Shown: positions 1 to 64,000 of the stretch, one piece after another
Layout: each line of letters opens with the position of its first letter
How positions within the stretch are numbered: the first letter of the stretch is position 1
Assembly (NCBI RefSeq): GCF_019312595.1
Contig: NZ_JAHWDQ010000001.1
Span: forward strand, 682,001-746,000
Direction of reading: 5' to 3'
DNA length: 64,000 nucleotides
DNA from: Zhongshania aquimaris
GTDB taxonomy: Bacteria; Pseudomonadota; Gammaproteobacteria; Pseudomonadales; Spongiibacteraceae
The notes under the pieces: generated by a model
What the model saw: only the letters and a program-made list of their open reading frames with translations
What the model was told of the DNA's origin: nothing
Database searches by the model: none
Made by a program: the position numbers and the translations under genes

Positions 1-37
1 TCAGGTATTGCTCACGAACATTATCAAGTATGCCCAT
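1..37 (-). CDS. 5' end of a truncated unknown gene
   Basis: On the minus strand an ATG at 37-35 is preceded by a clear ribosome binding site (AAGGAG, nine bases upstream) and opens a frame with no stop to the window edge. The visible product is MGILDNVREQYL. Twelve residues are too few to identify a family. The strong Shine-Dalgarno sequence is the main reason for calling it a real gene start. Confidence 0.55.
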   Translation of the reverse strand, partial: MGILDNVREQYL

Positions 38-445
38 CTTTGCAATCTCCTTCTGTGCTGTACTTTGACGCCGATCTATACCGTTTTGGGACTTAAATCA
101 GAACGCCTTAAAAGTGTGCAAGCATCTTTACTCTACTCTGATACGTAACTGCCATCCAGCTGGTTTATCAATAATTAAGATAAAAATATTAAAAAATAAT
201 TTACGCTATCTAAACAAACGACTGCTTCGCATCATGGTAAAAATAATCCTGCGGATAAGAAAACTTAGCCATCTTGGATACTACCTATTCGCGCGCACGA
301 TGTGCGTATACCCGCCTAGCAAGCTCTGCCATTTACGCAGAAATACCTTGACCTCATACAGGGCGATAACGTGCCAAGCACAGCGCTATTTTCCCAATTA
401 CCACGCCAAGTTAAGGCACATCCAAGCTTCATTTAACAATCACTA
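38..445. other. intergenic region, AT-rich, no convincing gene
   Basis: This 408-base gap separates the truncated left-hand gene from the SDR stop codon. It contains AT-rich stretches near 170-215. A 111-codon plus-strand frame covers most of it, but its product is a low-complexity mix of Arg, Lys, Leu, Ile and Tyr with no recognisable domain and no ribosome binding site. The left part presumably carries the promoter of the truncated minus-strand gene. Nothing else was seen. Confidence 0.5.
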
Positions 446-1150
446 CTAACTCTCAATCTGCCCCAGGTTGGCGTGTAACACACTGCCATTTATCACCGGG
501 TTTTGAGAGCAGAAATAAAGCGTCTCGACTATTTCGCTCGGATCAATCAAACGACCGTAACTCACCATTCCCGTTATCGCCGCCATCACCGCCGGATCAT
601 CACCAATATTGCCACGCAACATGGCGGTATCGGTAAAGCCGGGACAGATACACGCGGTGTGTATACCAAGCCCCACTAGGTCTTGGGTAGTCGCTCGCAT
701 CAGACCAACAACGCCATGTTTGCTGGCAATATAAGAGGCACACCCGCTAACGGCCTTTTCACTAAGTGTAGACCCCATATACAAAATGGCCGAACCCGGC
801 TTCATTAACGGAATCAACAAATTATTCAACTGCTGCGGCGCCACCAAATTTACTTGCAGCACGTCGGCAAAATTTTCCGCCGATAAATTTTTCACCGTAT
901 CGCTGTCGTGACGCGCCGCATTGTGCAGCAGCACAACTTGGTCAGCGCCAGCTGCGACGGCCGTTATAGCGTCAATGCAATTATCCAGCCAATCGCGCTT
1001 TTGCATATCGACACAAAGCTGCGTCACCCCATCCAAGTCAATTGGCCGACGAGATAAATTAACAATTTGATAGCCTTCTGCCATAAAACGCTTAGCGCAA
1101 GCAAAGCCGATACCCTGGCTGCCGCCACTCAAAATTAAAACCTTAGTCAT
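446..1150 (-). CDS. short-chain dehydrogenase/reductase (SDR), possibly pterin-related
   Basis: A classical SDR of 234 residues, an NAD(P)H-dependent oxidoreductase in the cytoplasm. The cofactor motif GGSQGIG lies near residues 9-15. The segment LLHNAA matches the NNAG motif position, a serine lies in YMGST, and YIASK gives the YxxxK catalytic pair. PGF near residue 171 is the usual motif after the active site. The substrate is not evident from sequence. It lies about 120 bp downstream of a 6-pyruvoyl-tetrahydropterin-synthase-like gene on the same strand. Sepiapterin reductase and FolM, both SDRs, are known partners of such enzymes, so a pterin reductase role is a reasonable inference but unproven. 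Confidence 0.85.
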   Translation of the reverse strand: MTKVLILSGGSQGIGFACAKRFMAEGYQIVNLSRRPIDLDGVTQLCVDMQKRDWLDNCIDAITAVAAGADQVVLLHNAARHDSDTVKNLSAENFADVLQVNLVAPQQLNNLLIPLMKPGSAILYMGSTLSEKAVSGCASYIASKHGVVGLMRATTQDLVGLGIHTACICPGFTDTAMLRGNIGDDPAVMAAITGMVSYGRLIDPSEIVETLYFCSQNPVINGSVLHANLGQIES

Positions 1151-1274
1151 AAAATGAACTCACTACTGAAATTTACGCAATAGATGCCAAACGGGATACC
1201 GATCGTCCAGCCCCGTGTGTGATCGATGCACTATAGAATTTAGCGTAGGTAGAGAAATACTCGCATCACCGTGC

Positions 1275-1772
1275 CTAATCTCGGCTCCAGCTCGCGGATC
1301 CCCACTGCCCCGGACCTGATGACACCTTCATCACCAATTCGCGAATCTCGTTGCCCTCAATAAAGGGCGCGTCAGTGAGTAACAGCTCCAGTATATAGCG
1401 GGCAAATTCTTCTACCGTGGTATTGCGCACTGGCAACAGGAGGGTATCTGACTTTAAGAAGGGTATTTCTTCACCGTTAAACGCTGCAATATAAAAGTCG
1501 CCACTCTCAACAACTCGCATATAGGGCGATTCGGCAGGCAACAAGGTGTATTCATCCAGGCTCGCGCACAGTTTTCGCAAGCGTGATTTGATTTCGACAT
1601 AGCTAAAACACATGCCGTTGTCACCAACATCCGCGGTAAGTAACAAACTGACTTTAAAATTATGGCCGTGCAGACGCTCGCGGTCCGTCGCCGAAAAAAT
1701 GGTAAAATGGGCACCCGAGAACTTTAGATCTTCTTTGCAAATTTCAATGCTGGTGTAGGCTTTTACAGGCAT
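1275..1772 (-). CDS. 6-pyruvoyl-tetrahydropterin synthase / QueD-like protein
   Basis: About 165 residues, with the PTPS/QueD fold signature: a zinc-binding histidine in SGAHF and the pair in LHGHNF, plus a downstream TTVEEFARYILELL helix carrying the conserved glutamate. Family members convert dihydroneopterin triphosphate to pyruvoyl- or carboxy-tetrahydropterin. The residues before LHGHNF read FSATDRER and lack the cysteine that QueD uses as catalytic nucleophile, so queuosine synthesis is doubtful. The start is ambiguous: GTG at 1781 sits three bases after AAGGA, ATG at 1772 twelve bases after it; the ATG is given here. The next gene on the same strand is an SDR. Confidence 0.8.
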   Translation of the reverse strand: MPVKAYTSIEICKEDLKFSGAHFTIFSATDRERLHGHNFKVSLLLTADVGDNGMCFSYVEIKSRLRKLCASLDEYTLLPAESPYMRVVESGDFYIAAFNGEEIPFLKSDTLLLPVRNTTVEEFARYILELLLTDAPFIEGNEIRELVMKVSSGPGQWGSASWSRD

Positions 1773-1899
1773 TACACTCACTATTCCTTATACGGTCATT
1801 ATTGTCGCTATCAAGTGACCGACTCACCGAATTACGTTGGCGACGGCCTAAGATATTTAGAGACCTCAGCATAACGTCACGAGCGAAGCCTTGCACCCC

Positions 1900-2433
1900 T
1901 TAGTTATTGGAATCCGCGATTGACGCCAGCACCTTCGCCAACAGCGCCGTCTCGTCTAAACCGCTGCCATCGACGGTAATATCCGCATAGCGGCGATAAA
2001 GAGGCAGGCGCTCGGCGTAAACACCCTGCAAATCTTGACCCACAGGACCGGCAATACCGCGCTCTGCAAAGTTCTGCACTCGCCGCACTATCTCACGCAG
2101 GGGAATATCAATAAAAACGCAGGGGCCAAATTGCCGCAAATGGGTCATTGCAGCTGAGCTATACACCGCACTGCCACCTGTAGCTACCACCTTGTTTGAG
2201 AAATCACTACTCTGCAGCACCTCAGCTTCTATACGACGCAGCCGCTGATAACCCTCTTCATCCAAGATTGCCTGCAAACTCCGGCCCTCGCGCTGTTCGA
2301 TGAGACGATCAGTATCGACAAACGTCAAACCGCTTTGCAGAGCTAAGGCCTCGCCAATAGTGGATTTACCCGCACCGGGCATACCGATGAGTACAAGACT
2401 CGATGACACATTGTCAGACATACAAGGACTCAT
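1900..2433 (-). CDS. aroK: shikimate kinase
   Basis: A 177-residue P-loop kinase that phosphorylates shikimate to shikimate 3-phosphate with ATP in the aromatic amino acid pathway. The Walker A motif GMPGAGKST lies near residues 18-26, followed by FVDTDRLIE (substrate and Mg site) and the ATGGSAVY loop, which corresponds to the GGG shikimate-binding segment of the family. Length matches AroK/AroL. No aroB follows, unlike the usual aroKB pair, so this may be a lone or second shikimate kinase. The start could be either the first ATG or the ATG four codons later; neither has an obviously better ribosome binding site. Confidence 0.85.
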   Translation of the reverse strand: MSPCMSDNVSSSLVLIGMPGAGKSTIGEALALQSGLTFVDTDRLIEQREGRSLQAILDEEGYQRLRRIEAEVLQSSDFSNKVVATGGSAVYSSAAMTHLRQFGPCVFIDIPLREIVRRVQNFAERGIAGPVGQDLQGVYAERLPLYRRYADITVDGSGLDETALLAKVLASIADSNN

Positions 2434-2603
2434 TCTTCATAATCGACTACCCGCGTTTTACAGTGCCACAAAAGCTCGGCAAGAAAAATACGGAATGGTA
2501 TACCAAAAAAAGACGGTAGCCATCGAAACAGCTACCGCCAAAGGAGTTACTTGAAGGGAAAAGATAAGTCGATCAGAGAGCCGCCAGCCTCAGTGGTCAA
2601 TTT

Positions 2604-3488
2604 CTAAGGCTGAAACATTTCCAATATTGAAGAGAAGTCGCGCTGGGCGTTGCCCTTAGACGAAAACGACGCATACAAGCTGCGCGCCAAAGCGCCCATA
2701 GGCACTGAGCTCTGGGTAACTAAGCTGTTTTCCATTGCCAAGCCAAGGTCTTTTAACATCAGCTGAACCATAAACCCGGGCTGATAATCGTTTGACGCGG
2801 GCGCCGTTGGCATCACATCTGGATACGGGTTGTAGTTCTCTAGCGACCAGTTTTTGCCAGAGCTATTCAACATGATCTCTGACAGCACCTTGGGATCCAG
2901 GCCGTTATTGGCACCCAGCTGCAAGGCTTCTGCCGTGCCAACCATATGCACTGCCAGTAGCATATTGTTACAAATCTTGGCGATTTGACCGGCACCGTGA
3001 TCGCCTGCGTGGAAGATATTTTTACCCATACCCTCTAGCACCAGCTTACCGCGGGCAAAACCCTCGGCGCTACCGCCACACATAAAGGCCAGAGTGCCGG
3101 CTTGCGCTGCTTTTACGCCGCCAGACACGGGCGCATCGATCATTTGCAAACCACGCGCAGCAGCGGCCTCACCAACGCGGCGAGCAGTATCTGCATCAAT
3201 GGTGCTGCAATCCATAAACAAAGTGCCGTCGGCGGCTTTGGCAACAAGACCTTCATCGCCAAGATATAAGCCCGCAACGTGCTTACCGGCCGGCAGCATA
3301 GTGATAACGGTATCGGCACCTGCTAAAGCCTCAAGCGCAGTGGCGGCTTTACTTGCGCCCTGGGCCACAACAGCATCCATAGCCGCCGCCACCAAATCAA
3401 ATACCGTCACGTCGTGACCGGCTTTGACCAAATTGGCAGCCATTGGACCGCCCATATTACCCAAACCAATAAACGCTACCTTAGCCAT
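2604..3488 (-). CDS. mmsB: 3-hydroxyisobutyrate dehydrogenase
   Basis: A 294-residue beta-hydroxyacid dehydrogenase that oxidises 3-hydroxyisobutyrate to methylmalonate semialdehyde with NAD in valine degradation. The N-terminus has the Rossmann motif VAFIGLGNMGGPMAANL. DAPVSGG is the substrate-binding motif, GAGQIAKICNNML contains the catalytic lysine, and KDLGLA is the conserved C-terminal motif. Length is typical. ATG 3488 is preferred over an in-frame GTG three codons upstream because AGGTGAG lies just before it. It is the last gene of a four-gene valine/isobutyrate cluster, 128 bp after the hydrolase. Confidence 0.93.
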   Translation of the reverse strand: MAKVAFIGLGNMGGPMAANLVKAGHDVTVFDLVAAAMDAVVAQGASKAATALEALAGADTVITMLPAGKHVAGLYLGDEGLVAKAADGTLFMDCSTIDADTARRVGEAAAARGLQMIDAPVSGGVKAAQAGTLAFMCGGSAEGFARGKLVLEGMGKNIFHAGDHGAGQIAKICNNMLLAVHMVGTAEALQLGANNGLDPKVLSEIMLNSSGKNWSLENYNPYPDVMPTAPASNDYQPGFMVQLMLKDLGLAMENSLVTQSSVPMGALARSLYASFSSKGNAQRDFSSILEMFQP

Positions 3489-3616
3489 AATACTCACCTG
3501 TTTATTAGACTGCGGATGCCCACATGAGCGCCCGGTCGATGTAAAAAATGAGACGACCGAAACCGCCTCAAAACTTGTTTACCATCGCCTCTGCCGATAC
3601 CGCGAAGCGCTTTCCT

Positions 3617-4738
3617 CTAAAGGTCGTGCAGCGGGTTTTCTGACCAAGGTGCGGTAAAGTGATGCTCAATCAAAGCCTGTGGCACCTCAGCGGGTGAGGC
3701 ATGCTGCCAAACTGGATTTTTATCTTTGTCGATCAACAAGGCCCTCACGCCTTCAGCAAACTCGGGCTGACGAATAATCGTTGTCGACAACAGGGCCTCG
3801 GCCTGGAAAGCCGCCTTAAGACTCAAGCCCTTACAGCGCTGTATCTGCTCGGCAATCAAGCGCGCACTCAGTGGTGAACCCGAGGCCAGGGTTGCAGCAG
3901 CCTTTTGAATCCAGGGATTTTCAGACTGCGCGGCAATAATGTTATTGATTACCGTCACGTCATCATCGGCAGTGCATAACGCTTCGATTTCTGTCGCCGC
4001 AGCTTCAACGTTACCCGCCGGCAGCGCCGCTTTTGAGCGCGCTACAAAGCCTGCCATCAAATCGAATACCCGCTCGTGGTTATCCGCAACACCGGTAGAC
4101 CACGCGGTATCCGCTAGCGCATTCAGTACTTCTCCTGCGTACTGATGCTCAATAAAGCCTTCCGCTAAACCAAGGTAACGCGCATCGGCGGCGTTGAACG
4201 ACGCCCCCGTTAATGCGAGGAACAAACCGCTGTGTCCCGGCATCCGATTTAGGAAATAACTACCGCCAACATCGGGGTATAAACCAATGGTAATTTCGGG
4301 CATTGCAAGGCGAGTGCGCTCAGTAACGACGCGATAACTACCCGCCGCAAACACGCCCATACCACCGCCCATCACAATGCCGTGCCCCCAAACAATGACC
4401 GGCTTGTCAAACTGATGCAGCAGATAGTCAACGCGGTATTCTTGCTCAAAGAATGCCTCGGCGTATTCACAGGGGCCGCCCGGCTGATCGATGGAGGACT
4501 TGTATAAGGCCTGCACATCACCGCCGGCACACAGCGCCTTCTCACCTGCACCGTGAATGAATACGCAGGCGATATCACTGCGCTCGCGCCATTCCCGGAG
4601 TTTGACCAGCATTAACTCGACCATATTCAAGGTCAGCGAGTTAAGTGTCTTCTCGACGTTCAGGGTAATCACCCCAACCGCCGGACCACTCGCGCTGCGA
4701 CGCTCTGCAAATAAAACTTCTTCTACATAACCAGTCAT
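3617..4738 (-). CDS. 3-hydroxyisobutyryl-CoA hydrolase
   Basis: A 373-residue member of the enoyl-CoA hydratase/isomerase superfamily with the extended C-terminus typical of 3-hydroxyisobutyryl-CoA hydrolase (HIBCH). It releases free 3-hydroxyisobutyrate from its CoA ester so that MmsB can act on it. Visible motifs are GAGEKALCAGGDV (first oxyanion-hole loop), IVMGGGMG (second oxyanion-hole loop) and PEITIGLYPDVGGSYFL, which contains the acidic active-site residues of the family. Its ATG overlaps the TAA of the upstream hydratase (TAATG), so the two are translationally coupled. Confidence 0.9.
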   Translation of the reverse strand: MTGYVEEVLFAERRSASGPAVGVITLNVEKTLNSLTLNMVELMLVKLREWRERSDIACVFIHGAGEKALCAGGDVQALYKSSIDQPGGPCEYAEAFFEQEYRVDYLLHQFDKPVIVWGHGIVMGGGMGVFAAGSYRVVTERTRLAMPEITIGLYPDVGGSYFLNRMPGHSGLFLALTGASFNAADARYLGLAEGFIEHQYAGEVLNALADTAWSTGVADNHERVFDLMAGFVARSKAALPAGNVEAAATEIEALCTADDDVTVINNIIAAQSENPWIQKAAATLASGSPLSARLIAEQIQRCKGLSLKAAFQAEALLSTTIIRQPEFAEGVRALLIDKDKNPVWQHASPAEVPQALIEHHFTAPWSENPLHDL

Positions 4739-5529
4739 TACGCGTTCTTCCAGTCTGGACTGCGTTTTTCTAAGAAAGCGTTTACACCTTCTTTTTGATC
4801 TAGGGTGTCGAATAGCTGAATGAAACGCTCGCGCTCCAGCAGCAAACCTTGTGGCATGACCGCTTCGCGAGGTTTGTGGATCAGCTCTTTACAGAAGGTC
4901 ACAGACACTGGGCTCTGCTGGGCAACCTGCGCAGCCAAGGCCAAGGCAGCTTCCTTAGCCTTGCCTGATTCAACCACTTCTTCAACCAGACCTAAGCTCA
5001 ACGCCTTATCGGCTTTAATGCGTTCGCCACATAAAATAATGCGCTTCGCCCAGCCAGGGCCAACCAACGCGGTCAAACGCTGGGTGCCACCAGCGCAGGG
5101 CAGCAAGCCCACCTTCGCTTCAGGCAACGCCATTTGCGCGTGAGTTTCCGCAATACGAATATCACAGGCCAGTGCACACTCGAGACCGCCACCCATGGCA
5201 AAGCCATTGATCGCTGCAATCGACACACCACGGAAATCTGCCAAGGCTTCAAATGCCTGACCAAATTTCAAGCCAATATCCTGTGCAACTGCTTTATCGC
5301 CACTGGCGAACATTTTTAAATCTGCACCAGCCGAAAAGAACTTTTCGCCCGCGCCGGTAATTACCAAGCTGTAAATATTTTTGTCGGCGTTTAAATTGGC
5401 GATTAACTCGCGCATGCCACATAAAGACTCAGAGTCCCAGGTATTCGCACCGGGGTTGTCGATAGTAATCAAAGCTGTGTGGTCAATGATCTCTACTTTT
5501 AGTTTTTCTGTCGGGCTGTAGTTGCTCAC
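4738..5529 (-). CDS. enoyl-CoA hydratase (methacrylyl-CoA hydratase in context)
   Basis: A 263-residue crotonase-family protein. GAGEKFFSAGADLK and NGFAMGGGLECALACDIRIA form the oxyanion hole, and PEAKVGLLPCAGGTQRL contains the region with the catalytic glutamates. In this operon its likely substrate is methacrylyl-CoA, giving 3-hydroxyisobutyryl-CoA. The start is GTG at 5529, overlapping the stop of the acyl-CoA dehydrogenase as GTGA and preceded by a strong GGAGGTGAT ribosome binding site. Specificity is inferred from neighbours; by sequence alone it could be a general short-chain hydratase. Confidence 0.9.
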   Translation of the reverse strand: MSNYSPTEKLKVEIIDHTALITIDNPGANTWDSESLCGMRELIANLNADKNIYSLVITGAGEKFFSAGADLKMFASGDKAVAQDIGLKFGQAFEALADFRGVSIAAINGFAMGGGLECALACDIRIAETHAQMALPEAKVGLLPCAGGTQRLTALVGPGWAKRIILCGERIKADKALSLGLVEEVVESGKAKEAALALAAQVAQQSPVSVTFCKELIHKPREAVMPQGLLLERERFIQLFDTLDQKEGVNAFLEKRSPDWKNA

Positions 5530-6686
5530 TTAATCACCTCCAAGGCGCCATCCATCAATAAACGTCGGCCAATAATGACCCGCATAATTTCATTCGTCCC
5601 TTCCAGAATTTGATGCACGCGACTGTCGCGAACATGTCGTTCCAAGGGGTATTCTTTAATGTAACCATAGCCACCGTGCAGCTGCAGGGCGTCGTTACAA
5701 ATAGTAAAACAGACATCGGTCGCGAAGCGCTTTGCCATGGCGCAGTAAACACTGGCCTCCGGATCGCGGCTGTCCAATTTGAACGCCGCCAAACGCACCA
5801 TTTGTCGCGCCGCGACTAAGTCAGTGGTCATATCGGCGAGCTTAAACTGGGTGTTTTGGAAATCGGCAATCGCCTGACCAAATTGTTTACGCTCTTTCAC
5901 ATACGCAATGGTTGCTTCAATTGCTGCTTGGGCCGTACCGATTGAGCAGGTCGCGATATTGATGCGACCGCCGTCCAAGCCCTTCATGGCAATCTTAAAA
6001 CCTTCCCCTGCACTGCCTAACATATTGGCAGCGGGAACCACCACGTCTTCAAAACTTACGGTGCGGGTAGGCTGACTATTCCAACCCATTTTCTCTTCTT
6101 TCTTACCGTAGCTAACACCAGGGGCATCGGCGGGAATGGCAAATGCACTAATACCTTTAGGGCCGTCGCCACCGGTGCGCAACATCGCCACCAGCAGATC
6201 CGTGGAGCCGGCGCCAGAAATAAACATTTTGCTGCCGTTAACAATATAGTTGTCGCCATCGGCGCGCGCCGAGCTGCGCAAATTGCCCGCATCAGAACCG
6301 GCACTGGGCTCAGTCAAGCAGTAAGAAGCGAGTTTTTCGCCCATTACCAGGTCGCCACACCACTCTTCGATTAAGGCCGGCTTACCGTAGGTGCCCACCA
6401 TGCTGGTGGCCATATTGTGAATGGTCAAAAACGCAGCGGTAGAGGTACAACCCCGCGCTAACTCTTCAACAATCACGCTGGTATCCAAGCGGCTCATGCC
6501 TAAGCCACCCGCATCCTCTGGTGTGTACATCCCCATAAAGCCCAGCTCGCCAGCTTGCTTTAAAGCGTCTTTTGGAAAAATATGTTCTGCATCCCACTGG
6601 GCTGCATTTGGCTTAAACACGCCGTCGGCAAATGACCGCGCACTTTCGGCGAACGCTTTTTGGTCGTCGGAAAGGTTAAAGTCCAT
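5526..6686 (-). CDS. acyl-CoA dehydrogenase (isobutyryl-CoA dehydrogenase in context)
   Basis: A 386-residue FAD-dependent acyl-CoA dehydrogenase. Motifs seen: CLTEPSAGSDAGNLRS (FAD/substrate signature), KMFISGAG, the second family signature around QLHGGYGYIKEYPLERHVRD, and QILEGTNEIMR with the glutamate at the usual catalytic-base position. It is the first gene of the cluster and most likely dehydrogenates isobutyryl-CoA to methacrylyl-CoA, passing electrons to ETF. A GAGA ribosome binding site precedes ATG 6686. A hairpin terminator separates it from the aldehyde dehydrogenase upstream. Confidence 0.92.
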   Translation of the reverse strand: MDFNLSDDQKAFAESARSFADGVFKPNAAQWDAEHIFPKDALKQAGELGFMGMYTPEDAGGLGMSRLDTSVIVEELARGCTSTAAFLTIHNMATSMVGTYGKPALIEEWCGDLVMGEKLASYCLTEPSAGSDAGNLRSSARADGDNYIVNGSKMFISGAGSTDLLVAMLRTGGDGPKGISAFAIPADAPGVSYGKKEEKMGWNSQPTRTVSFEDVVVPAANMLGSAGEGFKIAMKGLDGGRINIATCSIGTAQAAIEATIAYVKERKQFGQAIADFQNTQFKLADMTTDLVAARQMVRLAAFKLDSRDPEASVYCAMAKRFATDVCFTICNDALQLHGGYGYIKEYPLERHVRDSRVHQILEGTNEIMRVIIGRRLLMDGALEVIK

Positions 6687-6719
6687 GTTATTCTCTTTTA
6701 TTTACGCAGAAACAATGCA

Positions 6720-6744
6720 AAACGCCGCAATTGCTGCGGCGTTT
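6720..6744 (-). terminator. rho-independent terminator after the aldehyde dehydrogenase
   Basis: An inverted repeat with a ten-base perfect stem (AAACGCCGCA with TGCGGCGTTT) and a five-base loop lies just downstream of the aldehyde dehydrogenase stop codon. On the minus strand the stem ends in a short T run. It separates the aldehyde dehydrogenase transcript from the valine operon. Confidence 0.75.
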
Positions 6745-6756
6745 ACACGCGACGTC

Positions 6757-8175
6757 TTACTTGAACTTGTCCATTACTTTGCCAAACAGCACGTCGTCAG
6801 ACGGGATCTCTTTGGTGACAGCCAGTGGTTTAGACACCCACGTTTCGTTGATCAGGTCGCGCCAGGTAATATTGTTGTTGGTGCTGTTGCCACCCCACGA
6901 GCCACAGCCCAAGGAGAAGGTTTGGCGCATCCCATTCCACAAATTACCGCTGTTAGACGGCGCTTGCGGTTGGTTAACCATAACCCGTGAAGTTTTGGTC
7001 GCGTTGGCAAACTTCATGATGTTGTCATCGCTGTACGAGTAAATACCGCAAGAGTGTCCCTGACCTTGGTAAGCCTGAATCGCATTGGTCATGGCAATAG
7101 CGCCATCAATGTCTTTCACTGTGTAAAAAGCCATTACCACTGACATTTTCTCGCCAGAGAAAGGGTGCTCTGGACCAGTGCCTGTTTCGGGTACGATAAA
7201 GAAGGTTTTGCCTTCTGGCAGATCGATACCTGACATATCAGCCAATACCGTTGCAGGCTGGGCCACGATACGAGCGGCGATGTGGCCGTCTTCCCAGATA
7301 ATACTTTGCAACTTCGCCTTTTCTTCAGCGTTACAAATATAGCCGCCCTGCGCTTGCAGCTTTTCAAGCAGGGCTTCTACGTTTGATTCAAAGGCGATAA
7401 CCGCGTTATCAGAAGAGCACGATGCCGCCAAATCCAAGGTCTTGGAAATACGGATTTTTTCAGCTGCTTCGTCCAGATCAGCAGTGTCGTCAACGGTGAT
7501 AACTGCGTTACCGGCGCCCACACCCAGTGCTGGGGTGCCGCTTGAGTAGGCTGATTTAACCATTGGCGCGCCACCGGTAGCCAAAATACGATCACACTGC
7601 TTCATCAGCTCAGCGGTGCCTTCCATTGACGGGCTATCCATAGAGATAACCAAGTCCTCAGGGGCGCCACAGGCCTTGAGTGCTTCGCGCATCAAATCGC
7701 AGATCATTTTGTTGGTCAGCTTAGAGCGTGGGTGCGGCGCAACAATAATCGAGTTGCGGCCTTTAACCGCAGAAATAGCCTTGATAACCGGCGTTGCCTC
7801 TGGATTGGTGCATGGCGTCAAGGCGCCGATAACACCCACAGGCTTGGCGATTTTAACGATATTGCGCTCTTTGTCTTCTTCCAGAATACCGACCGACTTG
7901 TCGTTGATAATATCGAATAATGCCGCGCGGGTTTTCTTGAAGATCTTAAGAAACTTGCCGTCGTAATTGCCCAGCTGGGTTTCTTCCACAGTGAACTGAG
8001 CGATTTTCTCTGCCACGTCCTGACGAGCAACCGACCACACCATTGCCGTGATTAATTCGTCAACCTGTTCTTGGGTATAATTCGCGATCTGAGCCTGCGC
8101 TTTGCGTGAGCGCTCGACGAGCGAGGCGACGAATTTCGCTTCTTCAGTAGTAGCTACGGCGGTTTCGGCGGCCAT
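6757..8175 (-). CDS. CoA-acylating aldehyde dehydrogenase (AdhE-N/EutE/SauS type)
   Basis: A 472-residue aldehyde dehydrogenase resembling the N-terminal half of AdhE and stand-alone acylating enzymes such as EutE and SauS, which convert an aldehyde plus CoA and NAD to acyl-CoA. The segment PVGVIGALTPCTNP, the run ILATGGAPMVKSAYSSG with GVGAGN just after it, and catalytic Cys253 in AASCSSDN fit that subfamily. They do not match MmsA, the usual methylmalonate-semialdehyde dehydrogenase. ATG 8175 is chosen because GGAGAA lies six bases upstream; a longer in-frame start at 8250 lacks a ribosome binding site. Proximity to mmsB raises the possibility that it supplies propionyl-CoA in place of MmsA, but that is inference. 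A divergent AraC gene probably controls it. Confidence 0.85.
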   Translation of the reverse strand: MAAETAVATTEEAKFVASLVERSRKAQAQIANYTQEQVDELITAMVWSVARQDVAEKIAQFTVEETQLGNYDGKFLKIFKKTRAALFDIINDKSVGILEEDKERNIVKIAKPVGVIGALTPCTNPEATPVIKAISAVKGRNSIIVAPHPRSKLTNKMICDLMREALKACGAPEDLVISMDSPSMEGTAELMKQCDRILATGGAPMVKSAYSSGTPALGVGAGNAVITVDDTADLDEAAEKIRISKTLDLAASCSSDNAVIAFESNVEALLEKLQAQGGYICNAEEKAKLQSIIWEDGHIAARIVAQPATVLADMSGIDLPEGKTFFIVPETGTGPEHPFSGEKMSVVMAFYTVKDIDGAIAMTNAIQAYQGQGHSCGIYSYSDDNIMKFANATKTSRVMVNQPQAPSNSGNLWNGMRQTFSLGCGSWGGNSTNNNITWRDLINETWVSKPLAVTKEIPSDDVLFGKVMDKFK

Positions 8176-8283
8176 GGTATTTCTCCGGGTTATTTTTGTG
8201 GCTAACAATAGCGCACCCGAACTCTCGTCGCATGCGCACAAACAGGGCACCTATATAAACACATCCCCACAGACGGTAGGATT

Positions 8284-8315
8284 GACTATATTGCCGACTT
8301 GATGGACTATATTGC
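8284..8315. promoter_or_regulatory. direct-repeat operator, probable AraC-type binding site
   Basis: The 11-mer GACTATATTGC occurs at 8284-8294 and again at 8305-8315, a period of exactly 21 bp or two helical turns. Directly repeated half-sites at this spacing are the classic arrangement for dimeric AraC-family regulators. It lies between the divergent AraC gene (67 bp before its ATG) and the acylating aldehyde dehydrogenase (109 bp before its ATG). Confidence 0.7.
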
Positions 8316-8381
8316 GCATACACTTAAACGCATTACCCACCCAAAAAAATACATTAAATCAATAATTATCAACAACTTAAA

Positions 8382-9254
8382 ATGAATATAACCTCGGACT
8401 GGCCGCTTCCCCCACTGGGAATTCGCTTTCTCACACCGCAATTTGTGCAAACTCAACTCGCTGGCCACCCGCTTACCGAAGGGCTATTTCCCGTTGCCAT
8501 GGGCTATTACCCCGCCGCATTTGGCCACCGCATGCAGCGCCAACAGCAGGACAGCTATTTGCTTATCTACTGCATCGATGGCAAAGGCACCTTAATGTGC
8601 GATGACAAACGCTATCGTATTAATAGCGGCGATATTATTCTGCTCCCCCCCAACCACCCCCACGCCTATAAAGCAGACACCAAGGATCCGTGGACAATTT
8701 ACTGGCTACATTTTAACGGCCGCCTCGCCGACCATTTCTATCAACATATTCAGATGAGCACACCGTCGTTCAATATCGGCGTTCAACCGCGTGTCGTGAG
8801 AATATTCGACGGCCTATCCGAGTTGCGACGGAGCGGCTACCAGCTAGCCGAATACATTCAAGGTGGGCATCAATTGCAAGCACTGCTGAGCTATGTCGCC
8901 CTGCTGGTGCGTCAACAACGCCCCCAAAGTGGTAAGACACTAAACTGGGAAAGGCTGCGCGCCACCATGCAGGAGCACATTCACGGTCAGCTCAACCTCG
9001 ACGAGCTGGCGGCAAGTGCAAAACTATCGAAATACCACTTCAGTAAGAAATTTAAAGCGCATACCGGTCAGTCGCCGATACAGTATTTTATTAACATGAA
9101 AATTCAGCGAGCCTGCTATTTGCTGGATAGTACCGGTCAATCCGTAAAGCAAGTTGCATCTGCGGTTGGCTACGACGACGCTTATTACTTCTCTCGCCTA
9201 TTTAAAAAAGCCATTGGTTTAGCACCCCACGACTATCGCCACCATCGCCGGTGA
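8382..9254 (+). CDS. AraC-family transcriptional regulator with N-terminal cupin sensor
   Basis: A 290-residue regulator. The N-terminal half is a cupin-type sensing domain (residues about 30-110, with YCIDGKGTLMCDDKRYRI, then DIILLPPNHPHAYK and WTIYWLHFNG, as in AraC/RhaS-like sensors). The C-terminal hundred residues hold two helix-turn-helix motifs (LDELAASAKLSKYHFSKKFK and QVASAVGYDDAYYFSRLFKK). It is transcribed away from the acylating aldehyde dehydrogenase, and a 21-bp-spaced direct repeat lies in the shared intergenic region, so the aldehyde dehydrogenase is the obvious target. The inducer is unknown; an aldehyde or alcohol is plausible. Confidence 0.9.
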   Translation: MNITSDWPLPPLGIRFLTPQFVQTQLAGHPLTEGLFPVAMGYYPAAFGHRMQRQQQDSYLLIYCIDGKGTLMCDDKRYRINSGDIILLPPNHPHAYKADTKDPWTIYWLHFNGRLADHFYQHIQMSTPSFNIGVQPRVVRIFDGLSELRRSGYQLAEYIQGGHQLQALLSYVALLVRQQRPQSGKTLNWERLRATMQEHIHGQLNLDELAASAKLSKYHFSKKFKAHTGQSPIQYFINMKIQRACYLLDSTGQSVKQVASAVGYDDAYYFSRLFKKAIGLAPHDYRHHRR

Positions 9255-9344
9255 TCGGCGACATTGCCGTGATCCCAAAGCTAGAATTTGTTATCCTTGA
9301 CGGCCGAAAATTTCCACCTGTTGTCAGCAACCAAGAGAAAACCC

Positions 9345-9704
9345 ATGAGCACAACACTCTACGGCATCAAAAACTGCGACACCGTGCGCGCGGCCAGACG
9401 CTGGCTAGAATCACATGATGTTGATTTTCACTTCCACGATGTCCGCGATACACCACTCGATAGCAAACAGCTTATGGGTTGGCTAGACAATCTCGGCCTG
9501 GATGCCTTGGTCAATAAACGCAGTACCACATGGAAGCAGCTGTCAGAAACGCAGCGCAATTCACTAAGCAAAGAGACTGCGGTTGACTTACTTATTGAAC
9601 ATCCGACGCTAATGAAGCGCCCCCTATTGGATACCGGCAGCGCGCTACATCTCGGTTTTAAAGCCGCGGACTATCAATCGCTGTTCACTCACCACACGCT
9701 TTAA
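9345..9704 (+). CDS. ArsC/Spx/YffB-family thioredoxin-fold protein
   Basis: A 119-residue thioredoxin-fold protein of the arsenate-reductase-like family. The N-terminal LYGIKNCDTVRAARRWL has one cysteine followed by D-T, the pattern of the YffB branch. KRPLLD near residue 90 is the conserved RP motif. YffB-like proteins sit next to dapE or dapD in many proteobacteria, and dapD follows here. ATG 9345, after AAGAGAA, is chosen over a 19-codon longer start that lacks a ribosome binding site. The cellular role of this branch is not well established; arsenate reduction is not implied. Confidence 0.85.
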   Translation: MSTTLYGIKNCDTVRAARRWLESHDVDFHFHDVRDTPLDSKQLMGWLDNLGLDALVNKRSTTWKQLSETQRNSLSKETAVDLLIEHPTLMKRPLLDTGSALHLGFKAADYQSLFTHHTL

Positions 9705-9743
9705 ATCATCATCCCTTTTTTATCACCAAATAGAGACGCAACA

Positions 9744-10781
9744 ATGACTCAAGCAACTTTCGCATTTGGCCTCGGCCTCGGCACTCAAAATAGCAAAGGC
9801 GACTGGCTAGATACGTTTTACCCAAGCCCACTGTTAAATCCAAAAGCTGATCTGGTCAGCGCGGTTCAGTCGATCATTACGTCACTGCAAGGCAATACCG
9901 CCGTTGCCGTCACCAGTGCGCAAATGGCTCAGATTACGGATGTCATTGCAGCCTCCGACAACGCAGTACAAGCCGCAATCGCCGCGCAACTCGCCACTGG
10001 CAATCAACCCTTAGTAGTCACTTTACTCAGCAGCGATGACGCGCCAAGCTCGGTCCCCGAAGCTTATTTGAAGCTGCACTTATTGTCTCACCGTCTAGTT
10101 AAACCTCACAGCATTAACCTGACAGGTTTATTCGGTGTTCTGCCGAACGTAGCCTGGACCAACCAGGGGGCAGTCGACATCAGTGAACTGCAACAGCGCC
10201 AGCTACAAGCTCGTCTGAATGGCGAGATGCTAGAAGTCATGTCAGTGGACAAATTCCCCAAGATGACCAATTACGTCGTGCCTACGGGTGTGCGTATTGC
10301 GCATACGGCGCGGGTTCGTCTGGGTGCCTATTTGGGCGAAGGCACCACCATCATGCACGAGGGTTTTGTTAACTTTAACGCGGGCACTGAAGGCCCAGGC
10401 ATGATAGAAGGCCGTATTTCTGCTGGGGTTATGGTTGGTTCAGGGTCTGACTTGGGCGGCGGCTGCTCCACAATGGGCACCCTGTCCGGCGGGAATAACG
10501 TCATTATATCCGTCGGTAAAGAATGCCTGATTGGCGCCAACGCCGGTGTCGGCATTCCACTGGGCGATCGCTGCACCATCGAGGCCGGTCTGTATATCAC
10601 CGCCGGCTCAGTGCTCACTATGATTGATGCCAATGGCGCGGTAGCGGGAACAAGCAAAGCACGCGACTTGTCCGGCCAGTCTGACTTACTGTTCCGCCGC
10701 AACTCTAAAAACGGCGCGATTGAGGTGTTAACAAATAAATCTGCCATCGCCCTAAACGAGATGTTGCACGCCCACAATTAA
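9744..10781 (+). CDS. dapD: 2,3,4,5-tetrahydropyridine-2,6-dicarboxylate N-succinyltransferase
   Basis: A 345-residue acyltransferase of lysine/diaminopimelate synthesis that transfers succinyl from succinyl-CoA to tetrahydrodipicolinate. The C-terminal half shows left-handed beta-helix hexapeptides (ARVRLGAYLGEGTTIMHEGF onward, then GSGSDLGGGCSTMGTLSGG and IGANAGVGIPLGDRC). Length and motifs match the long DapD form of Pseudomonas-like bacteria, not the 274-residue E. coli form. A strong terminator follows. The next enzyme of the pathway, DapE, is encoded about 14 kb away in this window. Confidence 0.93.
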   Translation: MTQATFAFGLGLGTQNSKGDWLDTFYPSPLLNPKADLVSAVQSIITSLQGNTAVAVTSAQMAQITDVIAASDNAVQAAIAAQLATGNQPLVVTLLSSDDAPSSVPEAYLKLHLLSHRLVKPHSINLTGLFGVLPNVAWTNQGAVDISELQQRQLQARLNGEMLEVMSVDKFPKMTNYVVPTGVRIAHTARVRLGAYLGEGTTIMHEGFVNFNAGTEGPGMIEGRISAGVMVGSGSDLGGGCSTMGTLSGGNNVIISVGKECLIGANAGVGIPLGDRCTIEAGLYITAGSVLTMIDANGAVAGTSKARDLSGQSDLLFRRNSKNGAIEVLTNKSAIALNEMLHAHN

Positions 10782-10798
10782 GTTATTTTCTTGCTTCT

Positions 10799-10820
10799 AC
10801 GCCCCGCGCTCGCGGGGCGT
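10799..10820 (+). terminator. hairpin terminator after dapD
   Basis: A GC-rich inverted repeat (ACGCCCCGC, four-base loop, GCGGGGCGT) begins 18 bases after the dapD stop and is followed by GTATTTT. The T tract is short but the stem is very stable. Confidence 0.75.
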
Positions 10821-10907
10821 GTATTTTCCGCTGGTGAACTCTCCGCCGCTAAACTACTCTACTAAAAGAAATCATTTACATAGCTATCAATTATTCAGGA
10901 GAGTGAT

Positions 10908-11093
10908 ATGGAGCTTCACATTACTGGCGTCTTGGGGTTTATTATTTTTATCGCCGATATATGGGCGATCTTAAACATTGTGCAAAGCCGAGAAACCTCC
11001 TCCAGCAAGTTGCTATGGATCGTACTTATTCTGTTACTGCCATTTTTAGGCCTCGTCATATGGTGGTTTGCCGGACCACGAGAGCGCAGCTAA
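10908..11093 (+). CDS. small membrane protein, PLDc_N-type
   Basis: A 61-residue protein with two hydrophobic helices: residues about 5-28, then residues about 36-55 (LWIVLILLLPFLGLVIWWFA). The pattern with LPFLGLVIWW and a short charged tail fits the phospholipase-D-nuclease N-terminal (PLDc_N) small membrane family. Function is unknown. ATG 10908 follows a good AGGAG at seven-base spacing. Confidence 0.75.
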   Translation: MELHITGVLGFIIFIADIWAILNIVQSRETSSSKLLWIVLILLLPFLGLVIWWFAGPRERS

Positions 11094-11271
11094 TAAACTC
11101 AGGGTATAGAATAACTTCGTCACTAAACCGAAATCCGTTTGCCAAACATGCTTGCTTGCGATGTCGCGAAAAAGCCAATGCCGCCGCCAAGCCGTAACGG
11201 TTAACTGATACTCCTCACACGTCACCTTAAGCAATAGCGAGTACTCGAATATCGACGACCACAATAAAACT

Positions 11272-12345
11272 ATGGATACAAAACTGAATAACAAATCTGA
11301 TTGGGCAATCAAGATCCTCGCTATTCTTGCGATTCTTTACACCCTGCAAGTAGCCAGAGATGTCATGTTGCCAATCACCCTGGCACTGATTTTTGCCTTA
11401 CTACTCGCGCCCGCAGTTAGCCGCCTACAAGGGATTGGCGTTCCGCGCAGCATCGGCGCAACCATCATCATGGCAATTGGCTTGAGCGCGATTGGCGGCG
11501 GTGTTTACGCTTTAGCCTCACCGGCCAGCGACTGGCTGCAACGTGTACCGGAAGCGGTTGACGTGTTGCGCGACCAGCTCAATGACGTGAACACCGACAA
11601 GGGCAGCGTCGATGCGGCTAGCCGCAGCATTGACTCCCTCGCCAATGAATTCAGTAGTAATGCCAGCGATCCGCAAATAACCCAAGTTGTGATTGCCGAC
11701 GCCGGCTGGCGTACTGAGCTTGGGGAGATTGCAAAGAACTTCGGGGTTTACGGCACACTCAGTATTATTCTCCTGTTCTTCTTACTAACATCTGGGGAAG
11801 CGCTGATGAAACGCTTTATTCACAGCCTTCCAACCCAGAGAGACAAAGCCGTGGTAACACGGATAGCAGAGCTCGCTCAGACCCAAATGTCGCGTTATTT
11901 AATGACAATTACCGCCGTCAATATCGCCGTTGGCGCTATCACCGCACTGGGGCTTTGGCTGGCAGGGTTCCCCGACCCGGCGCTTTGGGGCGCAGTCGCA
12001 AGTCTATTGCGCTATATCCCCTACTTAGGAGTGAGTATTACGCTCGCTCTATTCACTATTGTCAGCGCCGTTAGTTACAGTAATCCCGCGGCCATTCTCG
12101 CCGCGCCGCTGTCATACGGTTTATTCACGGCTTTCACCGGTCAATTTATTGACCCCTTTGTCCACGGCTTGCGATTCAGCCTAAACCCGATCGTCGTTTT
12201 TTTGTGGATATTCTTCTGGGGGTGGTTATGGGGCGCCCCCGGTGTACTGCTCGCCGTGCCCTTACTCACCCTATTCCAGGTGGTTTGTCAGCACACCGAA
12301 CGCCTACTACCAGTAGCCCATATCATTGGAGATACAAATGAGTGA
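11272..12345 (+). CDS. AI-2E family transporter
   Basis: A 357-residue integral membrane protein of the AI-2E/PerM family with several hydrophobic helices. The sequence shows an N-terminal pair of helices, a soluble segment near residues 85-150, and a C-terminal bundle with LLRYIPYLG and a helix rich in Trp and Gly (WIFFWGWLWGAPG), both typical of this family. Members are proposed permeases or ion antiporters; the substrate cannot be read from sequence. Its stop overlaps the start of the amidoligase gene by eight bases, so it begins a coupled operon. Confidence 0.9.
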   Translation: MDTKLNNKSDWAIKILAILAILYTLQVARDVMLPITLALIFALLLAPAVSRLQGIGVPRSIGATIIMAIGLSAIGGGVYALASPASDWLQRVPEAVDVLRDQLNDVNTDKGSVDAASRSIDSLANEFSSNASDPQITQVVIADAGWRTELGEIAKNFGVYGTLSIILLFFLLTSGEALMKRFIHSLPTQRDKAVVTRIAELAQTQMSRYLMTITAVNIAVGAITALGLWLAGFPDPALWGAVASLLRYIPYLGVSITLALFTIVSAVSYSNPAAILAAPLSYGLFTAFTGQFIDPFVHGLRFSLNPIVVFLWIFFWGWLWGAPGVLLAVPLLTLFQVVCQHTERLLPVAHIIGDTNE

Positions 12346-13354
12346 TTCATTGGACGATTATCGCAAGTCGCTGTGGCCAATGCCGCAACACCGCAATACT
12401 GCCGACGGCAAAATACGGCGCTTGGGCGTGGAAATCGAATTTACCGGCATGGAAATAAATGACATTGTCGACACGATTATTTCGCTCTATGGCGGTAAGG
12501 CGGAAGCCGTATCAGACTACGAAATCAACGTCGTGGAGTCATCACTCGGCAAGTTTGGCGTTGAACTCGACTTTTCATACATCAAACGCATCAGCCGCGA
12601 GCGTCACGAATCGGCAGATAATAACGACTTAGAAGAACTCGCCGAGGCCATTGTGGGTGCCATTGCCAAGCAGCTTGTGCCATTTGAAGTAGTCGCGCCC
12701 CCAATTGCGATGAATGAACTTTGGCAGCTTGAAACCCTGTTTCAAAAACTGCGCGACTCAGACGCTCAGGGCACCCACGCTTCAGCAAAGAATGCCTTTG
12801 GCCTACAGCTCAACCCTGAGATGCCCGACTGCAGTGCAGAGACCATTAGAGATTATCTCCGTGCCTTCTTGTGTCTCTACGACTGGCTAAAAATGCGCTG
12901 CGATGTCGATTTCAGTCGCCGCCTAACCTCGTACGTAGACCCCTTCGGCAAAGACTACGTGAGACTATTGCTGCGTAGCGACTACGAACCCGATATCAAT
13001 CAGTTGATCGATGACTATCTTGAATACAACCCAACACGCAATCGGGCTTTAGACATGCTGCCCCTGTTCTCGCATATTGACGACGAAAGACTGCGGCGCA
13101 CTGTTAAGGATGACCGGGTAAAAGCCCGCCCAACACTGCACTACCGACTGCCCAATAGTCTTATCGACGATCCGCAGTGGGGACTGATCCACCCCTACCG
13201 CGACTGGCTGCAAGTAGACAACCTAGCTATGGATAAACGCCGTCTGGATATGGTCTGCCGAGGCTACCGAAAATACCTCGACAACCCGACAGCGAATTTA
13301 TTTACCAATTGGGCAAGCAGCGTCAGCCGCTGGTTAATTCCGGAATTACTGTGA
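12338..13354 (+). CDS. putative amidoligase (Amidoligase_2, COOH-NH2 ligase)
   Basis: A 338-residue protein of the glutamine-synthetase-like amidoligase family, which is predicted to join a carboxylate to an amine using ATP. RRLGVEIEFTGM near residue 30 is the hallmark strand with metal-binding glutamates; FGLQLNPEMP and ARPTLHYRLPNS are further conserved blocks. ATG 12338, preceded by GGAG, overlaps the transporter gene by eight bases. Its TGA overlaps the GTG of the next gene, a class I amidotransferase-type peptidase. Amidoligase/peptidase pairs of this kind were predicted by comparative genomics to make and remove an amide or isopeptide bond. Substrate unknown. Confidence 0.85.
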   Translation: MSDSLDDYRKSLWPMPQHRNTADGKIRRLGVEIEFTGMEINDIVDTIISLYGGKAEAVSDYEINVVESSLGKFGVELDFSYIKRISRERHESADNNDLEELAEAIVGAIAKQLVPFEVVAPPIAMNELWQLETLFQKLRDSDAQGTHASAKNAFGLQLNPEMPDCSAETIRDYLRAFLCLYDWLKMRCDVDFSRRLTSYVDPFGKDYVRLLLRSDYEPDINQLIDDYLEYNPTRNRALDMLPLFSHIDDERLRRTVKDDRVKARPTLHYRLPNSLIDDPQWGLIHPYRDWLQVDNLAMDKRRLDMVCRGYRKYLDNPTANLFTNWASSVSRWLIPELL

Positions 13355-14016
13355 ATAAACCGCTGATTGGTGTAACCGGAGACGATACCCACCTACCCCT
13401 AGCGTGGTGGTTTATTCGCTGGGCGCTGTGGCGCTGCGGCGCTGTGGCTTATCGCTTAACACCGCAGCGCTGCGCCATTCCCGAGGCGCTTGACGGCATC
13501 ATTATCAGTGGCGGTGATGATATCGACCAGCAATTGTATATGCCAGACGCACCGGACATTGCGCCAATCAATCGCGAGCGCGACCGCTTTGAAATGATGG
13601 CGCTAGAACGCAGCTTGGCTCAAGACCTCCCCATTTTGGGGATATGCCGCGGCGCGCAACTTTTTAATATCGTGCTGGGTGGCACGCTGTATACCGACCT
13701 GCGCGAACACCGTCGCCTGACGTCGAACAAGCGCATGTTAATTCCACGGAAAACCTTGAACGTCGACCCCAACAGCTCGCTATTTAAAATACTTGGCAGT
13801 GACCACTGCCACATCAACAGCCTTCATCATCAAGCCATTCACAAACTCGGGGATGGCTTGCAGGTCGCGGGACGCGACGCCGACAATATTATTCAGGCGG
13901 TAGAATCAACGACTCATCGCTGTCACATCGGTGTGCAGTGGCACCCAGAATACCTGCCATTCCAAGCCCGACAACTGCATATTTTTAAACACCTGGTAGC
14001 AAGCGTAAATACATGA
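13351..14016 (+). CDS. class I glutamine amidotransferase-like peptidase (PuuD/C26 family)
   Basis: A 221-residue protein related to gamma-glutamyl-GABA hydrolase. The nucleophile elbow is GICRGAQLFN, and the His-Glu pair is in GVQWHPEYLP, so the Cys-His-Glu triad is intact. IIISGGDDIDQ is the N-terminal family motif. The GTG start at 13351 overlaps the amidoligase stop; a longer frame beginning at 13309 would lie mostly inside the upstream gene. It probably hydrolyses a gamma-glutamyl-type amide related to the product of the neighbouring amidoligase, by inference from coupling. Confidence 0.88.
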   Translation: MNKPLIGVTGDDTHLPLAWWFIRWALWRCGAVAYRLTPQRCAIPEALDGIIISGGDDIDQQLYMPDAPDIAPINRERDRFEMMALERSLAQDLPILGICRGAQLFNIVLGGTLYTDLREHRRLTSNKRMLIPRKTLNVDPNSSLFKILGSDHCHINSLHHQAIHKLGDGLQVAGRDADNIIQAVESTTHRCHIGVQWHPEYLPFQARQLHIFKHLVASVNT

Positions 14017-14438
14017 TCAGCCAATACCTACTGATGTTTATTACCGCCTTTGGCGCGGCCACGCTACTGCCATTTTATTCCGAAATTCTATTGGTGGCGC
14101 AGCTCAATGCGGGACTCAGCCCTGCTTGGCTATGGGTGGCGGCCACCTTGGGCAATACCCTAGGTGCCGGTATTAATTGGTGGATGGGCATGAAGCTCAG
14201 CCATTACTCGGATCGCAAATGGTTTCCAGCGCGGAAATCAGATCTTATCCGCGCCCAGAATTGGTTTACCCGCTACGGCAAGTGGACACTACTGATGTCA
14301 TGGATGCCTATCGGCGGCGACGCCCTTACGGTGGTCGGCGGTATTATGCGAATATCCGCTGTTCCATTTTTTATTCTGGTGGGGATAGGCAAAGGACTGC
14401 GCTACGCGCTGGTTATTGGCGGCGTAAATGCCCTGTAA
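14013..14438 (+). CDS. YqaA/DedA-family membrane protein
   Basis: A 141-residue membrane protein with four hydrophobic segments. The block GNTLGAGINWWMG and the charged-loop-then-helix pattern (WFTRYGKWTLLMSWMPIGGD) match the YqaA branch of the SNARE-associated/DedA superfamily. Its ATG overlaps the stop of the peptidase as ATGA, making it the fourth coupled gene of the operon. Function is uncertain; related proteins act in membrane homeostasis and lipid scrambling. Confidence 0.88.
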   Translation: MISQYLLMFITAFGAATLLPFYSEILLVAQLNAGLSPAWLWVAATLGNTLGAGINWWMGMKLSHYSDRKWFPARKSDLIRAQNWFTRYGKWTLLMSWMPIGGDALTVVGGIMRISAVPFFILVGIGKGLRYALVIGGVNAL

Positions 14439-14494
14439 ACTCTTTGCTCAAATCTGCGTACAATAGCGCTCCCAGCTCATATGCGAATTTGACA

Positions 14495-15031
14495 ATGGCA
14501 TTAAACGCGACGCTTTTTAAAACCACCTTAGACATCAGTGACCTTCGTCGTCATTACTACCAGCGCCATCAATTTACCGTTGCTCGCCATCCATCAGAAA
14601 CCGGCGAGCGGATGATGCTGAGAATCCTCGCTTTCGCTTTATACGCCGACGAGCATCTGGAGTTTACCAAGGGTTTAAGCACCGACGACGAACCCGATTT
14701 ATGGCAAAAATCCCTCACCGGCGAAATCGACTTATGGATTGAAATGGGGCTGCCCAGTGAAAAGCGCGTACGCAAAGCCCGTGCTATTGCAAAGCAAGTC
14801 ATCATTTTTATTTACGGCGGCCGCACCGCGCAAATGTGGTGGGATGAAAACCGCAGTAAAGTCCTGCAACACAGCAATGTCAAAATCATTGAGATCAGCG
14901 CCGAAGACTCTGGTGCTTTAAGAGATATAGCTCAGCGTACCATGCGCCTGCAATGCACCATTGACGAAGATTCGGTGTGGTTTTCCGATGACGCAAATAA
15001 CATTGAAATACGTTTAATAGAGCACTGCTAG
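14495..15031 (+). CDS. yaeQ: YaeQ family protein
   Basis: A 178-residue soluble protein beginning MALNATLFKTTLDISDLRRHYY, the typical YaeQ N-terminus of F-K-x-x-L-x-I-S-D. WIEMGLPSEKRVRKA and FIYGG are conserved blocks. YaeQ adopts a PD-(D/E)XK nuclease-like fold, but its function is not settled. ATG 14495 is chosen because it gives the family N-terminus; the open frame extends much further upstream only as a shadow of the preceding gene. Confidence 0.9.
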   Translation: MALNATLFKTTLDISDLRRHYYQRHQFTVARHPSETGERMMLRILAFALYADEHLEFTKGLSTDDEPDLWQKSLTGEIDLWIEMGLPSEKRVRKARAIAKQVIIFIYGGRTAQMWWDENRSKVLQHSNVKIIEISAEDSGALRDIAQRTMRLQCTIDEDSVWFSDDANNIEIRLIEHC

Positions 15032-15132
15032 TACTCCTTCAACATAGACCACTCTTGACTGACGCGGTATAAAACTCCAATTGCTGATTTTCTACGTAGA
15101 CCTGTCATTGACGTCAACGTATCGAGGTTTTT

Positions 15133-15579
15133 ATGCCTACTAATATTCGCCACATCGCACACGCAGCAACGGCTTTACTCATCTGCGCACTGCTCAGCGC
15201 CTGCAGCGCGCCACAGCTTGGCGCTGACAGTGGTAAGTTTCAAGCATGCCCCGCCGCGCCACACTGCGTTTCCAGCACTGAAAACAATAGCGAGAAATAT
15301 ATCGCTCCGATTTCTGTTAAATCGCAAGACGACTGGCAGCGTTTGCAAAATTTATTGCTGGCCATGCCGCGCACTGAATTGATTAGTCGAGATACCCATT
15401 ATCTTCATGCCGTCACCAGCACCGCAATCATTCGCTATAAAGATGATGTGGAATTATTGTATACCCCGTCAAAAAACACCGTCGATGTACGCAGTTCTTC
15501 CCGCATCGGATACTACGACTTTGAAGTCAATCGCCAGCGGATTGAAACCCTGCGCAGCGAATTTCAACGCTCAAAATAA
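15133..15579 (+). CDS. DUF1499 domain lipoprotein
   Basis: A 148-residue predicted lipoprotein. The signal peptide (ATALLICALLSAC) ends in an LSAC lipobox with the acylated cysteine near residue 24. The mature part has CPAAPHCVSS near the N-terminus, then the DUF1499 core ending in VDVRSSSRIGYYDFEVNRQRIETLR, the characteristic family ending. It is predicted to be anchored in the membrane facing the periplasm. Function unknown. Confidence 0.88.
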   Translation: MPTNIRHIAHAATALLICALLSACSAPQLGADSGKFQACPAAPHCVSSTENNSEKYIAPISVKSQDDWQRLQNLLLAMPRTELISRDTHYLHAVTSTAIIRYKDDVELLYTPSKNTVDVRSSSRIGYYDFEVNRQRIETLRSEFQRSK

Positions 15580-15590
15580 ACCTCTGCGCA

Positions 15591-18317
15591 CTAATACAAT
15601 TCTGCAAAATTATTGTCTGCCAAGTTCAGCAGCATTGTCCTGCGCTCAGCAGCCAATACATAACTCGCGGGGTCACGCAGCCGCTGCTCCGCCATTGCGT
15701 GTAAATTAGTGACGAAATCCTGGTCAGTTTTCAGCAAGGCATTTGACATGCCAAGTAACTCCAACAAACCCAATACCTTGGGGGTATTGCTCTCGGTGAC
15801 AATAAACGGCGTATCCAAACAGGCAGCGGCAATACTGTGATGGAAACGGCCAGACACTAGCAACTCAGCGTTAGCGATACACTCCAGCCACTGCCGCTCC
15901 GTATCGGCAATATGCAACTCGAACTGCCCCCCCGCGCTGCGTTGCATCCACTGCGCAAAAGCCACGTCATCGGCTGCCAAAAAAGCACTGGCACCAATTA
16001 ATATTTTAATGCCGTATCCGTTTGCGATTTGCAGTTGCAAAAAATGCGTTAAGGGTTCGGCGATCGCCTCTGCCCAAGCGACCGATCCGGTCAACACAAT
16101 ATACGGCTTATCGGTCACCGTCTTGGAGCGCAGTTCAGCGAATGTCTCAATAAATAGCGGCAAGCAATCGAAGCTCTGCACACAGGGAATCGCTAAGGAT
16201 TGTAAAAGTCGGAAGCTCACTGGCTCACGTACTGCAACATAATCTAGCTGTTGGTATACCCGCTGATACAGGGTATTCAAGGGTCCATCTGTGGCCAAGT
16301 CACCATCTTGCGGGTAGCAGGAGTGATTAATTATTTGCACCGTTTTACGTAAACGGGTTTTCCCTATGTGGGCGATATACAGCAAGCCGACTGGCACCAT
16401 ACCACCACCGTGCAGGCTGCCCTCGCCATTAATCACTAGCACGTCAGCCTTGACGAGACGAGCAAGTAAACGCGAATTGTGCTCGGCAAAGTTTGCGTAA
16501 ACCTCCTCACTATCAAAATCATCCGGGCTTTGCGGCAAGGCCGGCAGATTCTGCGTCATCGCAATTGGCAAGCCATCTACCCGATAACCATTTCGTCGCA
16601 AGGCGCGATGAATACTTAAGCTGGTGCCACTGCAGCCCCAGTGATACCAGTTAGAGGTGTCGTTAACTAATACGCAGATCTTCGCTCCGTCGCTTTCGAG
16701 CACATCAGCCTTAGCCTCGCGCTCAACACGAATCAAATCACGCTCGTCGCGCTGCGGTGGCGTAAATTCATCTAGCGCTGCAACAAGCCTTGCCATGACA
16801 TCACGCCAGCCATCTTTAGCTCCGCCTTGTTTACGAAACAGACGTGCGGACTGATACCACACACTGTCATCACTATCGTCGGTCCAGCGGCGCTCCGGCC
16901 CACAGGGCAGCAGGACCCATACCGGCACACCCAGCGCGCCCGCTAAATGCACGGTCGTGTTGTCGACTGATATCACCAGATCAAGATTGCTCATCAATGC
17001 GGCTAAACCATCAATATCTGCATAGGTATCAAGATCGGCAAAGGTATGGATATGTTCACCGAGCTGTTTAAGCTCTTCAGACTCACAGCGATATTGTAAA
17101 TTCACTACACTGACATCTTTGCGCTTGAGCAAGGGGCGCCAATATTTTAGATCAATACTGCGCTCTTTCACCGCGCGGGCTTCCACACCACCCCGCCAGC
17201 AAATACCAACCTTCAACTTGCCCGCCAGCTCCTGAAATCGACCTTGCCAGTGAGCGTATTTCTCACTATCTGGCTTCAGATAAGCACGACCGGAAAAGTC
17301 CGCGTCGTCTAGCCGAAAATACATGGGCAAATCGCCGGCAGAGATAAAACTATCAAGCCCGTGTGGATCGAGTTCCCCCTTAGCAATCACTTCCGCTGAG
17401 GGGAAAGACCGCGCCCACAGAGGAACGAGTCGGGGATCGCATTCAAGAACACAGGATGCCGCGGAAGAAATCAGGTCACTAAAACAGGAAGCGAACATAA
17501 CTTCATCGCCCAAGCCCTGCTCACTGCCGACAAATACTCGCCGCCCGGCAATATTAAATTTTTCAGCGTGGGGCAAACCCGTTGAACGCGGTGGATTGCT
17601 TTCCAGAAAAGACTGCTCACTAAAACGCCATCGATACTCTCGCCAACCCTTTTGCCATTGACCTAAGCGCAGCAGGCTGCCGGAGCGTTTGAGGCGCAAC
17701 TCTGGGTCCACAGGCGAAAGCCGAAGTGCGTGTTCAAAGCACTGCAGCGACAGCGCCGTATGACCCGATTTAAAATACAAGGTACCTAAGTTTTTTAACG
17801 CGAGCACTGAGTGCGGGTTTTGCTCTAGGGCTTGCTGATACGCTTTTAGTGCGGCCTCATCGCTACCGCTGTCCTGCAAGGCCACACCGAGGTTTTCATA
17901 GGCTTGCTGATAATCAGGCTTTAGACGTATCGCATTGCGATAGGCATCAATCGCCGCCTGGTCATTGCTAAGTCCCTGCAACACCACGCCGTGGTTAAAA
18001 TGATACTGAGCAATCTTAGGGCTTAATTTAATCGCCTGCTCGATCAGCGCGCTGGCTTGAGCGGGATTATGTAAACTCTGTGCTACTAGAGCGAGTAAAT
18101 GCAAGGAATCAGCATGGCCAGGAAACTCAGCCAACACTTTTTGATAGCCCTGCGCGGCGGCATTCAGCTGCCCCTGCTTATGATGATATAAGGCCTGCTG
18201 AAATAGGTTTTGAGCAGTCGCGGGCAAAACTTGCGACCCATCACTGCTAGGGCGTTTGAACGCCTGTGAGCGAACTTTCGCACCGCCGGTCTTACTTTTA
18301 TTTTTGTTTTTCGCCAC
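15591..18317 (-). CDS. TPR-glycosyltransferase-polysaccharide pyruvyl transferase fusion
   Basis: A 908-residue multidomain protein. After a basic N-terminus (MAKNKNKSK), residues about 35-240 form five or six tetratricopeptide repeats, for example AIDAYRNAIRLKPDYQQAYE and AYQQALEQNPHSVLALKNLG. Residues about 265-520 resemble the GT9/heptosyltransferase-like C-terminal module of TPR glycosyltransferases (GSEQGLGDEVMFAS, then SVDNTTVHLAGALGVPVW). Residues about 545-908 resemble polysaccharide pyruvyl transferases (CGTS-like GCSGTSLSIHRALR, VINGEGSLHGGG, SGRFHHSIAAACLDTPFI). It probably acts in cell-surface glycan modification, yet it stands alone and convergent with the DUF1499 gene, not in a polysaccharide cluster. 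Confidence 0.85.
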   Translation of the reverse strand: MAKNKNKSKTGGAKVRSQAFKRPSSDGSQVLPATAQNLFQQALYHHKQGQLNAAAQGYQKVLAEFPGHADSLHLLALVAQSLHNPAQASALIEQAIKLSPKIAQYHFNHGVVLQGLSNDQAAIDAYRNAIRLKPDYQQAYENLGVALQDSGSDEAALKAYQQALEQNPHSVLALKNLGTLYFKSGHTALSLQCFEHALRLSPVDPELRLKRSGSLLRLGQWQKGWREYRWRFSEQSFLESNPPRSTGLPHAEKFNIAGRRVFVGSEQGLGDEVMFASCFSDLISSAASCVLECDPRLVPLWARSFPSAEVIAKGELDPHGLDSFISAGDLPMYFRLDDADFSGRAYLKPDSEKYAHWQGRFQELAGKLKVGICWRGGVEARAVKERSIDLKYWRPLLKRKDVSVVNLQYRCESEELKQLGEHIHTFADLDTYADIDGLAALMSNLDLVISVDNTTVHLAGALGVPVWVLLPCGPERRWTDDSDDSVWYQSARLFRKQGGAKDGWRDVMARLVAALDEFTPPQRDERDLIRVEREAKADVLESDGAKICVLVNDTSNWYHWGCSGTSLSIHRALRRNGYRVDGLPIAMTQNLPALPQSPDDFDSEEVYANFAEHNSRLLARLVKADVLVINGEGSLHGGGMVPVGLLYIAHIGKTRLRKTVQIINHSCYPQDGDLATDGPLNTLYQRVYQQLDYVAVREPVSFRLLQSLAIPCVQSFDCLPLFIETFAELRSKTVTDKPYIVLTGSVAWAEAIAEPLTHFLQLQIANGYGIKILIGASAFLAADDVAFAQWMQRSAGGQFELHIADTERQWLECIANAELLVSGRFHHSIAAACLDTPFIVTESNTPKVLGLLELLGMSNALLKTDQDFVTNLHAMAEQRLRDPASYVLAAERRTMLLNLADNNFAELY

Positions 18318-18439
18318 TCAACTTTCCCGTTTCGCAATTCAGAACGCACTACAATGACGACTATGTCATCGCGAATAATAGTGTTTAGCTGCGCCAAGGA
18401 CTATTACGAATAACCCCTACCTCCCCATAACTACCTGCT

Positions 18440-19438
18440 TCACTCACGTAATTTGCGCACTTGGCACTGACGCGGAGTAAGCCCGGTTTCACGCTTAAAT
18501 GCGCGGTTAAAGGCGCTCTGCTCCGAATAGCCAAGCAACAGCGCAATTTCACTCAAGCTCAATCTCGAATCAGCGAGATACTCCCGCGCTAACTGAACAC
18601 GAAGCTGCGAGAGCAGCGCCTTAAAATTCAAACCCTGCTCATTCAAACGCCGAAACAAGGTGCGTTCTGACATATTTAACATTGCCGCCACATCGGCGGA
18701 GGTACTGCGACCGCTTTGCAGTGCCCTGAGCAATACACTTCTCAGGGCGCCGGCAAACCCTTCGCTATCGGGAAGAATCGCCAGCGATGCCTGCGCCTGT
18801 CGCTCCAATAAGCTACGCAAGCCTGGGTCGCTATTACTAATCGGCAAATTCAGATATTCGAGGGGAAAGTAAATGGCCGTCGCGGGCTGGGAAAAACCAG
18901 CTGCAACATTGAACACCTTGTCATAGTCCTCAGTCGTTTCTGGAGCGGGAAAAATAAAATCGACCTGCAGTGGCGACAGATCTGGCTTTGCTGTCATTTG
19001 ACGGATAAAGGCCAGCAGCCCCGCCAGCAACACCTCATCAGAAAGCTGAGTAGAGGGGCCGTAATCGCTGGTCCAGCTCATCACCATGATGTCATTTTGG
19101 ATGCTGACTTTGGCTTTCTCGCCGTCGTGAAGTAGGCGCTGATAACGCTGAAATGCGCCGAGCGCATCAGCCAAGGTATCACTGGCCAAAGTTAAATAGC
19201 CAAGCACGCCAAGATGCTTGGAACGCACGCACTGACCCAACGCTAAACCAATATTGCGATCGGGAAAACGGGCTTGAATTTTATCCAGCAGAGCCCACCA
19301 CTGCGCAAAACTCATGCGACTACTAAGGCTGTAGCTCTGCAAATTTGTATATAGCTCACAATGCACATCGCCCTCCTGCTCTAAAAAATCTCTAAGCAGG
19401 CCGGCCAAATCACCGCTAAGCTGTAACTGTGCAAGCAT
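18440..19438 (-). CDS. AraC-family regulator (OruR-type)
   Basis: A 332-residue regulator with the N-terminal arabinose-binding-like domain found in OruR/ArgR-type AraC proteins (LGYLTLASDTLADALGAFQRY is the diagnostic block) and a C-terminal double helix-turn-helix (ADVAAMLNMSERTLFRRLNE and SEIALLLGYSEQSAFNRAFK). It is divergent from the fatty acid hydroxylase gene with 148 bp between them, making that gene its likely target. Ligand unknown. Confidence 0.9.
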   Translation of the reverse strand: MLAQLQLSGDLAGLLRDFLEQEGDVHCELYTNLQSYSLSSRMSFAQWWALLDKIQARFPDRNIGLALGQCVRSKHLGVLGYLTLASDTLADALGAFQRYQRLLHDGEKAKVSIQNDIMVMSWTSDYGPSTQLSDEVLLAGLLAFIRQMTAKPDLSPLQVDFIFPAPETTEDYDKVFNVAAGFSQPATAIYFPLEYLNLPISNSDPGLRSLLERQAQASLAILPDSEGFAGALRSVLLRALQSGRSTSADVAAMLNMSERTLFRRLNEQGLNFKALLSQLRVQLAREYLADSRLSLSEIALLLGYSEQSAFNRAFKRETGLTPRQCQVRKLRE

Positions 19439-19586
19439 CGATATTCTCTGAGGTGTCTTGGTCTTTGTTGCTACATCATCGTGATGATGGCGCTAAATGT
19501 CAAAAAAGTGTCTCGAATAGTCAATATACCTTGAGCTTAGCGCCCTAAGATAATAACTCTTATTGAACACTCGACGAGGTCTTCGC

Positions 19587-20483
19587 GTGCAAGATGTTCT
19601 TCATGCTCTATTTTTTGTCACTGCCTTCGGCGCGCTATTCCTCGCGGTTATCGCGGCAGAATTTGTCTATGTTCGCCGCAGCGGTAAAAGCGGTGTATAC
19701 CACCCCCGCGAAACCGTCGCCAATCTGGCTGCTGGCTTCTCCTACAAAATAGTCGACGGCATCGCCGTCGCGCTATTCATCCAAGCCTTTTACCTATGGG
19801 TTTACCAATACGGCCTACAATGGAACCCCGCGGCCTCGGCAGTCAGCATATTGGCATTAATCGTCTTCATTGATTTTTGTTTTTATATCAATCACTACAT
19901 GATGCACAAGGTACGCTGGTTCTGGAGCGGGCATATCACCCACCACTCATCTGAACACATGAATTTCTCTACCGCGCTGCGACAGAATTTCACCTTTGCC
20001 TTTTCAGGCAGCTGGGTATTGTGGTGGATTCCCGCCGCTCTCGTCGGTTTCGACAAAAATTGGGTGCTGCTGGCCATTGAGGGCAATCTAGTTTATCAAT
20101 TCTTTCTGCACACCGAGCAAATACGCAAACTCGGCGTTCTCGAAAAGGTGATGAATACACCCTCGCACCATCGCGTTCATCACGGCAGCAACGCAGCGCA
20201 GATAGATCGCAACTTTGGCGGCATCTTTATTTTTTGGGATAAAATGTTCGGTACGTTTCGCAGCGAAGATGACGCCGGCGAGATTAAATATGGCGTTACT
20301 CGCATGCCAGAAAAGCCCTATAACCCACTCTACTTACAAATTCACGGCTGGGTAGAGATGGCGCAAGATGTGTGGCGACATAAAGATTTACGAATTATTT
20401 ACAAACACCCGGAATGGGTAGATGAGCAATACGGTGATCAGCAAGCTGCACTTGCGAAATCACCGTTAATAGAAAAAATCTAG
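19587..20483 (+). CDS. sterol desaturase / fatty acid hydroxylase family protein
   Basis: A 298-residue membrane di-iron enzyme. Hydrophobic helices surround three histidine clusters: HYMMH, HITHHSSEH and HHRVHHG, the ligand set of the fatty acid hydroxylase superfamily (sterol desaturases, alkylglycerol monooxygenase, carotene hydroxylases). GTG 19587 is preferred since GAGG lies seven bases upstream; a TTG start at 19563 has no ribosome binding site. The divergent OruR-type AraC gene likely regulates it. The lipid substrate cannot be deduced. Confidence 0.87.
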   Translation: MQDVLHALFFVTAFGALFLAVIAAEFVYVRRSGKSGVYHPRETVANLAAGFSYKIVDGIAVALFIQAFYLWVYQYGLQWNPAASAVSILALIVFIDFCFYINHYMMHKVRWFWSGHITHHSSEHMNFSTALRQNFTFAFSGSWVLWWIPAALVGFDKNWVLLAIEGNLVYQFFLHTEQIRKLGVLEKVMNTPSHHRVHHGSNAAQIDRNFGGIFIFWDKMFGTFRSEDDAGEIKYGVTRMPEKPYNPLYLQIHGWVEMAQDVWRHKDLRIIYKHPEWVDEQYGDQQAALAKSPLIEKI

Positions 20484-20842
20484 GTTTTTGCCGGCTCAGA
20501 CCAAACGGCATACTCGTTGCCGTTAGGGTCGGCAAAATGAAAGCGGCGACCGCCGGGGAAATCATATATTTCTTTTAGTATTGTCCCACCGGAAAGTACA
20601 ACCGTGTTGCGGGTTTCCTCAAGCGTTTCGCTATAAAAAACCACTAGTGCACTACCATTAGCGACGGTCGACGACAGCTCTGCGCGATAAAACCCGCCGT
20701 CTAGCACCCCATCGGAAAAGGCGGTGTAATCCGCACCATAATCGGTAAACGACCAGCCAAAGGCTTTCGTAAAAAACCCCTTAACAGCGTCAATATCTGC
20801 AGCGGGCAACTCAATATAATTAATTTTGCCATGAGCATTCAT
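20480..20842 (-). CDS. VOC family (glyoxalase/bleomycin resistance-like) protein
   Basis: A 120-residue single vicinal-oxygen-chelate protein: NYIELPAADIDAVKGFFTKA at the start, then FSDGVLDGGFY, and RRFHFADPNGNEYAVWS at the end. The layout is that of small VOC proteins annotated as glyoxalase-like. It overlaps the 3' end of the convergent hydroxylase gene by four bases. Substrate and whether it is an enzyme are unknown. Confidence 0.85.
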   Translation of the reverse strand: MNAHGKINYIELPAADIDAVKGFFTKAFGWSFTDYGADYTAFSDGVLDGGFYRAELSSTVANGSALVVFYSETLEETRNTVVLSGGTILKEIYDFPGGRRFHFADPNGNEYAVWSEPAKT

Positions 20843-20856
20843 AAGCCCGCTCCCAT

Positions 20857-21156
20857 TTAATTTAAAATCTCAAGTATTTCTAGCGTCGCTTGAACTAAAC
20901 GTAATCGACGATCTTCAATCGTCACAATAACGTGTCCACGGTTATCAACCGGCACGACAACACGACCATGCGCATAGATATCCGGGTCTAAACGATAGCC
21001 AACCTGTAACTTCTTTTGCCAACCGGGTGGCAATTGGCGACCCTCATCAATCTTCTTCTGCAAACCTGGTGGCAGCTCCCCACCCGGAGGCTTGGCTAAC
21101 ACACCAACAGCTCCAAACAATAATACGAGCGCTAGCATTCCGATTGTTGTTTTCAT
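20857..21156 (-). CDS. small exported protein, RcnB-like repeats
   Basis: A 99-residue protein with a signal peptide (MKTTIGMLALVLLFGAVGVLA) followed by two short repeated blocks, GELPPGLQKKIDEGRQLPPG and WQKKLQVGYRLD. The PPG-LQKK pattern resembles the region found in RcnB/anti-virulence-like periplasmic proteins. It lies 14 bp upstream of the VOC gene on the same strand, so the two may be cotranscribed. Function unknown. Confidence 0.75.
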   Translation of the reverse strand: MKTTIGMLALVLLFGAVGVLAKPPGGELPPGLQKKIDEGRQLPPGWQKKLQVGYRLDPDIYAHGRVVVPVDNRGHVIVTIEDRRLRLVQATLEILEILN

Positions 21157-21331
21157 CCTTCGCTCCCAATTCTGATTTTTTATCTATGGTTTCCACGTCA
21201 ATATGACCGTTAGGAAGGCAGAAAGTGCTACCGATATTGATTTACACACATTATCGGCATATTTCATTGCCGTACACCCACTCCACCCGTAGTATTCCAC
21301 CCCAATGTAAAAATTCACTATCACTCAAGCT

Positions 21332-21616
21332 ATGCGCAAAAACGATAAGAAATTAGACAATGCCATACGTGTAAAACTCACCGAGGTTTGTGAACATGCA
21401 CTTGATCATACCGATGGCTTCCTGTGGCTAACGCATACCGTTGATTACAAGAAATTCCCAAGTAGTCTGCTTGTTCGCTGTGTATTCACAGACGACTCGC
21501 TAGGGGCAGCCATCAAGGAGGCCCCACTTAGTTCTTTAATTAAGAATACCTTGGCTAGTGTCGGTATCGAAATACAAAAGCAGCAAATCTGTTATACGCC
21601 GGAAAATATTCACTAG
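21332..21616 (+). CDS. conserved hypothetical protein
   Basis: A 94-residue soluble protein beginning MRKNDKKLDNAIRVKLTEVC with a GFLWLTHTVDYKKFPSSLLV block. It looks like a conserved gammaproteobacterial small protein that is sometimes labelled Fis-family in annotations, but no Fis-type helix-turn-helix is visible. No clear ribosome binding site precedes the ATG. Function unknown. Confidence 0.65.
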   Translation: MRKNDKKLDNAIRVKLTEVCEHALDHTDGFLWLTHTVDYKKFPSSLLVRCVFTDDSLGAAIKEAPLSSLIKNTLASVGIEIQKQQICYTPENIH

Positions 21617-21728
21617 CAATGACGCCTCTTAGACATTGCCAAGCCCGCTTCTGTGACCAGCAAATCAATCATGGCAGCAACAGCAAATAACACCGATAAT
21701 ATGAATTCAATAATAATGAGGAAATACT

Positions 21729-22157
21729 ATGTTAGAACACTCACCCATATTCACCCCAGTCGTTGTTCTTATTCTATGGACGTTTGTGATGTTATTTTGG
21801 ATGGCGCTGGTGCGCTTACCGATGATCGCAAAGCTAAAATTAAAACCCGAAGCCGGTGAACGCACTAGCGAACTTGCGCTACAGTTGCCACCCAAAACAC
21901 AGTGGAAGGCAGATAACTACAACCACCTAGTAGAGCAACCAACATTATTTTACGCCACGGCATTTTTGCTCGCCTTCATTGGCGGCGGCGACGGCCTAAA
22001 CCTTAGCCTAGCGTGGCTTTACGTCGGTGGCCGCATCGTACACAGTCTAGTACATGCAACCATTAACAAAGTGATGTTGCGCTTTACAATATTTTTATTG
22101 ACGTCTATCGCCTTGCTTATCATGGCTATTAACGCTGCAATGATTTTACTGAATTAA
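21729..22157 (+). CDS. MAPEG family membrane protein
   Basis: A 142-residue membrane protein with four hydrophobic segments and the MAPEG-type core: WKADNYNHLVEQPTLFYATA contains the N-x-x-E-x-P pattern typical of the family, and GGRIVHSLVHATINKVMLR follows. MAPEG proteins bind glutathione or eicosanoid-type ligands in eukaryotes; bacterial members are mostly uncharacterised. AATGAGGAAATACT precedes the ATG and contains a GAGG site. Confidence 0.88.
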   Translation: MLEHSPIFTPVVVLILWTFVMLFWMALVRLPMIAKLKLKPEAGERTSELALQLPPKTQWKADNYNHLVEQPTLFYATAFLLAFIGGGDGLNLSLAWLYVGGRIVHSLVHATINKVMLRFTIFLLTSIALLIMAINAAMILLN

Positions 22158-22217
22158 ACTATCTTCACTGCGCGGACATTCTCGCTGTGTTACGACAATA
22201 TCCGCGCATACACCCGT

Positions 22218-22406
22218 CTACAATGCTTCTGTGATCATGCCATTGCCAATACGAACCACCCGATGCGGCTGAAATTGAGGCCCATTCAACTTCTCAATTT
22301 TACCGCCATTATGTAAGAACTCATCAATCTGTCGAGCAATTTCAGCACTCGCATGCTGTTGATGTAAGTTAGAGAAGGTACCGTGTTGCTTAATATAGCG
22401 ATCCAT
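22218..22406 (-). CDS. small hypothetical protein
   Basis: A 62-residue soluble protein (MDRYIKQHGTFSNLH...). The internal ATG at 22406 is chosen because AAGGG stands seven bases upstream; a start seven codons earlier has no such site. The middle reads SAEIARQIDEFLHNGGKIE, an amphipathic helix followed by a turn. No family recognised. Confidence 0.55.
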   Translation of the reverse strand: MDRYIKQHGTFSNLHQQHASAEIARQIDEFLHNGGKIEKLNGPQFQPHRVVRIGNGMITEAL

Positions 22407-22553
22407 ATCACAACCCTTTTTGCTCATCTACATGTATTGGAAACCAATAATCGATTGCCAAAGCCCTAGCGCTCTTCAGCAAGACGAATGCTATACCCAG
22501 CAGATGACAAAATTAGGATGATTTTATGACAAAACACTAACATAGAAATAAAA

Positions 22554-22575
22554 AAAGGCCGCTTTCGCGGCCTTT
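22554..22575 (-). terminator. rho-independent terminator after the acyl-CoA ligase
   Basis: The stem AAAGGCCGC/GCGGCCTTT with a four-base loop ends 19 bases after the ligase stop (minus strand) and is followed on that strand by seven T residues, a textbook terminator. Confidence 0.9.
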
Positions 22576-22593
22576 GTAAACAACGATAACGAA

Positions 22594-24204
22594 TTACACC
22601 GCTGGCATTTCGTCCGCCATTTCTCGCAGCTTATTCTTAGCCACTTTCTCTAAAGTTGCACGTGGGAACTCGTCCACAAAATACACCGCACGGGGTACTT
22701 TAAAGTCGGCAAGATTGGCTTTGCAATGATCGATAATCGCCTGACCAAAAGCCGCTTCGTCCTCCGGCGCTCCCCAACCTTTAATGACAAATGCAACCGG
22801 CACCATGTCTAACATCTCATGGGATTTCGCGACAATTGCCACTTCACCTACGCCGCCACCTGGCACTTGCATACATACTTCTTCAACCTGGCGGGCTGAA
22901 ACGTTTTCCCCCCCCACTTTGAGCGCGTCCTTATCGCGATCAGTGAAAAAGAAATTCCCTTCATCACCGACGCTGACCATGTCGCCAGTTTTGAACCAGC
23001 CGTTGGGTGTAAACGATTTGGCCATGGCCTCCTCGTTTTTGTAGTACTCAAGGAAGATATTCACGCCGCGTGTGCCCTGCACCCACAACTCGCCAATCTC
23101 GCCTTTTTTACACATGGCGCCGGTTTCAGGGTTCACCACCGCCAAATGGTAACCCGGCGTGGGTTTGCCGATAGAGCCCTGCGGCCAATCGCTCACAAAA
23201 TCAGAACGGGTAGCGTGGGTGACGGTTTCAGTCATACCCCAGCTTGCAAAGGGTTTGGCCTTGAGCCAGCCTTCAATTTCTTTCCAAATAATACCCATCG
23301 GCATCACTTTTAAGCTGTGCTTTTCAGGCACCGCTTGCATACCAATCGCCTTAAACACAAAGGGAATCATTGAGCAGTGACTGACCTGATGCTTCTCAAT
23401 AATTTCCCAGAATCGGCTAGCGGAAAACTTAGGCAGCAATACCGCCGTCGCGCCGACACCAAGAGAGCCCCAGAACGCCCAGCTTTGACAGTTGACGTGG
23501 AAGAAAGGTAAAAACCCGAGATAAACGCTGTCGGTATTCATGCCCATACTTTGCGAGCCCATATTGCCAGACCACAGAGCATTGGCATGGGTATGAACAA
23601 CGGCTTTAGGCAGCGACGTGGTGCCCGAGGTAAACATAATACCCGCTGGCAACATCGGTTCTGCCGGGCGCGCAGGCAACGATTCAGCGTCGCCGTATAA
23701 ACTGCTAAACGCATCGGCACCGTTTTTAGATTCTTCGGCAACTTCACCGGAGTTGTCATCCGTCACCACAATCCACTTTAAGCCGGTAGCGCTTTTACGC
23801 ACTTCCTCTAAAAACTTGGGCTGGGTAATGGCGCCAACCGCTTCGGTATGACGCGCGAAGTATTCAATTTCGCCGCCCACGCTGCGAGTATTGGTGGTCA
23901 CACCCACCGCGCCGATCTTGGCACACGCATACCAAGCTAATACCATTTCTGGGCAGTTTTCTGCGTGGATCATCACCTTGTCGTGTTTGCGCACACCTTT
24001 GGCGTATAAGCCCGCCGCGATCTTTCCGGTCTCTTCGTCAAAGGCCTGGTAGGTCCAGCTGCGATCTTCAGCAGAGCGCGGCTCCCAAATCATAAATGGG
24101 TGATCGGGTTTTACACGCGCCCAATGACGCAGGCGCTGGGGAATGTCCTGATCTGCAAAATCGAATTCGGCGGCAGCGACCGCGATATCCAAATCCATGC
24201 TCAT
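22594..24204 (-). CDS. acyl-CoA ligase (AMP-binding enzyme)
   Basis: A 536-residue member of the acyl-adenylate-forming superfamily that activates a carboxylic acid to its CoA thioester through an acyl-AMP. The P-loop is MFTSGTTSLPKAVVHTH, SWGMTETV is the A5-type motif, and WFKTGDMVSVGDEG with FFTDRDKDALKVGGENVSA covers the hinge. The C-terminal catalytic lysine lies in LEKVAKNKLRE. ATG 24204 is preferred, with GAGGAAAG upstream. It stands alone with its own terminator, so the acid substrate cannot be inferred from neighbours. Confidence 0.9.
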   Translation of the reverse strand: MSMDLDIAVAAAEFDFADQDIPQRLRHWARVKPDHPFMIWEPRSAEDRSWTYQAFDEETGKIAAGLYAKGVRKHDKVMIHAENCPEMVLAWYACAKIGAVGVTTNTRSVGGEIEYFARHTEAVGAITQPKFLEEVRKSATGLKWIVVTDDNSGEVAEESKNGADAFSSLYGDAESLPARPAEPMLPAGIMFTSGTTSLPKAVVHTHANALWSGNMGSQSMGMNTDSVYLGFLPFFHVNCQSWAFWGSLGVGATAVLLPKFSASRFWEIIEKHQVSHCSMIPFVFKAIGMQAVPEKHSLKVMPMGIIWKEIEGWLKAKPFASWGMTETVTHATRSDFVSDWPQGSIGKPTPGYHLAVVNPETGAMCKKGEIGELWVQGTRGVNIFLEYYKNEEAMAKSFTPNGWFKTGDMVSVGDEGNFFFTDRDKDALKVGGENVSARQVEEVCMQVPGGGVGEVAIVAKSHEMLDMVPVAFVIKGWGAPEDEAAFGQAIIDHCKANLADFKVPRAVYFVDEFPRATLEKVAKNKLREMADEMPAV

Positions 24205-24464
24205 AGCCTTTCCTCTGATTCTCATTATGGTTTTTGAAAGCATGCCGCCTTACGCTATCTGCATTGCGGGCAGCATTACCATTTAGGCATTTGATAATAG
24301 CCAAGCTGCCCAGCACCCTCTATGACATTTCCACTCATTCGTGATGATAATGAGTGTTTCGGTCAGTCCTAGCCCCAGCGGCTAAAGCGCCTTTATGCAC
24401 AGTTAGATTCTGTTAGAATACCGCGCTGACACAATGGCAGCTGCCTTGATACATTCCCCTTTAA

Positions 24465-25622
<1,158 letters not shown>

Positions 25623-25633
25623 TGTCGACATTC

Positions 25634-26392
25634 TTATTTAGCGAAGGCTTTTAAAGGATAGATGTCAAAGCGCACCGCTTTTCCGGCAATGGATAACTGC
25701 GGCTTCCGCTCTGCCAAATACGGTGCTTTTGGCGGGCGCTTGACCACCACTCGGTGACGGGCGCGCTGCAGAGCCAAATCCAGCAGCGCATCGCTGTCCT
25801 CGTCCAGGCCGACCAGCGAATGAAACAAACGCATTTCTTTTTTCACCAGCGCGGATTTGCCAGACACCGGAAACATAGGGTCTAAATACACCACGTCGGG
25901 ACAGTCGTCCTCAGCCAACGCCGCCAAATAATCCGTCGCGCTACCTTGATGCAATCCCATTCGGCTCGCAATCTCGACACAATCATCGGCCTTTTCAGCG
26001 CGGCGCAAGCCATCCGCCAATAGTGCCGCTACCACCGGCATGCGTTCACACATGGTCACCGTGCAGCCGTGGCTCGCCATTAAAAAGCTGTCGCGCCCCA
26101 AGCCTGCTGTCGCGTCAAGCACACTGGCACGGTTGCGGCTGCCTCCCACGGCTTTTATCAATAATTCTTTTCCTGGGTGGCGGTTGCGCAAAGCCAATTC
26201 AAAATCGACGGCGACCGGGTGTTCTCTATTGACTGGTGATAGACCAACAACCAAGCGGTCGGCGTCGTAAAACACATACACCTGATCCGCGTTTTCGCTC
26301 CAGTCATCGACCATACGCAGGCCGAGCTCCTGCGCTAAATCGGCGCTGGTGCTGGCGGTATTCAAAACGAGCGGCGTTGAGGGTGCGGTCAC
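25634..26392 (-). CDS. rsmJ: 16S rRNA (guanine1516-N2)-methyltransferase
   Basis: A 252-residue SAM-dependent methyltransferase that matches RsmJ, which modifies G1516 of 16S rRNA. LDATAGLGRDSFLMASHG is the SAM-binding motif, MCERMP the acidic second motif, and VVYLDPMFP the catalytic DPMFP motif specific to this family. The start is a GTG with a weak ribosome binding site, so the N-terminus is not certain. It converges on dapE with an 11 bp gap. Confidence 0.92.
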   Translation of the reverse strand: MTAPSTPLVLNTASTSADLAQELGLRMVDDWSENADQVYVFYDADRLVVGLSPVNREHPVAVDFELALRNRHPGKELLIKAVGGSRNRASVLDATAGLGRDSFLMASHGCTVTMCERMPVVAALLADGLRRAEKADDCVEIASRMGLHQGSATDYLAALAEDDCPDVVYLDPMFPVSGKSALVKKEMRLFHSLVGLDEDSDALLDLALQRARHRVVVKRPPKAPYLAERKPQLSIAGKAVRFDIYPLKAFAK

Positions 26393-26542
26393 GAAAAGTC
26401 TGTCGGCAATGGGCGAAGGCGTGATGTTAGGATATTTAGCGCGACGCGAACAGCCTTCGACATGGTTTCTCGCAAAGATAGCAGGCGCAGATAATGTCTA
26501 TACCAGCTATAATTCACGCCATATCACTACAACGGCAGCACC

Positions 26543-26842
26543 ATGAAATTATTGATTCGCAATTTAAACCGCACCACCACCGAAGCAGAGCTTTTAGACC
26601 TGTTTGAAGAATATGGCAGTGTGCAATCCTTAAACTTAGTCAGAGACGAGGACGCGAACCTGTCCAAGGGTTTTGGCTTTGTGAATATGCCCAAAGCAGG
26701 TGAAGCCAAGGTGGCCATGCAAAACCTGAACGGCAAAATTATTGCCGGCTTTAAAATTCGCGTTAAAAAGGCTGAACCTGCGGTTGCCGCAACGGATAGC
26801 GACGATGTAGAAGCCATCGACGAAGACAGCGATGAAGTCTAA
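26543..26842 (+). CDS. RRM-type RNA-binding protein
   Basis: A 99-residue protein with one RNA recognition motif: RNP2 is LLIRNL near residues 3-8 and RNP1 is KGFGFVNM near residues 43-50. A short acidic tail (DSDDVEAIDEDSDEV) ends the protein. Similar single-RRM proteins in gammaproteobacteria and cyanobacteria bind RNA and some are cold-responsive. It overlaps the VF530 gene by 11 bases. Confidence 0.92.
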   Translation: MKLLIRNLNRTTTEAELLDLFEEYGSVQSLNLVRDEDANLSKGFGFVNMPKAGEAKVAMQNLNGKIIAGFKIRVKKAEPAVAATDSDDVEAIDEDSDEV

Positions 26843-27086
26843 AGACCCCACGCCATCCTCCCCCGGCTCAAAAGATCCATTGCACGGACTGACCTTAGAG
26901 ATGGTGTTAACACGCCTAGAGGCCAAGTTCGGCTGGGAGGAATTGGGCCGTCGCATCAAAATAAAGTGCTTTACCGACGACCCGAGCATAGCCTCAAGTC
27001 TAAAATTCTTGCGGCGCACACCGTGGGCAAGACAAAAAGTTGAGGCGCTGTATATTCGCAGTCAGCGCCCCGCGCAAAAGTCATAA
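26832..27086 (+). CDS. VF530 family DNA-binding-like protein
   Basis: An 84-residue protein with the VF530 signature: DPLHGLTLEMVLTRLEAKFG, then IKCFTDDPSIASSLKFLRRT and PWARQKVEALYI. The family adopts a small helical fold proposed to bind DNA. Overlap with the RRM gene implies coupled translation. Confidence 0.9.
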   Translation: MKSKDPTPSSPGSKDPLHGLTLEMVLTRLEAKFGWEELGRRIKIKCFTDDPSIASSLKFLRRTPWARQKVEALYIRSQRPAQKS

Positions 27087-27090
27087 GCCG

Positions 27091-29271
27091 TTAAGCACTA
27101 AGGGCTGCAGTCGCCGCTACCAAGCTCAAGGTCACCGGCACACCGTTTAATACCGCATTGCCAGACAATTCATCAATCTGCATTTCATCGGTCAAGTCAT
27201 TGACGCTGACACCGGCGTGATCCTGCGCCGTTTGCCACTGGGTACCGCTGAGATTGTGCCCCCAGCCGTGGGGAATACTAATTACCCCCAGCATCATTTC
27301 ATCACTGATATGCGCCGCCAACTCCACACTGCCAACCCGCGACGTCACCCTGACTAAATCACCGTCGGCAATTGCCAGCCGCTGTGCATCGAGGGGGTTT
27401 ATCAAAGCCGTACAGCGATCCTTGCCTTTTACCAAGCGGTGACTATTGTGCAACCAGGAGTTATTACTGCGCACATCGCGACGACCAATCAACAAGAGCT
27501 GGTCTGGCGCGGTACTACTATTAAAGAATTTAGCTTCCACCCGCGCCACATCGTTTAGAAAGAACTCAGCTTCGAGATGGATTTTACGATCGCGATGAAA
27601 CAGCGCCCCTGGCAATGCCGGCTTAAGCGCACCAAGATCGATACCGTGAGGCGATTTTTTCAATTTAGCCAAGGACAAACCTTTAAACAGGTTTAAGCCT
27701 CCGCCATAGGGGCCCTGTCGCAACAACAAGGCGAGTAAACCCGATGGTCCAGCACGTCTCAGCAGTTGCCGTCCGAGCTTGTCTTTAAGCCCCCTTGCGG
27801 GCTGAAGACGATCTCGCAAGCCCAACAAAATTTCCCAATCATGCCTCGCATTCGCTTTCCGAGGGAAAAGTGCTTCGGCATAACGCGCATTGTTTCGCAC
27901 CGCCAGAACATTAAAAATCACATCGTAATGCTCCCGCTCCAAGGGACTCACCGGCGGCAAGATAAAATCGGCGTGACGGCTGCTTTCATTGATATAAAAG
28001 TCGATCGCGACCAGCAAATCCAGGCCTTTAAAGGCGCGATCAAGCTGCTCACCATTAGGTGTCGACAGCACCGGATTGCCCGCCATTAACAACATACCCT
28101 TAATCTGGCCAGCACCTGGGGTGGTAATCTCCTCGGCCAAGGTCGCCACCGGCAACTCGCCATTAAACTCCGGCAGACCCCGCACACGGCTGTGAAAGCG
28201 CCCCATATTGCCACGGCCACTTTGCGCGAGAATATCGACTGCAGGCTTGGCAAACATTAAGCCGCCCACGCTATCCAGTCGACCCGTGAGAATATTGAAT
28301 AACATGATGAGGTACTGACTGAGGGTGCCAAACTCCTGCACCGAGACACCGAGGCGTCCGTACATCACCGGCGCTTTGGCCGCGCAAAAATCACGGACCA
28401 AGCTGCGAATCAAATCGGCAGACATACCCGTCAACGGCGCAACTCTCTCAGGGGTGTACTCGCTGAAAGAATCTGCCAAGCTCATTGGGCCTTGATCTAG
28501 ATGCTTGGCTAAATTCCCGGTGCTAACAAGGCCCTCTGCAAACAGCACATGCAGCATTGCCAGCAAGACCAACACGTCAGTTCCGGGCCGCACAAAATGA
28601 TGAGCGTCCGCCATGTCGGCGGTCAATGTGCGCCGCGGATCTACCACCACCACTTTGCCACGCTTGCGCACATCTTTAAGCCGCTGCTTAACATCGGCCA
28701 CACTCATGATGCTGCCATTGGACGCCAGGGGGTTGGCGCCAAACATTAAAAAATAATCGCTGTTATCGATATCTGGCACCGGAATTCGCAGCTGATGACC
28801 AAATAACTTCCACGACACTATATGGTGTGGCAGTTGATCTACCGAAGTGGCAGAAAACTTGTTCCTGGTTTTTAAAGCTCGCAACATCCCGCCGCTCATT
28901 AATAACGATCCGGTGTTGTGAACATTGGGATTGCCGAGATACACACCCAGTGCGTCGTTACCGTGCTCAGCTTGCAAAGACGTAATGCGCGCCGTGACTT
29001 TGTCTAACGCCTGCTCCCAGGATAGCTCGCGCCACTGGCCATTTACCTTCTCCATGGGCGCTCGAATACGATCGGGGTCTTCGTACAAATCCTTTAATGC
29101 AAGTGCTTTTGGGCAGATATGGCCTCGGCTAAACGAGTCTTGCGGATCACCTTTTATACTGGTGATCGCATTATCTTCCAGGGTAATTTCGATACCGCAC
29201 ATGGCCTCACATAAATTACAGGTGCGGAAATGTTTAGTTGTAGATCCCACAGCATCACCTTTATCTGACAT
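27091..29271 (-). CDS. molybdopterin-dependent oxidoreductase
   Basis: A 726-residue catalytic subunit-like protein of the DMSO reductase superfamily. A [4Fe-4S] site is formed by Cys18, Cys21, Cys25 and Cys53 (CNLCEAMCG and GHICPKA). Molybdopterin-binding blocks follow (YLGNPNVHNTGS, VVDPRRTLTADMA, MLLMAGNPVLSTPN and the C-terminal SIPHGWGHNLSG). No twin-arginine signal precedes the cluster, so it is probably cytoplasmic. No redox partner gene is adjacent, and the substrate is unknown. The ATG at 29271 is the likeliest start but has only a weak ribosome binding site. Confidence 0.88.
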   Translation of the reverse strand: MSDKGDAVGSTTKHFRTCNLCEAMCGIEITLEDNAITSIKGDPQDSFSRGHICPKALALKDLYEDPDRIRAPMEKVNGQWRELSWEQALDKVTARITSLQAEHGNDALGVYLGNPNVHNTGSLLMSGGMLRALKTRNKFSATSVDQLPHHIVSWKLFGHQLRIPVPDIDNSDYFLMFGANPLASNGSIMSVADVKQRLKDVRKRGKVVVVDPRRTLTADMADAHHFVRPGTDVLVLLAMLHVLFAEGLVSTGNLAKHLDQGPMSLADSFSEYTPERVAPLTGMSADLIRSLVRDFCAAKAPVMYGRLGVSVQEFGTLSQYLIMLFNILTGRLDSVGGLMFAKPAVDILAQSGRGNMGRFHSRVRGLPEFNGELPVATLAEEITTPGAGQIKGMLLMAGNPVLSTPNGEQLDRAFKGLDLLVAIDFYINESSRHADFILPPVSPLEREHYDVIFNVLAVRNNARYAEALFPRKANARHDWEILLGLRDRLQPARGLKDKLGRQLLRRAGPSGLLALLLRQGPYGGGLNLFKGLSLAKLKKSPHGIDLGALKPALPGALFHRDRKIHLEAEFFLNDVARVEAKFFNSSTAPDQLLLIGRRDVRSNNSWLHNSHRLVKGKDRCTALINPLDAQRLAIADGDLVRVTSRVGSVELAAHISDEMMLGVISIPHGWGHNLSGTQWQTAQDHAGVSVNDLTDEMQIDELSGNAVLNGVPVTLSLVAATAALSA

Positions 29272-29563
29272 CGGTCTTATTATTTGGCACGCTGAATCCG
29301 CGCGCAAAGTAGCTCGATGTTATCAGCGAATACACCTAATTAGCTAATTTCAATAAAATTTGCCTGTTTCCACTACGACGCATCGCTAATAACACCCCGG
29401 AAGATGCTAAGCTGGCGACATATAGATCACATTAATCTCCCCGCGAAAATCATCCACCTTTACGCGAATATTTACGGGCAAACTGATATATGTCTATGCA
29501 GATAAGACCTTAGGCATAAAATTTGCTACAAAAAAACCATAGGAACGACAAGAAGTAGGTGAT

Positions 29564-30619
29564 ATGAAACACACTATGACTGAAGACGAGGATGTCCTCC
29601 ACGCGTTGTTTGAAGCGTGCAAAAGTCTAGGCATTGACCTCAAGGACGCTGCGAGTAAATCTGGCTTACCTGCCAAATTACTGACATTGCCCAATCATTT
29701 TGTGTCCAGCCATTTATTTAACTACCTGCTTGAAAATATCGCCAAAACATACCACTGCCAAGACTTTGCTCTCCATCTTGCGAACAAGCTTCAAACCCCG
29801 GAGCTGGGCCTACCTACCACGGTAATGTCACTAAGCTCAGATTTTAAAACTGGCTTGGAGCACGCCAGTCAATACAGTGCCTATTACCAAGACACCGGAT
29901 ATTGGCGGCACCAAATCTGCAATGAGCAGGTCACCCTTATCAAGTCAGCCAATACTCTCAGCAGCACATATTACCGACAGAGAAATTTACTCGGCACCGC
30001 ACAGATGTTTTTGCTGCTCAACACCCTGTCCAGTCACCTCTGGCAACCAAAGAAAGTCTGCTTTAGCTTTTCCGATCCCGGCGCCAAATTTTCCGATACC
30101 TTCCATGAGTTCTTTAATTGCGAACTTATTTTTGATCAGCCCAATGACAGCATTTCTTTTCCAGCGGAGTACTTAGAGTTCAATATTAGCGGCAGTGACC
30201 CAGCGCTATTGCGCAGCATGGAGGTACACATAAGAGGCCTACAAGAAGAATTACTCCACGACCGGGATATCGTGGAACGCGCCCGCTTGATGATCGATGA
30301 ACGACTGCGGTTTGCCCATTGCTCCGAGGACGAGTTGGCTTTCTACCTGAAGCTATCGACCGCAGACTTGCAGCGTGAATTTGCCAAAGCCAAAACCGAC
30401 TTTACTGCATTACTGGAACAGCAGATCAGTGCCAGAGCAGTCTTTTATACCCAGCGCTGCCATGTACCGATGGATATCGTTCTCACATCGCTAATGCCAT
30501 ACGATGAAGACCGGCTATACGACTTACTCAAGGAAAGAGAAAAGGAACCCACTGAACCAACCCTGAGACAGGACGATATTATAAAAGGTGGTATCAGCAA
30601 GCCGCCATTGAGCAACTAA
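29564..30619 (+). CDS. AraC/OruR-like protein with degenerate DNA-binding region
   Basis: A 351-residue protein whose first 230 residues resemble the ligand-binding domain of OruR-type AraC regulators (LGLPTTVMSLSSDFKTGLEH, then SFPAEYLEFNISGSDPALLR). The C-terminal part keeps the first helix-turn-helix in altered form (ELAFYLKLSTADLQREFAKA) but the second, normally around a GFSE block, is not recognisable. It may have lost or changed DNA binding. A bidirectional terminator follows its stop. Confidence 0.75.
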   Translation: MKHTMTEDEDVLHALFEACKSLGIDLKDAASKSGLPAKLLTLPNHFVSSHLFNYLLENIAKTYHCQDFALHLANKLQTPELGLPTTVMSLSSDFKTGLEHASQYSAYYQDTGYWRHQICNEQVTLIKSANTLSSTYYRQRNLLGTAQMFLLLNTLSSHLWQPKKVCFSFSDPGAKFSDTFHEFFNCELIFDQPNDSISFPAEYLEFNISGSDPALLRSMEVHIRGLQEELLHDRDIVERARLMIDERLRFAHCSEDELAFYLKLSTADLQREFAKAKTDFTALLEQQISARAVFYTQRCHVPMDIVLTSLMPYDEDRLYDLLKEREKEPTEPTLRQDDIIKGGISKPPLSN

Positions 30620-30645
30620 GCAACAAAGAATTACCCTGAAGATGC

Positions 30646-30678
30646 AAAAAAGCCGGAGCGATTAACTCCGGCTTTTTT
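30646..30678. terminator. bidirectional rho-independent terminator
   Basis: AGCCGGAG and CTCCGGCT form a stem with a seven-base loop, flanked by A6 on the left and T6 on the right. It can terminate both the AraC-like gene and sat, which converge here. Confidence 0.93.
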
Positions 30679-30706
30679 ATTTACACGATCGATGATGCCT
30701 TAGCAA

Positions 30707-31903
30707 TTAAGCCTTGGCATCCTCAATTTGATAGTAGTCCATCAAAATCTTAGCGACTTCAGGGCGCGAGAACTCTGGTGGTGGCGCAATGCCAGCACCC
30801 AGCATTTCACGCACTTTAGTGCCTGACAGCAATACGAAGTCTTCTTTGCTGTGATCTGGCGCGTCGCGCATCATCACAACCTTGTCGAGTTTCTTCGAGT
30901 ATGCGGTGTGGTCTGCACGGTAAATTTCGATATCCATTGCGCCTGCTGGCACTTTTTCGTCGAAAATCGTTTGCGCATCAAAACCGCCGTAGTAATCGCC
31001 CACACCGGCGTGATCACGACCAACAATCAGATGAGTACAGCCACAGTTCTGACGGAACAGCGCGTGCAATACCGCTTCGCGAGGACCAGCGTAAAGCATA
31101 TCGAAGCCGTAACCAGTGATCATCACTGTGTTTTTAGGGAAGTAAACGTCAACCATTTTACGGATAGACGCGTCGCGGACGTGAGCCGGAATATCGCCTG
31201 GCTTCAATTGACCCAACAGCATGTGAATCAAAATACCGTCGGTGCCAAGATCTTCCATTGCCATGCGGCAAAGTTCTTCGTGGGCACGGTGCATTGGGTT
31301 GCGAGTTTGGAAGGCAACCACTTTTTCCCAGCCGCGCTCGGCAATTTCATTGCGAATTTCAACGGCGGTGCGGAAAGTATCCGGGAAGTCAGCCTGGAAG
31401 TAAGAGAAGTTCAACACTTGAATCGGACCAGACAACATGGTGTTGCCCTGAGCCTTAAAGGTTTGTACGCCTGGGTGCTTGTCATCCAATGTGCCGAAAA
31501 TGTTCTCAGCCATAAAGTCGATTTGCTCTGCGCTAACAGTTTCAACCGCTTCCACATCCATGATCGCCAGAACAGGATTGCCTTCAACATTGGGGTCGCG
31601 CAGTGCAATGCGCTGACCGGCAGTGATGCCCTGCGCATCTTTAGTCAGGTTAACGATAGGCACGGGCCAGAATAAACCGTCAGTAGTGCAAAGGTCTTTG
31701 GCTACCGCCAAAGAATCGGCCAGGTTCATATAGCCTTTTAAGGGGGTGAAGTAACCCGCACCCAGCATAACGGCGTTAGCCGCAGCGGCAGAACTCACTA
31801 GCAGCGATGGCAGTGTTTCTGCTTCGGCATTCAGCGCGTGGTGTTTTTCAGTGTCGTATACGAATAATGGGCTAAGCTCGTCGGCGCCATGTGGTTTGAT
31901 CAT
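30707..31903 (-). CDS. sat: sulfate adenylyltransferase (ATP sulfurylase, Sat type)
   Basis: A 398-residue ATP sulfurylase that makes adenosine 5'-phosphosulfate from sulfate and ATP. AFQTRNPMHRAHEELC carries the QxRNPxHxxH motif and VGRDHAGVGDYYGGFDAQ the second nucleotide-binding motif. This is the single-subunit Sat type found in eukaryotes, archaea and sulfur oxidisers, not the heterodimeric CysDN common in gammaproteobacteria. GGAG precedes its ATG. Together with cysC it makes PAPS for assimilation. Confidence 0.93.
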   Translation of the reverse strand: MIKPHGADELSPLFVYDTEKHHALNAEAETLPSLLVSSAAAANAVMLGAGYFTPLKGYMNLADSLAVAKDLCTTDGLFWPVPIVNLTKDAQGITAGQRIALRDPNVEGNPVLAIMDVEAVETVSAEQIDFMAENIFGTLDDKHPGVQTFKAQGNTMLSGPIQVLNFSYFQADFPDTFRTAVEIRNEIAERGWEKVVAFQTRNPMHRAHEELCRMAMEDLGTDGILIHMLLGQLKPGDIPAHVRDASIRKMVDVYFPKNTVMITGYGFDMLYAGPREAVLHALFRQNCGCTHLIVGRDHAGVGDYYGGFDAQTIFDEKVPAGAMDIEIYRADHTAYSKKLDKVVMMRDAPDHSKEDFVLLSGTKVREMLGAGIAPPPEFSRPEVAKILMDYYQIEDAKA

Positions 31904-31926
31904 TTTGTCACTCCGTTAGTTAGAAA

Positions 31927-31954
31927 GTCCGACGTCGGGTGTCTGACGTCGGAC
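31927..31954. repeat. palindromic GACGTC repeat, copy 1
   Basis: GTCCGACGTC and GACGTCGGAC form a perfect ten-base inverted repeat around GGGTGTCT. It lies in the gap between cysC and sat. A related palindrome follows 18 bases later. Confidence 0.8.
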
Positions 31955-31972
31955 GAAAACATAAATGCAACT

Positions 31973-31996
31973 CGGGCGTCAGACATCTGACACCCG
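31973..31996. repeat. palindromic GACGTC-like repeat, copy 2
   Basis: CGGGCGTCAGA and TCTGACACCCG form an 11-base stem with one mismatch (or G-U in RNA) and a two-base centre. It shares the GGGTGTC/GTCTGA core with copy 1, suggesting a small dispersed intergenic repeat family. Confidence 0.75.
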
Positions 31997-32003
31997 TCAC
32001 GCT

Positions 32004-32615
32004 TTAAATAATTCCGCGCTCGGTCATCATCGCCAGCAGAATTTCCACCTCTTCTTCCAGGCTCTGCTCGTGACTATTCAATACCAGTTCCGCTTTTAGC
32101 GGCGCTTCGTAGGGGTCAGAAATACCGGTGAAGTTTTTAATCTCGCCAGCACGGGCTTTTTTGTACAAGCCTTTAGGGTCGCGCTGTTCTGCCACATCGA
32201 GTGGTACGTCGACAAACACTTCAAGGAAATCCATGTCGCCCGCGTCGTGCAGCTCACGAACGATGTCGCGGTCAGCGCGGTATGGGCTGACAAAGCTCGA
32301 CAACACAATCACACCGGTGTCGACAAACAATTTAGAGATTTCACCGATACGACGGATGTTTTCAGTGCGGTCTTCGGCGCTAAATCCTAGGTTTTTGTTG
32401 ATACCCAAGCGAATGTTATCGCCGTCCAGACGGTAGCAGAGATGACCTTTTTCCATCAGCGCCTTTTCTAATGCAACTGCAACGGTGCTTTTACCACTGC
32501 CAGACAGACCGGTGAACCACAGAGTTGCACCTTTTTGCTTGAGCAGCTTGTTGCGGTCTTCACGGCTTACTTCGCCGTCATGCCAGTATACATTCGTTGC
32601 TTTTACGTCAGTCAT
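32004..32615 (-). CDS. cysC: adenylyl-sulfate kinase
   Basis: A 203-residue P-loop kinase that phosphorylates APS to PAPS. The Walker A motif GLSGSGKST lies near residues 37-45, LDGDNIRLGINKNLGFS is the APS-binding block, and GLYKKARAGEIKNFTG with ISDPYEAP is the C-terminal family signature. GGAG precedes ATG 32615 at eight bases. It is upstream of sat on the same strand, separated by two palindromic repeats, and divergent from a LysR gene. Confidence 0.95.
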   Translation of the reverse strand: MTDVKATNVYWHDGEVSREDRNKLLKQKGATLWFTGLSGSGKSTVAVALEKALMEKGHLCYRLDGDNIRLGINKNLGFSAEDRTENIRRIGEISKLFVDTGVIVLSSFVSPYRADRDIVRELHDAGDMDFLEVFVDVPLDVAEQRDPKGLYKKARAGEIKNFTGISDPYEAPLKAELVLNSHEQSLEEEVEILLAMMTERGII

Positions 32616-32743
32616 TCACTTATCTCCACGGGAACGAGTTAAATCACATTCTTTCACTGCTAGCAGCCCAAAGCGGCCCTGCGCAATAACAGGCCGCCAT
32701 ACTAAAAGCATTTTTATCACAAGTAAAACGGGATATTATTATA

Positions 32744-32770
32744 GTCAGTATCGATTTTATCGATACTGAC
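32744..32770. promoter_or_regulatory. 27-bp perfect palindrome, probable LysR operator
   Basis: GTCAGTATCGAT and ATCGATACTGAC are perfect 12-base inverted repeats around TTT. The centre contains the T-N11-A pattern of LysR-type boxes. It stands 52 bp before the LysR start and 128 bp before the divergent cysC start, so it could control both. Confidence 0.75.
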
Positions 32771-32822
32771 AGCATATTCGCTTACACTGTACAACACGTT
32801 TAAATAGCGGAGAAACCGCGCT

Positions 32823-33704
32823 ATGAACTTCAGCATTCGACAGCTAGAGATCTTTCTGTCTGTCGCCAAACACCAGAGTGTGTCCAAGGCGGCAGACCAG
32901 CTATGCCTGTCCCAGTCCGCCGCGAGCGCCTCATTGCAAAATTTGGAAAAGTCCTACGGCGTGAGCCTGTTTGATCGCCAGGGCAACAAAATCAAACTCA
33001 ATGCCATCGGCCACACCCTGCGCAAAGAGGCGGAGACCTTATTCGCCCACTGCCAACAATTCGACGACGCCTTAAAGCGCCATGCCGATATCGGCCACCT
33101 GCGGGTCGGCGCCAGCTTTACCATTGGCAACCATCTAGTGGTGCGCTACCTAGCGGACTATTTAGAAAACTACCCCGACGCCGACGTGCAGTTTGAAACC
33201 GCAAACACCCCTGACATCGTCGCTAAAGTCCTTAACTATGAAGTCGATGTTGGCATGATTGAACGCGAGGTTCAGCACCGCGAACTAGAGCTAATACCCT
33301 GGAAAGAAGACGAACTCGTGGTCTTTTGCAGCGCCTCGCACCCGCTCGCCCAAAAAGGCGTTCTCAAAGATAAGGATATTAAAGAAGCGAGATGGATCTT
33401 GCGGGAACCGGATTCCGGTGCGCGCTTCACCTTCGACCGCGCACTTGCAGGGCTGTTGCCCGACATCGAAATTTACCGTGAATTCAAACACAATGAGGCG
33501 ATTAAGAGCGCGGTGGAGTCAGGCTTGGGGATCGGCTGTTTATCTAAGGTGGTGTTGCAAAACGACTTTCGCAACGGTGACCTGGTGCCACTTACCTTGG
33601 CAAATCGGGATATGACACGAACCTTCTACTTCGCCCTACCCAAACAGCGGCACAAAAAAGCCGCCGTTGAATTTTGGGTAGAGCTTTGTAGAAAAATGCG
33701 TTAA
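32823..33704 (+). CDS. LysR-family regulator, CysL/YeiE-like
   Basis: A 293-residue LysR-type regulator. The N-terminal winged helix-turn-helix (IFLSVAKHQSVSKAADQLCL, then SQSAASASLQNLEK) is followed by a periplasmic-binding-protein-like effector domain (LRVGASFTIGNHLVVRYLAD near residue 95). The effector domain resembles the CysL/CbbR/YeiE branch. Divergence from cysC-sat fits control of sulfate activation, possibly in response to a sulfur compound; the effector is inferred. Confidence 0.9.
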   Translation: MNFSIRQLEIFLSVAKHQSVSKAADQLCLSQSAASASLQNLEKSYGVSLFDRQGNKIKLNAIGHTLRKEAETLFAHCQQFDDALKRHADIGHLRVGASFTIGNHLVVRYLADYLENYPDADVQFETANTPDIVAKVLNYEVDVGMIEREVQHRELELIPWKEDELVVFCSASHPLAQKGVLKDKDIKEARWILREPDSGARFTFDRALAGLLPDIEIYREFKHNEAIKSAVESGLGIGCLSKVVLQNDFRNGDLVPLTLANRDMTRTFYFALPKQRHKKAAVEFWVELCRKMR

Positions 33705-33851
33705 TGAAACTTCCAACTTGCCTAAACTCCGCTTTAAGTGCTTACGAAACGATAACACTACGGACTCACTCAACTGAGCCGATAAGTTCAAATTGAGCCC
33801 CATATTGAAAATGACGGCAAAACCGATGAGTAAAGGCGTCATTTATATTGT

Positions 33852-33879
33852 TTGACCTACATTTGCACTTTACTATAGT
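33852..33879 (+). promoter_or_regulatory. sigma-70 promoter of the defence operon
   Basis: TTGACC (33852-33857), a 16-base spacer, then TATAGT (33874-33879), close to consensus, lie just before the HTH controller gene. The promoter sits within an inverted repeat that could serve as the controller's operator. Confidence 0.65.
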
Positions 33880-33905
33880 TGAATCTACACAAGCACGGTG
33901 CAAAT
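33861..33905. promoter_or_regulatory. inverted repeat flanking the defence promoter
   Basis: ATTTGCAC at 33861-33868 and GTGCAAAT at 33898-33905 are exact reverse complements, 29 bases apart. The first half lies inside the -35/-10 spacer and the second touches the ATG of the HTH gene. The layout suits an autorepressor that blocks polymerase and translation start. Confidence 0.5.
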
Positions 33906-34154
33906 ATGATCAGATTTCGCCTGAAAGAGCTAATAGCGGAAAAGGAATTTCAAGAAAGTCGACGTATTACTTTAGAGGAAGTAGCCAAATCGACGGGAAT
34001 TCACCGAACTACCCTTTCAAAGGTTTCTAATCAAAAAGGCTATAACACTACAACAGAAGTGCTCGACAAATTGTGCGAATTCTTTGGCGTAGAACTTGGG
34101 GGCCTCGCAGAGCACATCAAGGAAGACAGCGAGAGCGGAGCTGCTCATGATTGA
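33906..34154 (+). CDS. XRE/Cro-type HTH controller protein
   Basis: An 82-residue single-domain helix-turn-helix protein: ITLEEVAKSTGIHRTTLSKV is the motif, followed by TTTEVLDKLCEFFGVELGGL, typical of Cro/C1-type controllers. ATG 33906 fits the domain boundary. Its stop overlaps the helicase start by eight bases, so it is the first gene of the defence operon and probably adjusts its expression, as C-proteins do in restriction-modification systems. Confidence 0.85.
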   Translation: MIRFRLKELIAEKEFQESRRITLEEVAKSTGIHRTTLSKVSNQKGYNTTTEVLDKLCEFFGVELGGLAEHIKEDSESGAAHD

Positions 34155-37023
34155 TAAAACCTCAAATAGCGGCATTCCATGTAAAGAGCAATACACCAAG
34201 CATCAAGCCCAGTATTTCGCATGGCAACTCACCCGCCGCCTCGATAGTGAAAACGAGGATAAGCTAACGGGCGCCATTATGGATGCCCAAATCGACCTAA
34301 ACCCCCATCAGGTTGATGCAGCGCTATTTGCCTTCAGAAACCCACTATCTAATGGCGTAATATTGGCCGATGAAGTTGGCTTAGGTAAAACCATTGAAGC
34401 AGGACTTGTTATCGCCCAAAAATGGGCGGAAAGACGCCGCCGTATCCTTATTATTGTGCCAGCCAACCTCCGCAAGCAGTGGCATCAAGAGCTTCAAGAA
34501 AAATTTGGTGTTGAGGCTACTATTCTTGATGGCGACAGTTACAAAAAAGCAAAAAAAGACGGTCGAAAAAATCCTTTCGACATGCAAGAAGGCGTTGTCA
34601 TTTGCTCATATCAATTCGCCAAAGCTAAAGCAGACGATATTCAAATGATACCGCAATGGGATCTAGCGGTAATTGACGAAGCGCACCGCCTAAGAAACGT
34701 TTACAAAAAAGGCAACAAAATAGCTAAAGCCATTGCTGAAGCAATCGGCAATACCTATAAAGTGATGTTGACGGCGACACCACTACAAAATTCCTTACTT
34801 GAATTGTATGGAATGGTGAGCATCATTGATGAAAAAATATTTGGCGATCTCGACAGCTTCCGCATTAAATACGGGCGAATTAATGACGCAACCTCGTTTA
34901 GTGAATTGAGGCAACGTATCAAGCCCGTTTGCAAGCGTACATTACGAAAAGATGTGGAAGCTTACGTCAAGTACACTAAGCGTATTGCTATGGTAGAGGA
35001 ATTTACGCCATCAGCGAACGAACAGTTACTTTACAAAAGGGTATCTAATTACTTACGCCGCCCTAATCTAAACGCCCTGCCCGATGGTCAACGTCAGTTG
35101 ATCTCGATGGTGATGTGGAAGTTGTTGGCCTCATCGTCATTCGCAATCGCTGGCGCTTTAGACACCATTAGAAAAAGACTGCTTGAAGGACTTACCGACC
35201 AGTCATTAACAAAAGCATTTGAAGCCGAATATGAGGCATTTGTTGAAACTAGAGAGGAATGGGATGACGACGACCAATACTCTACTCCTCTCGCTGATAG
35301 GCAATCTGTCCTGGACGAAATAGAAGAACTCGGTGCGTACATTAAACTCGCGGAAAGTATTAGTGATAATGCCAAGGGCGAGAAACTCTTAGACGCATTA
35401 AAAATTGCATTCCAAAAACTTAGCGAAATTGGTGCAAAAGAAAAAGCGATCATTTTTACAGAATCGAGAAAAACCCAAGATTACTTGCTAAGAACTCTAA
35501 AAAAGAGCCAGTACAAAGACGGCATTGTTCTATTTAACGGAACAAATAATGATGCCCAAGCAAAGGAAATATATAAAGCCTGGATAACTAAACATGCAGA
35601 AAGTGACAAGATAACAGGCTCAAAAACCTCCGATACACGCGCTGCGTTAGTCGAGTATTTTTGTGATCAGGGAAAAATCATGATTGCAACGGAGGCGGCG
35701 GCAGAAGGCGTAAACCTCCAATTTTGCTCGCTCGTCATTAACTATGACTTACCGTGGAATCCCCAGCGAATCGAACAGCGAATAGGTCGATGCCATCGGT
35801 ACGGTCAGAAACATGATGTTGTCGTATTAAATTTCATTGACTCGACTAATGAAGCTGACAAACGTGTTCACGAGTTATTAAGGCTGAAATTCAACATTTT
35901 TGATGGCGTATTTGGTGCATCGGACGAAGTGCTTGGCGCTATTGAAAATGGTGTTGACTTCGAACGAAGAATTAAAAACATCTATGACAACTATCGCGAG
36001 GCTCATGATATTCAACGAGAGTTTGATAAGCTTCAAGAGGATCTAGCCCACGAAATTAACCTACAAATGGTTAACACTCGGGAAAAGCTGTTTGAACATT
36101 TTGATGAAGATGTACTTCAAAATATTAAAGTGGATACCAATAGATCGCTTGATAAGTACGAACGGATGCTACTTGCATTAACTAGAAGCGAATTAGATGG
36201 TCACATAGGCGATATTGAAGGTGGCTTTGTAGTTAACACACTTCCTCCACAAGCGCCAAAGGATATTCCAACGGGTGAATATGAATTGCCGCGCAGGAAG
36301 GGAGATTGTCACCTATATCGTTTAAAGCACCCCTTAGCCCAATGGGCGATTGAAAAGGCTAAATCGCATCAGTTAGAGCAATCTCACTTGGTATTTTGCG
36401 CGAACGCCAAAGATACCAAAGTCTCTGTGGTTCAAGAGCTTCGAGGGCAGTCGGGCCAGCTTAAAGCCACAAAACTTACAGTAGAGTCAATGAAACGAGC
36501 GGAAGACTATATCGTGCTCACAGGCTTCAATGATGCCGCCAAAAGTGAAGCGATGAGCCAAGAAGTTCTTGAAAAACTTATGGCGTTTCCAATTTCTAAC
36601 ATCCATAGCGCATCATTTGTAGAGTCCCCGCATTTACAAGATCAACTGTCGCGTAGAAAAACAGAGATACTGGGGGAAATTACCAATCGAAACCTGCAGT
36701 ATTTCGAAGCAGAAGTTGAAAAGCTAGAAGCTTGGTCAGATGACCTTAAGGTGGTTTTGGAGCAGGATATTAAAGAAACCGACCGTGAGATCCGTGAGGT
36801 TCGCAGAACAGCGAAAGTCGCTCCAGACCTTAACGAAAAGCTCCATTGGCAAAAACGTTTAAAAGATTTGGAGCGACTACGAAACAAAAAGCGCAGAGAC
36901 TTATTTGATAAGCAAGATGAGGTTGATGATAGGCGTGAAGAATTAATCACGGTGTTAGAAGAAAAAATGAATCAAAAAATCGAAGAACATCATTTGTTTA
37001 CCATTACCTGGGAGGTTATTTAA
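34147..37023 (+). CDS. SNF2-type superfamily 2 helicase of the defence island
   Basis: A 958-residue helicase/translocase. Walker A is DEVGLGKT (residues 75-82), motif II is DEAH (177-180), motif III is LTATP, and motif VI is QRIEQRIGRCHRYGQ (from residue 540), the Swi2/Snf2 pattern. Residues about 800-945 are highly charged and probably coiled coil (EVEKLEAWSDDLKVVLEQDI, KRLKDLERLRNKKRRDLFDK). ATG 34147 has GGAG six bases upstream and overlaps the HTH gene; the TAA overlaps the AIPR ATG. Likely role: ATP-driven movement on DNA, perhaps coupling target recognition to the neighbouring nucleases. Related genes accompany type III methylase/helicase pairs in other genomes. Confidence 0.88.
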   Translation: MIDKTSNSGIPCKEQYTKHQAQYFAWQLTRRLDSENEDKLTGAIMDAQIDLNPHQVDAALFAFRNPLSNGVILADEVGLGKTIEAGLVIAQKWAERRRRILIIVPANLRKQWHQELQEKFGVEATILDGDSYKKAKKDGRKNPFDMQEGVVICSYQFAKAKADDIQMIPQWDLAVIDEAHRLRNVYKKGNKIAKAIAEAIGNTYKVMLTATPLQNSLLELYGMVSIIDEKIFGDLDSFRIKYGRINDATSFSELRQRIKPVCKRTLRKDVEAYVKYTKRIAMVEEFTPSANEQLLYKRVSNYLRRPNLNALPDGQRQLISMVMWKLLASSSFAIAGALDTIRKRLLEGLTDQSLTKAFEAEYEAFVETREEWDDDDQYSTPLADRQSVLDEIEELGAYIKLAESISDNAKGEKLLDALKIAFQKLSEIGAKEKAIIFTESRKTQDYLLRTLKKSQYKDGIVLFNGTNNDAQAKEIYKAWITKHAESDKITGSKTSDTRAALVEYFCDQGKIMIATEAAAEGVNLQFCSLVINYDLPWNPQRIEQRIGRCHRYGQKHDVVVLNFIDSTNEADKRVHELLRLKFNIFDGVFGASDEVLGAIENGVDFERRIKNIYDNYREAHDIQREFDKLQEDLAHEINLQMVNTREKLFEHFDEDVLQNIKVDTNRSLDKYERMLLALTRSELDGHIGDIEGGFVVNTLPPQAPKDIPTGEYELPRRKGDCHLYRLKHPLAQWAIEKAKSHQLEQSHLVFCANAKDTKVSVVQELRGQSGQLKATKLTVESMKRAEDYIVLTGFNDAAKSEAMSQEVLEKLMAFPISNIHSASFVESPHLQDQLSRRKTEILGEITNRNLQYFEAEVEKLEAWSDDLKVVLEQDIKETDREIREVRRTAKVAPDLNEKLHWQKRLKDLERLRNKKRRDLFDKQDEVDDRREELITVLEEKMNQKIEEHHLFTITWEVI

Positions 37024-38726
37024 TGGCTAAAAAAGGAGTTCAGCCATTAGAGTTAATGCAGTTGTGCGAATTGCTTCATTCGAAGTTTGATAGGCTCATA
37101 GAGGGTACAGGCTCTGGAGATACTGCGAAGGAACGTAATTTTTTCTCTAGGGCATTGGCTGCTTATTATTTGGTTTCTGAGGTTGGTGCTTCCATTGAGG
37201 ATGCGGTGACAGCCTCTATTGATGGCGGAGATGATCATGGAGTTGATTCAGTTTATGTGGATGCCACCGAAACTATTTGGTTAATTCAATCAAAATATAT
37301 TGATCGAGGTGTCGGCGAGCCGGCGCTTGGTGATGTGAATAAATTCGAAAATGGTGTTCGAGACTTATTGCGTAAGCAATACGGCCGTTTCAATCAACAC
37401 TTACAAGCAAAAATACCACTCATCGATCGCGCATTAGATTCTGGCGTGTGCCAAGTAAAAGCCGTTTTGGTGTATACCGGTAGCGCATTGTCGGATGATA
37501 GACGGCGAATGATGGGGGATCTTGTAAGCGCCTTCACCTCTCCAGCCAGAAGAAATTTTCTTCGTTTTGTCAATGCTGGATTAGAGTCTTTCCACCAGTA
37601 CCATTTAAGTGAAACGCTAGCGGCTCCGATCTCGCTGGATATTGAGCTAGAGCAGTTTGGCTTTTTAACCGAGCCTTACCCCTGTTACTACGGTGGGCTA
37701 GATGCAGACCAAATTAAAGCCTTTAAAACGCTGCACGGTGACCACCTATTCAACGCAAACATACGTCAATTTAAGGGCAATACAGCGGTTAACATCGATA
37801 TAGTTAGTACCTTAACGAACACGCCTGAAAACTTCTTTTACTTCAATAATGGCGTAACGTTGCTTTGCGATGAAATACAGCAAATATCAGCTCATGATGA
37901 AACCAATCGACTAGGCAAATTTCGCTTACAAGGCGTGTCAGTCATTAATGGCGCTCAAACGGTTAGTTGCATTGCCGATGCCCTTGGTGAGGATCAAAAG
38001 CAATCAACAGCTAAGGTTATGGCAACAATCATTAGCTTAGAAAATGCTCCCGACCGCTTTGGTGAATCTGTGACACAGTTTAGAAATAATCAAAATGCAG
38101 TTTCTGATGTGGACTTTGCAGCTTTGGATGAAAACCAGCAACAATGGGCAAAAACGCTAGCCAATAGCGGAATAAATTATCGCTACAAAGGTGGTTTGCA
38201 GGATGACGAAACATTTAATTTAGAGTTCGCAGCGCGGGCATTGGCTTGCTCATACTCTACTGATGAGTCATTACACCTTGTAGCTTTGGCAAAAAAAGAC
38301 AGCAAGAAGTTGTTTTCACGCACAAAAACCGCTGAAAACGAATCAACCTACAAGTCCATTTTCCCTGACACATTAGAGGCTCGAGTCTTGTGGCGAGTCG
38401 TTCAAATTTGCCAGGAAGTAATCTCGGTGATTACGCGTGAAGTAAAGAGTGCGCAAGGCACAGATAAGGAAATTATTTCTCATTCTCGTTGGATGGTCTG
38501 TTATTTGGTGATGTGTCGGAAATTCGACTTAAAACTTGAGCAAGAAGTTGCTTTGACCTTGGTTCAAAAAAACCTGGTTGGAATTGAGGCGCAAAACATT
38601 GTTTATCGAGTTATCACGGAATTTAACAAGAAAGCTTTTGATAAGTCTCCGAAATCAGTATTTGAAAACCAAAACGATTTACAAACATTAAAAGGCCCTG
38701 TAATGGCCGCATTGGCCAACACATAG
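37023..38726 (+). CDS. AIPR family protein with N-terminal nuclease-like domain
   Basis: A 567-residue protein with the abortive-infection phage-resistance (AIPR) core: ANIRQFKGNTAVNIDIVSTL from residue 245, then ENFFYFNNGVTLLCDE and GVSVINGAQTVSCIADAL. Before it, residues about 40-95 have the order of a PD-(D/E)XK nuclease: a helix, GVDSVYVD with Asp75, and IWLIQSKY with Gln89 and Lys91. AIPR proteins are linked to phage defence, but their biochemistry is poorly known. The ATG overlaps the helicase stop (TAATG) and 13 bp separate it from the methylase. In related loci a DUF4391 protein often occupies this slot. Confidence 0.85.
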   Translation: MAKKGVQPLELMQLCELLHSKFDRLIEGTGSGDTAKERNFFSRALAAYYLVSEVGASIEDAVTASIDGGDDHGVDSVYVDATETIWLIQSKYIDRGVGEPALGDVNKFENGVRDLLRKQYGRFNQHLQAKIPLIDRALDSGVCQVKAVLVYTGSALSDDRRRMMGDLVSAFTSPARRNFLRFVNAGLESFHQYHLSETLAAPISLDIELEQFGFLTEPYPCYYGGLDADQIKAFKTLHGDHLFNANIRQFKGNTAVNIDIVSTLTNTPENFFYFNNGVTLLCDEIQQISAHDETNRLGKFRLQGVSVINGAQTVSCIADALGEDQKQSTAKVMATIISLENAPDRFGESVTQFRNNQNAVSDVDFAALDENQQQWAKTLANSGINYRYKGGLQDDETFNLEFAARALACSYSTDESLHLVALAKKDSKKLFSRTKTAENESTYKSIFPDTLEARVLWRVVQICQEVISVITREVKSAQGTDKEIISHSRWMVCYLVMCRKFDLKLEQEVALTLVQKNLVGIEAQNIVYRVITEFNKKAFDKSPKSVFENQNDLQTLKGPVMAALANT

Positions 38727-38739
38727 GGGTATTTAAAAC

Positions 38740-40395
38740 ATGAGCAGTAAAAACAAAACTAAATTAGAACTTATTTGGATCGGTAAAGATAAACGACCGA
38801 AACTAGAGCCTAGGATTTTGTTGGAAGACCCGTCGAAGTCCTACCATGCAAGCCACAAAGTTTCTGAAAACGATATCTTTGATAATAAGCTGATTTTTGG
38901 GGATAACTTGCTGGCGCTTAAGGCTTTGGAGCAAGACTACGCTGGAAAAGTTAAATGTGTATTTATTGATCCTCCTTATAATACTGGTAGTGCATTTACG
39001 CATTATGAAGATGGGATGGAGCATTCAATTTGGCTATCTCTAATGAAAGACCGGTTAGAGATTCTCCATAGCCTGATGTCAAAAGATGGTTCGATTTGGA
39101 TTTCAATTGATGATAACGAGGCGCATTACCTTAAAGTGCTTTGCGATGAGGTTTTTGGAAGAAATAATTTTGTTGCATCTGTAATATGGCGCAAAAACTA
39201 TGCACCCAAGTCAAGCGCAAAACATTTTTCTGTTGACCATGATTATATTCTTGTTTACGCAAAAGATGAAGACACTTGGCGTCCTAATCCGATGCCTCGA
39301 TCAGATAAGCAAAACAAGGCCTATAAAAATCCAGACAATGACCCTCGAGGTCCTTGGAGAGCCAATAATCTGGCAGCTAGAAATTACTACAGCAAAGGAA
39401 TGTACCCAATAACATGTCCAAGTGGACGGGTTGTCGATGGTCCTCCACATGGCTCTTATTGGCGTTATTCTGAAGAGAAGTTTAGAGAGCTGGATGCTGA
39501 TAATCGTATCTGGTGGGGCAAAGATGGGAACAATGTACCCGCACCCAAAATCTTTTTGAGCGAGGTCAAGCAGGGGGTTGTGCCTCAAACCTATTGGGAC
39601 TATCAAGAAGTTGGGCATACGCAAGAATCAAAGAAAGAGATAGTAGATCTTTTTGGCGCAGCAGTTTTTGACACGCCGAAACCAGAGCGGTTAATGGAGC
39701 GAATTTTAACATTAGCTACCAATCCTGGTGATTTGGTGTTGGATTCATTTGCAGGATCGGGCACGACAGGCGCTGTTGCGCACAAAATGCATCGAAGATG
39801 GATTATGGTTGAGTTGGGGGACCATTGTGCGACGCACATTGTTCCACGCCTAAAGAGCGTGATAGATGGGGAACACAAAGGAGGGATTACGGATTCATGC
39901 AAATGGATTGGTGGCGGTGGCTTTCGCTATTACCGCTTAGCACCATCATTATTGGAGCAAGATCGCTGGGGCCGCTGGGTGATTAGCAAAGATTATGATG
40001 CCGCCATGTTGGCCGAAGCCATATGCAAATTAGAAGGCTTTACCTACGCACCTTCCGACACTGAATGGTGGAATCATGGCTATTCCACCGAACAGGATAG
40101 AATTTATGCCACTACGCAGACGCTTTCTGTTGAACAGCTACAAGCATTAAGTGATGAAGTCGGCGAAGATTATAGTGTGTTGGTTTGTTGCAGCGCATTT
40201 CGCTGCAAGGCCGATCGTTTTCCTAATCTTACGTTAAAGAAAATCCCCAAAATGGTGTTGTCGCGCTGTGAGTACGGCCACGATGATTACAGCTTAAATG
40301 TAGAAAACCTACCCATGCAGGAAAGGCCTAAACCCGACCCATCGCAAGGTGGCTTGTTTCAAGATGAAATGTTTGACGATAACGGACAAGGCTAA
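38740..40395 (+). CDS. site-specific DNA methyltransferase, type III Mod-like (beta class)
   Basis: A 551-residue amino-methyltransferase. Motif IV DPPYNTG (residues 77-83) precedes motif I FAGSGTTG (337-344), the beta-class order of type III Mod proteins; DPPY-type enzymes modify adenine N6 or cytosine N4. The region between the motifs (about 84-330) likely contains the target-recognition part, and residues 380-551 are an extra C-terminal region (GFRYYRLAPSLLEQDRWGRW). It protects host DNA and, with the following helicase-nuclease, should set the target sequence of the system. Confidence 0.92.
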   Translation: MSSKNKTKLELIWIGKDKRPKLEPRILLEDPSKSYHASHKVSENDIFDNKLIFGDNLLALKALEQDYAGKVKCVFIDPPYNTGSAFTHYEDGMEHSIWLSLMKDRLEILHSLMSKDGSIWISIDDNEAHYLKVLCDEVFGRNNFVASVIWRKNYAPKSSAKHFSVDHDYILVYAKDEDTWRPNPMPRSDKQNKAYKNPDNDPRGPWRANNLAARNYYSKGMYPITCPSGRVVDGPPHGSYWRYSEEKFRELDADNRIWWGKDGNNVPAPKIFLSEVKQGVVPQTYWDYQEVGHTQESKKEIVDLFGAAVFDTPKPERLMERILTLATNPGDLVLDSFAGSGTTGAVAHKMHRRWIMVELGDHCATHIVPRLKSVIDGEHKGGITDSCKWIGGGGFRYYRLAPSLLEQDRWGRWVISKDYDAAMLAEAICKLEGFTYAPSDTEWWNHGYSTEQDRIYATTQTLSVEQLQALSDEVGEDYSVLVCCSAFRCKADRFPNLTLKKIPKMVLSRCEYGHDDYSLNVENLPMQERPKPDPSQGGLFQDEMFDDNGQG

Positions 40396-40409
40396 GGGCG
40401 GGATAAAAA

Positions 40410-43154
40410 ATGACAACAAATACAATCAACCCAACAAATACTCGTATTCTTAAAGCCATCACGGGTCGCTTGAGTTTGCGAAAGCCTCAAGAAGATTCAC
40501 TTATTGCGCTTGCTCAGGCAATTGCGTCCGCACCGGATACGCTTGAGCAATCTCGTGATATTGAGTCTTTACTTAAAACTTTGAGTTCGGCGTTTCCAAC
40601 CCTTTCGGATTTCGAGCGAGAGTTCCCATCTTTGTGTTTTGCCCTGGCAACGGGTGTAGGTAAAACGCGATTGATGGGAGCATTTATTAGCTTTTTACAT
40701 CAAGCCCATGGCATTAATAATTTCTTTGTATTGGCGCCTAACCTCACCATTTATAACAAATTAATTGCCGATTTTGATGATACGGCATCGCCTAAGTATG
40801 TTTTTAAAGGCATCGCAGAGTTCGCAGTCAATCGCCCGATAGTCATAACCGGTGACAATTACGAACAAAAAGGCGCACAGCTTAAACAAGACTTATTTGG
40901 TCAAGCACAGGAAGTGCGCATCAATATTTTTAATATCTCCAAAATAGTCTCTGAGGTACGTGGTGGTAAGGCTCCACGGATGAAGCGCTTATCAGAATAC
41001 TTAGGTGATAGTTATTTCAATTATCTGTCTGAGTTGGATGACTTGGTGTTATTAATGGACGAGTCGCACCGTTACCGAGCCAGTGCCGGTATGCGTGCCA
41101 TTAATGAACTAAACCCACGATTAGGTTTGGAATTAACGGCAACGCCTTTTACCGAGTCAAATCGCGGCCCTGTGCCCTTTAAAAATGTGATAGTGGATTA
41201 CCCGCTGGCATGTGCTATGGAGGATGGATTCGTAAAAGAGCCAGCCGTAGTCACTCAGCGCAATTTTGACCCCAAGCAATACAGCCCTGAAGGACTAGAA
41301 ACGGTAAAACTCGAAGATGGTGTGCGCCTACATGAAGCGACTAAATTAGAGTTGTTTACCTACGCGAAACAAAACAGCGTAAAAGTGGTAAAGCCTTTTA
41401 TGCTGGTCATTGCGCGAAACACAACACATGCGGCGCAATTGCTTGAACGCATAGAATCTGACAGTTTTTTTAATGGCGCCTATAAGGGTAAAGCCATTCA
41501 GGTAGATAGTTCTAAAAGCGGTGCGGCTGAAGAAGAGATGATACTGCGCTTATTGGCCGTTGAAAGTGTCGATGAACCTACCGAAATTGTCATCCACGTG
41601 AATATGTTGAAAGAAGGTTGGGATGTTACCAACCTTTACACCATTGTCCCTTTACGTGCGGCAAACGCGCGAACACTTATTGAACAGTCGATCGGCCGTG
41701 GCTTGCGCTTACCCTACGGTAAGCGTACGGGTGTGGACGCCGTCGATCGTCTAAACATTGTTGCGCATGATCGCTTCCAAGAAATTGTTGATGAGGCTAA
41801 TAACCCCAACAACCCCCTGCGTTTACGTCAGGTCATTCTGGATAAAGACGATACCGAGCAACCTAAAGATAGCGTAGCAGTAACGTCTCGCTTGGAAGGT
41901 TTGTTTACTGGTAGGTCTGTGCAAAGCGCCACAGGGTTCGATTATTCAGCTCCAGGTAAGTCACCGGATGAGGTTACTAAGCCTGTATTTAGCGGCGTGA
42001 CCGAACGGGAGGTGGCGTTAACCACGTTACGTGTTCTGCAAAGCTATCAAAACAAGCCGAATGAGGCACCTACAAGCAAAGCATTATTGAATAAAGATGT
42101 TCAGGCAGAGGTATATAAAGCTGTTTCTGAGCAGCTTAGTGGACAGCAACAATCTTTGCTAGAAGACGAGGAAAAAGTAAGCCTACAAGAAGTTATCGCA
42201 AAAGCGACAGAGCTAGTGGTTGAGCAAACGATTGATATACCGCGCATTGTTGTTATGCCTTCAGGTGAAATCACCTATGGCTATACACCGTTTTTGTTGG
42301 AAATGGGACAGTTAAATCTTCAACCGACGAACCGAGAGTTGATCTCGCAGAGTCTACAGACCAATGAGCAAGTCAGTATCTCTTCGCTTCCTGAACGGAA
42401 GTATACCCGCCTAGAAGACTATATTGTTGAACATTTGGTGGACTATGACGACATTTCCTACGATGAACATGCGGAGCTTATTTACGACTTAGCGACACAA
42501 TCAGTCAACTTCTTTCGCGATATTCGTGAATACACCGAAGATGAGTTGCACAATATCTTCTTCGGGTTTGGCAAGCGAATCGCCGAGAATATACATGCGC
42601 AAATGGCTGAACAGTATTGGGAAAAAGCCAGTAGTTATGAAACATCCATTACAGCTGGTTTTGTGCCCTTGTGTGATGCTGCCTACACCACTGGCGAGAA
42701 AGAAATTCATAATGTACGTAGCACCTTGCAAGATAAAGGAAAAATTAAAAAAATGCTTTTTGGTGGCTTCCGTAAATGTCTCTACGATGTTCAGAAGTTT
42801 GATTCTGACACAGAGCGTACATTCGCTCTGATTCTGGAACGTGAAGCTATTAAGTGGTTCAAGCCTGTTAGCGGGCAGTTCAAAATTTACTATAAAGACG
42901 GCATTCATCACCGAGAGTACCTTCCTGATTTTGTCGCTGAACTCGATGACAGAGTCATAATGGTAGAAACCAAAGCTCGCCGAGATATGACTGACACTTT
43001 GGTAGAAAATAAAGCAGAGGCAGCCAAAAAGTGGTGTGCAAATGCAACAGACTACTTGACCCAAAATGGCGGCAAGCCATGGGAGTACATTTTGATTGCC
43101 CATGATGACGTACATGAAAATAGAGATTTAAAAGGGTTTTCGTCAATAATATAA
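40410..43154 (+). CDS. type III restriction-like helicase-nuclease (Res)
   Basis: A 914-residue superfamily 2 protein. Walker A is ATGVGKTR (80-87), motif II is DESH (217-220), and QSIGRGLRLPYG is motif VI. Near the C-terminus PDF (839-841) and VETK (852-855), with HREYL just upstream, form a PD-(D/E)XK nuclease site (Asp840, Glu853, Lys855). This matches type III Res architecture: ATP-dependent translocation and DNA cleavage with Mod. It begins 14 bp after the methylase. Length is near that of EcoP15I Res (about 970). Confidence 0.9.
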   Translation: MTTNTINPTNTRILKAITGRLSLRKPQEDSLIALAQAIASAPDTLEQSRDIESLLKTLSSAFPTLSDFEREFPSLCFALATGVGKTRLMGAFISFLHQAHGINNFFVLAPNLTIYNKLIADFDDTASPKYVFKGIAEFAVNRPIVITGDNYEQKGAQLKQDLFGQAQEVRINIFNISKIVSEVRGGKAPRMKRLSEYLGDSYFNYLSELDDLVLLMDESHRYRASAGMRAINELNPRLGLELTATPFTESNRGPVPFKNVIVDYPLACAMEDGFVKEPAVVTQRNFDPKQYSPEGLETVKLEDGVRLHEATKLELFTYAKQNSVKVVKPFMLVIARNTTHAAQLLERIESDSFFNGAYKGKAIQVDSSKSGAAEEEMILRLLAVESVDEPTEIVIHVNMLKEGWDVTNLYTIVPLRAANARTLIEQSIGRGLRLPYGKRTGVDAVDRLNIVAHDRFQEIVDEANNPNNPLRLRQVILDKDDTEQPKDSVAVTSRLEGLFTGRSVQSATGFDYSAPGKSPDEVTKPVFSGVTEREVALTTLRVLQSYQNKPNEAPTSKALLNKDVQAEVYKAVSEQLSGQQQSLLEDEEKVSLQEVIAKATELVVEQTIDIPRIVVMPSGEITYGYTPFLLEMGQLNLQPTNRELISQSLQTNEQVSISSLPERKYTRLEDYIVEHLVDYDDISYDEHAELIYDLATQSVNFFRDIREYTEDELHNIFFGFGKRIAENIHAQMAEQYWEKASSYETSITAGFVPLCDAAYTTGEKEIHNVRSTLQDKGKIKKMLFGGFRKCLYDVQKFDSDTERTFALILEREAIKWFKPVSGQFKIYYKDGIHHREYLPDFVAELDDRVIMVETKARRDMTDTLVENKAEAAKKWCANATDYLTQNGGKPWEYILIAHDDVHENRDLKGFSSII

Positions 43155-43178
43155 AAATATATCGCGCTGGAGCTTGCT

Positions 43179-43364
43179 ATGAGTAATTCTGAAGTATTGT
43201 TAAAACAGATAATGGACACTGTTAATGCCGAGGGGTTGCTGGCGGAAGCAGAGATTAAGAGCATTGAAAAATTGATTCTTTCTTCGAAGGTGAAAGAAGA
43301 GGACTGGGCGCTTGCCTTGGAGAATACACATTTGCAGGAGCACTATAATGTCGAAGATCTCTAA
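43179..43364 (+). CDS. small acidic protein of the defence operon
   Basis: A 61-residue protein (MSNSEVLLKQIMDTVNAEGL...) with GGAG before its ATG. Predicted mostly helical, with a hydrophobic face in LLKQIMDTV and IEKLILSS. Its stop overlaps the ATPase gene by 17 bases, so the pair is translationally coupled. It could be an inhibitor or partner of the ATPase/nuclease that follows. No family recognised. Confidence 0.7.
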   Translation: MSNSEVLLKQIMDTVNAEGLLAEAEIKSIEKLILSSKVKEEDWALALENTHLQEHYNVEDL

Positions 43365-45636
43365 ACTTGATAAATTAACAATTGCTGGTCTGCGAGGAGT
43401 GTCAACTCCGCTAGAAATCCAATTCGAAAAGCCGCTAACACTAATTTATGGTCAAAATGGAACAGGTAAAACCTCAATCTGCGATGCATTGGATTTTCTA
43501 GCGAATGGCGACTGCGGCTCTCTAAACGACAATAGCATTGGTGCCTCAAAACATAAGTATTGGCCATTCGTTGGCAAGAAAGCTTCTGACGTGTCAGTAA
43601 CTTTAACCCACGAAAATGGAGCAAGCTGGCGAGCAAGCATTTCCGGCACAAAACCTGTTGTTACTACATCCTCGTTGTATTCCATCCCCTTTGTTAAAAT
43701 TTGGCGGCGAAAGCAAATGATGGATCTTATTCTTGCCAAGCCCGCAGAACGATTCAATGTCATATCTGAATTTATCGACGTAGGTGAAATAGACCGATCA
43801 GAGAAGACGGTAAGAGACTTACAGCGAAATATCGAAAGCCAATTGAGAATTGCATCCGAACGTATAGCAGAGAACTATTCAACATTGGAGATGCAATACC
43901 GCTTAAGCGGGGTGACAAACTCAGACCCTGTTACATGGGCTAAGATCGAATCAGACAAAGACATATCTGAATTTGATGCAGAAATCAGTTCCTTTTCTGA
44001 GCTATTACGCAAAATTGAATTATTAACCTCCGCACTAGAGACACTCCGTCGCATGGGTCGGGAAGCCGATGAAGTTGAAAATGATTTTAATTCTAAAGAA
44101 AAATCATATACTGAAATTAAATCAAAAGTTATTGATGGGGCCGCTGATTCACTGGGAATTCTTTCTGAAGCCCGTAAATACTTCGAATCAAAAAAGATGG
44201 AGGTTAGCTCATGTCCTCTATGTGAAAGCAAGGAAAATATTGCTGGTCTTCCCTCTCGAATCGCGACAATAATTGAAAGCTTCTCAGAGCTGAATACTGC
44301 AAAGGAAGAACTCGATCATGCTACGCAAAGAAAAGATCGTAACCGTGAATCCATAGCCACCGCAACATCAGCTATTTCAGATAAGATTAAAGCTATCGAA
44401 ATATTTATGCGCGAATTCTCCGAAGAAATCGATATATTAAGTGACTTAAAAACAATCTTGTCTAAAAAAGACACTCTAGCTTATGACGATATCGAGGCAG
44501 TTCGTAGTGATCTTGAAATTTATAAAAATAGCTTACTTGAAAACAAAGGAAAACGCGCAATTATCGATGCCGCTTACTCACAGTACACTGACAACATGCG
44601 GGAACAAAAGTCAAACAAGATTTTGAAACCGATAATAGACAGGTTATTAGCAATTCACGAATCAAAGCGGAAAAATTTTATAGATGCAATACTTTCCTCG
44701 ATCGCCGGAGAAGTTGGTCGTTTGTATGAGGTCGTTCATCCCGGAGAGGGTTTGGACAAAATTGCATTACAATTAGACCCAAAAAGACGGGCATCATTAG
44801 ATATTCAATCAGAGTTTAAATGTAAAAATGCTCCTCCAGGAGCATATTTCAGCAACTCTCATCTAGATTCATTAGGACTATGCATATTGCTGTCTCTTGC
44901 AAAAAGAGATGCTCCAGACAATACAATTCTAATAATGGACGACGTATTGGGAAGTATAGATGAGCCGCATGCAGATCGCATTGTTAACCTTATTTACGCA
45001 GAGTCTGAAAATTTTATGCATACGTTAGTAACTACGCATTATCAACGCTGGCATGCAAAGATAAGAAATGGGCAGCTAAAGTTTTCAGACTGCCAGCTTA
45101 TCGAGCTTAAGGAATGGAACCCAAGTCTTGGCGTAATTCTACAAGATTCAGCGCGATCTATGGTAGAGATCCTGCGTGACAACATCAATACTCGACCAAA
45201 CGAGCCTGAACCGATCGCACAACAAGCTGGATACCTATTAGAACAGGTATGTGACTGGCTGGTTTCACATTATGAATTAAGTATTCCTAGACGAAAAAAT
45301 ACAGCTTACGATTACCTTTGCGCTTTAAAAGATAAATACAGCAAGCAGCTAAAGGTACAGCATTTACAGCCAGATGGTTCATATTATGAAACTGAATTAC
45401 AGCAGTTAATTTCGGATCTTCGCATTTTATTTCAAATACGGAATATCGTTGGAGCCCATTTCAACGAACTGGCCAGTCATTTAACTGCGAGTGACAGCTT
45501 AGAGTTTGGCAAGAAAGTTCTGGAGCTTTCTGACTTACTGATCTGTAAACATGAAGGCTTCCCGAACAAAAGCAAAGCTGACTATTTATCTACGAGCACA
45601 GAAACAAGAAGGCTCTACCCACTTAGAATGCAGTAA
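43348..45636 (+). CDS. Rad50/RloC-like ATPase with zinc hook and HEPN-like C-terminus
   Basis: A 762-residue SMC-like ABC ATPase. Walker A is GQNGTGKT (35-42); a coiled-coil arm follows, with a Rad50-style zinc hook CPLC at 289-292. The signature region SNSHLDSLGLCILLSLAK is near residue 503, and Walker B/D-loop LIMDDVLGSIDE contains Asp531-Asp532. Beyond the ATPase, residues about 570-762 form an extra helical domain with RNIVGAH (Arg698-x5-His704), matching the R-x4-6-H motif of HEPN RNases, as in the anticodon nucleases PrrC and RloC. RloC has the same hook-plus-nuclease layout. ATG 43348 follows AGGAG at seven bases. RNase activity is inferred from one short motif. Confidence 0.8.
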   Translation: MSKISKLDKLTIAGLRGVSTPLEIQFEKPLTLIYGQNGTGKTSICDALDFLANGDCGSLNDNSIGASKHKYWPFVGKKASDVSVTLTHENGASWRASISGTKPVVTTSSLYSIPFVKIWRRKQMMDLILAKPAERFNVISEFIDVGEIDRSEKTVRDLQRNIESQLRIASERIAENYSTLEMQYRLSGVTNSDPVTWAKIESDKDISEFDAEISSFSELLRKIELLTSALETLRRMGREADEVENDFNSKEKSYTEIKSKVIDGAADSLGILSEARKYFESKKMEVSSCPLCESKENIAGLPSRIATIIESFSELNTAKEELDHATQRKDRNRESIATATSAISDKIKAIEIFMREFSEEIDILSDLKTILSKKDTLAYDDIEAVRSDLEIYKNSLLENKGKRAIIDAAYSQYTDNMREQKSNKILKPIIDRLLAIHESKRKNFIDAILSSIAGEVGRLYEVVHPGEGLDKIALQLDPKRRASLDIQSEFKCKNAPPGAYFSNSHLDSLGLCILLSLAKRDAPDNTILIMDDVLGSIDEPHADRIVNLIYAESENFMHTLVTTHYQRWHAKIRNGQLKFSDCQLIELKEWNPSLGVILQDSARSMVEILRDNINTRPNEPEPIAQQAGYLLEQVCDWLVSHYELSIPRRKNTAYDYLCALKDKYSKQLKVQHLQPDGSYYETELQQLISDLRILFQIRNIVGAHFNELASHLTASDSLEFGKKVLELSDLLICKHEGFPNKSKADYLSTSTETRRLYPLRMQ

Positions 45637-45788
45637 ATTCTTATATATCACTCTGAATGACGGAGTTGAGTTAAAAATTACCGAACGTCGGAGAAGTTCC
45701 ACGTCGGTTTATATCTGAGTTAAATTTATTGATATAAAAATAGTTTTCGATCAGCGGATAACAGACGTATTTTATATCGACAGAACCC

Positions 45789-45822
45789 TTCCTCATCAAC
45801 GTTAGCTAACATTGATGAGGAA
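45789..45822. repeat. 34-bp near-perfect palindrome at the end of the defence island
   Basis: TTCCTCATCAA and TTGATGAGGAA flank a second palindrome, GTTAGCTAAC; only one base pair in the whole 34 bases mismatches. It lies 152 bp after the ATPase stop and 70 bp from the convergent ligase gene. It could act as a terminator, though T tracts are short, or as a protein-binding or recombination site. Confidence 0.75.
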
Positions 45823-45867
45823 ATTACCGTCATATTATTAAAAGTATTAAGGCAATGAACTACCTGC

Positions 45868-45890
45868 CGTTGACGCATATTGAGTCAACG
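45868..45890. terminator. weak hairpin after the acyl-CoA ligase
   Basis: CGTTGAC and GTCAACG form a seven-base stem with a nine-base loop immediately after the minus-strand ligase stop codon. There is no T run, so termination is uncertain. Confidence 0.4.
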
Positions 45891-45892
45891 AG

Positions 45893-47446
45893 CTAAGCGA
45901 TTGGCGGATACTTCTCTGCCATCATCGTCCGAATATCTTTCTTCAAGACTTTGCCGGTTGGGTTACGTGGCAAGGCAGCGATGTATTCCACTTTGCGAGG
46001 AATTTTATAGCCCGCCAATTTACCGCGACAAAACTCGGTAAGCTCCTCGGCGCTGAGTTCTGGCTGACCGCCGGAAACGATCACCGCGAGAGGCACCTCC
46101 CCCCACTTTTGATCCGGCACGCCAATCACAGCGACATCCTGTATTTGGCTGTGCGACATTAGATGGTTTTCAATTTCCGCTGGGTAGATATTCTCGCCAC
46201 CAGAAATAATCATGTCTTTTACGCGGTCTTGAATATAGATATAGCCCTCTTCATCCATACGCCCTGCATCGCCGGTGTGCAGCCAACCATCAACCACGGT
46301 TTTAGCCGTTGCCTCCGGGTTCTTCCAATAGCCCTGCATGACTTGCGGGCCTTTGGCAACGATTTCGCCAATTTCACCCAGTGGCAATTCCTGGCCGTCA
46401 TTGTCTACAATTCGCATCTCGGTACCAAACACCGCCCGCCCGCACGAGCGCAATAACTCGGGGCGACCTGTCAGCGCCTTCTTGTGATCATCTGCGGTGA
46501 GGAAGGTCAGCGCCATGGTCGATTCTGTCTGTCCATAGCCTTGCACAAAATCGCAGCCAAAGGCATCCATACACTGCTGCAACAAGGACTCTGAAATCGG
46601 TGAGGCGCCATAATTGATGGTGTGTAACTCAGAGAAGTCGTAGTCTTTTATATTCGGCACCATCGCAAGGGAGAACTGCAGCATCACCGGTATAACCGCC
46701 ACCGTACTAACGTGCTCATTGGCCAGGGTTTCGATCATCCCAACCGGATCATAGTCACTGTGGATAATCATTGAACCACCGTAAATGACCCCCATCAAGG
46801 AACCCACTAAGCCGACGGCGTGGAAGGTAGGCGCAATCACCAAACCAATTTCACCAACCCGACCACCTTTACCGGTTGCCATCGGCGCCTGGTAAGTATT
46901 AGCAAGTACATTGTGATGACTGATCAAAACCCCCTTGGGTAAGCCCGTGGTGCCACTGGTGTACATTTGAAAAAGGATGTCGTCGCCATTGATCTCGACC
47001 TCATTCAAGGTCGCGCTGCTATCCAACCAACTGTCCAGCTTTGCCGCACTGCTGTCGCTGTCAAAACATACACCAATCCTGGAGCGCAGATAGTCACCGC
47101 GCAGTCCGTCAAACTCTTGATCAAAGAACAGCATTTGCACGTCGGCATTGCTGGCGATAAATTCAACTTCTGCAGCTGCCAGGCGATAATTCAAACCCAC
47201 TACTACCGCACCGATGCGGGCACAAGCGAGAAAGACACAGAGATTATCAACCGAATTTTTCGCTAGAATCGCAACGCGGTCGCCTTTAACAATACCTTTG
47301 CTTTGAATATTGGCGGCAATCAAATTAACGTAGTCCCAGGCTTCGGCGTAGTTCAGGGACTTTTTACTATCGCGCGCCATCATCATGTCGCCACGCATAC
47401 GCGCATGAAACCGGGTATGGTCATTCAAATTATTAAATAGCTTCAT
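45893..47446 (-). CDS. acyl-CoA ligase (AMP-binding enzyme) of the beta-oxidation operon
   Basis: A 517-residue acyl-adenylate-forming enzyme. QMYTSGTTGLPKGVLISHHN is the AMP-binding P-loop, VQGYGQTEST the A5 motif, WLHTGDAGRMDEEGYIYI the ATP-binding aspartate block, and NPTGKVLKKDI contains the C-terminal catalytic lysine. It resembles FadD3/DitJ-like ligases for cyclic or branched acids as well as medium-chain ligases. It is the last gene of a seven-gene operon and presumably activates the acid that the upstream genes degrade. Confidence 0.9.
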   Translation of the reverse strand: MKLFNNLNDHTRFHARMRGDMMMARDSKKSLNYAEAWDYVNLIAANIQSKGIVKGDRVAILAKNSVDNLCVFLACARIGAVVVGLNYRLAAAEVEFIASNADVQMLFFDQEFDGLRGDYLRSRIGVCFDSDSSAAKLDSWLDSSATLNEVEINGDDILFQMYTSGTTGLPKGVLISHHNVLANTYQAPMATGKGGRVGEIGLVIAPTFHAVGLVGSLMGVIYGGSMIIHSDYDPVGMIETLANEHVSTVAVIPVMLQFSLAMVPNIKDYDFSELHTINYGASPISESLLQQCMDAFGCDFVQGYGQTESTMALTFLTADDHKKALTGRPELLRSCGRAVFGTEMRIVDNDGQELPLGEIGEIVAKGPQVMQGYWKNPEATAKTVVDGWLHTGDAGRMDEEGYIYIQDRVKDMIISGGENIYPAEIENHLMSHSQIQDVAVIGVPDQKWGEVPLAVIVSGGQPELSAEELTEFCRGKLAGYKIPRKVEYIAALPRNPTGKVLKKDIRTMMAEKYPPIA

Positions 47447-47494
47447 CGTATTTCCCTACTGTTATATTTATTGTTCAAAATGAAACAAAACAAC

Positions 47495-48628
47495 TTAAAG
47501 ATATCGCATATCGCTAAAGCGACGACGATGCACATCTGAACCACCAAAATACATATCGATCATCATAAGACGCTTTAGGTAATGACCGATGGGCATCTCG
47601 TTAGTCACGCCCATACCGCCGTGCATCTGCACCGCTTCTTCTGCCACCTTGCGACCATACTTACCTACCATCGCTTTCAAGACCGCAACATCCTGGCTGC
47701 GCTCCGCACTATCATCCAATATCGCACACTGGGCTCGAACAAGTAGCGAGCGACACTGCTCTGTGGCCATAAACATATCAACCATACGATGCTGTAAGGC
47801 TTGAAAACTGCCAATAGCGACGCCAAACTGTTTACGAGTATTCGCGTAGTCCGCCGTGGCTTTATAAAGATAGGTCATTGCACCAACCGCTTCGGCGCAG
47901 AGCGCAACCAAGGCCTCATCAACAACCTCAGCGATTAAAGGATACGCCTCACCCTCTGCGATAAGCATGTCATCCTGACCAAGGACAAGATCTTTAAATT
48001 GGATATTGCAGGCAAGTTGGCCGTCCATTAAACGAACGGTCTCTTTTTCCAATGTAGGATGAGCCGCGTCCACCACAAATAAACTTATACCCGCTTCGTC
48101 TGCCACGTCACCGGCCGTGCGAGCCGCAATGATAAAATGATCGGCGCCGGCATTTAAAACCAGTTTCTTCTCACCGCTTAGGCGATAGCTATCGCCCTCT
48201 TTAACAGCCGAGGTACTTACATAACTTAAGGAAAAGCAGCTCTGGGCTTCTAGCCAAGCGAAACTATAATGCGTCTCACCAGAAATCACTTGCGGCATAA
48301 GGCGGCTTTTAAGCGCCTGGTTTGTGCAGCGAGCGATCAGCTGCCCAGCCAGTACAATTGACGACCAGTAAGGCTCTACCACTAGTACTTTGCCAAACTC
48401 TTCCATCACCGCTGACACATCAGCGACATTGCCACCAAAGCCACCATCAGCTTCTGAAAATGGAATAGTTAACCACCCCAACTCAGAAAACGTGGACCAG
48501 TGCGCGGCACTATAGCCCGCCTCATTTTTTACAATGGCCTCTCGTTGCTCCGGCGCGTAATTGTCTGCTAAAAATTTAGTCACGCTATCTTTGAGCATGA
48601 CTTGTTCTTCAGTTAATGAAAAATCCAT
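47495..48628 (-). CDS. acyl-CoA dehydrogenase, second subunit of a probable pair
   Basis: A 377-residue acyl-CoA dehydrogenase-like protein. The N-terminal helical domain and C-terminal block (AVQMHGGMGVTNEMPIGHYL) are recognisable, but the middle FAD/substrate signature is degenerate (SYVSTSAVKEGDSYRLSGEK in place of TEP-GSD). The end reads YFGGSDVHRRRF, without the usual glutamate. Such divergent subunits pair with a full one in alpha2beta2 steroid-type acyl-CoA dehydrogenases (ChsE1/ChsE2, IpdE1/IpdE2). The adjacent gene, 11 bp upstream, is the natural partner. Confidence 0.87.
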   Translation of the reverse strand: MDFSLTEEQVMLKDSVTKFLADNYAPEQREAIVKNEAGYSAAHWSTFSELGWLTIPFSEADGGFGGNVADVSAVMEEFGKVLVVEPYWSSIVLAGQLIARCTNQALKSRLMPQVISGETHYSFAWLEAQSCFSLSYVSTSAVKEGDSYRLSGEKKLVLNAGADHFIIAARTAGDVADEAGISLFVVDAAHPTLEKETVRLMDGQLACNIQFKDLVLGQDDMLIAEGEAYPLIAEVVDEALVALCAEAVGAMTYLYKATADYANTRKQFGVAIGSFQALQHRMVDMFMATEQCRSLLVRAQCAILDDSAERSQDVAVLKAMVGKYGRKVAEEAVQMHGGMGVTNEMPIGHYLKRLMMIDMYFGGSDVHRRRFSDMRYL

Positions 48629-48639
48629 TCTTAAATCCC

Positions 48640-49821
48640 CTAGCGCGCCGATAGACCGAGCGCAAATTTTGCGATGATGTTGCGCTGCACTTCGTTGCTA
48701 CCACCAAAAATGGTGCAGGCGCGGCCAAACATATATTCACGTCGGGCTCTATTGCCTTCGCTTTCCCAGAGTTCATCGTCTGCGTCGGGTGATATTCCAC
48801 CGAAACCAGCGGCAACATCCCACTGCAGAGACTGAACAGCCTGTTGCATTTCTGTGCCCTTTAATTTGAGCAATGACGACTCCATTCCCGGTGCACCACC
48901 ACTATCAATTGCGCTCAACACCCTGAGTTCTAAAAATTCCAGCGCCATTACTTCCATTTCCACGTCGGCTAAGCGCGCACGGAAATCACTGTCATCAATC
49001 AAGCGAGTCCCACTTGCAGATACCTGATTCGCCAGTTGACGAATATTGGTCAACTTACGTTTGCAATAACCCACACCCGACAGCGCGGTACGTTCATAAG
49101 TCAACAATGCTTTTGCGTAAGTCCAGCCCTGATTTTCCTCGCCAATACGATTCGCCACCGGCACTCGAACATTCTCGAAATTCACCTCATTCAGGTGATG
49201 TTCATCGTCCACAGAAATGATGGGGGAAACGGTGATACCTGGGGTTTTCATGTCGATCAGTAAAAACGAAATGCCCTGCTGCGGTTTGCCGGTGTTGTCG
49301 GTGCGCACCAAACAAAATATCCAGTCCGCGTATTGCGCAAAGGTGGTCCAAATTTTAGTGCCATCAATAATATAGTCGTCGCCATCGCGAACCGCGCGGG
49401 TTTGTAGCGCGGCAAGATCAGAGCCAGCACCAGGCTCGGAATAGCCTTGGCACCACCAAATATCGGACGATTTTGTAATTGGAAGAAAGCGCGCCTTTTG
49501 CTCTTCTGAGCCATAGCTGTACAGCACCGGCGCTACCATTTTTATACCCATTGGCACTACGTCGGGCGCACCAGCCGCAGCTAATTCGGTGGTATAAATA
49601 TATTTTTGAGTTGCACTCCAACCCGTACCGCCGTGCTTTACGGGCCAGCCATTTGCAGCCCAGCCTTTGCCATCAAGAAGCTTCTGCCACTCTATACTGG
49701 CATCGCGGAAGGTTTTGGGATGATGAATACGGGCGGCCAATTCCGGCGTAAAATTATCGCGCATAAAGCCGCGCACTTCTTCCTGAAAGGCGAGTTCCTC
49801 AGGGCTGAATTTAGCGTGCAT
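48640..49821 (-). CDS. acyl-CoA dehydrogenase, first subunit of a probable pair
   Basis: A 393-residue acyl-CoA dehydrogenase. QGYSEPGAGSDLAALQTRAV is the FAD/substrate signature and KIWTTFAQYADWIFCLVRTD the following strand, both typical of actinobacterial FadE-like subunits. The C-terminal IFGGSNEVQRNIIAKFALGL has glycine where many family members have the catalytic glutamate, so the base may lie elsewhere (as in long-chain and isovaleryl types). It is followed 11 bp downstream by the second, more divergent subunit. Confidence 0.9.
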   Translation of the reverse strand: MHAKFSPEELAFQEEVRGFMRDNFTPELAARIHHPKTFRDASIEWQKLLDGKGWAANGWPVKHGGTGWSATQKYIYTTELAAAGAPDVVPMGIKMVAPVLYSYGSEEQKARFLPITKSSDIWWCQGYSEPGAGSDLAALQTRAVRDGDDYIIDGTKIWTTFAQYADWIFCLVRTDNTGKPQQGISFLLIDMKTPGITVSPIISVDDEHHLNEVNFENVRVPVANRIGEENQGWTYAKALLTYERTALSGVGYCKRKLTNIRQLANQVSASGTRLIDDSDFRARLADVEMEVMALEFLELRVLSAIDSGGAPGMESSLLKLKGTEMQQAVQSLQWDVAAGFGGISPDADDELWESEGNRARREYMFGRACTIFGGSNEVQRNIIAKFALGLSAR

Positions 49822-49867
49822 AAGAGCTCTCTTTTTAAGTGATATGCAGAATTTGATAAACCTATTG

Positions 49868-49896
49868 TGGCAGCGAGTTGATTCAACTCGCTGCCA
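49868..49896. repeat. strong intergenic hairpin
   Basis: TGGCAGCGAGTTGA and TCAACTCGCTGCCA are exact reverse complements around a single T. The hairpin lies in the gap between the SDR stop and the acyl-CoA dehydrogenase start of the operon. No T run follows on the minus strand, so attenuation or mRNA stabilisation seems likelier than termination. Confidence 0.7.
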
Positions 49897-49922
49897 AGAA
49901 CGCTACGCAAAGCTCACCGCTA

Positions 49923-50696
49923 TTAACGAGGCTGCATACGAATAGCGCCATCGAGACGGATACATTCACCGTTCATATATTCGTTTTCGGCCATCATCAC
50001 CGACAAATGTGCGATCTCTTCCGGGCGCCCAAGACGCTGGGGATTAACCACACTGGCCTCCAGGGATTTGTAGGCTGCTTCCGACAGCGTTTCAAACAAG
50101 GGCGTATGAATAAGACCAGGCACAATGGTGTTTACCCTAATGCCATACGACGCCAAATCTCGTGCCATGGGTAATGTCATACCGACAACGCCGCCTTTAG
50201 ACGCGCTATACGCAACCTGACCAACCTGCCCTTCATAGGCGGCAACCGAGGCGGTATTAATAATAACGCCGCGGGCATTCGCGCCGTCGTAGGGTTCATT
50301 TTTGGCCATTTGCTCAGCAACCAAACGAGCGACGTTAAAGGTACCGACCAAGTTAACGTTGATCACGGTCTTATACGCATCTAATGGAAAGGCACCGTTC
50401 TTACCCAAGGTCTTCACGGCGTTACCAATACCGGCATAGTTATTACAAATATGGATTGCACCAAATGTTGCCATCACTTCTGCTATGGCAGTGGCTACCG
50501 ATTCTTCATCGGCAACATTTACATTGTGAAAGCTAACTTTGTCAGCACCCAGTTCCGCCACCAGTGCGTTGCCGCGCTCGGCATTCATATCGAAGATCGC
50601 TGCTTTGCCGCCTTTTGCAACGTAAGCGCGCACAGTCGCTTCACCTAAGCCAGATGCGCCACCGGTAACAACGGCAATTTTTCCATTAATATCCAT
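49923..50696 (-). CDS. SDR, 3-hydroxyacyl-CoA dehydrogenase-like
   Basis: A 257-residue classical SDR. TGGASGLGEA is the NAD-binding motif, CNNYAG the NNAG-type motif, the serine lies in TASVAAYEG, and YSASKGG gives the catalytic Tyr and Lys. The long insertion GVIINTASVAAYEGQVGQVA and overall pattern resemble 17beta-HSD10-type 3-hydroxyacyl-CoA dehydrogenases, which fits its place among beta-oxidation genes. Whether it oxidises the acyl-CoA itself or a ring hydroxyl is not known. Confidence 0.9.
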   Translation of the reverse strand: MDINGKIAVVTGGASGLGEATVRAYVAKGGKAAIFDMNAERGNALVAELGADKVSFHNVNVADEESVATAIAEVMATFGAIHICNNYAGIGNAVKTLGKNGAFPLDAYKTVINVNLVGTFNVARLVAEQMAKNEPYDGANARGVIINTASVAAYEGQVGQVAYSASKGGVVGMTLPMARDLASYGIRVNTIVPGLIHTPLFETLSEAAYKSLEASVVNPQRLGRPEEIAHLSVMMAENEYMNGECIRLDGAIRMQPR

Positions 50697-50714
50697 AACG
50701 ATTATTCCTAATAA

Positions 50715-51881
50715 TTATTCAAAGAATGAAACGAATTTGTCTGAGTACAAATCGCGACCAATAATTAATTTCATGATTTCTGAACTGCCGGCAAAAATCC
50801 GTGTAATACGCGCATCGGTATACATACGGCTGATTGGGTATTCATCCATAAAGCCGGCGCCACCGTGAAGCTGAACGCCTTCGTCTACCATTTTGCACAG
50901 CAACTCACTGGTGTATAACTTGGCTTTGGCCGCGTCTTCTGAAGTCAGTAAGCCCGCATTGTGGGCAACAACACACTGATCGACATAGGCCTGTGCAACA
51001 TCTATTTCGGTCCGCAAGTCCGCCATTTTAAATTCAGTGTTCTGCATTTTAGACAAGGGTTTACCGAAGACTTTACGCTCCATGGTAAATTCTCGGGTGA
51101 CTTCAAATGCGCGATGCGCGCCCGACAAGAAGCCACAAGCGCCAATCAAGCGCTCTTCTGCCAAACCTTCCATCAAATAGATGAAACCCTTAGTGGCATC
51201 GCCCAAGACATTTTCTTTTGGAATGCGTACATCTTTGAAAAACAGCTCAGCGGTATCCTGTGCTTTCATACCCATTTTTTTAAGATTGCGGCCGCGCTCA
51301 AAACCCTCCATGCCACGCTCAACTAAAAACAAGCCAACCGCATAGGGGTTATTTTCCGGATCCGTCTTGGCGGCAACAATCACCACATCAGAATTAATAC
51401 CGTTGGTGATATAGGTTTTTGTTCCGTTTAACAGCCAATGATCACCCATGTCTTTGGCATTGGCACGCATGCCGGCCAAATCCGAGCCCGCATCTGGCTC
51501 TGTCATCGCAATGGCGAGAATCGTTTCGCCGGTGGCACACTTGGGAAGAAAACGCGCCTTCTGCTCGTCATTACCGAAGCGATTAATATAAGGACCGACC
51601 AAACGGCTGTGTAAGGTATTCGCCCAGTCTCCACCGTGAATACGGCTGGTTTCTTCAATAATGATTTGCTCAAAGCGAAAATCATTATCGCCCATGCCGC
51701 CATACTGCTCTTCTGGCCAGATCATCAAAAACCCTTGCTCGCCGGCTTTGGTGAACGCTTCGCGATCAACAATGCCCTGCTCCCTCCAGCGCTCTAAATT
51801 GGGAGCAATTTCTTGCTCCAAAAATTTGCGGTAGGCAGAGCGAAACATGTTTTGTTCTTCGGTAAAACTACGTGGCAACAT
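50715..51881 (-). CDS. acyl-CoA dehydrogenase (long-chain-like)
   Basis: A 388-residue acyl-CoA dehydrogenase with intact signatures: IAMTEPDAGSDLAGMRA and VQLHGGAGFMDEYPISRMYT, ending in IFAGSSEIMKLIIGRDL. The N-terminus PRSFTEEQNMFRSAYRKFLE resembles the long-chain (LCAD-like) group. It is the third dehydrogenase of the operon, 18 bp before the SDR gene, and probably handles a different chain length or a different step from the paired enzymes. Confidence 0.92.
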   Translation of the reverse strand: MLPRSFTEEQNMFRSAYRKFLEQEIAPNLERWREQGIVDREAFTKAGEQGFLMIWPEEQYGGMGDNDFRFEQIIIEETSRIHGGDWANTLHSRLVGPYINRFGNDEQKARFLPKCATGETILAIAMTEPDAGSDLAGMRANAKDMGDHWLLNGTKTYITNGINSDVVIVAAKTDPENNPYAVGLFLVERGMEGFERGRNLKKMGMKAQDTAELFFKDVRIPKENVLGDATKGFIYLMEGLAEERLIGACGFLSGAHRAFEVTREFTMERKVFGKPLSKMQNTEFKMADLRTEIDVAQAYVDQCVVAHNAGLLTSEDAAKAKLYTSELLCKMVDEGVQLHGGAGFMDEYPISRMYTDARITRIFAGSSEIMKLIIGRDLYSDKFVSFFE

Positions 51882-51989
51882 AGGAATTGTGCTCCGGTTT
51901 AAATACGTTTCGATGCATCACATCGGAATTTACTAAATATTTTTTCAGCGGCGAGAAATTCCCACCGCCTCTTTTATAGAAAAGCTAAA

Positions 51990-54137
51990 TTAAACGAACT
52001 GTTCGCCCGCAGCGGCCTTTTCCAACAACAGTGCTGGTGGTGTAAAGCGTTCGCCGTACAACGCGCTTAACTCGGCAGCGCGGTCTGCAAACTTCTGCAC
52101 GCCGTAGGTATTGATATATTGGAAAACACCGCCAGTGTAAGGAGGAAAACCTATTCCCATGATTGAACCGATGTTGCCATCCGCAACCGATTTCAATACG
52201 CCTTCTTCTAAACAGCGAACCGACTCAACAACCTGCCTGAACAAAATACGCTCTTTAATATCCAGATTCGGAAGCTCTATTTCCGGCTTAACAAAACGCT
52301 CACGGATTGTTGGCCAGATCGCCTTGCTGCCATCTGCTGCGTAATCGTAGTAACCACCTTCATAGGCTTTACCGTTCCGCTTGTATTCCTCAACAAAGAT
52401 TTTAGACATACGACCAGTTGCGGTATCGACGTTCATATCGTCGCCGAGGCGCTCATTGAGCTCGCGGTTGGTAGCCACAATCTTCGTCGTTAATTGCTGG
52501 CTTACTTCATCGTGCACAGCTAATGGACCAACTGGCATGCCCACTAATTTAGCGAGATTTTCAATCAATACCGGCTCTACGCCTTCTTCAATCAGCACCG
52601 CGCCTTCATCGACAAAGGTGCCAAATACCCGCGAGGTGAAGAAGCCGCGAGAGTCATTAACGACAATTGGCGTCTTCTTAATTTGCTGCGCGTAATCAAA
52701 GGCCTTCGCCAAGGTTTCTGGCGAAGTTTTATCACCAACAATAATTTCCACCAGCGGCATCTTGTCGACCGGTGAGAAGAAATGAATACCGATGAAGTTC
52801 TCAGGCTTGGCAGAGGCTTCTGCCAATAGGGTAATTGGCAAAGTAGAGGTGTTCGAACCCCAAACGCCGCCCTCTGCCAACAGTGGCTCCAGTTCTTTTG
52901 TCATTGCATGCTTAAGATCTACGCTTTCAAACACCGCTTCGATAATTAAATCGCAGCCCTGCAAATCTTTCGCATCTACCGACGCCGTGATGCGACCGAG
53001 AATGCCAGCCTTCTTGTCTTCGGTCATACGACCGCGTTCTAGCGCCTTGTTCAACAGCTTTTCGGTATACGCCTTGCCTTTATCTGCGGCATCCTGGCTA
53101 ATATCTTTCAAGACCACATCCATACCAGCAAGAGCAGAAACATAGGCGATTCCCTGGCCCATCATGCCCGCGCCCAAAATGCCGACTTTCTTAACTTTGC
53201 TTTTAGCAATGTCTTTTGGCCGGCTACCACCACCATTGACCTGATTCATTTGCAGGAAAAAGGTCATCATATTTTTCGCTTGCGGTGTGGTTACCAAGCT
53301 CGTTAATGCACGACTTTCTATACGCAAAGCGGTATCGAAATCTACCCGCAGGGTATTCGCTATCACATCCAAAATTTTCGCAGGCGCGGGCATTAAGCCT
53401 TTGGTTTTTTGCGCCAACATGGGCACCGCACCTTGAATCATCTGGGCGATATTTGGCTTGCGCAAATCGCCACCGGGTATTTTAAAGCCCTTGATATCCC
53501 AGGGGTTTGCCGCTTCCGGGTTCGCTAAAATCCAGGCCTTCGCCTTGGCCATCATGTCGTCTGTATCAGTTGCCAGCTCTTCGACCAAACCAAATGCGGC
53601 CGCTTTATCGGCCTTAAAACGCGTGCCTTCAAGCAGGGGCATAATCGCTTTTTCAACACCCATTTTACTGACTAAACGCACGACACCGCCGCCGCCAGGT
53701 AGTAAGCCTAAACTCACCTCCGGCAAACCAATCAACACCGCCGGTGAATTCAGCGCGACGCGATAATGACAAGCTAGACATATCTCATAACCGCCACCTA
53801 ATGCCGCGCCATTGATAGCCGCAACCACTGGCTTACCTAACTTTTCCAAGCGGCGTAACATGCCTTTAATTGACTCCGCTTGCGCAAACAAGGCGGGCTC
53901 GTCTACGCCGGGTACTGCTTTAAGCATGTTTTTAATATCACCGCCGGCAAAGAAAGAGCTCTTGGCTGATGTTAAGATCACACCGGCAATGTCGGCGCGC
54001 TCGGCTTCCAAGCGCTCAATTGTTGCACTCATTAATTCAATATATTCATCGTTCATTGCGTTGACTGGACCACTCATGTCCATGGTCACCGTCACAATAT
54101 TATTGCTGTCTTTTACGTAATTAAATGTTCCGCTCAT
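51990..54137 (-). CDS. bifunctional enoyl-CoA hydratase / 3-hydroxyacyl-CoA dehydrogenase
   Basis: A 715-residue FadJ/FadB-like multifunctional protein. Residues 1-200 are the crotonase domain (FAGGDIKNML, NGAALGGGYEICLAC, PEVSLGLLPGGGG). Residues about 310-500 form the NAD domain (VGILGAGMMGQGIAYVSALA), and ENFIGIHFFSPVDKMPLVEI contains the catalytic histidine and glutamate region. Two C-terminal helical modules follow. It performs hydration and oxidation in beta-oxidation and pairs with the thiolase encoded just upstream. Confidence 0.95.
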   Translation of the reverse strand: MSGTFNYVKDSNNIVTVTMDMSGPVNAMNDEYIELMSATIERLEAERADIAGVILTSAKSSFFAGGDIKNMLKAVPGVDEPALFAQAESIKGMLRRLEKLGKPVVAAINGAALGGGYEICLACHYRVALNSPAVLIGLPEVSLGLLPGGGGVVRLVSKMGVEKAIMPLLEGTRFKADKAAAFGLVEELATDTDDMMAKAKAWILANPEAANPWDIKGFKIPGGDLRKPNIAQMIQGAVPMLAQKTKGLMPAPAKILDVIANTLRVDFDTALRIESRALTSLVTTPQAKNMMTFFLQMNQVNGGGSRPKDIAKSKVKKVGILGAGMMGQGIAYVSALAGMDVVLKDISQDAADKGKAYTEKLLNKALERGRMTEDKKAGILGRITASVDAKDLQGCDLIIEAVFESVDLKHAMTKELEPLLAEGGVWGSNTSTLPITLLAEASAKPENFIGIHFFSPVDKMPLVEIIVGDKTSPETLAKAFDYAQQIKKTPIVVNDSRGFFTSRVFGTFVDEGAVLIEEGVEPVLIENLAKLVGMPVGPLAVHDEVSQQLTTKIVATNRELNERLGDDMNVDTATGRMSKIFVEEYKRNGKAYEGGYYDYAADGSKAIWPTIRERFVKPEIELPNLDIKERILFRQVVESVRCLEEGVLKSVADGNIGSIMGIGFPPYTGGVFQYINTYGVQKFADRAAELSALYGERFTPPALLLEKAAAGEQFV

Positions 54138-54219
54138 TGCGCTACCTATTCATTCATTTTGTCGTCAATGCCAACTGGAGGTACCTGTCAGCCGCCAATT
54201 CAAATTGTGAATTCTGACC

Positions 54220-55428
54220 CTATACCCGCTCGATAATGGTCGCGATACCCATGCCACCGCCAACACATAGCGTGATCAAACCAAAGCGCAAATTACGACG
54301 CTCGAGTTCGTCCAAGCAGGTACCGACCAACATGGCACCGGTCGCGCCAAGAGGGTGACCCATGGCGATAGAGCCGCCATTGACGTTAATTTTCTCACTG
54401 GGAACACCAGTTTCTTTTTGGAAGCGCATCACTACCGATGCAAACGCCTCATTGACTTCGAACAGGTCGATGTCGTCGATAGACATACCGGCTTTTTCCA
54501 ACACTTTCCAGGTAGCCGGCGCGGGACCAGTCAACATAATGGTCGGCTCGGTACTGGTAACCGCCGTGGCAACAATGCGGCCGCGGGCTTTTAAGCCCAA
54601 CTCGGCGCCAATTTTCTCGCTGCCAATCAGTACCGCTGAAGCACCATCCACAATGCCTGAGGAGTTACCTGGGGTATGGATATGGTTAATTTTGACCACC
54701 TGCGGATACTTACCAAGCGCGATGTCGTCATAGCCCAGTGAACCGTGGAACTCAAATGATGCCTTTAGCCGTGCCAAGCCCTCCAGGCTGCTGTCGGGCT
54801 TTATAAACTCGTCACGCTCAAGAATAGTTACGCCGTTCTCGTCCTTAACCGCCATAACGGATTTATCAAAGTACCCGGCGTCTCTTGCAGCCGCTGCTTT
54901 TTGCTGAGAATGAAGTGCAAAGGCATCAACATCTTCACGGCTAAACCCAGCCAAGGTTGCGATCAAGTCGGCGCCCACACCCTGCGGTACGAAGGCGCTA
55001 TCAAACGCGGTTTGCGGATCTTCGCCCCACGCGCCGCCGTTGCTGCCCATTGGCACCCGCGACATACACTCAACACCGCCGGCAACGACAAGATCTTCCC
55101 ATCCTGACGCCACTTTCTGCGCGGCAAGATTGACCGCTTCAAGGCCCGAAGCGCAAAAGCGATCCAGCTGAAAACCGGCAACACGCTCATCCCAACCCGC
55201 TTTCAATAAAGCCGTTTTGGCGATACACGAGCCCTGCTCACCGATGGGGGTGACACATCCCATAATGACATCATCGACTTTGCTGGTATCGAGATTGTGG
55301 CGGTCTCGCAAACCGTTAAGTAAACCGGCAAGTAGGTCAACCGGCTTCACTTCATGTAGCGAACCGTCTTTTTTACCTTTACCGCGTGGTGTACGAACTG
55401 CGTCGTAGATGAAAGCTGTATTAGCCAT
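54220..55428 (-). CDS. acetyl-CoA C-acyltransferase (thiolase)
   Basis: A 402-residue thiolase that cleaves 3-ketoacyl-CoA with CoA. The nucleophile is in [32 protein letters not shown] contains the catalytic histidine, and [15 protein letters not shown] the second catalytic cysteine. First gene of the operon, 82 bp before the FadJ-like gene. A divergent AraC gene (55621) may regulate it. Confidence 0.95.
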
Positions 55429-55620
55429 ACTTTTTGTCCCTGACTGACGTGATTATTGCGTGGTCAAGAGGTTCGCCCTCAAACCCCTTTTCCGCAATGA
55501 CCGTCAATGACATACGATAGACATTATGTTACAAGTTAGTATTGAAAACTCTGAAGTGTGCGCCTGCGACTAAAAACTGGTCTGCGGGGAAATAATCAGG
55601 CTAAATTCTCGCGGTATTTT

Positions 55621-56655
55621 ATGGAAAACAGAACCATCTCCATCGCCTTTATCCGCAATATGGTGTCCGGCTGCGGGCTGCCAAAACGCTATTGCGAGGA
55701 ACTCCTTGAGCGCGCCGGCATAGACCCCAAAATAGTGAATAGCCAGCGCGCCAGAGTCACGCCCACACAGCTGTCGCAGCTAAATTTATGGATTACCGAC
55801 GCCACTGGCGACGAAGGCATGGGGCATTATCGGCAGCCACAAAAGCACGGTACGTTTCACGCACTAGCCCACTACCAGCAAAGCGCCGCAAACTTAAAGC
55901 AAGCCATAGAGCGCAATGTCAGCTTTTATAATTTATTCGATTTTGGCTTTAGCCTGGCGCTGGTCCGCAGCGGCGATTACATAAGTTACCGACTCCAGGC
56001 AGACCTGGGACTGACATTAACTGACTGGGTTTACGAACAGCACCTGATGATAAACCACCGCTTTTTAAGCTGGCTGACAGGCAGCACAATCCCACTTCAT
56101 CGAGTTAACCTGAACTATCCGGCGCCGACCCACAGTGGCGAGTACCACTATTTGTTTTTTAGCGATACCCGCTTTGGCCAAGACCACAGTGAAATCGTGT
56201 TTCATCGCCAATACCTTAGCTTGCCAATAATACGATCAACCGCCGAGCTGGAAGACTATATATCGCGGGTGCCCCACGAATTTCTCCTCACGCCAAATCA
56301 AGGCAGCAGTTACAGTGAAAAAATCAGACGAATAATAAAAAAATCACTGCCGGATATTCCCAGCTACGAGGACATGGCCGAGTCACTTGGACTAACACCG
56401 CAAACCTTGCGCCGCCGCCTCCGGCAGGAGGGATGTGATTATAGATTAATCAAAAACGAACTGATCCGGGATACCGCGATTGGCTATTTGTTACACGACA
56501 ATAGAGAGATTAAAACGATTTCTTATCAACTCGGCTTCTCAGAGCCCAGCGCCTTCATCCGATCATTCAAAAAATGGACAGGGGTGACGCCGCACCAGTA
56601 CCGCGATAATCATAGCTTGGGCGCTGATTCTCTCGAAAGCGGAGCTAAAGTTTAA
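55621..56655 (+). CDS. AraC-family regulator divergent from the beta-oxidation operon
   Basis: A 344-residue OruR-type AraC regulator. The N-terminal domain (GTFHALAHYQQSAANLKQAI, then SFYNLFDFGF) is followed by a C-terminal double helix-turn-helix (MAESLGLTPQTLRRRLRQEG and ISYQLGFSEPSAFIRSFKKW, then TGVTPHQYR). ATG 55621 is preferred to an in-frame GTG 21 codons upstream because it matches the domain start, though neither has a strong ribosome binding site. Its position suggests control of the thiolase-to-ligase operon. Confidence 0.88.
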   Translation: MENRTISIAFIRNMVSGCGLPKRYCEELLERAGIDPKIVNSQRARVTPTQLSQLNLWITDATGDEGMGHYRQPQKHGTFHALAHYQQSAANLKQAIERNVSFYNLFDFGFSLALVRSGDYISYRLQADLGLTLTDWVYEQHLMINHRFLSWLTGSTIPLHRVNLNYPAPTHSGEYHYLFFSDTRFGQDHSEIVFHRQYLSLPIIRSTAELEDYISRVPHEFLLTPNQGSSYSEKIRRIIKKSLPDIPSYEDMAESLGLTPQTLRRRLRQEGCDYRLIKNELIRDTAIGYLLHDNREIKTISYQLGFSEPSAFIRSFKKWTGVTPHQYRDNHSLGADSLESGAKV

Positions 56656-56861
56656 ATTACCCGTCGGCCTAAAACCCAGCGCATAGGCCTTACCATTGGT
56701 TTGTATTTGTCAGCGCCAAAAACTACAGATTCCCGCGAGACTTCATTTCGCACCCGCTGGGCGACTTTCTGCTTTTTACGAAAAAAATAAGCAATAAAAT
56801 CGCCCACAATCACTCACCCCTCGGCTACCCTGAGCTCACAATAAGGCCCTAAAGCCAGCAT

Positions 56862-57239
56862 TTAGGGGTCAACATGCTTTACATAACTGGCATAGCGCGG
56901 ATTATCTATCGCCATTTTGGCAAGGGTAATGCGCTCCAAGGCCGCGAGTATGTCGTCTTCCTGAGACAGGATATCCGCGCTATTTATCAGCTTGATCAGC
57001 CGCTGGTTTTGATTTCCTTCTGAGCCGTCATCACCCAATAAGGTATTGAGTTGGTCACTCTCTAGGCGCTTAAATTCCTCACCCAACTCAGACTCGCGGG
57101 CGATGATCCCCAGCACATTGCCCGCAATTTTGAGCTTATATTTAAGCGCACTGTCGCTGACCGCTGGCGCTAACTCGGTTTCTAAAAATGACTGCAAGGC
57201 ATCGCATAGCTGACTAATATTTGGTTTATTTACTGGCAC
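56862..57239 (-). CDS. DUF6285 protein, LvaB-like
   Basis: A 125-residue helical protein (CDALQSFLETELAPAVSDSA, then YKLKIAGNVLGIIARE). It is the third gene of an acyl-CoA dehydrogenase/phosphotransferase/DUF6285 cassette, two bases after the phosphotransferase stop. In the levulinate operon of Pseudomonas putida the corresponding small protein LvaB is needed with LvaA to phosphorylate 4-hydroxyvaleryl-CoA. The assignment rests on length, helical pattern and gene order. Confidence 0.8.
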   Translation of the reverse strand: MPVNKPNISQLCDALQSFLETELAPAVSDSALKYKLKIAGNVLGIIARESELGEEFKRLESDQLNTLLGDDGSEGNQNQRLIKLINSADILSQEDDILAALERITLAKMAIDNPRYASYVKHVDP

Positions 57240-57241
57240 GT

Positions 57242-58276
57242 CTATTTTCCCCGCAATAAATCGAGAATATCCAGCTCACACTCGGAAACGCGGCGGCCGA
57301 TAGCAACTCGCTCCAGTGAGCGCTCGCGGCCACTCAAATGCATATCGCATTGATATAGGCAGATGACTCCCCACTTGAGCACACCGAATAGCTCCCAAAA
57401 TGTCACCGCCTTGGGATCAACCTGTCGGCCGCTCGCCTGCGAATAGGCTTGGTATAAGCTGTCGCGATCGCCGAAGCCACCCACCGGCTTGTCAATTCGC
57501 CCAAAGCGCCAGGAATTTACACAGAGCCAGCCCAAGTCTTCCATGGGGTCACCAATATGCGACAGCTCCCAGTCGAGCACGGCGCGAATACCGTCGTCGT
57601 CCACCATCAAATTGCCGTTGCGGAAGTCACCATGCACCAAGGTTTCCTCGGTACAAGGCGGAATATGTTCGGCCAGCCAGCGAAACGCGTATTCAAACAC
57701 CGGCAGGGCTTGCTGATAGCCATCATAAGCCTGTCGATAAAATGCAATTTGATCTGCCGCCAGAGCGCGATGCAATCCCGTCACGGTCTTTAGCGGCACA
57801 GCGTGGATAGCCGCTAAAATGCCGCCACACTGCCCCGCCATTTTTTCTCTAGCCACAGCGTAGCGCGGATCTTTGAGTATTTTCTGCGGCAGGGTTTCAC
57901 CAGCGATATGACCCATGATAAATCCTTCGCCCAGGCCATCCTCAGTACTTAACTCTAGCATTATCGCCGGTGCTGGCACGCCTGCGGCAACCGCAGCACC
58001 AAGAACGTAAACCTCTTGCGACTTGCCAAGCGCTCCGCCAAATTGGCTGGCATCATGGCCGCGGCGCAATATCAGCGCCTGCTCGCCCTGCGACGTCACG
58101 GCGGTGAATGCCCAGGTCTGAGCCGCCGCTCCCCCCGTCAGACGACGCAGCTCCGCAATAGTAACAGGCTCAGCAAACTGCCTTGAAAGTGCTTTTTCCA
58201 AGGGCGCCAGCAAATCCTCCGCTCTTGTTGTTGGCGCCGTCACTGCCGCCGCCTCACTCACAGAGCACCCGCCCAT
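57242..58276 (-). CDS. APH-family phosphotransferase, LvaA/ACAD10-kinase-like
   Basis: A 344-residue aminoglycoside-phosphotransferase-like kinase. HGDFRNGNLMVDDDGIRAV is the catalytic loop and LDWELSHIGDPMEDLGWL the metal-binding DWE block specific to the ACAD10/11-type kinases. LvaA of the levulinate pathway phosphorylates the 4-hydroxyl of 4-hydroxyacyl-CoA so that a partner dehydrogenase can eliminate phosphate. Its start overlaps the upstream acyl-CoA dehydrogenase gene by 19 bases, the split equivalent of the fused human ACAD10/11 proteins. Confidence 0.88.
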   Translation of the reverse strand: MGGCSVSEAAAVTAPTTRAEDLLAPLEKALSRQFAEPVTIAELRRLTGGAAAQTWAFTAVTSQGEQALILRRGHDASQFGGALGKSQEVYVLGAAVAAGVPAPAIMLELSTEDGLGEGFIMGHIAGETLPQKILKDPRYAVAREKMAGQCGGILAAIHAVPLKTVTGLHRALAADQIAFYRQAYDGYQQALPVFEYAFRWLAEHIPPCTEETLVHGDFRNGNLMVDDDGIRAVLDWELSHIGDPMEDLGWLCVNSWRFGRIDKPVGGFGDRDSLYQAYSQASGRQVDPKAVTFWELFGVLKWGVICLYQCDMHLSGRERSLERVAIGRRVSECELDILDLLRGK

Positions 58277-59472
58277 TCCGCATCGCGCTCGCCAAAATCC
58301 CAGCCCTGACCATTGTCGCGATAGCGCTTTAATACCTGCCTGGCAACCGATTGAATATGCACTTCATCTGGGCCGTCATAGATACGGGCCTCGCGGGCGT
58401 GGCGATACATTCGACTCAATGGCGTATCGTCGGTAAGGCCCGCCGCGCCATACACTTGAATAGCCCGGTCTACCACATTGTGGAGCATGCGCGCGCCCAC
58501 CACTTTAATCGCCCCAATCTCCACCCGCGCAGCGTCGCCACTGTCTATGCAACGCGCAGCGTGCAAGGTGAGCTGTCGGCAAGCCTGAATCTCGGCGAGA
58601 CTATCAAATACGTGTTGCTGCATGAGCTGCTTATCTGCGAGGCTAGAACCAAACGCACTGCGGCTATGTAGGCGCTCACACATTAAATCGAAGGCGCGCT
58701 GAGCCTGACCCAGCCAGCGCATACAATGGAAAATTCGTCCGGGCCCAAGACGTCGCTGCGCGATCACAAAGCCCTCGCCGCGACCACCAAGCAGGTGATG
58801 TTCAGGCACACGGATATCTTTGTATTTCACTTCAAAATGGCCGCTATTTAACCCGAGTAGCGGCGTATCTCTCACAATCTCATAGCCCGCCGCGTCGGTG
58901 GGAACCAAAATCATGCTGAAAGCTTTGTGGTCAGGGGCTTCAGGTTCCGTGCGACACATAATGGTTGTATAGGCGGCGATATCCGCACCGGTGGTAAACC
59001 ACTTGTGGCCATTGATACGCCAGACACCATCTTCAAGTACCGCACTGGTCTGCAATTGCGTTGGATCTGAGCTGGCCAGCGCTGGCTCGGTCATGGCAAA
59101 ACTCGGGCAAATCTCACCGGCAACCAAGGGCCGCAAATACTGTTCCTGCTGCTGTGGCGATGCGTATTGTTTGAGCATCAAGGAGTCTTGCAAGGAATAA
59201 GTGCCAAATACGCGCTGGGCGTATTCAGAGCGGCCAATCACTTCATTGATATAAACGTAATCGAGAAAGGGCATGCCCTGCCCACCGATTTCCTTAGGGT
59301 GCCCCAAAGCCCATAAACCTGCAGCCTTGGCTTCGACCACCAACTCCATAAGCTTGGCCTCAGAGGCCACCTTATCTGCGCCCTGCAACACGGCTTCAGC
59401 AGGATATATACGCTGTTCCAGAAATGCCTTAGCCCGCTGACGAACGTCAAACCACCCGGAAGATTCGCTCAC
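58258..59472 (-). CDS. acyl-CoA dehydrogenase, LvaC/ACAD11-like
   Basis: A 404-residue acyl-CoA dehydrogenase of the ACAD10/11 branch. SFAMTEPALASSDPTQLQTS is the FAD/substrate signature with ALASSDPT in place of GAGSDLA, the branch-specific form; the C-terminal REARIYDGPDEVHIQSVARQ matches the DGPDEVH motif of this group. In the levulinate pathway LvaC turns the 4-phospho-acyl-CoA into an enoyl-CoA. It is followed by its kinase partner and DUF6285. Related enzymes act on 4-hydroxy fatty acids in general, so the physiological substrate here is open. Confidence 0.9.
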   Translation of the reverse strand: MSESSGWFDVRQRAKAFLEQRIYPAEAVLQGADKVASEAKLMELVVEAKAAGLWALGHPKEIGGQGMPFLDYVYINEVIGRSEYAQRVFGTYSLQDSLMLKQYASPQQQEQYLRPLVAGEICPSFAMTEPALASSDPTQLQTSAVLEDGVWRINGHKWFTTGADIAAYTTIMCRTEPEAPDHKAFSMILVPTDAAGYEIVRDTPLLGLNSGHFEVKYKDIRVPEHHLLGGRGEGFVIAQRRLGPGRIFHCMRWLGQAQRAFDLMCERLHSRSAFGSSLADKQLMQQHVFDSLAEIQACRQLTLHAARCIDSGDAARVEIGAIKVVGARMLHNVVDRAIQVYGAAGLTDDTPLSRMYRHAREARIYDGPDEVHIQSVARQVLKRYRDNGQGWDFGERDAEWAGAL

Positions 59473-59532
59473 AACACACCCCTATTCTTATGATTATAAA
59501 TATTGGCAATACAAACAAGACGCCTTTTTATT

Positions 59533-59580
59533 GTCAAGTAAATTGACTTTATATATGATAACGGCAATATCACTGTGATA
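59533..59580. promoter_or_regulatory. palindromes between the LvaC-like and VOC genes
   Basis: GTCAA-GTAAA-TTGAC (59533-59547) and TATCA-CTG-TGATA (59568-59580) are small perfect inverted repeats in an AT-rich gap between divergent genes. They are candidate operators, perhaps for the MarR protein encoded nearby; no promoter can be assigned with confidence. Confidence 0.4.
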
Positions 59581-59626
59581 CACCAACAATAACAACAATA
59601 GCCATTACCTGAGTAGCGAGATCAGT

Positions 59627-60190
59627 ATGAACGCATCACTAAAGCCATTACACAATATTCATCACGCCGCCTACCGCTGCCGTGACGCAGAGCAAACTCG
59701 CTGGTTTTACGAGGACGTGCTTGGCTTAAAACTAGCTGCTGCCTTTGAGGAAGACATCGACTTTGGTGAAGGACTCGGCCGCAATCGCAATTTTTTGCAT
59801 ATTTTCTTTGAGATGGGCGACGGCAACTACCTCGCGTTTTTTGACGAACCCGGCATTTCAAAAGAAGCCGATTTTGGCCGCAAAGACAGCTTCGACATGC
59901 ACCTAGCCTTAGAAGCAGAAACCATGGAAGATTTACTGGCCTGGCACAAGCACATCAATGACGCCGGCAAAACCTGCCTTGGCCCGGTTGACCACGGCTT
60001 TGTGCACTCGGTTTATATGTATGACCCAAACGGCATACAAGTCGAAATTACTTGCCGCGCTCCGGACCCGTCGCTAATGCAAAAACACAACAACAATGCG
60101 CGAAGTTCACTGGCGGCTTGGACCGAAAAAACTCGCCCACTTAAAGAAGAAACCTTTGGTGCAGCTAAAATTGATAAACGCGCCCGCTAA
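59627..60190 (+). CDS. VOC family protein (extradiol dioxygenase-like)
   Basis: A 187-residue vicinal-oxygen-chelate protein. NIHHAAYRCRDAEQTRWFYE is the first module with a metal-binding histidine, DMHLALEAE gives the second histidine, and YMYDPNGIQVEITCRAPD the glutamate. It could be an extradiol-type dioxygenase or a glyoxalase-like isomerase. It diverges from the LvaC-like gene and is followed by a convergent MarR gene. Substrate unknown. Confidence 0.85.
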   Translation: MNASLKPLHNIHHAAYRCRDAEQTRWFYEDVLGLKLAAAFEEDIDFGEGLGRNRNFLHIFFEMGDGNYLAFFDEPGISKEADFGRKDSFDMHLALEAETMEDLLAWHKHINDAGKTCLGPVDHGFVHSVYMYDPNGIQVEITCRAPDPSLMQKHNNNARSSLAAWTEKTRPLKEETFGAAKIDKRAR

Positions 60191-60249
60191 CAAAGCGGGC
60201 ATTAGCAATCACTCCACGGGTACTCCTTAAACATGAAATTGAAGGAGCA

Positions 60250-60702
60250 CTAGACCGGCGGCACGACAACGATCGGGCCCCAGCCCTTACTCAGTGCCTG
60301 CTTTAATTGTTTTAATTGGGCTTTGCCAATGCGATTACCGAGCTCGTCTTCTATGCCGATAATAGCCTTTTCTGCATCTTGGCGAATTTTATCGGCGGCG
60401 CTACTAAACTGAACGATTTTAGCGCGACGATCGGCGGGATCTGGCACCAGCTCCAGCAAACCGTCATCCTTCATACCCTGCAACAATTGATGAATGGCCT
60501 GCCGGCTGACACCTAGATTGCGCGCCAGGAACGCGGGGCGATTGATACCCACGGTCACGCTTATCATGATCATTGATTTGGTTCGATTCATTCGCTCCCA
60601 GCCCGCCGCTTCTAGGCTGGCCTGCAGACTCTCGTCCATCCAGAACAAGGCGTAAGCCAAGGTGCCAATCAAAAAATCCTGATGCTCTGCTATTTTTTTC
60701 AT
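60250..60702 (-). CDS. MarR-family transcriptional regulator
   Basis: A 150-residue winged helix-turn-helix regulator: NRPAFLARNLGVSRQAIHQL is the recognition motif and LLELVPDPADRRAKIVQFSS the wing, typical of MarR proteins. It is divergent from the alpha/beta-hydrolase gene, and a 20-bp palindrome stands between them. Target is inferred to be that hydrolase and itself. Confidence 0.9.
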   Translation of the reverse strand: MKKIAEHQDFLIGTLAYALFWMDESLQASLEAAGWERMNRTKSMIMISVTVGINRPAFLARNLGVSRQAIHQLLQGMKDDGLLELVPDPADRRAKIVQFSSAADKIRQDAEKAIIGIEDELGNRIGKAQLKQLKQALSKGWGPIVVVPPV

Positions 60703-60849
60703 TCAATTATCCAGGCATATACGGTGCTTAAATGCACCGCTACTCGTGACATATAAGCGCAAGGTAAATACATTTACGAGTACGATAAGCATGCCATTGT
60801 ATGCGGTATCGACCTAGAATAACCAGCATAGCTATCGTTATTTTAGTAA

Positions 60850-60869
60850 AGATAATTGACATATTATCT
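60850..60869. promoter_or_regulatory. probable MarR operator
   Basis: AGATAAT-N6-ATTATCT is a perfect 20-bp palindrome, a size and shape typical of MarR sites. It lies 56 bp before the hydrolase start, where a bound repressor would block its promoter. Confidence 0.6.
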
Positions 60870-60925
60870 AAGAATTGCTCTACTGCCACACATACTTTTC
60901 TTGTGAGCAAGCAGCGAGTATCGTC

Positions 60926-62095
60926 ATGACCAATAAGAAAAAAGCCTACGAGCGCGTACCTTATTTAATTTTCTATCAAGACAAAAGCCCATTTAAAGAG
61001 ACCTACGGCGGGCCAATGGATTTTGGCGCCTTGAAGTCACATCTGCTGCGTCCGGCAGAACCGAAAACAAACAATGTCATTGTGTTTATGCATCCCGTGG
61101 GTGGCGGCGAATACCTACCGATGATTACCGAGCTGGCCAAGGCTGGCTATCCGGTGATTTACTGCCAAAGTCGATATCCCGGCAATGACACCGCACTGAT
61201 CATGGAAAAAGTCGTTATTGATTTAGGTAACTGCATTCGTCACGCCAAAGAAACCTTTGGTTTCGACAAAGTTATCTTGGCGGGCTGGAGCGGCGGCGGC
61301 TCGCTGTCGATGTTCTACCAAAGTCAGGCAGAAAACCCCACCATTACTGAAACACCCGCAGGCGATGCGGTAGACCTCACAATTCAAGGCCTTATTCCCG
61401 CCGATGGCATTATGATGCTGGCAGCCCACATCAGCCGCACCCACACATTGACCGAGTGGATGGACGCATCGATTTTAGATGAACAAGACCCAAATCACCG
61501 CGACCCGGAACTTGATCTATACAATCCACAAAATTCGAATCAGCCACCCTATTCTGCGGCGTTTTTAGAGCGCTACCGCGCGGCACAAATTGCCCGTAAC
61601 CGCAAAATAACGGCGTGGGTAAAGGATAAACTGGCAAGTCTAAAAAATAGCGGCCGAGCCAACGATGAGTTCGCCTTTGTGGTACACGGCACCATGGCTG
61701 ATCCGCGCTGGCTAGACCCAACTATTGACGCCAATGACCGCAAGCCGCGTTGGTGCTACTTGGGTGACCCTGAGGTGGTCAATAACGGTCCCGTTGGTCT
61801 CGCCCGTTTTTGCACGCTGCGCAGCTGGCTATCGCAATGGAGTTACGACGATTCCAATGCAGACGGACTGCGCTGCGCCCAGACTATCAGCGTGCCCGCC
61901 CTTGTTATTGGCAACAGCGCTGACGACGCCTGCACACCGAGCCACACCGCGCGAATCTTTGATGCGATAGCTCACGACAACAAAGAAATGCACGAAATTA
62001 AGGGTGCCACCCATTATTACTTCGGACAGGAAGCGCAACTAAAGGAAGCCATTCAACTGTGTGGTGACTGGCTCGCTCGCCAAGATTTATTGTAA
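60926..62095 (+). CDS. alpha/beta hydrolase
   Basis: A 389-residue alpha/beta-hydrolase-fold enzyme. The oxyanion region is VFMHPVGGGEYLP, the nucleophile elbow is LAGWSGGGS (G-x-S-x-G), an aspartate stands in IGNSADDACTPSH, and the histidine in KGATHYYFG. Several Trp-rich inserts lie between. ATG 60926 is chosen after GCGAG at seven bases. Function (esterase, lactonase or C-C hydrolase) is not evident; a catabolic role is likely given the MarR and VOC neighbours. Confidence 0.88.
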   Translation: MTNKKKAYERVPYLIFYQDKSPFKETYGGPMDFGALKSHLLRPAEPKTNNVIVFMHPVGGGEYLPMITELAKAGYPVIYCQSRYPGNDTALIMEKVVIDLGNCIRHAKETFGFDKVILAGWSGGGSLSMFYQSQAENPTITETPAGDAVDLTIQGLIPADGIMMLAAHISRTHTLTEWMDASILDEQDPNHRDPELDLYNPQNSNQPPYSAAFLERYRAAQIARNRKITAWVKDKLASLKNSGRANDEFAFVVHGTMADPRWLDPTIDANDRKPRWCYLGDPEVVNNGPVGLARFCTLRSWLSQWSYDDSNADGLRCAQTISVPALVIGNSADDACTPSHTARIFDAIAHDNKEMHEIKGATHYYFGQEAQLKEAIQLCGDWLARQDLL

Positions 62096-62102
62096 TTAGC
62101 GC

Positions 62103-62525
62103 TTAGCCAGCACTTGCACTCTGACGGCGCTCGCTTTTGCAGGCCGGAATAGCGATATTCTGCACCGACAAGCGCCGCACCTTGCCATTCAATAGCGGCC
62201 ACTCTATTTCACTGCCCTTTTGCAAACCCAATAGTGCGCATCCCACTGGCGACAGCACGGAGATTTTCAATGTCGTGACGTTTGCCTGCCAAGGCATCAC
62301 CAAGGTAACGCTCGTTTTCGACTGTGAATCTAAATCAATAAAAGTGACCAGGGAATTAATACAAACGAAATCGTGTTTGTAATCACCGTCCTCAACAATG
62401 TCTGCACGATCTAACTCTGACTGCAAGTCCTGCGCTGCCTCTGATCGATTGCGACGAAGAAATTCACTTAAGACTTGATAGTCTGACTGCTTAACAAAAA
62501 TAGGGATATGAGTTAAATCTTGCAT
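62103..62525 (-). CDS. Rnk/GreA-like transcription factor
   Basis: A 140-residue protein of the GreA/GreB C-terminal-domain family, like Rnk. The Rnk-like N-terminus (FVKQSDYQVLSEFLRR) lacks the GreA coiled-coil finger; the FKBP-like domain ends in SVLSPVGCALLGLQKGSEIE. Such proteins bind in the RNA polymerase secondary channel. ATG 62525 follows GGAGAAAA; a start six codons earlier is not supported. Confidence 0.87.
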   Translation of the reverse strand: MQDLTHIPIFVKQSDYQVLSEFLRRNRSEAAQDLQSELDRADIVEDGDYKHDFVCINSLVTFIDLDSQSKTSVTLVMPWQANVTTLKISVLSPVGCALLGLQKGSEIEWPLLNGKVRRLSVQNIAIPACKSERRQSASAG

Positions 62526-62764
62526 TACTTTTCTCCATAGCAAAAACCCTGCGGAATTTAAAAATATCCGCGTCTAATGAATTACGATTAGCTTGGTGTG
62601 TGGCGGGCGACTGAGTAAAACTCAATCGCCTTGGGAGAGGAAGGCGACAAAAATCCCAGCGCAAACAGCGCCGAAATTGAAAATTTTAACAACATAAAAC
62701 AATGCAGTATTCATGGCGCTGAGATTAGCAGCTTTAAAAAACTTAGCAAGCGCCCGACGCTCTG

Positions 62765-64000
62765 TTAATAATCATAAATATGTTCAAGCTCAAATCCCGC
62801 GCCCTGCACATCAACAATAAGTTGCGCGAGATCCGCCACCGCCACCATAAGAATAACGCGGGCGCGCTGTTCCTTAGAAACAAGTGATGAACGAAATAAT
62901 TCCTGCGCACCTAAGGACGAAACATCTGCGTCTTTATCCACCAGCAAGGACACCGCAATTTGATGGTTTCCAGAGATATCGCTAATCGTCCATTCGCTAA
63001 TTGAAAACTTAGGCAGGATCTCGGTAAAACCACCCCAACGCGGCACCGACATAATGTAATCATCGCCACCGGTTGCTACAACCTCTGATCCTTCCGGCTC
63101 TTTAGGTAGACGAATACTATTGCTTTGCACCCGCTGCGCAGTGAGGTAAATCCGCTTATCAGTCTCACCGTAGGTAGATTGCGCGGCGTATTTAATCAAC
63201 TTGGCATAAAGTGATTTCAGCCCAAATTCGGCACTAAAGAATAGCTTTCGCTCCCATTTGCGAAAGGCGTGCTCACCCCACAGCGGCGTATCAGACCAAA
63301 TTCTATTTCGCCAGCCGGCAAAATCAAATTCGTACCAGGGCTCATCGTAAATAAGTTGGCTGTAAGCGCGATGCGCCTGCTGAATCAATTTATCTTCGGC
63401 AGTGTCTTCGCCATCAGCTGACCAACGACTCAGCCGTCCCAGGCTGGCTTCATATGCGCCTTTCGCTAAATATTCCAGCGTGGTGCTCACACCAATCACC
63501 CGCAGCATGGTGCGGTACTCTGAATTGGCGGGGTAGTTTTCCGCACTTAAACTCATTACCCGATCATACAAGGCCCAGTACTCATCTATGCTCGCAAGAA
63601 ATGGAAAACGGCTTGGATCGCCGCCATCGGCCAAATAATCCGCATATTCCTTGGGCTGAAATACCAAATACCACTCAGGGATAGTCAGTAAAGTTTGCTC
63701 GACAGGGCGATAATATTCGCCAATGTCGTCGCGGGTAGCGGCCATTAAATCGGTGTTGAACGGGTAGTACTTAGCCCACAGCATATTCACAAAGCGATTG
63801 TTGGGGTCGAGGCGCCACTTCAGCCCGAAAAAGTCGTTAGCTTGGGGATAAGCTGCCTTAAATTGCTCGGTACTGGCCTGTAGCTGGTACGGCAAGTAGT
63901 AGGCGCCGCCAGCTTCGATTGCCGCATCAATCATCTCGCTACTCCACGCGCCTACCGCGTCTTTCGCCGCCGCGTCGGTGCCTTGCCGGTAATACACCAC
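62765..64000 (-). CDS. FAD-linked oxidase-like protein with long C-terminal extension (5' truncated)
   Basis: The visible 411 residues have no start and run off the window edge. The first 80 include LKWRLDPNNRFVNMLWAKYY, the typical C-terminal end of FAD-linked (GLDH/D-lactate-type) oxidases. About 320 further residues follow (WYLVFQPKEYADYLADGG, then YRTMLRVIGVSTTLEYLAKG), ending in FELEHIYDY. The extension is not a family I recognise; it contains Trp- and Tyr-rich blocks and no clear membrane helix. The oxidase substrate is unknown. Confidence 0.75.
   Translation of the reverse strand: MVYYRQGTDAAAKDAVGAWSSEMIDAAIEAGGAYYLPYQLQASTEQFKAAYPQANDFFGLKWRLDPNNRFVNMLWAKYYPFNTDLMAATRDDIGEYYRPVEQTLLTIPEWYLVFQPKEYADYLADGGDPSRFPFLASIDEYWALYDRVMSLSAENYPANSEYRTMLRVIGVSTTLEYLAKGAYEASLGRLSRWSADGEDTAEDKLIQQAHRAYSQLIYDEPWYEFDFAGWRNRIWSDTPLWGEHAFRKWERKLFFSAEFGLKSLYAKLIKYAAQSTYGETDKRIYLTAQRVQSNSIRLPKEPEGSEVVATGGDDYIMSVPRWGGFTEILPKFSISEWTISDISGNHQIAVSLLVDKDADVSSLGAQELFRSSLVSKEQRARVILMVAVADLAQLIVDVQGAGFELEHIYDY

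Follow-up and report, generated by a model that had tools for sequence, protein, structure and literature searches.

Why should a type III-like restriction-modification (R-M) pair in Zhongshania aquimaris sit inside a run of seven packed genes, and does that run act as one defence system? The window analysed is the whole stretch of 64,000 nucleotides (contig NZ_JAHWDQ010000001.1, positions 682,001 to 746,000), in which the seven co-directional forward-strand genes extend from the ATG of an HTH gene at 33906 to the ATPase stop codon closing at 45636, in the order HTH, SNF2, AIPR, Mod, Res, a 61-aa gene, and a zinc-hook ATPase. With moderate confidence, we interpret them as a horizontally acquired type III-like R-M operon in which an SNF2-Mod-Res core is joined by exchangeable back-up effectors, acting by the mechanism proposed below.

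The tight co-directional block described in the first-pass annotation has exact coordinates and short junctions. Adjacent genes overlap by 8 nt (HTH/SNF2), 1 nt (SNF2/AIPR), and 17 nt (small gene/ATPase), or are separated by 13 nt (AIPR-Mod), 14 nt (Mod-Res), and 24 nt (Res-small gene), with start codons chosen at 34147 for SNF2, 37023 for AIPR, 38740 for Mod, 40410 for Res, 43179 for the small gene, and 43348 for the ATPase; in the family profile searches, HTH, SNF2, and the ATPase were run from longer starts further upstream. The Pfam families represented are Cro/C1 HTH, SNF2 with Helicase_C, AIPR (PF10592), N6_N4 methylase, ResIII, and AAA_23. The first gene (33906 to 34154, + strand) codes for an 82-aa Cro/C1-type regulator of family HTH_26 (44.7 bits; cut-off 22), a gene also present at loci L002 and L003, while other loci have a different HTH type, or none was found there. 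The exact arrangement had been thought not to match any described system, and no second locus sharing all seven genes in this order was found among the loci searched; the six non-HTH families do occur together in one other genome, in a different order.

The operon was also thought to be AT-rich and therefore transferred, and both composition and site comparison bear this out. Its GC content is 0.427, against 0.506 in the left and 0.501 in the right flank, and in six of eight same-genus genomes (L100-L105) lysR and an acyl-CoA synthetase gene are adjacent, with at most 44 nt between the matches. This adjacency identifies a segment of ~12.2 kb, approximately 33699 to 45893, as an insertion, and since the site is bare in these six genomes, the whole block probably arrived as a single piece. 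At the other two (L106, L107), the right flank was not seen beside the lysR site.

Mod (38740 to 40395, +; 551 aa) and Res (40410 to 43154, +; 914 aa) had been read as a beta-class methylase and a Res-like helicase-nuclease, forming a type III-like core with added layers, and motifs, type III profiles, and EcoP15I matches all agree. The best PADLOC scores are 772 bits (MTase_III) and 667 bits (REase_III). Mod matches EcoP15I Mod at E 2.7e-34 and the Mod of 6k0w at E 1.7e-52, and its motif order, DPPY (77) ahead of FAGSG (337), is as expected for a beta-class methylase; Res, an SF2 helicase, matches EcoP15I Res at E 2.7e-7, and has DESH at 217 and a C-terminal PD-(D/E)xK motif (PDF 839 ... ExK 853). 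Mod residues 1-50 and 401-550 share 94-98% identity with L002 and L003, and Res 84-100%, but Mod residues 101-300 only 16-52% by block; on this alignment, the middle (specificity) region of Mod is swapped between near-identical operons.

The third core gene codes for a SNF2/RapA-type, DrmD-like helicase (34147 to 37023, +; 958 aa; PADLOC DrmD 662 bits; RapA structures, E 6e-38). Among 369 genomes of the class (a sample overlapping with the phylum sample), SNF2 was found in 22 and Res in 23, and both in 15 versus 1.4 expected, in line with the earlier expectation that these families co-occur; few candidates were scored per genome, so these counts are lower bounds. The two share one contig in 11 of the 15. 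Moreover, SNF2 and Res distances are correlated (r 0.88, n=13, 0/9999 permutations), with weaker values for Mod and SNF2 (r 0.51, n=13, 170/9999) and r 0.57 for Mod and Res (n=13, 95/9999). Mod is present in 14 of 16 loci opened from the SNF2 anchor alone; SNF2 stands without Mod, within the stretch of sequence, at L053 (decayed), L081 and L130 (contig ends), and L114. A SNF2 match is absent from 8 of the 23 Res genomes, including G057, G328, and G136 (loci L036, L047, and L052), and 7 of the 22 SNF2 genomes lack a match to the operon's Res. On plasmids, at least 25 SNF2 matches were listed, and seven of these loci were inspected. As far as comparative genomics can define it, the operon core is SNF2-Mod-Res, with SNF2 as a frequent core partner diverging in step with Res. 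The view of the seven genes as one operon thus stands for the packed block, but not for a fixed set of seven; it is a core with interchangeable cargo.

The AIPR gene (37023 to 38726, +; 567 aa; PF10592 135.3 bits, gathering score 25) occupies a slot for such cargo. A nuclease-like N-terminus had been proposed for its product, and this gained support: D71, D75, Q89, and K91 are invariant across nine sequences, and the best neighbours of an AlphaFold model (pLDDT 80, pTM 0.45) in a VIA-align comparison are FokI (Z 9.5, 148 residues, 3.5 A), AF1548 (8.5), MspJI (8.1), and HamA (8.0); in this comparison, models that lack a clear match often reach a best Z of 7-8. Restriction nucleases rank at the top only in VIA-align and not in Foldseek, which returned nothing at E<0.001; there was no PDB sequence match, and the middle part of the protein weakly matches ParB-N. 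We consider that the modelled N-terminus likely has a restriction-nuclease fold. The accompanying idea that AIPR replaces DUF4391 did not survive, as DUF4391 is in none of the 30 scanned neighbour proteins of related loci and many unrelated families fill the slot. Other occupants are IetAS, AlbA, GmrSD, HipA, SIR2-HerA, and an RloC/PrrC-type ATPase, with a true AAA_13 relative at L041, and judged by gene content AIPR is one of many.

The last two genes code for a 61-aa protein (43179 to 43364, +) with a W motif (EDW here) conserved in homologues, and a Rad50/RecF-like zinc-hook ATPase (43348 to 45636, +; 762 aa; AAA_23 65.7 bits). The small protein has no Pfam match (E 0.05) and no PADLOC match (E 0.001), and a small ORF lies ahead of or overlaps the ATPase start in all 11 close homologues, located by its W motif in L128 and L130; L072 is outside this count, having a distant ATPase match (E 2e-4) and an upstream ORF without the W motif. 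W43 is invariant in nine aligned sequences. By this recurrent pairing, the small gene and the ATPase are one separable unit. The Walker A motif, the zinc hook C289-P-x-C292, and R698..H704 are invariant in nine of nine ATPases, so that the R-x5-H motif noted at first reading holds at 698-704; the description as RloC-like fits the architecture (head, zinc hook, and R-x5-H) but not the family profile, with AAA_13 at 18.4 bits against a cut-off of 36. The SMC head is matched at E 3.5e-7. In viral contigs, eight loci match the ATPase, only within its first 54 residues.

We infer that the ATPase ends in a putative RNase-like domain. Five of its residues (R698, N699, G702, H704, and F705) do not vary among nine diverse sequences, the only usable single-sequence model (pLDDT 71; the other four of five, 40-49) is all-helical, and a passage of PMC3710099 reports ABC-HEPN fusions in R-M operons. 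These observations count against a possible, though less probable, alternative, in which the C-terminus is not an RNase, R-x5-H plays a structural part, and the ATPase, of Lamassu or Rad50 type, senses DNA ends or acts as a regulator. That alternative draws on the best named profile, PADLOC LmuB (69 bits), and on fold and family searches of the C-terminal domain: no HEPN family profile matched, a profile search of the PDB had no hits up to E 10, and the model had no Foldseek match at E<0.001, while in a second structural comparison a chain of 6m6w (a HEPN toxin-antitoxin complex) scored Z 6.9 at rank 29, no higher than unrelated helical bundles. The SMC-like similarity extends to MADS mad3 (47 bits); LmuA, LmuC, and other mad proteins are absent from the listed PADLOC matches (for SNF2, Mod, and the ATPase, the best 25 families). 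With RloC and PrrC, as passages of PMC3710099 and PMC3506569 present them, the ATPase shares an ABC head, a conserved R...H in the C-terminal domain, and coupling to R-M, and with RloC also a zinc hook in the coiled coil; it differs in its small partner gene and its sub-threshold AAA_13 score.

The operon could also be a set of independent neighbours, with type III R-M, AIPR, and the small protein/ATPase as three systems that each act alone and uncoupled. The small gene and ATPase do occur by themselves on five Bacteroidota plasmids, where nothing within ~12 kb matches SNF2, Mod, or Res; an AIPR gene, 27-28% identical, is carried on plasmids of only ~5.6 kb; and L002 and L003 have the core without the ATPase, the small gene being broken, from which it follows that the ATPase is dispensable to the core. 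We nonetheless think independence less likely, as every one of the six ATPase copies in genomes adjoins SNF2 and/or Mod, the operon genes overlap or nearly abut, and cargo genes at related loci lie between core genes and not at the edges alone. Furthermore, there are two strong AIPR homologues in the 369 genomes, the window's included, and both are within SNF2/Mod/Res-type loci. AIPR has six matches at E<1e-10 in these genomes, the four weak ones outside recognised SNF2 loci. Among the seven loci taken from the AIPR scan, L006-L008 carry distant AIPR only. L129, probably the remainder of the split ATPase of G419, has no Mod or Res downstream.

Set beside described systems, the exchangeable-effector operon most resembles EcoP15I type III R-M in that a beta-class Mod lies next to an SF2-helicase Res with a C-terminal nuclease motif, and differs in having a SNF2 that diverges in step with Res ahead of Mod, and effector genes in slots around Mod and Res. 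A passage of PMC3506569, on AbiU1/AIPR, likewise links AIPR with type III R-M; the AIPR N-terminus described there is HEPN, whereas here a restriction-nuclease fold is modelled. With class 1 DISARM, the operon shares a DrmD-like SNF2 helicase alongside an adenine-type methylase, but it carries a type III Res. HMA we take to be the Type-1 BREX-related system of the description that follows. A passage of PMC12839542 gives Type-1 BREX-related systems a SNF2 helicase, a methylase, and an ATPase possibly with an RNase, as may be the case here, but the DUF499 ATPase and DUF1156 methylase of those systems are unmatched. A DISARM-like or BREX-related system, with SNF2 as the effector motor and Res secondary, is thus improbable: SNF2 does reach its highest scores with DrmD profiles (662-670 bits), with further matches to BrxH and HmaA (178 bits, below DrmD), but it falls short of NCBIfam DISARM_DrmD_b (669.6 bits, cut-off 950), the seven proteins have no NCBIfam match to DrmA, DrmB, or DrmC and no Pfam match to PglZ, DUF499, or DUF1156 (E 0.05 for each), and Mod and Res score best with type III models. 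On these scores we assign the operon to neither DISARM nor HMA; a PADLOC DrmA match (124 bits, among the best 25 families listed) is a SNF2 cross-match, and MZA was rejected at 51.4 bits for MzaE against a cut-off of 1050.

In the mechanism that we propose, the operon very likely marks host DNA and cleaves DNA that invades the cell. By homology with EcoP15I, Mod would place its methyl mark on a single strand of an asymmetric site, and the Res nuclease of Mod-Res would cut DNA that enters the cell unmethylated. The SNF2 translocase probably clears protein off the DNA or licenses Res, and AIPR, if its modelled fold is correct, could act as another effector that cuts DNA. The ATPase would respond to DNA ends, or to restriction that has failed, by releasing its RNase-like C-terminal domain, which would halt the cell; we can only guess that the small protein is an adaptor or restraint of the ATPase. 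The two exchangeable extra units may thus shut the cell down when cutting fails; the suicidal back-up ascribed to the ATPase at first reading is still a putative role. Coupling of restriction to toxins is an already published idea; an operon of this kind would make that old proposal directly testable, as one core with many natural cargos, and would present a common restriction core as a platform on which last-resort effectors are exchanged. Natural test material exists in near-identical operons, some of which have the ATPase and others not, and in Mod variants with exchanged recognition regions. The operon also draws attention to a small-protein/ATPase pair without a name, and a nuclease fold is now likely for AIPR. 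More tentatively, we speculate that SNF2-Mod-Res could be an uncatalogued three-gene R-M class with a dedicated motor and a standing slot for swapped nucleases, proteases, kinases, and RNase-like ATPases, and the small protein and ATPase a new, plasmid-mobile, two-gene failure-sensing effector.

Upstream of the operon, an 8-nt inverted repeat (33861-33868 / 33898-33905) was considered as an operator and rejected, as the repeat is not preserved in L002 and L003. Promoter-like sites numbered 12, against 23.7 expected by shuffling, and were not used as evidence; a promoter-like TTGACC-16-TATAGT is present at 33852-33879.

The operon occupies 33906-45636 and comprises seven genes in one direction, with junctions that overlap or leave gaps of ≤24 nt, much as the first-pass annotation had described. 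Profiles name six of the seven products (a Cro/C1 HTH protein, SNF2 helicase, AIPR, type III Mod and Res, and a Rad50/RecF-like ATPase), and inspection of the operon's proteins finds the expected key motifs; the 61-aa protein has no Pfam or PADLOC match, and NCBIfam gives just a chance-level 16-bit hit. The AT-richness seen at first pass holds, with a GC content of 0.427 versus 0.506 and 0.501 in the flanks, and the horizontal transfer then proposed is corroborated by comparing the flanks with eight same-genus genomes. In six of these (L100-L105) the site is empty, the acyl-CoA synthetase gene adjoining lysR, which bounds the insertion at ~33699-45893; in the other two (L106 and L107) the right flank was not seen beside lysR. 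Among 29 relatives, including the window's genome, SNF2 is found in five and the ATPase in one, the window itself. There is no tRNA in the window, and inspection by eye of the 30-50 kb ORFs showed no integrase. A spacer-less 17-nt inverted repeat (94% complementary) lies at 45789-45822, 3′ of the operon within the inserted segment; GC also dips to 0.449-0.474 at 20001-23000, and 20483-22594 has no ORF of ≥180 aa.

Mod and Res both resemble EcoP15I by sequence comparison, and Res is linked to SNF2. Among 369 class genomes, Res has matches in 23 and SNF2 in 22; 15 carry both, against 1.4 expected, with the two on one contig in 11 of those 15, while eight have Res without an SNF2 match and seven the reverse. 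SNF2 and Res distances are correlated across the 15 loci with all three core genes (r 0.90), and remain so without comparison loci L002 and L003 (r 0.88, n = 13, 0/9999 permutations); correlations of Mod with SNF2 (r 0.51, 170/9999) and with Res (r 0.57, 95/9999) are weaker. Mod is present in 14 of 16 opened loci found by the SNF2 anchor alone: all seven opened plasmid loci among the 25 matches listed, two of three congener loci, and five of six class genomes, five of those six having been picked for lacking a match to the window-type Res. In four SNF2 operons (L074, L075, L077, and L079) both Mod (~1046-1139 aa) and the helicase (~1079-1120 aa) are far longer, and a conjugative Escherichia coli plasmid is among the operons of this kind, in which the core may have a second branch.

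Mod itself varies in its middle region. Between the window and L002/L003, residues 101-300 are 16-52% identical by block, the flanking blocks 60-84%, and residues 1-50 and 401-550 94-98%, with Res blocks at 84-100%. A divergent middle between conserved ends is what swapped target-recognition regions look like, and it argues that restriction-modification is under selection.

The genes around Mod are exchanged from locus to locus. Between SNF2 and Mod lie AIPR (the window, L002-L005, L044, L069, and L131), the small protein and ATPase genes (L040, L044, and L128), IetA-IetS (from PADLOC in L037, from similarity and Pfam in L045), AAA_13/PDC-S06 (L041), AlbA (L050 and L115), GmrSD (L076 and L113), SIR2 with HerA (L070), KilA-N (L077), HipA (L078), a HEC-01A-type ATPase (L046), or RhuM (L131); zeta toxin (L037, L048, and L049) or RhuM (L076 and L077) lies between Mod and Res. 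Where no SNF2 is in view, Mod is accompanied by the small protein and ATPase (L036), IetAS (L047 and L052, by similarity), KwaB (L047), or a HEC-01A-type ATPase (L049); in L081, Fic and Abi_2 follow SNF2 and the contig ends before any Mod. The slot is empty in L051, L071, L074, L134, and L135. PDC-M30A/B matches lie 3′ of Res in L003, the position of the ATPase in the window. The L003 operon is also near apparent conjugative-element genes recognised by eye, the features noted around it lying at 3275-6606 and 16551-19690, and Hymenobacter L005 has a tandem pair of different AIPR genes between SNF2 and Mod (9974-13552).

The AIPR N-terminus, called nuclease-like at first pass, keeps D71, D75, Q89, and K91, residues of nuclease type, in nine aligned sequences. 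Foldseek alone gave no match with E <0.001 for the AlphaFold model (pLDDT 80, pTM 0.45; nine sequences); in a second look with VIA-align, the N-terminal domain was nearest FokI (Z 9.5, 148 residues, 3.5 Å), followed by AF1548 (8.5), MspJI (8.1), and HamA (8.0), and residues 216-360 weakly matched ParB-N (Z 6.1). Passages of a 2012 paper (PMC3506569) link AIPR to type III restriction-modification and assign it an N-terminal HEPN domain, whereas the window's branch, as modelled, looks different and nearest restriction nucleases.

The ATPase and small protein behave as a pair. Walker A, the CPxC zinc hook, and R-x5-H are kept in 9/9 aligned ATPases, and in 11/11 close homologues a small ORF precedes or overlaps the ATPase start; these ORFs share a W motif, by which those of L128 and L130 were located. 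ATPase hits in 4/369 class and 3/209 phylum genomes, overlapping samples that both count the window, represent six distinct genomes. Adjacent to the ATPase are SNF2 in five (G000, G263, G334, G419, and G446), Mod in five (G000, G057, G263, G334, and G446), and window-type Res in four (G000, G057, G263, and G334). G334 (L044) has the window's families minus the HTH in a different order: SNF2, AIPR, small gene, ATPase, Mod, Res. L002 and L003 have a broken small-gene remnant 3′ of Res and no ATPase, which suggests that the pair was lost or replaced there. Five Bacteroidota plasmids have the pair on its own, with SNF2, Mod, and Res all lacking a match within ~12 kb of it. In Bacteroidota plasmid loci L064-L068, where it is solitary, integrase or recombinase genes lie nearby, as do genes with a Mov34/MPN or ThiF annotation and, in most of these loci, WYL-domain or patatin-like proteins, suggesting another defence island.

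Mod-Res would methylate and cut DNA, with SNF2 as a putative motor for clearing or licensing, AIPR as a candidate second nuclease, and the ATPase as a possible failure sensor carrying an RNase-like domain. The general proposal that toxins are coupled to restriction-modification, and that one may take the place of another, dates from 2012-2013 (passages of PMC3506569 and PMC3710099), so the concept is not new. We found neither the SNF2-Mod-Res core nor the small protein-ATPase pair as a named system in open-licence PubMed Central, which does not establish absence from print; neither is named in excerpts of PMC12839542, PMC10853773, PMC12458937, PMC11090510, PMC9519451, and PMC12707154.

The regulator 5′ of SNF2 also differs among loci. 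An ORF scan found none in several; it is of Cro/C1 type in the window as well as in L002 and L003, and L074 has this type as judged from sequence, while an excisionase-like HTH was recognised by eye in L070-L073, L114, and L115.
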